Below, piece by piece: positions 1 through 17,951 of a DNA stretch of 17,951 nt. Every line of letters starts with the position of its first letter. The stretch's first letter is position 1. The stretch comes from Betaproteobacteria bacterium. GTDB lineage: Bacteria; Pseudomonadota; Gammaproteobacteria; Burkholderiales; Rhodocyclaceae. The notes under the pieces were generated by a model. That model ran no database searches, was not told where the DNA came from, and worked only from the letters and a program-made list of their open reading frames with translations. Made by a program: the position numbers and the translations under genes. The stretch spans positions 1-17,951 of the forward strand of contig JAPTVL010000201.1 in assembly GCA_028065725.1 (NCBI GenBank), given 5' to 3'.

Positions 1-250
1 TATCGCCCTCGTTGGCCTTGTGGCAGTCGTAGCAGTCCACCTTCGCGCCGTAATGGGCGCTCTTCTTCCATTCGGCGACGATCCCCGGTGTTCCCGCGGC
101 GTGGCAGGCGACGCAGGTTTCGCCCGTAGCCGCGTCCGCCGCGGATTTTTTTATCGGTGCCGCGCTCGCGATGTCCAGATACAACATAGCGAACATGAAA
201 GCGAGCGTTGTGCTGATCCAAAACGCGAGCGATTTCCTGGAATACCCCAT
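1..250 (-). CDS. Multiheme cytochrome c, HAO/octaheme-like, N-terminal part (cut by window edge)
   Basis: The visible 83 residues start with a hydrophobic signal segment (FWISTTLAFMFAMLYLDIASA, of which the tail DIASA resembles a signal-peptidase site), so the protein is exported. Two c-type heme motifs follow: CVACH near residue 46 and CYDCH near residue 72. The context TPGIVAEWKKSAHYGAKV between them is typical of multiheme cytochromes of the hydroxylamine oxidoreductase/octaheme group, in which a TPG-x-x-x-x-W-x-x-S-x-H block separates hemes 1 and 2. The probable site of action is the periplasm, in nitrogen-compound or other redox chemistry. The start is supported by an AAGGGG stretch just upstream. 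The rest lies left of the window, so heme count and catalytic residues cannot be seen; another multiheme cytochrome family is possible. It lies downstream of, and on the same strand as, a heme-sensing two-component system. Confidence 0.8.
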   Translation of the reverse strand, partial: MGYSRKSLAFWISTTLAFMFAMLYLDIASAAPIKKSAADAATGETCVACHAAGTPGIVAEWKKSAHYGAKVDCYDCHKANEGD

Positions 251-614
251 AATTTTTTCCCCTTTTGAAAAATACAACTCTAATCTCTTCGCGACGAGCG
301 CCGGTCAATCGAAGCCATCAAGCTAAAAACCGCAATTAAGGCAGGCGAAAATGAGCAATTGCCAAGCATCTCAACCATTTGACGTGATTGATGAAATCAC
401 CGGTGAAATACGGAGCAGTTGAAAATCCTTTCGGCGCCGTACCTTGCAATTATGAAATTTCGTCGTGCTACGCGTATGGGCGTCCTTCCTCTTGAAAACG
501 AGAAGAACAGTCCTTTGACCGAAGTCTGAAGGAATTCTAACTGTCTCAGCTTACAGCAATGGATGTAAATGGGATGTTAATGGGTGTTAAGGATGTGTAA
601 ATGTGGGGGCGCTC
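251..614. other. Intergenic region upstream of the cytochrome gene
   Basis: 364 bp with no credible gene; noticeably AT-richer than its surroundings. It separates the response regulator stop (615) from the cytochrome start (250) and should hold the cytochrome promoter. On the minus strand a weak -35-like TTGACC (308-303) is followed by poor -10 candidates, so no promoter can be fixed with confidence. Its right end holds a four-unit tandem repeat, listed separately. Confidence 0.5.
561..596. promoter_or_regulatory. Four tandem GGATGT-type repeats, candidate response-regulator binding site
   Basis: GGATGT occurs at 561, 572 and 591, with GGGTGT at 582, each followed by AT-rich TAA-type bases. 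Start-to-start spacing is 11, 10 and 9 bp, close to one DNA turn. OmpR/PhoB-family regulators typically bind head-to-tail repeats at about this spacing. The array lies directly downstream of an OmpR-family gene and about 310 bp upstream of the cytochrome start, rather far for a simple activator site. The assignment is inference; low-complexity drift is the alternative. Confidence 0.4.
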
Positions 615-1307
615 TTAATCGTTGCGGCAGCAACGATAGCCGATACCGGGGACGGTATGGATATAGCGGGGAGAGGTGGTATCGCTTTCGATTTTGGTCC
701 GCAGGTGCTGGATGTGAACGTCGATGATCCGGGACCAGGTGTAGAGCTTGGAGTCTTTCCACAGTCCGCGGCGGATAGCTTCGCGGCTTAAGACCTTGCC
801 TTGGGCCTCGAGGAGAAGGCGCAGCAGATCGAATTCCTTGGGTGTCAGGTCCAGGGGACTTCCGCCGAGAGTAGCCTTCCGTTCGCTCACCTCAAGCCGG
901 AGGTCGCCGCAGGAAAGGAGGATGGGCTCCTGTGGTTTTGTACGGCGCAGGCAGACGCGGATGCGGGCCAGAAGCTCCAGGGTCTCGAAGGGTTTGACCA
1001 TGTAGTCGTCGGCGCCGCTTTCCAGGCCGATAACTTTGTCCGAGAGCAGGTCGCGGGCAGTGAGCATGATAACCGGCAGCAGCGGATGGGTTGTCTTGAG
1101 CTCGCGGCAGAAGGAGACGCCGTCGCAACTCGGCAGCGTGAGGTCGAGGATCAGGAGATCGGGTGGTGTGTCCTCGATTATGCCAGCGGCCTCTCGGCAG
1201 TCCGGGGCTGTTTGTATCGTAAAACCGTACAGCTCCAGGTTGGCGCGAAGGACGCGGAGGATATCCGGATCGTCGTCAACAGCCAGGATTGTGATTTGGG
1301 TCGTCAT
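615..1307 (-). CDS. OmpR/PhoB-family response regulator
   Basis: 230 residues, the usual length for this family. The N-terminal receiver domain (about 1-120) shows the acidic pocket D11-D13, the phosphoacceptor D55 in LLILDLTLP, T83 in MLTA and K105 in the MVKPF block. The C-terminal winged-helix DNA-binding domain (about 130-228) carries the family signatures LTPKEFDLLRLL and IDVHIQHLRTKI and ends in VPGIGYRC. It is therefore a phosphorylation-controlled transcription factor in the cytoplasm. Its start overlaps the end of the upstream kinase gene by 32 bp, so the two are almost certainly a translationally coupled pair. Likely targets are the neighbouring multiheme cytochrome gene and perhaps its own operon; that part is inference. 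Confidence 0.95.
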   Translation of the reverse strand: MTTQITILAVDDDPDILRVLRANLELYGFTIQTAPDCREAAGIIEDTPPDLLILDLTLPSCDGVSFCRELKTTHPLLPVIMLTARDLLSDKVIGLESGADDYMVKPFETLELLARIRVCLRRTKPQEPILLSCGDLRLEVSERKATLGGSPLDLTPKEFDLLRLLLEAQGKVLSREAIRRGLWKDSKLYTWSRIIDVHIQHLRTKIESDTTSPRYIHTVPGIGYRCCRND

Positions 1308-2946
1308 GATCGGTTACTGAGAGCGGTAGATGAACGATAAAATTCGCACCGTTTTTGCCGTCGCTCTCCACCCGGACAGAACCGTTATGGGCCGTGGCGA
1401 TGGCGCGGCACAGGGCGAGTCCCAGTCCGGTGCCTTCTTTTCTTTTCTTGTAAAACTTTTCAAAGATTTTTTCGTGGAGTTCCGGAGCCACCCCCGGCCC
1501 CTGGTCCCTGACGGTGATGACCGCCGTGTGTTTGTCGCGCCAACAATTGACGTCAAGACGGCCGCCGGGAGGTGAGTGGTCGAAGCCGTTCACCACCAGG
1601 TTGGAGACCATGTCCTTGATCCGGTCCGGATCACCGTTCATGCTGATTCCCGGTTCGATCTTCTGCTCAATGCGGATTTCCTTGGACTGCAACAGAGGTG
1701 AGAGATCGCCCATCGTCTCCTCCACTGCCTGGCCGAGATCAAAGTCCTTGCAGGCAAAATCTGTCCGGCCAGTCTCGATTTTTTCCAGGTCCAGGGTTTC
1801 GTTCACCATCCGCTCCATCCGGTCGCTGTTGGAGGCGATGATTACGGCAAAGCGCGACAGGTCTTTTGTCTCCGGACCGCGTCCGGCGGGGAGACTGCCC
1901 AGAGTGGCGAGAAGATATTCCACTGCCCCCCGGATCGAGGTAAGGGGAGTGCGCAGCTCATGGGAGATGCGGGCAATAAAATCCGATTTATTTTCGCTCA
2001 AGCTCCTGAAGCGGTGGCCGATTTCCTCCAGGCGGTGGTTTGCCTCGGTCAGGTTGCATGTGGCCTTCGCCACCTCCTGCTCTAGGGTTTCCTGATAGCC
2101 CCTGATTTTTTCCTGCATGGCGTCAAAAGAACGGGCAAGGGAGCCGATTTCGTTTTCGACCGGAATGAGCGGTGTAACCGGTCCGGGTTCGTGCTCTTCC
2201 ATGGCGTGTTTGAGCACGGCCAGGGGGCGCAGCACAAAGAGACGCAAGAAAATAAAGAGGGAAAAAAAGAGAAGGACGGCGACGGCCAGGCCGCCGGCAA
2301 TAAGAACCCTTTGGTTTTCTTGTATCTGCAGCAGAAGGGTGTCGATGGGGATGGAGATGGAAAGGGCTCCACGCACTTGGCCCACCTGATAGTCACCGTG
2401 GCATTTCAGGCACGCGGGTTCCGTAAAGAGTGGAGCAATGTAACGGAAGACCGGCATTTTATCTTTCATACCGATCATGGTCGCTTCTTTTTTCCCGTGT
2501 AAAGAAAATTCCAGCAGGGACTTTTCTTCAAAGGAATCCGGTTTGTTGGCAGGGTTGACTGGCCTGAGGCTCGTCAGGTTGAACCAGTAGAAACCGCTCA
2601 TCCGGGCGTATTCGGACAGGTAGCGGGTGATCAGGGCCGGATTTTCCCGGACGTAGCGGTTGCCTTCCTGGTCTTCGATCATGTTGTTTTCAAGAAAAGG
2701 ATTGGGCTCGATGCCCGGTCGCTTTTCGATGAAGACGCCGCCATGGTCCGCGATCCAGCGGCGGGTCAGGACGATCTGCCGGAAGAGGATCCGGGCCTGG
2801 GACTTCACCTGCTCGTAGAGCAGCTCCTGGTTCTTGAATCCCATGACCGTAAAGAGGGTGGCGGTGCCGGCAAAAAGGATTGAACCGGTGACGAGCATCA
2901 GTTTTGCGGTCAGGCTTTTTCGGATATGTTCTAAGAGCCGGATCAT
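1276..2946 (-). CDS. Sensor histidine kinase with periplasmic heme-binding (Tll0287/DUF3365-like) domain
   Basis: 556-residue membrane kinase. A first transmembrane helix (about 15-36) leads into a periplasmic domain (about 38-212) of the Tll0287-like/DUF3365 type. This carries one c-type heme motif, C179-L-K-C182-H183, in the context EPACLKCHGDYQ. A second helix (about 213-237) is followed by HAMP (to about 290), a HisKA domain with phosphoacceptor H329 in ARISHELRTPL, and a HATPase_c domain with N-box N449/N453, DQGPGV (481-486) and GTGLGL (505-510). All catalytic motifs are present. Proteins of this class are thought to sense redox state or small gases through the heme; the ligand here is unknown. 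The gene overlaps the response regulator by 32 bp. The start at 2946 has no strong Shine-Dalgarno sequence, but it places the first helix correctly. Confidence 0.93.
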   Translation of the reverse strand: MIRLLEHIRKSLTAKLMLVTGSILFAGTATLFTVMGFKNQELLYEQVKSQARILFRQIVLTRRWIADHGGVFIEKRPGIEPNPFLENNMIEDQEGNRYVRENPALITRYLSEYARMSGFYWFNLTSLRPVNPANKPDSFEEKSLLEFSLHGKKEATMIGMKDKMPVFRYIAPLFTEPACLKCHGDYQVGQVRGALSISIPIDTLLLQIQENQRVLIAGGLAVAVLLFFSLFIFLRLFVLRPLAVLKHAMEEHEPGPVTPLIPVENEIGSLARSFDAMQEKIRGYQETLEQEVAKATCNLTEANHRLEEIGHRFRSLSENKSDFIARISHELRTPLTSIRGAVEYLLATLGSLPAGRGPETKDLSRFAVIIASNSDRMERMVNETLDLEKIETGRTDFACKDFDLGQAVEETMGDLSPLLQSKEIRIEQKIEPGISMNGDPDRIKDMVSNLVVNGFDHSPPGGRLDVNCWRDKHTAVITVRDQGPGVAPELHEKIFEKFYKKRKEGTGLGLALCRAIATAHNGSVRVESDGKNGANFIVHLPLSVTDHDDPNHNPGC

Positions 2947-3038
2947 GGATCTGCTTTTTTGCCCTAAGAACCGTAGTCAGCCGATTTCGTGCGCATGATT
3001 GATATCGGAGCAATCGAAGCACTGCGGCCAGATGCGTC

Positions 3039-3818
3039 CTACAGGGTGGAAGTGTAATCGGCCATGAGCGGCCGCGGCCGCGGAGCCTTGGCCTTGGTCA
3101 CCGTGCCCAGGGTCAAGAAGCAAAGCGGCTGTTCATGGGCGCTCAGCCCGAACAGCGACCGCATTTGCTGCGAGTACAATGCCCTGCCACTCGACAGTCC
3201 CGCGCCGAATCCCATCGCATGGGCGGTCAGCAGCATATTCTGAATGGCGCAGCCTGCGGAAATGAGCCGCTCCTGCGGGTGCGTAGCCCCCAGATCGGGA
3301 TCGAGGCGTGCTACAACCAGGAGCAGAAAAGGACCGCGGAAAGCTTTCGCCCTCGCGTCCTGCTTCTGCACCTCGGTCGCGTCGCCATCGCGCTCGGTGA
3401 GCGCCTGGGCAAACGCTTCGCCCAATAGAGGGCGCCGCTCCGGCGCGATGATGATCAGGCGCCAAGGGTTCAGCAGTCCGTGATCCGGCGCTGCGCCCGC
3501 AGCGCTCAGGATTTTCTCGATCTGCTCGGAGTCGGGCCCAGGGTCGCCTAGCCGCTTGGGCGAGGTGTGCTGACGTGTATGAATCAGCGTTAGCGCAGCA
3601 TCTAGCACTTCCTGGTCAGCAGTCGAATCCATTTCGATGAGTATACGCATTTTGCGCCGCACCGTGCGGGCGATAAAGCCGTAGCGCTCCTGGGCTGCCA
3701 CCGCCAAATCGAGGGCCACCGTCCCATGGACAAAAGCCTGCATCTGGGCCAGTGTATGCACTTGTTCGTCGTTCATATCGATCACCATGCTCCACATCAT
3801 GATCGACCCCAGCTTCAT
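3039..3818 (-). CDS. YdjA-like nitroreductase with a foreign N-terminal extension
   Basis: From about residue 63 (MDSTADQEV) onward the protein matches small FMN-dependent nitroreductases of the YdjA type. Visible features are a TRQHTSPKRL phosphate/FMN-binding block, APDHGLLNPWR, a central KAFRGPFLLLVVAR strand, the ERLISAGCAIQNM helix and a C-terminal FLTLGTV strand. Such enzymes reduce nitro or quinone-like compounds with NAD(P)H in the cytoplasm. YdjA-type proteins are about 185-200 residues long; counted from M63 (start at 3632) this one is 197. The first ~55 residues do not belong to the family and resemble the N-terminus of an integrase/transposase. Native translation may begin at 3632 or at M57 (3650), neither with a good ribosome binding site, or the protein may be made as a fusion from M15 (3776), which has GGAG 13 bases upstream. 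Confidence 0.85.
   Translation of the reverse strand: MKLGSIMMWSMVIDMNDEQVHTLAQMQAFVHGTVALDLAVAAQERYGFIARTVRRKMRILIEMDSTADQEVLDAALTLIHTRQHTSPKRLGDPGPDSEQIEKILSAAGAAPDHGLLNPWRLIIIAPERRPLLGEAFAQALTERDGDATEVQKQDARAKAFRGPFLLLVVARLDPDLGATHPQERLISAGCAIQNMLLTAHAMGFGAGLSSGRALYSQQMRSLFGLSAHEQPLCFLTLGTVTKAKAPRPRPLMADYTSTL
3654..3776 (-). mobile_element. Remnant of an integrase/transposase N-terminus
   Basis: Residues 15-55 of the leftward reading frame begin MNDEQVHTLAQMQAFV and pass through QERYGFIARTVRR. This matches from memory the N-terminal pattern of DDE-type integrase-core proteins (…EQ-x-x-T-L…F…G-T…ERY-x-x-I-x-R-T-x-R-R-F). After TVRR the family pattern stops and nitroreductase sequence begins a few residues later with no stop codon between. 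No catalytic DDE residues or terminal inverted repeats are visible, so only a fragment remains. Family recognition is from memory and needs a profile search. Confidence 0.5.
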
Positions 3819-4009
3819 GGCGTTTTACCCCCGCGGTATTGGCGCAGAATCTGCGCTAGGCGGGCTCCCCGGATGCCGTAGGCGAACGCGTCATTGGGTC
3901 GCTGCCGGGGGCGATCATTGCGGGACTGGCGCTGCAGCTGCCGCCGGCGCTGATCGTAGTGCCGGCCGTATACCGGATACCGGATCATAAGCAAGGAGGG
4001 GAAATCGGC
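3819..4009. other. Gap between divergent nitroreductase fusion and kinase remnant
   Basis: 191 bp. In the plus direction the kinase frame is open from a TAG near 3856, giving a hydrophobic stretch around SLPGAIIAGLALQLPPAL with no ATG start. It may be debris of an earlier gene. A strong AAGGAGGGG Shine-Dalgarno at 3993-4001 sits just before the kinase ATG at 4010. No response regulator gene is found here, although the kinase's relatives usually have one. Confidence 0.4.
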
Positions 4010-4708
4010 ATGAGCAAGTCCCTGGAGCGGCATCGTTCGCGCACGCTGGCGCTGGCGCTCCTTCTCGCCGGCCTTGCGGCGGGCGCCGCGGCCTTCTGGT
4101 TTGCCTATGGAGAAGCCCAGGAATTCCAGGACGACAGCTTGCGCCAAATCGCGGCCCTGGCCGAACGCCAGGTGAAAGGGCCCGCATTCGAGGGCGACGC
4201 CGCACCCGATGATCAGGAATCGCGGATTATCGTGCTGCACCTCCCGCAGGACGCACGTCCGAGCTGGGTGCCCGCCGATATCACGGCGGGTTTTCACACC
4301 TTGAGCGGCGCGGAAGGACGCTTTCGCGTGCTCGTACGGCGAACGCCGCGCGGCGGACTCATTTCCGTGGTCGCTTCCCCGGAATCGATCCGCCTCATAC
4401 TTTCGAACGCCATGGAAAATGCGTTGAAGTACACGCAGCAAGGCGGCGAAGTCACGCTTCGGCTTATGTCGGAGGACGACCATGCCATCGTCGAAGTCGT
4501 CGACAACGGCCCGGGAATTCCGGTCGCCGAGCGCGGCCGGGTGTTCGACGCGTTTTACCGTATTCCGGGTGCGATCGGCGACGGCAGCGGGCTCGGCTTG
4601 TCCATTGCCGCAGACGCCGCGAACCGTATGGGCGGCGCCCTGAGTTTGTATGAGAGGCGCGACGGGCCCAGCCTGATTTTCCGCTACCGGCAAAGGCGCA
4701 CAGGATGA
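4010..4708 (+). CDS. Histidine kinase remnant: sensor N-terminus joined to ATPase domain, no DHp domain
   Basis: 232 residues starting at ATG 4010, chosen for its AAGGAGGGG ribosome binding site 9 bases upstream. Residues 12-33 form a transmembrane helix; 35-115 look like the periplasmic sensor of EnvZ/QseC-type kinases (DDSLRQIAALAERQV, FRVLVRRTPRG). At about 116-122 the sequence passes directly into a HATPase_c domain with N-box N133/N137 (SNAMENALKYT), DNGPGI at 165-170 and GSGLGL at 192-197. The second helix, HAMP and the HisKA domain with its phosphorylated histidine are all absent, about 150 residues compared with normal kinases. The ATP-binding part would lie on the periplasmic side unless topology changed. 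Reading frame and ATPase motifs are nevertheless intact. It overlaps the DedA start (ATGA). Either a recently deleted, non-functional kinase or an unusual protein. Confidence 0.8.
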   Translation: MSKSLERHRSRTLALALLLAGLAAGAAAFWFAYGEAQEFQDDSLRQIAALAERQVKGPAFEGDAAPDDQESRIIVLHLPQDARPSWVPADITAGFHTLSGAEGRFRVLVRRTPRGGLISVVASPESIRLILSNAMENALKYTQQGGEVTLRLMSEDDHAIVEVVDNGPGIPVAERGRVFDAFYRIPGAIGDGSGLGLSIAADAANRMGGALSLYERRDGPSLIFRYRQRRTG

Positions 4709-5259
4709 TCAGCGACTTCGTCGCATCGTGGGGCTATTTCGCCGTTTTCTTCGGCACGCTGCTCGAAGGCGAAACCATTCTGATCGCCGCCGGGTTCGCC
4801 GCCCATCGCGGTCTGCTCGACTGGCGCGTCGTGGTCCTGGTCGCCATCGCTGGCGGCACACTGGGTGACCAGCTGGCGTTTCTGCTCGGGCGCTGGAAAG
4901 GTGCGGCCCTGATCGAGCGCTTCCCCGCTCTGGCACAGCGCAAACCGCGTGTCGACGCGATCCTCGCGCGCTACGACGCTTTGTCGATTATCTCGGTCAG
5001 GTTCCTTTACGGCCTGCGCATCGCCGGGCCGGTGATCCTGGGAGCGGGCCGGGTCCCACTGCTTCGCTTTGCGCTCCTCAACCTGATCGGCGCTGCTTTG
5101 TGGGCAGTGCTCGTCTCCGCTGCCGGCTATGCCTTCGGTTTCGCCATCCAAGCCCTGATTGCCGACTTGAAGAGAATCGAGGAGCTCGTGTTGGTCGGCG
5201 TACTGGCGCTCGGCGTCGCATTGTGGCTGTGGCGCCGCGTCCGCGCACGGACCCATTGA
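4705..5259 (+). CDS. DedA family (VTT/SNARE-associated) membrane protein
   Basis: 184 residues, close to the usual ~200 of DedA proteins. Family signatures are visible: the N-terminal FFGTLLEGETILIAAGF re-entrant segment with its conserved acidic residues, GGTLGDQLAFLLGRWKG around residues 50-68, and the SVRFLYGLRIAGPV…GAGRV…RFALLN block at about 95-125. A C-terminal helix (about 158-178) ends in an arginine-rich cytoplasmic tail (WRRVRARTH). DedA proteins are inner-membrane transporters; characterized members act in undecaprenyl-phosphate or phospholipid translocation and in envelope stress resistance. The ATG overlaps the preceding kinase remnant's TGA (ATGA), so expression depends on that upstream gene, which may explain why the remnant's frame is preserved. 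The exact substrate cannot be read from sequence. Confidence 0.92.
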   Translation: MISDFVASWGYFAVFFGTLLEGETILIAAGFAAHRGLLDWRVVVLVAIAGGTLGDQLAFLLGRWKGAALIERFPALAQRKPRVDAILARYDALSIISVRFLYGLRIAGPVILGAGRVPLLRFALLNLIGAALWAVLVSAAGYAFGFAIQALIADLKRIEELVLVGVLALGVALWLWRRVRARTH

Positions 5260-5386
5260 CGCGCGGACAGCGAACAGGCGGCGGCCGGCCGGATTCGCAA
5301 CTGCGGATGCCGTTCGCCGCCCTCTCCCAGGGGGAGCACATTTGCCGATTCCCCGCCATTTGCGAGTGCCATCCATGCAAATTGGC

Positions 5387-5450
5387 GGCGCCGCGATGCC
5401 GGGACAATTTTCCGCGGACGCCATGCGCTAACGCCCGCCTAATTATCGGT
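5387..5450 (+). promoter_or_regulatory. Hairpin followed by GCGCTAA-N8-TAATTAT motif, copy 1, upstream of BON gene
   Basis: A GC-rich hairpin (GGCGCCGCG at 5387-5395 pairing with CGCGGACGCC at 5413-5422, one bulged A) is followed two bases later by GCGCTAA (5425-5431), eight bases, then TAATTATCG. The motif begins 97 bp before the BON ATG. The same GCGCTAA-N8-[CT]AATT arrangement recurs at 5882, 15109 and 17824. It may be a promoter or a regulator site shared by stress-type genes. No good sigma-70 -35 match is seen at proper spacing. The remainder of the 5260-5521 gap shows nothing else. Confidence 0.45.
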
Positions 5451-5521
5451 GAGTATATTCACAGGCGCGCGAATCCCCGCGCAATTCGGGTTTGATGCGG
5501 TAATCAATGGAGAGTCTTGTC

Positions 5522-5836
5522 ATGGCACGATTCACAAAGAACATTTCCTCTTTTTTCCTTGCTCTGATACTGGCGACCGTCATGGGCTGCGCGGCCACCT
5601 CCCCCAGAGAGGGCGCGGGAGAGTACGTCGGCGACGCTGTGATCACCACCAAGATAAAAGCGGCGATATTCAACGAACCTTCGCTGAAATCGCGCGAAAT
5701 CCACGTCGTGACGATCAAGGGCGCGGTCCAACTCGCCGGATTCGTTCCATCCCAGGCGGACATGAATAAGGCGGTCGAAGTCGCACGCGGCGTCGACGGC
5801 GTCAAGTCCGTCCACAACGAAATGCGGCTTAAATAG
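5522..5836 (+). CDS. BON-domain lipoprotein (OsmY-like)
   Basis: 104-residue exported protein. The N-terminus is a lipoprotein signal, with hydrophobic residues 8-21 and the lipobox-like VMGC ending at C23. A single BON domain (about 35-104) follows: DAVITTKIKAAIFNEP, then VVTIKGAVQLAGFV, then KAVEVARGVDGVKSV and the ending NEMRLK. BON domains are associated with membrane/phospholipid interaction and osmotic or envelope stress (OsmY, DolP); the position here suggests the periplasmic face of an envelope membrane. The start at ATG 5522 has GGAGAG seven bases upstream and fits the signal peptide better than the in-frame ATG at 5507. It is preceded and followed by copies of the GCGCTAA motif, and a decayed paralogue lies at 14865-15063. 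Confidence 0.9.
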   Translation: MARFTKNISSFFLALILATVMGCAATSPREGAGEYVGDAVITTKIKAAIFNEPSLKSREIHVVTIKGAVQLAGFVPSQADMNKAVEVARGVDGVKSVHNEMRLK

Positions 5837-5843
5837 CAACGGT

Positions 5844-5878
5844 CCGGGAACGCCTGACCGAACCAATGGCTTTCCCGG
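5844..5878 (+). terminator. Hairpin after BON gene, copy conserved at 15071
   Basis: CCGGGAA (5844-5850) pairs with TTCCCGG (5872-5878); an inner GCC/GGC pair (5852-5854, 5868-5870) extends the stem across one mismatch. It lies 8 bp after the BON stop but has no T-run, so it is not a classical intrinsic terminator. An almost identical hairpin follows the BON pseudogene. It could be a terminator, an mRNA 3'-end stabilizer or part of a repeat element. Confidence 0.45.
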
Positions 5879-5881
5879 CAC

Positions 5882-5910
5882 GCGCTAACTCCGGGTCAAT
5901 TTTCTCGACC
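5882..5910 (+). promoter_or_regulatory. GCGCTAA-N8-CAATT motif, copy 2
   Basis: GCGCTAA at 5882-5888, eight bases, then CAATTTTCTCGACC. It sits three bases after the BON hairpin, as in the second BON copy. No rightward gene follows here; the convergent DUF5666 gene ends at 5928, so this copy may be orphaned. Confidence 0.35.
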
Positions 5911-5911
5911 C

Positions 5912-5929
5912 AGCCATTTTGAAATGGCT
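5912..5929. repeat. Perfect 8-bp inverted repeat at convergent gene ends
   Basis: AGCCATTT (5912-5919) and AAATGGCT (5922-5929) form a perfect palindrome with a two-base centre, overlapping the stop codon of the DUF5666 gene. No T-run follows on either strand. Possible weak bidirectional terminator or protein-binding palindrome. Confidence 0.4.
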
Positions 5930-7607
5930 AATTCAATCGGATCAGACTTGCTGTCAGGGTCGATCCGTTCAGCGTTCCAGTAACCTGCACGCTGACGCCG
6001 TTGGCCAGCGTGCCGTTTCCCGAGGGCGTGACTCCGGCGAAATATACGGTGATCCCGTCCAAGTTGAAGGTGCCGTTGGTCAGGTCCACGTTGCTGGCGA
6101 TTCCGTCAATTTGGTTGGTATCGCCGGTGGCATTCGAGCCGCTGCCGCTATTCGCCTGCGGGATGCCCAGCATGAAAGTAACTGTATTAACCACCCATTG
6201 ACCATTGACCAGCGATGCATTGGCTGTGATGTATTTTCCGTTGCGTAGATCCGCGCTGGTGCCGCCGATGTAGAACGGTGTCGGCGCCAAAATCGCCTGC
6301 ACCGTAGCCCCGCCGTCGTCCAGGGTAATCGAAAACGCCCCCGTCGGCGACGTATAGCCGCTGACGACACCGAGGAGATCGCCGACGCTGCCCTCCGACT
6401 CTGTCGCGAACTCGACGCTGCTGGCGCGGACGACATTGTTCGCGACCGTACCTTGAATTTCCACATAGGCATTGTTCTGGAGATCGGCCGCGGTGCCGCC
6501 GGAGAAGGTAGCGGCGCTCGCGTCGACCAGTACGCCACGAACACGGAAATTGGCGGGGCTGACAAGATCGGTGACGGTGCCATTAACCTCCGCCTGAATC
6601 GAATCGCTGTCGTACTGGGTGACGCTAGTCGCCGCCAGTTGGTTGGTGGCCCGATCATAGTTGCCGCGGACGATCACATTCAACTCGTTTGCCAGAACCA
6701 ATCCCGCCGGCGTAAGCGTCGCCGACCCGGCATTGACCGTCACGCCGGCGATGCTGAAGCTTGCATTGCTCGTATAGTTGCGGATCTCGCCGCTCAGACG
6801 CAGGTCGCTGAGGACGCTGCTTAGGCCGCTGCCCGGTTTTCTGATCGCGATGGCGGCGGCGGCCATATTGTTGCCGCTCAGAGGCGTGCCGCTGTACACC
6901 GATACCCGCTCGCCGTCGGCCAGACTCTGGCCGGACGGCGTAATTGCGGTGCTGGTGCCGTAGCTCACGGTCAATCCACCAAGGGTGAAGGTCCGACTGA
7001 TCGAGTTCAGTTGGCTGAGCGTGCCGGTAACACGAACCGCGCAGCCGCCAGCACAGGCGCTTGGCTTGAGTTCGATTCGCGTGGCGGCGACGTAAGGACC
7101 GGAGCCGTCGGTCTTGGGCAAGCCGTCGACCTCGACCCGGTCATTGAGTTGAATACTGGAGAATTGAGCGTATCCGCCATAGACGGTAAGCGGCAGCGTG
7201 GGGTTGGCGGCGTTCGCCACCACCCGCGTTCCTGCGACCGTGATGGTGTTGGTCGATGCGGAAATCTCGGATACTACGCCGATCACTTCGGGGTAAATAT
7301 GTACCGCCGTAGCATTGCCGCGCGAGTCGATTTCCGCCTCGATTTGCTGCCCTAGCCTGGCTGAAGTCGGGGATACGGCCACAGCATTTTCGCTGTCCCC
7401 GGTCAGGTCATAAGCCGCGCCGGCGTCCGGATAACGGCTGCCGTCTACGATGACGCTGCCAAATCCGGTAATGGTGCCGGCTACTATGCCGGTGCCCCCG
7501 GACCCGATCCCTGAGGCCAGTCCGATGCCGGCGCCGCCAGAGCCGCAACCTACCAGACCGGCGATCAATATAACGGCAGCAAATTGACTTAGTACTCTGG
7601 AAATCAT
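5928..7607 (-). CDS. Multi-repeat DUF5666 lipoprotein
   Basis: 559 residues. The N-terminus is a lipoprotein signal with hydrophobic residues 9-19 and lipobox LVGC ending at C21, followed by a glycine/serine-rich linker (22-42). The rest consists of about six or seven related beta-rich units of 65-80 residues of the DUF5666 type. Each has a G-x-[VI]-x-x-[FIL] opening and an x-V-x-V-x-G-[TN]-x…L-x-A-x-x-[IV] closing strand; closings appear for example as IVRGNYDRATNQLAATSV and VQVTGTLNGSTLTASLI. This predicts a long envelope-anchored beta-strand protein. The molecular function is unknown. It overlaps the upstream DUF6502 gene by 4 bp (ATGA), making a two-gene operon, and is transcribed away from the pilus operon. 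Confidence 0.85.
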   Translation of the reverse strand: MISRVLSQFAAVILIAGLVGCGSGGAGIGLASGIGSGGTGIVAGTITGFGSVIVDGSRYPDAGAAYDLTGDSENAVAVSPTSARLGQQIEAEIDSRGNATAVHIYPEVIGVVSEISASTNTITVAGTRVVANAANPTLPLTVYGGYAQFSSIQLNDRVEVDGLPKTDGSGPYVAATRIELKPSACAGGCAVRVTGTLSQLNSISRTFTLGGLTVSYGTSTAITPSGQSLADGERVSVYSGTPLSGNNMAAAAIAIRKPGSGLSSVLSDLRLSGEIRNYTSNASFSIAGVTVNAGSATLTPAGLVLANELNVIVRGNYDRATNQLAATSVTQYDSDSIQAEVNGTVTDLVSPANFRVRGVLVDASAATFSGGTAADLQNNAYVEIQGTVANNVVRASSVEFATESEGSVGDLLGVVSGYTSPTGAFSITLDDGGATVQAILAPTPFYIGGTSADLRNGKYITANASLVNGQWVVNTVTFMLGIPQANSGSGSNATGDTNQIDGIASNVDLTNGTFNLDGITVYFAGVTPSGNGTLANGVSVQVTGTLNGSTLTASLIRLN

Positions 7608-8461
7608 TTGCCAGTCTCCGATTGCGATGAGGTAGCCCGCCGCCCGTCAGGTGCGATTGGCGTTGAATAGAAGTAATTGCCCAGCCTGAAGCGAAACGGC
7701 TCGGCGGTATTCTTATCCCCGGCGTAAAGCTGATTGGCAAGCTTAATCAGCTCCAGCGAATATTTCGCCCAGTGCGAACGGGTGAACTTGGCCAGTTTGT
7801 CTACCGAGGCTTTGCTAAGACCGCTGCCGAATACAGCCTGTTCGAGAAACGGCGGGGGGACGCCGCGCAGATTCGACGTTGCCGCGTAGAGGTGATCCTG
7901 CAGATTCGCTGCAAACAGTTTCAGCAATTCGCTCAAGTCGTCCTGCGGCACGAAACTCTCTCGCACCAAGGCTATCCGCATCGCTTTGCCCTTGCCGTCG
8001 CGGTCGCAGCGCACCATACCCTGCGCTTGCATGGCCTTAAGGATTGCTCCTGGATGCACGTCTCGCGTGATCGACCGCGCCAGACTTTCGAAGGACGGCG
8101 CCGGCCCGTTCTTGAGGAGCCTCCTCGGCTTGCCGCTTTTGAGAACATACCTCGGGTCGCTTACCCATTTGGTGAACAAAAGCGAGGCAATCGATCCCGA
8201 AATTTCCCCTGAATCGCCGTGCCCATTGCTCAGTTCGCGAACGTCCTTGCGATGCAAGCCCGACATCATGCTGACCGAGGAATCGTTGATCTTGACTTCG
8301 CCCTTCTCCAACTCCAGTTTCGCCGCCTGGACAAATACGGGCTTGAGCGCCCTGACAAACAATGGGTAGTTCACGCCTTCCAGCAGGCAGTAGCGCACCA
8401 GCGGCAGCAGGCTTGCCGCGCAAACTTCCAGTACCTCTTCGCCCTTGAGTTTTGGTTTCAC
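7604..8461 (-). CDS. DUF6502 family protein
   Basis: 285 residues, recognised as DUF6502 from its N-terminal pattern (LLPLVRYCLLEGVNYPLFVRALK) and its pairing with a DUF5666 gene. Residues about 59-77 (SSVSMMSGLHRKDVREL) look like the recognition part of a winged helix, which suggests a DNA-binding or regulatory role. A middle segment (SFESLARSITRDVHPGAIL) and a C-terminal helical region (about 190-260) complete it. There is no signal peptide or membrane segment, so it should be cytoplasmic. The start is GTG at 8461; no in-frame ATG lies upstream and no clear Shine-Dalgarno is seen. The 4-bp overlap with the DUF5666 gene shows cotranslation. Function is not established. Confidence 0.85.
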   Translation of the reverse strand: MKPKLKGEEVLEVCAASLLPLVRYCLLEGVNYPLFVRALKPVFVQAAKLELEKGEVKINDSSVSMMSGLHRKDVRELSNGHGDSGEISGSIASLLFTKWVSDPRYVLKSGKPRRLLKNGPAPSFESLARSITRDVHPGAILKAMQAQGMVRCDRDGKGKAMRIALVRESFVPQDDLSELLKLFAANLQDHLYAATSNLRGVPPPFLEQAVFGSGLSKASVDKLAKFTRSHWAKYSLELIKLANQLYAGDKNTAEPFRFRLGNYFYSTPIAPDGRRATSSQSETGK

Positions 8462-8618
8462 CGCGCACGTGTCTTCATTTGGTCGGATTATGAAAAATGT
8501 GATAATCTCCCATTATTACTAATTACAAATCGGATGCGTAGTTAGGGACGTTTGACAAACACGCAGCATCGAAAACCAAATTTTACTTCACTTACTTCAA
8601 ACCGCGATAAGGCGAATT
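8462..8618. promoter_or_regulatory. Divergent promoter region between DUF6502 operon and pilus operon
   Basis: 157 AT-rich bases serve two divergent operons. On the plus strand TTGACA (8552-8557) is a perfect -35 consensus, but the -10 candidates about 17-19 bp on are weak (ACCAAA, CAAATT). No GG-N10-GC sigma-54 element, common for major pilins, is evident. On the minus strand AT-rich stretches near 8505-8530 could hold the -10 for the GTG-started gene. AAGGCG at 8609-8614 is the pilin Shine-Dalgarno. Confidence 0.45.
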
Positions 8619-9014
8619 ATGACTCCGAATCGACGCGGCCGCGGCTTGACCTTGATCGAACTGATGATCGTCCTGGTGATAGTGGGCGTATTGGCGGCGG
8701 TCGCTTACCCATCCTACATGAGCTATTTGGCTAAAGGCAGGCGATCGTCCGCGCAAGCCTTCCTCATGGACATCGCGCAAACGCAGCAACGGTATTTGCT
8801 TGACGCGCGAAACTATGCGCCGGACCTGGCATCGCTGAACATGACCACGCCGAGCAACGTCTCCCTCTACTACACCATCACGATCGGAACAGTCTCCACC
8901 CCGCCGCCGACTTTTTCCGCAATCGCAACGCCCAAAGCCGGGACCCCCCAGGCATCGGACGTAACGCTCAGCATCGATAGCGCAGGGGTGAAGGCGCCTC
9001 CTAACGTCTGGTAG
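8619..9014 (+). CDS. pilE: Type IV pilin, PilE family
   Basis: 131 residues with a short basic leader MTPNRRGRG and a class III (prepilin peptidase) site between G9 and L10. The mature N-terminus LTLIELMIVLVIVGVLA has the conserved Glu at mature position 5 and the long hydrophobic helix that embeds pilins in the membrane and the fibre core. The globular part is typical of PilE-like minor pilins (QAFLMDIAQTQQRYLLDARNY, ending PPNVW). Mature residue 1 is Leu rather than the common Phe, and there are no cysteines, so the C-terminal disulfide loop of major pilins is missing; this favours a minor pilin. First gene of the operon; fimT starts 8 bp after its stop. Confidence 0.9.
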   Translation: MTPNRRGRGLTLIELMIVLVIVGVLAAVAYPSYMSYLAKGRRSSAQAFLMDIAQTQQRYLLDARNYAPDLASLNMTTPSNVSLYYTITIGTVSTPPPTFSAIATPKAGTPQASDVTLSIDSAGVKAPPNVW

Positions 9015-9022
9015 ATGCGACC

Positions 9023-9544
9023 ATGAACTGCGGCGGGCAACAACTGCGCCTGAATTGTCGTCGCACCGCAGGTATCCGAACGCGCGGCGGCGCCGGCTTT
9101 ACCATGATGGAAGTATTGGTGACTGTCGCCATCGCCGCCATATTGGCCGCACTCGCCGCGCCGTCGTTCTCCGATTTGATCGCGAGCCAACGGGCAAAAG
9201 CCGTTGCTTCGGAGTTGTATGTCGCTTTATTGAGGGCGCGCAGCGAGGCCGTGACCCGCAATGCGAACGTCACCTTGTCGCCAAAGGCGGGCGGCTGGCA
9301 AAACGGCTGGCAGATACTGGACCCCACCAATGCGGCTCGCGTTTTGGAGGATCGCGGCGCAACCAGCAACGCCGCGATTAACACCGCGTCCAGCGGCGTT
9401 ACTTTCCAAGGTTCAGGACGTGTCCAGGGAGTCAGCGCACCGACGTTCGTCATTGCGACCGCGGGCGGTTCAGCGGTCAAATACCAGTGTGTATCGGTGG
9501 AACTCAGCGGTCGGCCCTATATGAAATCGGGTTCATCATGTTGA
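9023..9544 (+). CDS. fimT: GspH/FimT-type minor pilin
   Basis: 173 residues. A 25-residue leader ends in GGAG, with cleavage before F26 (FTMMEVLVTVAIAAIL; E30 is mature Glu5). The following LAAPSFSDLIASQRAKAVASELYVALLRARSEAV block is the signature of GspH/FimT/FimU pseudopilins. The C-terminal region carries a late cysteine pair (KYQCVSVE and the final SSC), likely a disulfide. FimT/FimU proteins join PilV, PilW, PilX and PilY1 in the priming tip complex of the pilus; some FimT homologues bind DNA during natural transformation. No strong ribosome binding site is visible, suggesting coupling to pilE. The gene overlaps pilV by 7 bp. Confidence 0.88.
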   Translation: MNCGGQQLRLNCRRTAGIRTRGGAGFTMMEVLVTVAIAAILAALAAPSFSDLIASQRAKAVASELYVALLRARSEAVTRNANVTLSPKAGGWQNGWQILDPTNAARVLEDRGATSNAAINTASSGVTFQGSGRVQGVSAPTFVIATAGGSAVKYQCVSVELSGRPYMKSGSSC

Positions 9545-10122
9545 AACCCTGGTGGCTTTGCGACCGACACCAGCGCGGCACCACCTTATTGGAGGTACTC
9601 ATCACCATTGTGATCCTGGCTTTCGGCTTGCTTGGGCTTGCCGGCTTGCAGGCCAAGGTTCAAAGCGCCGAGCTCGAGTCGTATCAGCGCGTGCAGGCGA
9701 TTCTGCTGTTGTCGGACATGAGCGGGCGTCTCAGCGCCAATCGTTTACAGGCGGCGGCTTACGTAGCCGCGGCCCAACCCATAGGCACGGGAGATGCTCA
9801 GCCCGCGTCCTGCGCGGCCCTCCCGATCGGACCGAATCGCGATCTGTGCGAATGGAGCAATGCCTTGAAAGGGGCGGGGGAACAAAAATCATCCATGAGT
9901 ATTGGGGCGATGGTGGGGGCGCGTGGTTGCATCACCCAGGTCCAGGCGCCTAATTCAGCCTCCGATTTTTGTACCCCGGGCATTTACCGCATTTCCGTGG
10001 CCTGGCAGGGCTTCAATCCAACCAAGGCGTCGGCTTTCACCTGCGGTCAAGGTTTGTACGGACCGGACGCTTACCGTCGCGTCATTACTACGCAGATTAC
10101 GGTTGGTCTCAATTCTTGTTGA
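9538..10122 (+). CDS. pilV: Minor pilin PilV
   Basis: 194 residues. The leader MLKPWWLCDRHQRG is cleaved before T15, giving mature TTLLEVLITIVILAFGLLG with Glu at mature position 5. The next segment, GLQAKVQSAELESYQRVQAILLLSDMSGRL, is the PilV family hallmark (helix followed by the 'A-x-x-L-x-x-D-M' block). Several cysteines (SCAALP, DLCEW, GCITQ, DFCTP, FTCGQ, NSC) suggest disulfides in the globular head. The ATG at 9538 lies inside the end of fimT and is preferred over an upstream in-frame ATG at 9487 because it gives a normal leader length. It acts in the membrane-assembled pilus tip complex. Confidence 0.88.
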   Translation: MLKPWWLCDRHQRGTTLLEVLITIVILAFGLLGLAGLQAKVQSAELESYQRVQAILLLSDMSGRLSANRLQAAAYVAAAQPIGTGDAQPASCAALPIGPNRDLCEWSNALKGAGEQKSSMSIGAMVGARGCITQVQAPNSASDFCTPGIYRISVAWQGFNPTKASAFTCGQGLYGPDAYRRVITTQITVGLNSC

Positions 10123-10154
10123 TCCTTGTTGAAAATCGCCGAGCACCCATAGCC

Positions 10155-11264
10155 ATGTTCAGGATGCGACGAACCATAGGAACCGGCGACAAGCCACGCC
10201 AATGTGGTTTTTCGCTTGTCGAACTGATGGTGGCGATTACGCTGGGTTTGCTCATCGTGGCGGGACTCACCACGTTATTTGTCAAGAACAGTCAAACACG
10301 CGCCGAAATCGAACGCGCCAGTCAGCAGATCGAGAATGGCCGGTACGCGATGCAGCTACTGAGCGACGATCTGCACAACGCCGGTTACCTCGCCGAGTTC
10401 GACGCAAGACAACTGGCGACGCCGGCCGCGAAACCCGACGCCTGCGCAATCGACCTGGCCACCCTGACCGCCGCTCTGCCGATCGCCGTGCAGGGCTATG
10501 ACAATGGTATCGGTGCGCCGGCTTGCTTGAACGACGTGATGGCTGGAACCGACATCCTGGTGATACGCCGCGCCAGCACCTGCGCCGTTGGCGACCCGGG
10601 CTGCGACGCCCTGGTTGCCGGCGCTCCCTATTTCCAGGCATCAGCGTGCAATAGCGCGGCGGAACTGGGTTCCTTCAACGTCACCAACCATTACGCGCTA
10701 AACACAGACACAGCCCAGCTTACTTTGCATAGAAAAGACTGCAATCCCCCGATTACGCCGGGAACGCTTGCCCCTATTCACCAATATCGCACGCATATTT
10801 ATTTTGTCGCCAGAAACGACAAGATTGTGGCGGGGATTGGCGATGGCATTCCCACCCTCAAGCGCGCGGAACTCGGAGCAGAAGGTTTCGCCATCGTTCC
10901 CCTGGTAGAGGGCATCCAGAATCTGCAAATCGAATATGGCATTGATGGCGTCGATCCCGCTAGCGGTGCCCCCGCCCCGCCCGCCGGCACGCCGGCTGTT
11001 TATACCGCCGACCCGGACAGTTACAAGGCATGCGTAGCGGCGACCTGCATCTATTACTGGCGCAACGTCGTGGCGGCCAAGATCACTTTGCTGGCGCGCA
11101 ACACGACCATTACCGCAGGTTACCGGGACGGCAAAAATTACTTGCTGGGACTGAAGGCCGATGGCAGCGCGAACACCGTCGGTCCATTCAACGACGGATA
11201 CAAACGCCACCTATATGAGTCGGTAGTACGGTTGGACAATCCGGCAGGAAGGAATACGCCATGA
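10155..11264 (+). CDS. pilW: Minor pilin PilW
   Basis: 369 residues. The leader MFRMRRTIGTGDKPRQCG is cleaved before F19, giving FSLVELMVAITLGLLIVAG with Glu at mature position 5. The PilW signature NGRYAMQLLSDDLHNAGYLAEFD follows the first helix. A large globular region contains cysteine-rich loops (STCAVGDPGCDALV; CVAATCIYYWRN) and the family's closing pattern, with VPLVEGIQNLQIEYGID in the middle and YRDGKNYLLGL near the end. Together with PilV and PilX it builds the pilus tip subcomplex that carries PilY1. ATG 10155 is preferred to upstream starts because it gives a normal prepilin leader. It overlaps pilX by 4 bp (ATGA). Confidence 0.9.
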   Translation: MFRMRRTIGTGDKPRQCGFSLVELMVAITLGLLIVAGLTTLFVKNSQTRAEIERASQQIENGRYAMQLLSDDLHNAGYLAEFDARQLATPAAKPDACAIDLATLTAALPIAVQGYDNGIGAPACLNDVMAGTDILVIRRASTCAVGDPGCDALVAGAPYFQASACNSAAELGSFNVTNHYALNTDTAQLTLHRKDCNPPITPGTLAPIHQYRTHIYFVARNDKIVAGIGDGIPTLKRAELGAEGFAIVPLVEGIQNLQIEYGIDGVDPASGAPAPPAGTPAVYTADPDSYKACVAATCIYYWRNVVAAKITLLARNTTITAGYRDGKNYLLGLKADGSANTVGPFNDGYKRHLYESVVRLDNPAGRNTP

Positions 11265-11815
11265 AATCGATACCGTCCCGGCAAAGCGGCGCTACCTTGC
11301 TGATTAGCCTGATCATGTTGGTGCTGATGACATTGCTTGCGGTAACCACCTTCAGGCTTGGCAAGGCCAATTTGCAGATTGCGGCCAATATGCAGCAACG
11401 CAACCAAGCATTCGCCGCGGCGCAAGGCGCCATCGAACAGGTTATCAGCAGCACGCAGTTCATGACGACTCCCGCCAATGCGATACCGCATCCTTGCAAC
11501 CTCGTAGTGAACACGACCTGTGTCGATGTCAATGGCGACGGGGTGATGGACGTGACGGTCGCCGTCGCGCCGTCCTGCGTCTCGACTCAGGTCATCCCCG
11601 TTGCCGCCCTGAGTTTAGCCAAGCCCAATGACGTGGGTTGTTTGGTCGGTGTCAGCCAGCAATTTGGTGTAGTCGGAGCAGCCCACACCGGTTCTTTATG
11701 CGCGAATATGCTGTGGGACGTGCAAGCTGTTGCCACCGACCCTCTCAGCAACGCGCAATTTGCGATCAACCAGGGTATCGCTGTCCGTGTGGCGGCAACC
11801 ACCGTTTGCAATTAA
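11261..11815 (+). CDS. pilX: Minor pilin PilX with an EF-hand-like loop
   Basis: 184 residues; start preceded by AGGAAGGA. The N-terminus MKSIPSRQSG/ATLLISLIMLVLMTLL is a PilX-type prepilin, with cleavage after G10. As expected for PilX/GspK-like tip pilins the mature position 5 is not Glu (here Ile15). The block LQIAANMQQRNQAFAAAQGAIEQ is the PilX family hallmark. Residues 89-97 (DVNGDGVMD) fit the calcium loop pattern D-x-[DN]-x-D-G-x-x-D and are bracketed by C87 and C106, so a calcium-stabilised, disulfide-tied loop is plausible. It overlaps pilW by 4 bp and is followed 17 bp later by pilY1. It is expected at the very tip of the pilus beneath PilY1. Confidence 0.9.
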   Translation: MKSIPSRQSGATLLISLIMLVLMTLLAVTTFRLGKANLQIAANMQQRNQAFAAAQGAIEQVISSTQFMTTPANAIPHPCNLVVNTTCVDVNGDGVMDVTVAVAPSCVSTQVIPVAALSLAKPNDVGCLVGVSQQFGVVGAAHTGSLCANMLWDVQAVATDPLSNAQFAINQGIAVRVAATTVCN

Positions 11816-11832
11816 TCGCGAGGAAATCCGTC

Positions 11833-14800
11833 ATGAGCCATTTCGGCAACAGAACGTTCTTGGCGCTCGCGCTTTGGTGCAGCTTCTGCCTCACGCCATT
11901 GCAGGCGATGGCTGACGATATCGATATTTTCCTGGGCGCCTCCGGGGGTAGTGCGGTGGCGCCCAAGGTCACGATTCTTCTTGATAATTCCACCGACGAC
12001 CTGTTCGCGGCCAAGCTTGACGCCATCAGCACCGTTCTGGATACGGTGTTCACCGCAGGAAAACCCATGAATATCGGGCTGGCCATGTGGGGCCAGGTGG
12101 CCCCGCCCCATGGAGGGGCCTATATCCGCTTTGCGCCCAGGGACATGAGTATTGCGGCTAACAGGAATGCACTGAAGGCAATATTGGCTCTGATAAAAAC
12201 GAAAAACGAGTCGACTGGAAAGAAGAACGAGCCTGAAGGGTTTTACGAGCTGTACAAATATTATGCCGCGCTCGCGCCCTACGCCGGCGCCCTGATAAAC
12301 AATCCGAACGCGGACGCGATTGGAAACGCCGGGAGCTACGCCGGCGCCACCGGATTCGGCCAGGGCCTGACGTCCGGATTCGCGTTCAAGCCGGATGGTA
12401 CTTATGACAGCGTAAGCGCGGCCTGTGGCAAGAATTACATCGTCTATATTGCGGCGAATAATGGCTTCGATCCCAACGACGTTCGCGGCCTGCCTACCTA
12501 TGAGAGCCTCAACGTAGCGCCTCCGCTTCCGGTTTTTCCGAGCTATTGGGGCGACGAATGGACTCACTATCTGTACGGCCAGACCAATCCACAGGTCGTT
12601 ACTTACGTATTGGACGCCGCTTCCCCCGGAAATTCGGATCCGGCGTACACCAGCATTTTGCAGGCTGAAGCCAAGCAAGGTGGCGGAACCTGGCAGTATG
12701 TCTCCAGCCAGTCGACTATCGTCACGGCGCTATTGAAGATTTTTGTCGAAATCCAGGCGGTCAACACGACGTTTGCTTCAGCCAGCCTGCCGGTCAACAC
12801 GACAAACCGGGCGCAAGACAAGAATCAGGTATTCATTCCGATGTTTCGACCCGACCCGAGTGCCAAACCACGGTGGATGGGGAACCTGAAGCAGTATCAA
12901 TTGATCAAGGTGGGCAGCACGATCGAACTCGGAGATTCAACTGGAAGTCCGGCCGTAAACCCGCTTACAGGTTTTCCCACCGATTGTGCCATCAGTTACT
13001 GGACAACGGATTCGTCAGGCCCCCCGGCGTACTGGGCAAACGTACCGGAGACCCCCAGCCCCAAAGGACAGTGTTCCGCCACATCGTCTAGCCCGTATTC
13101 CGACTCACCGGACGGCGCCTTTGTGGAAAAAGGCGGCGCCGCGGAGGTAATCCGCAAGGGGAACAATCCGCCATCTACAAACACCACGCCGACTTGGGCA
13201 GTCAACCGCACCATCTACACGCTATCCGGCACCACCGGCACTGTTCTGGTGCCGTTCGACACCACATCCTCCGGACTGCCGCCGTCGCTGGTGAAATTTA
13301 TTCGCGGTGAGGATGTCAACGACGAGAATGCCAGCTGTCCGGCGGGCGCTACCGCAACCAATGCTTGCTATACGGAAGCGCGACCATCCTTGCACGGCGA
13401 TGCCGTTCATTCCCGGCCGCTACCGGTCGATTATGGCGGCTCAACCGGCGTCACCGTCTATTACGGATCCAACGACGGTACCCTGCGGGCGGTGGACTCG
13501 ACTGCCGGTAGCGAACGCTGGGCCTTCATTGCCCCCGAATTCTTCCCCACGCTCTCGCGCCTGAGCAGCAATAGCCCCCAGGTTAACTACCCGGGCATGC
13601 CGGCAGGCATAGTCCCTACCCCTACGGCCAAGAACTATTACTTCGACGGGTCGCTCGGCGTTTATCAAGCCGCCGGAAATTCCAGTGTCTGGATTTACCC
13701 CACCATGCGCCGCGGCGGACGCATGATCTATGCGCTCGATGTCACCAATCCCGCTGCGCCGGCACTCAAGTGGAAAATCGGCTGCCCCAATTTGACGAAC
13801 GATACGGCATGCACAGCGGGCATGAGCGGGATCGGGCAAACCTGGTCCCTGCCGAACGTCGCCGGCTCGGTCAACGGCTACCCCGGACCGGTTGTGATCG
13901 TTGGCGGCGGCTATGACAGTTGCGAGGATGCCAACACGGCGACACCAAGCTGCACCAGTCCCAAGGGGGCCAGCGTCTATGTCATAGACGCAAATACCGG
14001 CGTGGTGATCAAGACATTTGGCACTGCGCGCAGCGTGGCAGCCGATGTGACGCTGCTCGCCGTGACTGAGGTTGGTGTGGCTGACCACGCCTATGCCGTC
14101 GACACCGGGGGCAATATCTACCGCATCGACTTTGGATCATCGGTCAGCAGCTGGACCATGAATCGCGTCGCTTACACCAATGGCTCCGGTCGGAAATTCC
14201 TTTTCCCGCCAGCACTCCTGCCAGCAGCGGGAGGAAGAGTGTACGTGGCAATCGGTTCGGGCGACCGTGAACATCCATTGCTCAGCCAATATCCATATTC
14301 CGGCGTCATCAATCGCTTCTATGTTTATTTGGATGACCTGACTGCCACGACCGCCACGAACCTCGACGATACCTCAATCATGAAGGATTTCAGTACGGGC
14401 TCGACCTGCAGTATCGCCGGTATTCTGCCGTCATCCACCTTCAAGGGCTGGTTCATGAACCTGAATCAAAATGGCCAGGGCGAGCAAACCGTCACGTCCG
14501 CAATCATCGCCGGCGGCATGGTGACATTCAGCACCAATCGCCCGATACCGGCCGCCGCAGGTACCTGCGCTACGACCTTGGGCGACGCGCGCGGATACTG
14601 GGTCAATCTGTTCAACGGATCCGGCGCCATTGGCGTGACCGGTTCCTGCGGCGGAGTCCGGTCGTCGACCTTCACCGGTGGCGGATTACCGCCTTCCCCG
14701 GTAATAGGCACCGTACCCATCGGCGGCAGACCGGTGACGGTGATCATCGGCGCTCCCCAACGAACGGGGGCAGCGAATTCGCCCATCTCGCCACAAGAAG

Positions 14801-14862
14801 TCAAGCCTACTATTACTAACCTCAGGAGTACGATCTACTGGAAATCTTCTGGTGAAAATTGA
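11833..14862 (+). CDS. pilY1: PilY1-type pilus tip adhesin/assembly factor
   Basis: 1009 residues from ATG 11833, chosen for its GAGGAAAT ribosome binding site and a proper signal peptide (1-27, ending QAMA). Residues about 30-330 form a von Willebrand A-like domain of the betaproteobacterial PilY1 type (DIDIFLGASGGSAVAPKV; LLDNSTDD at 49-56). Its metal site is reduced: D51-N-S53-T-D55 instead of D-x-S-x-S. The C-terminal half is a PilY1 beta-propeller, with YYGSNDGTLRAVDS, then GGRMIYALDVTNP, GGGYDSCED and the YAVDTGGNIYRIDFG blade near residues 755-770. A calcium loop of the form DxNxDGxxD was not seen. PilY1 proteins sit at the pilus tip or outer membrane and act in pilus extension, adhesion and surface sensing. 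Last gene of the operon; the BON pseudogene begins immediately after its stop. Confidence 0.9.
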   Translation: MSHFGNRTFLALALWCSFCLTPLQAMADDIDIFLGASGGSAVAPKVTILLDNSTDDLFAAKLDAISTVLDTVFTAGKPMNIGLAMWGQVAPPHGGAYIRFAPRDMSIAANRNALKAILALIKTKNESTGKKNEPEGFYELYKYYAALAPYAGALINNPNADAIGNAGSYAGATGFGQGLTSGFAFKPDGTYDSVSAACGKNYIVYIAANNGFDPNDVRGLPTYESLNVAPPLPVFPSYWGDEWTHYLYGQTNPQVVTYVLDAASPGNSDPAYTSILQAEAKQGGGTWQYVSSQSTIVTALLKIFVEIQAVNTTFASASLPVNTTNRAQDKNQVFIPMFRPDPSAKPRWMGNLKQYQLIKVGSTIELGDSTGSPAVNPLTGFPTDCAISYWTTDSSGPPAYWANVPETPSPKGQCSATSSSPYSDSPDGAFVEKGGAAEVIRKGNNPPSTNTTPTWAVNRTIYTLSGTTGTVLVPFDTTSSGLPPSLVKFIRGEDVNDENASCPAGATATNACYTEARPSLHGDAVHSRPLPVDYGGSTGVTVYYGSNDGTLRAVDSTAGSERWAFIAPEFFPTLSRLSSNSPQVNYPGMPAGIVPTPTAKNYYFDGSLGVYQAAGNSSVWIYPTMRRGGRMIYALDVTNPAAPALKWKIGCPNLTNDTACTAGMSGIGQTWSLPNVAGSVNGYPGPVVIVGGGYDSCEDANTATPSCTSPKGASVYVIDANTGVVIKTFGTARSVAADVTLLAVTEVGVADHAYAVDTGGNIYRIDFGSSVSSWTMNRVAYTNGSGRKFLFPPALLPAAGGRVYVAIGSGDREHPLLSQYPYSGVINRFYVYLDDLTATTATNLDDTSIMKDFSTGSTCSIAGILPSSTFKGWFMNLNQNGQGEQTVTSAIIAGGMVTFSTNRPIPAAAGTCATTLGDARGYWVNLFNGSGAIGVTGSCGGVRSSTFTGGGLPPSPVIGTVPIGGRPVTVIIGAPQRTGAANSPISPQEVKPTITNLRSTIYWKSSGEN

Positions 14863-14864
14863 GG

Positions 14865-15063
14865 CGCCGTCATTACCACCAAGGTGTAGGCGGCGATGTT
14901 CAACGAACCTTCGCTGAAATCGTTCGACATCAACGTTGCGACCTTCAAGGGCGCGGTCCAACTCCGCGTCGTCACCTCCCAGATCAATATGAACAAGACA
15001 ATCGACGTTGCACGCGGCGTCAACGGCGTCAAGTCGGTCAAGAACGATATGCGGCTCAAATAG
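14865..15063 (+). pseudogene. Decayed second copy of the BON-domain gene
   Basis: The sequence matches 5636-5836 closely, at roughly four of five bases by eye. Translated in the corresponding frame it gives AVITTKV, a TAG stop (14887-14889), then AAMFNEPSLKSFDINVA, TFKGAVQL, ARGVNGVKSV and MRLK before TAG at 15061-15063. The signal peptide and promoter half are missing: homology begins just after the pilY1 stop. One codon is deleted relative to the intact copy (near 14970). An ATG at 14896 could in theory give 55 residues but has no ribosome binding site. The same hairpin and GCGCTAA motif follow it. Confidence 0.85.
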
Positions 15064-15070
15064 CAGCAGT

Positions 15071-15105
15071 CCGGGAACGCCTGACCGAAACAACGGCTTT
15101 CCCGG
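15071..15105 (+). terminator. Hairpin after BON pseudogene, second copy of the 5844 hairpin
   Basis: CCGGGAA (15071-15077) pairs with TTCCCGG (15099-15105), with the same inner GCC/GGC pair as the first copy. All stem bases are unchanged; the differences fall in the 13-base loop (TGACCGAAACAAC against TGACCGAACCAAT). No T-run. Conservation of the stem beside a dead gene suggests function of its own or recent common origin. Confidence 0.45.
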
Positions 15106-15108
15106 CCT

Positions 15109-15136
15109 GCGCTAAGCCCGGGCTAATTATCGCGAC
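15109..15136 (+). promoter_or_regulatory. GCGCTAA-N8-TAATTAT motif, copy 3
   Basis: GCGCTAA (15109-15115), eight bases, then TAATTATCGCGACG, three bases after the hairpin as in copy 2. It is the closest match to copy 1 (TAATTATCG). An ATG with a 30-odd codon frame lies 93 bp downstream at 15202, but a strong terminator intervenes. Confidence 0.4.
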
Positions 15137-15141
15137 GTAGA

Positions 15142-15185
15142 GTGATCATCACGGTGGACGCCAGCGCGTCCGCTTTTTTGATCAC
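15142..15185 (+). terminator. Intrinsic terminator with extended palindromic arms
   Basis: Core stem GGACGC (15156-15161), loop CAGC, GCGTCC (15166-15171), then six Ts (15174-15179): a classical rho-independent terminator. Outer arms GTGATCA (15142-15148) and TGATCAC (15179-15185) are also complementary and could extend the structure. It closes rightward transcription from the pilus operon and the BON remnant. Confidence 0.75.
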
Positions 15186-15355
15186 ACTCACCGCGCTCAT
15201 CATGCGAACCGAAAAAATCCTTTCGTTTGGATGTCATCGGCTTGATCGTCCTCAACACGTTCCTGGACTTCGGCGGCGTGAACGGCGTGTTTGACATGCA
15301 AAAGAACAACGCTGTCTCGCTGTCCGTGGCGAAACTCCGCCTGTACCAGACCCAA
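15186..15355. other. Leader region of the glycosyltransferase gene
   Basis: The glycosyltransferase frame stays open upstream to 15227, starting at a TTG, and reads DVIGLIVLNTFLDFGGVNG and onward. No Shine-Dalgarno precedes it and it does not resemble the family's N-terminus. It may be untranslated leader or remains of another gene. No clear promoter is visible. Confidence 0.35.
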
Positions 15356-17107
15356 ATGACGTACCGCCACGCGACCGGGCGTCGAGCGATGCAACTCCCC
15401 TTTGCCGTTTTCCTACTGCTGGTCGCGGCCTATCTCCTGCCGGGCTTGATCGGGCATGACCCCTGGAAGCAAGACGAGACTTATATCTTCAGCATAGTCC
15501 ACCACCTCCTGCAAAGCGGAGACTGGGTGGTGCCCCAGTTGGTGGGCGAGCCGTTTATGGAAAAGCCGCCTTTGTACTACTGGGTTGCGGCACTGCTGGC
15601 CCATGTTTTTTCATCGTCGCTGCCGCTCTATGACGGCGCACGGCTCGCCACCGGGCTGTTCATGGCGACGAACTTCGCTGCCATCGGACTGGCGGCCAGG
15701 CACTGGTGGGGTGCGGGTCACGGGCGCATTGCGGTGCTGGTGCTGATGGCATGCTTCGGCTTGCTCTACGAGAGCCACATCATGATTACCGATGTGCCCA
15801 TGCTCACCGGTTTCGCCATTGCCAGTTACGGTTTTGCCTTGAGCCGCGAGCGCTATCTTGCCGGCGGAATCTGGCTCGGCACAGGTGTGGGTGTGGGCTT
15901 TCTCGCCAAGGGACTGCTGGTACCGGGCGTGATCGGGGTGACTGCAGTCGCACTGCCATTGTTGTTCCCAAACTGGCGCCACAGGGCCTACGCCCGCGTT
16001 CTGCTGGTGGCAGCGGCGGCGGCGCTGCCGTGGCTGTTGATCTGGCCGATTGCCCTGTACCAGCGCTCGCCACAACTGTTCTATGACTGGTTCTGGCTCA
16101 ACAACGTCGGGAGGTTCTTGGGCTTTTCCGTGCCTCGGTTGGGTGCCTCCAATGAGCCGTGGTTCTGGCTGAAAACCCTGCCGTGGTTTGCGTTTCCCGC
16201 CCTGCCGCTGGCGATGTTGAGCGTGTGGCAGCAGCGTCGGGAGTTCAGCCGCAGCCCGCCGCTGCAATATGGCCTGGTGGCGTTTACCGTATGTCTGGCG
16301 GTATTGCTGGTATCGGCTTCAGCACGCAATGCCTACGGCCTTCCCATGCTTGCGGCCCTTGCTGTGTTGGCTGCGCCGGCGGTAGCGAACTTGCCCGACC
16401 GACTAAGTCGATACCTCGACGCCGCCTCACGCATCCTGTTCACCGGCTTGGCGTGTTTGATTTGGGCGGTGTGGATTGTCTTGATCGTCACCGGACGCGC
16501 ACCCGACTGGAAGTTCCTTACGCGCGCGCTGCCGGTCGACTACGTTATGCCTTTCATACCCGTGGCTGTTGCGGCTGCCGTGCTTGCGACGCTGGCTTAT
16601 CTGCTGGCCTGGGTCTGGTTGCCACGCATACGTGGGCGTGCGATCGTGAGCATGGCGGCCGGGACCACGCTGTGCTGGCTGCTGCTTGCCACCCTGTGGT
16701 TACCCTGGGTGGACGCTGCCAAGAGTTACCGCAGCGTGTTTCTGGCTATGCAACCGCATTTGCCGATCAAGTACCGTTGCGTCGAAAGCGTCGGCTTGGG
16801 CGAATCCGAGAGCGCCATGCTGCTGTATTTTTCCAAGATACGCACGCTATCGCGAGAGCTTCACCCCAATGCGGTTTGCGACGTGCTGCTGGTGTACTCC
16901 GTAAATGCGCCGCCGTTAGCGGTCGAGCGAAGCTGGCGACCCATTTGGGAGGGCGACCGACCGGGCGATACGCGCGAACGCTTCAGCTTGTTCGTGCAGC
17001 AGCCCCATTCGCCCAAGGGCCAGCTCGCGCTAGCGCGAGATCTGGTACCCGGCGACCGTATGCACGCGCCTATGGACAATTTCGTCACTGCCCGGCCGCG
17101 TCAATAA
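15356..17107 (+). CDS. ArnT/GT39-type membrane glycosyltransferase
   Basis: 583 residues from ATG 15356; ATG 15389 (MQLPFAVFLLL) is an equally good or better start by comparison with ArnT, whose N-terminus begins directly with the first helix. The catalytic loop after helix 1, HDPWKQDETYIF (acidic pair D40/E41), and the following SGDWVVPQLVGEPFMEKPPLYYW are diagnostic of the ArnT/PMT (GT83/GT39) superfamily. About 11-12 transmembrane helices follow (for example 130-150, 190-230, 310-350, 415-440, 460-500), then a C-terminal soluble domain (about 500-583). These enzymes move a sugar from a polyprenyl-phosphate carrier to lipid A, glycans or proteins on the periplasmic side of the inner membrane. 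The acceptor is unknown; pilin glycosylation is conceivable given the neighbouring operon but is inference. No strong ribosome binding site is seen at either start. Confidence 0.87.
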   Translation: MTYRHATGRRAMQLPFAVFLLLVAAYLLPGLIGHDPWKQDETYIFSIVHHLLQSGDWVVPQLVGEPFMEKPPLYYWVAALLAHVFSSSLPLYDGARLATGLFMATNFAAIGLAARHWWGAGHGRIAVLVLMACFGLLYESHIMITDVPMLTGFAIASYGFALSRERYLAGGIWLGTGVGVGFLAKGLLVPGVIGVTAVALPLLFPNWRHRAYARVLLVAAAAALPWLLIWPIALYQRSPQLFYDWFWLNNVGRFLGFSVPRLGASNEPWFWLKTLPWFAFPALPLAMLSVWQQRREFSRSPPLQYGLVAFTVCLAVLLVSASARNAYGLPMLAALAVLAAPAVANLPDRLSRYLDAASRILFTGLACLIWAVWIVLIVTGRAPDWKFLTRALPVDYVMPFIPVAVAAAVLATLAYLLAWVWLPRIRGRAIVSMAAGTTLCWLLLATLWLPWVDAAKSYRSVFLAMQPHLPIKYRCVESVGLGESESAMLLYFSKIRTLSRELHPNAVCDVLLVYSVNAPPLAVERSWRPIWEGDRPGDTRERFSLFVQQPHSPKGQLALARDLVPGDRMHAPMDNFVTARPRQ

Positions 17108-17322
17108 CGCAGTCGACGCCGCCCGCGGTGTTGGCGGCGCCGATTAGGTCCAGATTCCCCGCAGCCCTGCCCGCGACGACAGCGGCAAGTCCATTGTGTA
17201 TGTAGCGAAGACGATTCCAGGCCGCAATTATTCCGTTGCCAAGACCCGGCGCGAACCTGTCGCGGCCAAAAAAGCGACCGGCCGTTTGTGAACTAGACTT
17301 GTCCGGCAACCTCGCCCGACGA
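17108..17322. other. Gap between convergent genes
   Basis: 215 bp between the glycosyltransferase stop and the leftward hypothetical gene's stop. A minus-strand frame (17309-17085, TTG start) is open but lacks a ribosome binding site and recognisable features. A CGGCC/GGCCG pair flanks a T-run near 17267-17287 but the T-run is in the loop, so no terminator is claimed. Confidence 0.35.
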
Positions 17323-17610
17323 TCACTGTATGCTGGGGCCGATCCACCTGTCGTCGACGTCCGCGAGGAAGGCGAGACCGCCCGCGTATTTGGATGCTTT
17401 GAGTTGCCGCCTGAAGGCCACTTGAGCAGCCGGCGGCTCCAGGTGCAGCAGGCACAGGCATTGGAGTCCCCCGCTTCGCGGGTCCCGGCTGGCGGGAAAA
17501 ATTCTCAGCGTCTCCACCTTTCCGAATTTGGCGCAAACCGACTCAATGGCCAGTTGGAGCGCCGGCTCATTCTGGAATGGCGGAAAGCCGTTCTTGAGCG
17601 TACTGTTCAA
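17323..17610 (-). CDS. Small hypothetical protein, probably frameshifted at its 5' end
   Basis: 95 residues from a TTG at 17610. The composition looks like real protein: ALQLAIESVCAKFGKVETLR, then GGLQCLCLLHLEPPAAQVAF and FLADVDDRWIGPSIQ, with an alpha/beta pattern that could fit an RNA-recognition-like (RRM) fold. It has no signal peptide. The frame stays open upstream to 17682 and reads KWSEARHFVLCCNAANEKP, also protein-like. Just before it is ATGAAAGTGG, where removal of one A would give ATG-AAG-TGG and join a start codon at 17686 to this frame, yielding about 120 residues. So the native gene is probably 17323-17686 with a one-base frameshift, real or a sequence error. Function unknown. 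Confidence 0.55.
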   Translation of the reverse strand: MNSTLKNGFPPFQNEPALQLAIESVCAKFGKVETLRIFPASRDPRSGGLQCLCLLHLEPPAAQVAFRRQLKASKYAGGLAFLADVDDRWIGPSIQ

Positions 17611-17919
17611 TTGCTGGGCAGGTACCGGTTTCTCATTCGCCGCGTTACAGCATAGTACGAAATGCCGCGCTTCGCTCCACTTTCATCTGTCGAGGGCGGC
17701 CTGTGTCGCGCTATGCCGATCAGCCGCCGCGGGGCGCTGCGCAAGCGGAATCGCGCCGGATCACCCTGTCCTTCCGTGCAGCCGACGGTCCGCCGCGGAT
17801 GCGGGCGCCAAAAACAATACCGGGCGCTAAGTCCCTCCTAATTCTTGCCGCGTAGGATGCAATTGAAGGCGAGGCAATCAAGCCCGTCCCCAATTCATAA
17901 CTTTGAAGGAGCAAGGACC
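17611..17919. other. Upstream region between divergent genes
   Basis: 309 bp containing the putative 5' part of the leftward hypothetical gene (17611-17686) and the leader of the rightward gene at 17920. Apart from the GCGCTAA motif at 17824 nothing else convincing is seen. Confidence 0.4.
17824..17850 (+). promoter_or_regulatory. GCGCTAA-N8-TAATTCT motif, copy 4
   Basis: GCGCTAA (17824-17830), eight bases, then TAATTCTTGCCG. It begins 96 bp before the next ATG (17920), matching the 97 bp between copy 1 and the BON gene start. This equal distance favours a promoter or regulator site over a chance match. Confidence 0.45.
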
Positions 17920-17951
17920 ATGAGCAGCAAGAAGACGCTTTTGTTTGGAAC
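17920..17951 (+). CDS. Start of an unidentified gene (cut by window edge)
   Basis: ATG at 17920 is preceded by GAAGGAGCAAGGACC, an excellent ribosome binding site. Only MSSKKTLLFG is visible before the window ends, too little to assign a family. By the shared upstream motif it may be co-regulated with the BON lipoprotein gene. Confidence 0.6.
   Translation, partial: MSSKKTLLFG

Follow-up and report, generated by a model that had tools for sequence, protein, structure and literature searches.

What is the short element that recurs four times in the window, the stretch of 17,951 nt analysed here, and which kind of promoter, if any, does it mark? The sequence-only reading had described it as GCGCTAA-N8-YAATT, recurring far beyond chance. 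A search of the whole window finds exact copies at 5425, 5882, 15109 and 17824, all on the plus strand and none elsewhere, against a mean of 0.01 and a largest count of 1 in 200 dinucleotide shuffles, and a recurrent promoter-associated element is supported at this level. Four copies are not four independent events, however, because those at 5882 and 15109 lie inside one duplicated segment (168 nt at 81% identity, plus 100 nt at 84%).

Copies of the box and their surroundings

Features of the window, all on the plus strand, are as follows.
3902..3965 (+): before the kinase, a short remnant similar to an RND efflux-pump gene's 3' end (blastn: 78% over 64 nt with L169, 76% over 66 nt with L112)
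4010..4708 (+): box-associated sensor kinase without its middle part, including the phospho-acceptor HisKA domain (tblastn, Pfam)
4705..5259 (+): membrane protein of the DedA family (VTT domain, Pfam PF09335), 69% identical to the DedA protein of genome G778
5425..5444 (+): box 1, half-sites at 5428-5431 and 5439-5444 (matrix score 34.8, the best in the window)
5454..5459 (+): -10-like hexamer TATATT, 9 nt past box 1 (from the sequence; the offset of 9 is fixed in relatives)
5467..5482 (+): possible leader hairpin GCGCG-AATCCC-CGCGC (sole place in the window with such a loop and a 5-bp stem)
5522..5836 (+): lipoprotein gene with a BON domain, following box 1 (Pfam PF04972, E 2.9e-20, on ORF 5507-5836)
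5837..5881 (+): hairpin after the BON gene, terminator-like, with no T run (-17.4 kcal/mol, z -2.5)
5882..5901 (+): box 2, vestigial, second half-site TCAATT (matrix score 11.0, under the simulated maximum)
14865..15063 (+): decayed second BON copy, interrupted close to the start by an in-frame stop (81-84% identity; repeat families D1 and D2)
15064..15108 (+): hairpin after the BON copy (-17.1 kcal/mol, z -2.4)
15109..15128 (+): box 3 (matrix score 27.7)
15138..15143 (+): -10-like hexamer TAGAGT (from the sequence, offset 9 from box 3)
15156..15171 (+): leader hairpin GGACGC-CAGC-GCGTCC (forms when the first 55 nt of the leader take their minimum-energy fold, -25.9 kcal/mol for the whole fold)
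15202..15349 (+): decayed PepSY gene (tblastn with PepSY1 of genome G488: 50% over 46 aa at 15212-15349, E 1.9e-8)
17824..17843 (+): box 4 (matrix score 21.7)
17853..17858 (+): -10-like hexamer TAGGAT (from the sequence, offset 9 from box 4)
17920..17951 (+): PepSY-like gene start MSSKKTLLFG, cut by the window end after 10 residues (resemblance to PepSY1 of G488)

Several of these genes are damaged. The G778 kinase aligns to 4010..4708 by tblastn with residues 1-133 (44%) and 322-433 (70%), the part between being missing, and Pfam finds HATPase_c and not HisKA in the product. The order kinase-DedA is the same as in related locus L126. In related locus L114, PepSY is immediately preceded by an RND pump gene (Pfam ACR_tran); the RND protein of G488 gives nothing in the window by tblastn at E 0.01. 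Box 3 with its following DNA (15109-15349) matches the PepSY promoter of L169 at 70%, and the start of the decayed PepSY gene, MRTEKILSFG, lies in a different frame from the 15212-15349 match. At the window end, MSSKKTLLFG equals MRTKKSLLFG of G488 PepSY1 at 7 of 10 residues (E 1.5), a resemblance that is weak on its own.

Three copies had been said to follow a GC-rich hairpin. Two do so convincingly (5837-5881 and 15064-15108), and these are one stem, duplicated, that comes after the BON gene; ahead of 5425 and 17824 the DNA shows no more folding than its shuffles do (z -0.4 and +1.2). Where a hairpin accompanies the box, in two copies, this is incidental; the remaining two copies have none. 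As a terminator the element was considered and rejected, two of the hairpins being real and two not. The duplicated segment after a hairpin, holding two of the four copies, would also suit a small mobile or terminator-associated element dispersed around the genome. Boxes 1 and 4 have little in common with the others beyond the box itself, though, and conservation among relatives is confined to the half-sites, the -10 hexamer and leader features lying about equally far from start codons, so that a dispersed repeat is hardly credible here.

Promoter-like layout of the box

The constant spacing of exactly eight bases holds in all four copies, but it is better parsed as two tandem half-sites, CTAA-N7-CTAATT, in an 11-bp register. 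This arrangement is present in three of the four copies, whose half-sites read GCTAAC/GCTAAG and CCTAAT/GCTAAT. The same three carry a hexamer starting with TA 9 nt downstream of the box, missed by the sequence-only reading; box 2 reads CAGCCA at this place and does not match the extended pattern CTAAN7CTAATTN9TA, which has 3 matches in the window against 0 in 200 shuffles. A scoring matrix built from 16 relaxed boxes of PepSY-gene promoters in other genomes, with the window left out, places its top four window positions at 5426, 15110, 17825 and 5883 (34.8, 27.7, 21.7 and 11.0). The best score across 40 simulated windows is 16.5, exceeded by the three boxes with a -10 and not by the copy at 5882. 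Distances to ATG codons had been given correctly as 97 bp for 5522 and 96 bp for 17920, and the same 96 and 97 nt recur at PepSY genes of two relatives (L111, L112).

No separate -35 hexamer is recognisable, by inspection, in the aligned promoters. Sigma-70-type promoters have a gap of 16-19 nt between -35 and -10; by the same inspection no sigma-70 promoter with its own -35 is seen at this distance, CTAATT lying 9 nt away. The statement that no standard promoter class matches stands as far as a sigma-factor hexamer pair is concerned, and fails for another class: promoters that OmpR/PhoB-family response regulators activate have this same layout, with an 11-bp-period tandem repeat at the -35 place followed by a -10.

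An alternative sigma factor could be proposed instead, reading CTAATT (or GCGCTAA) as -35 and the TA hexamer as -10. Any promoter, this one included, would show a -10-like hexamer at a constant distance and would lie upstream of genes. The reading is rejected because of the spacing, 9 nt being far under the 16-19 nt of sigma-70-type promoters, and it is very unlikely also in view of the second conserved block, which repeats the first with an 11-bp period, and of the links to a response regulator given below. Very probably, judging from the sequence, the element is an operator in a class-II promoter of a MmfR/BqsR/PmrA-like regulator of the OmpR/PhoB family.

Under this regulator-operator reading, two regulator molecules would bind head-to-tail on CTAA and CTAATT, 11 bp apart, at the missing -35 place. 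From there they would bring in RNA polymerase with sigma-70 at the -10 hexamer, which lies 9 nt downstream, by class II activation. The promoters served would be those of the BON lipoprotein gene at 5522, the decayed PepSY gene at 15202 and the PepSY-like gene at 17920. The layout of the sequence, its conservation, the kinds of gene that follow it and the linked regulator of relatives are observed; binding, activation, an inducing signal and an intact regulator encoded elsewhere in the organism of the window are inferred.

The box in related genomes

Relatives were located through the window kinase at 1276-2946 (71 loci, best identity 38%), then through the BON protein and then through PepSY proteins. 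The gene-first sample comprises all 23 PepSY matches, 4 in 98 genomes of the family and 19 in 399 genomes of the order. The strict box, taken from the window, occurs in 11 of the 23 PepSY upstream regions (500 shuffles: mean 0.01, maximum 1). A relaxed box, written after seeing the 23 regions and with one further match in L138 dropped, occurs in 16 (shuffles: mean 0.62, maximum 3). All 16 relaxed boxes have a TANNNT hexamer at offset 9, and none has one at any other offset from 0 to 19. A convincing box is missing in 3 of the 23 promoters, and 3 others have TTAA-type repeats instead.

In broad samples of genomes, simple counting shows no enrichment of the motif. The 399 genomes of the order give 40 matches, not above the 32 of a reversed-pattern control; the class-wide search gives 17 against 23, with matches in 16 of 369 genomes, at chance level; the family sample gives 3 against 2, and a looser form 7 against 12 (reversed-pattern controls of these broad samples were counted by eye). 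In 16 genomes chosen for a box or a PepSY gene there are 19 box matches against 1 for the reversed pattern, and 17 of these 19 precede PepSY or DUF347 genes. Placement in the order sample is not random: 22 of the 30 motif-first matches with locus context precede four kinds of gene, namely PepSY (10), DUF347 (2), outer-membrane efflux (6) and response-regulator genes (4). Eight of these 22 loci were already known from the earlier searches and 14 were new. BON genes of relatives have no box (0 of 30), and the BON leader of G694 shares its last part with that of the window and not the box. The box was probably captured by an unrelated BON lipoprotein gene and would, in this organism, additionally serve it.

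The linked regulator and known systems

In relatives the box lies mostly near a PmrA/BqsR-like response regulator (mmf-type cluster), of which the nearest solved relative is BasR/PmrA. The regulator shares one contig, within about 4 kb, with a PepSY gene (17) or a box (1) in 18 of 23 genomes; the 4 of 30 motif-first loci in which the box directly precedes a response-regulator gene also argue against an alternative sigma factor. Three genomes (G694, G784, G814) carry the box and no regulator above 61% identity, two of them having an ordinary PmrA-like helix.

The window lacks the gene of the box-linked regulator; of that system only the partner kinase, with DedA, lies beside box 1. A single complete response regulator is encoded there (615-1307), together with a Tll0287-type kinase; it could be thought to bind the box, being of the same protein family (Response_reg plus Trans_reg_C) and likewise having Asp at the helix position treated below (IIDVHIQHLR). 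It is only 34% identical to the box-linked regulators, the rest of its helix is different, and CTAAN7CTAATTN9TA occurs in 0 of the 71 loci (0.96 Mb) around relatives of its kinase, kinases that are distant at 38% identity at best. Recognition of the box by this protein is accordingly quite improbable.

One difference in the helix of the box-linked regulator, at residue 191 of the G778 protein, goes with the half-site: Asp with CTAATT, Glu with CTAAGT, a change in step that an alternative sigma factor leaves without explanation. The Fisher value is 1.8e-5 over 21 rows, overstated since related genomes are treated as independent. G684, with ATAA as first half-site, was kept among the rows. Left out were genomes with a regulator unlinked to the box (G488, G372, G694, G784, G814), those with TTAA-type boxes (G840, G487), and pS90-2.2 and pBCEN1232. 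Of the five with an unlinked regulator, two follow the correlation (G488 and G814, both Asp), two run against it (G694 and G784, Glu with a CTAATT box), and no box was found in G372. In pS90-2.2 Glu goes with a CTAAG-type box, in agreement; pBCEN1232 is an exception, its CTAAG-type box going with Gln.

The mmf cluster of Tn6048 in Cupriavidus metallidurans is described as comprising mmfA (PepSY), DUF347 proteins, a UPP phosphatase, the regulator mmfR and the kinase mmfS (PMC4914505), and the gene table of pHB44 lists the same set. Both CH34 and pHB44 have, 72 nt ahead of mmfA, a box with the layout seen in the window (CTCAGTGCGAGCTAAGT, N9, TACCTT), with half-sites CTCAGT/CTAAGT where the window has CTAA/CTAATT. 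The window does not hold the mmfA-B-C1-D-C2-R-S-eamA gene set of Tn6048; no regulator orthologue is present, and DUF347, PAP2 and EamA give no match at E 0.01. In contrast to the mmf cluster it retains only the damaged kinase, DedA, PepSY remnants and boxes, with the BON gene added. A literature search on the cluster found no published MmfR binding site.

Among other systems, the PmrA/BasR box resembles that of the window as a direct repeat of 6-bp half-sites with a 5-bp gap, but its form HTTAAD-N5-HTTAAD is not found in the three intact copies, and the PmrA regulon consists of lipid A genes. One PmrA half-site of K. pneumoniae is given as CCTAAG (PMC10927774). QseB sites are reported as CTTAA-type direct repeats, CTTAAN4CTTAG in one promoter (PMC10714720), their half-sites being CTTAA rather than CTAA/CTAATT. 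BqsR of the Fe(II)-responsive BqsRS system of Pseudomonas aeruginosa is reported as an activator acting at tandem pentamers with an 11-bp period, one downstream pentamer overlapping -35 (PMC4682146); the period is that of the window box, whereas the sequence, TTAAG-N6-TTAAG, is not, and among the 23 PepSY promoters of relatives it occurs only in L148. PepSY proteins are encoded beside BqsRS (PMC12714742). UzcR of Caulobacter, responsive to U, Zn and Cu, is reported to use two half-sites, 43 or 53 bp upstream of the start when activating, and to govern an envelope and metal regulon (PMC8963506); its partly palindromic CATTAC-N6-TTAA is unlike the window box. The AgrR site, reported as an inverted ATTACA repeat (PMC7380067), was compared and is not alike.

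PmrA/QseB-type regulators can both activate and repress, and a regulator seated at the -35 position could block polymerase, which would suit an operator for repression. Repression is unlikely here, for there is no recognisable -35 hexamer and therefore, as this inspection suggests, an apparent need for an activator; BqsR activates from the same layout, and Pb and Zn reportedly induce the mmf cluster (PMC12029693, PMC2864759). As an activating circuit the system would form a self-reinforcing envelope and metal-stress response: the regulator would turn on efflux parts, membrane proteins of the DUF347 type and small PepSY proteins of the periplasm, often together with its own operon, and the PepSY protein would probably tune its partner kinase. 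PepSY proteins beside two-component systems are widespread, and one is reported to bind its kinase (PMC12714742).

The divergent half-site, the correlated Asp/Glu difference, the recurring leader hairpin and the probable recruitment of the BON gene are new. The DNA site of the mmf-type family, which includes a mobile cluster, seems undescribed in the literature searched. With a precise box and fixed promoter geometry, the regulon becomes predictable in genomes with the regulator, and efflux genes become tied to function-unknown proteins of the DUF347 and PepSY types. The box is also a case in which joint change of a regulator and its DNA site can be tested. Taken jointly, and tentatively, the sequences may point to a shift of MmfR-like specificity from the TTAAG-type sites known for BqsR/PmrA to CTAA-N7-CTAATT or CTCAG/CTAAG, with one helix position (Asp/Glu) marking CTAATT/CTAAGT; the promoter and a leader hairpin with a RATNYC six-base loop would then form a cassette with post-transcriptional control, to which capture by the BON gene would add a new output. 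The hairpin form of 5467..5482 recurs in 14 of 24 leaders of relatives examined; counter to this, the minimum-energy fold of the first 55 nt of the BON leader does not contain it.

As a separate observation, GCGCTAA-N8-YAATT also gives a match with one mismatch at the leader hairpin 5467..5482.

Box anatomy and candidate targets in the window

The sequence-only reading had listed GCGCTAA-N8-YAATT four times in the window, and exactly four copies are present, all on the plus strand, at 5425, 5882, 15109 and 17824 (boxes 1 to 4; dinucleotide shuffles: mean 0.01, max 1). When aligned, the copies are indeed one repeat family (D3), but they do not represent four independent contexts. Boxes 2 and 3 share a duplicated segment, which by repeat search carries the BON lipoprotein gene (5522-5836), its decayed copy (from 14865) and the hairpin after the gene, and the independent contexts therefore number three. 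Left CTAA and right CTAATT half-sites are set at an 11-bp period, and -10-like hexamers follow three boxes.

5454, plus strand: TATATT, 9 nt past CTAATT of box 1
15138, plus strand: TAGAGT, 9 nt past CTAATT of box 3
17853, plus strand: TAGGAT, 9 nt past CTAATT of box 4

In box 2 the second half-site is TCAATT and the hexamer position reads CAGCCA. The composite CTAAN7CTAATTN9TA has three matches in the window and none in 200 shuffles. A matrix made from 16 relaxed boxes of relatives' PepSY promoters, with the window left out, places 5426, 15110, 17825 and 5883 as the window's best four positions on both strands, with scores of 34.8, 27.7, 21.7 and 11.0, against a top score of 16.5 and a mean of maxima of 1.1 in 40 simulated windows; box 2, being below the simulated best, is thus not significant alone by matrix score.

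The kinase of a relative's PepSY operon (genome G778, locus L126) matches the window at 4010-4699 in two parts, the middle with HisKA (Pfam) missing. N-terminal and ATPase parts are retained in one open frame (4010-4708), the phospho-acceptor domain region is absent, and the kinase is a decayed or unusual remnant. DedA (Pfam) matches 4705-5280; fragments of the system's own operon therefore sit directly upstream of box 1. The box is absent upstream of the BON genes of relatives (0/30), and capture of the promoter by the BON gene thus seems to have happened in the window's lineage. DNA after box 3 matches the PepSY promoter of relative G488 (15109-15349, 70%), and also that of G784 (L112), and then enters a frame-broken PepSY gene. 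The gene at 17920, 96 nt from box 4 as in the relative's locus L111, starts like the G488 PepSY protein over the 10 residues visible.

Separately, a recurring palindrome (for example TGTGCGACACCGCACA) is seen upstream of relatives' BON lipoprotein genes, 151-183 nt ahead of the BON match, with five of 30 positive by a strict pattern (L081, L083, L084, L088 and L091).

Boxes before PepSY genes in relatives

Searches were centred on the Aquaspirillum serpens genome (G001; L052). Among 399 genomes of its order the nearest BON protein is that of G694 (70% identity). In that genome's family (98 genomes), GCGCTAAN7CTAATT has 3 matches versus 2 for the reversed control, all three preceding a PepSY gene (Pfam), by 78, 96 and 97 nt. 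A looser pattern has 7 matches versus 12, four preceding a PepSY/DUF347 operon and a fifth lying ~1 kb upstream of one of those four. With numbers near or below control, counts alone are uninformative and placement is informative.

The G778 operon reads PepSY, DUF347, PAP2, DUF347, response regulator, kinase, DedA. Its PepSY protein, used as a query, was found in 4 of the 98 family genomes and 19 of the 399 order genomes, and all 23 upstream regions entered a gene-first test. The strict window box occurs in 11 of the 23 (500 shuffles: mean 0.01, max 1) and a relaxed box, written after inspection of these regions and with one further match (L138) dropped, in 16 (mean 0.62, max 3). All 16 relaxed boxes have TANNNT at offset 9, the only one of offsets 0-19 at which it occurs. 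As for regions lacking the relaxed box, L144 reads ATAAN7CTAATT and has its hexamer, TATCTT, at offset 9; TTAA-type repeats are seen in L130, L143 and L148, and no convincing box in L146, L147 and L149.

Conversely, CTAAN7CTAATTN9TANNNT falls at 40 places in 34 of the 399 order genomes, versus 32 for the reversed control (counted by eye), and number alone is therefore not enriched. Gene placement, not number, is the point. At the 30 places with locus sequence, the gene behind the box is PepSY in 10, DUF347 in 2, outer-membrane efflux protein in 6, response regulator in 4 and unrelated in 8. Eight of the 22 related places had been met in the earlier searches and 14 are new; a Pfam check of 13 of their proteins gave 5 OEP, 4 Response_reg plus Trans_reg_C, 3 PepSY and 1 DUF347, the other nine being assigned by custom small profiles or tblastn. 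In 16 genomes chosen for a box or PepSY gene, a shorter pattern has 19 places versus 1 in the control, 17 preceding PepSY or DUF347 genes. The other two, G782 C447:9652 and G488 C229:3055, are good-looking boxes for which the next gene downstream was not recognised as PepSY, DUF347, regulator or efflux.

Regulator, recognition helix and leader hairpin

The G778 regulator has BasR/PmrA as its best solved structure match. Each of the 23 genomes asked (16 of the 19 PepSY-bearing order genomes, leaving out G508, G523 and G664, plus 7 family genomes) has a homologue of this regulator with E no higher than 1e-50. By coordinates, the best homologue is on the PepSY gene's contig, within ~4 kb, in 17 genomes and on the box's contig in one more (G782); it is not so linked in G488, G694, G784, G814 and G372. 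In the tabulated cases the recognition helix reads [VI]DFLIH[GA] with CTAATT boxes (15/15) and VE[FY]LIH[GA] with CTAAGT boxes (6/6), but these cases are related to one another and linkage was the ground for selecting them. The unlinked G694 and G784 contradict this correlation, and the window's own unrelated regulator likewise has Asp at that position, which is Asp 191 of the G778 protein and aligns without gaps to Glu in BasR.

The BON leader can form a hairpin, GCGCG-AATCCC-CGCGC (5467-5482), of which the window has no second example, and the same form is seen in 14 of 24 relatives' leaders examined. Overall, 15 of 27 leaders (the window's, L127, L128 and L131-L142) have it shortly past the presumed transcription start, with a six-base loop (RATNYC). 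The inner four positions pair in all 15 and all six in 7. Stems vary with pairing mostly kept, e.g. CACGCG/CGCGTG, CGTGCA/TGCACG and GCGCG/CGCGC. Against the hairpin, it is not part of the minimum-energy fold calculated for the BON leader, and the strict loop pattern is absent from 14 further leaders (0/14), though a DUF347 leader (L217) closely resembles the BON leader in sequence. Possible roles of the hairpin are to stabilise the mRNA, to offer a loop-binding site or to serve as a second operator.

Known systems and proposed mechanism

In Cupriavidus metallidurans CH34 and plasmid pHB44 a box of the same layout lies 72 nt upstream of mmfA. The Tn6048 mmf cluster is described as having eight genes, among them those for PepSY, a UPP phosphatase, a regulator, a kinase and two permeases (DUF347 in PMC4914505), and as upregulated by Pb and Zn (PMC4914505; PMC12029693); Tn6048 is treated also in PMC2864759. 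BqsR has the same geometry but a TTAAG site, according to PMC4682146. No published MmfR box was found in the literature searched, a scope with subscription papers mostly outside it.

A signal would act through the kinase to phosphorylate the regulator, and a regulator pair seated on the tandem repeat, where a -35 would be, would then activate at the -10, steps inferred beyond the layout itself. Products would be PepSY proteins, DUF347 membrane proteins, efflux parts and, in the window, also the BON lipoprotein. By analogy to DbfQ (PMC12714742), PepSY proteins may bind and restrain the kinase. A response-regulator box with a class II promoter is a known kind; new, as far as we know, are the half-site and how it goes with the helix residue, the hairpin in the leader, and the recruitment of a BON gene.

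Additional features were seen in the window and relatives. In relative locus L169, the protein encoded at 2594-5734 is a P-type cation ATPase with a PAP2 phosphatase domain fused to its C terminus (Pfam); PepSY genes preceded by boxes, and an RND pump, are its neighbours. In L206 (Burkholderia cenocepacia plasmid pBCEN1232), GTTAAC-N5-CTTAAG-type repeats upstream of 3410 and 4611 precede two DUF4148 genes that adjoin a response regulator, and are perhaps that regulator's own sites. The window also encodes a second two-component system (615-2946), pairing an OmpR-family regulator with a kinase that has a sensor of the Tll0287 type and reaches only 38% in its best genome-collection match (Nitrospirae), and a type IV pilus minor-pilin cluster (8619-14862) with a ComP-like pilin (DNA-uptake receptor family), GspH-, PilW- and PilX-like proteins and a PilY1-like protein.
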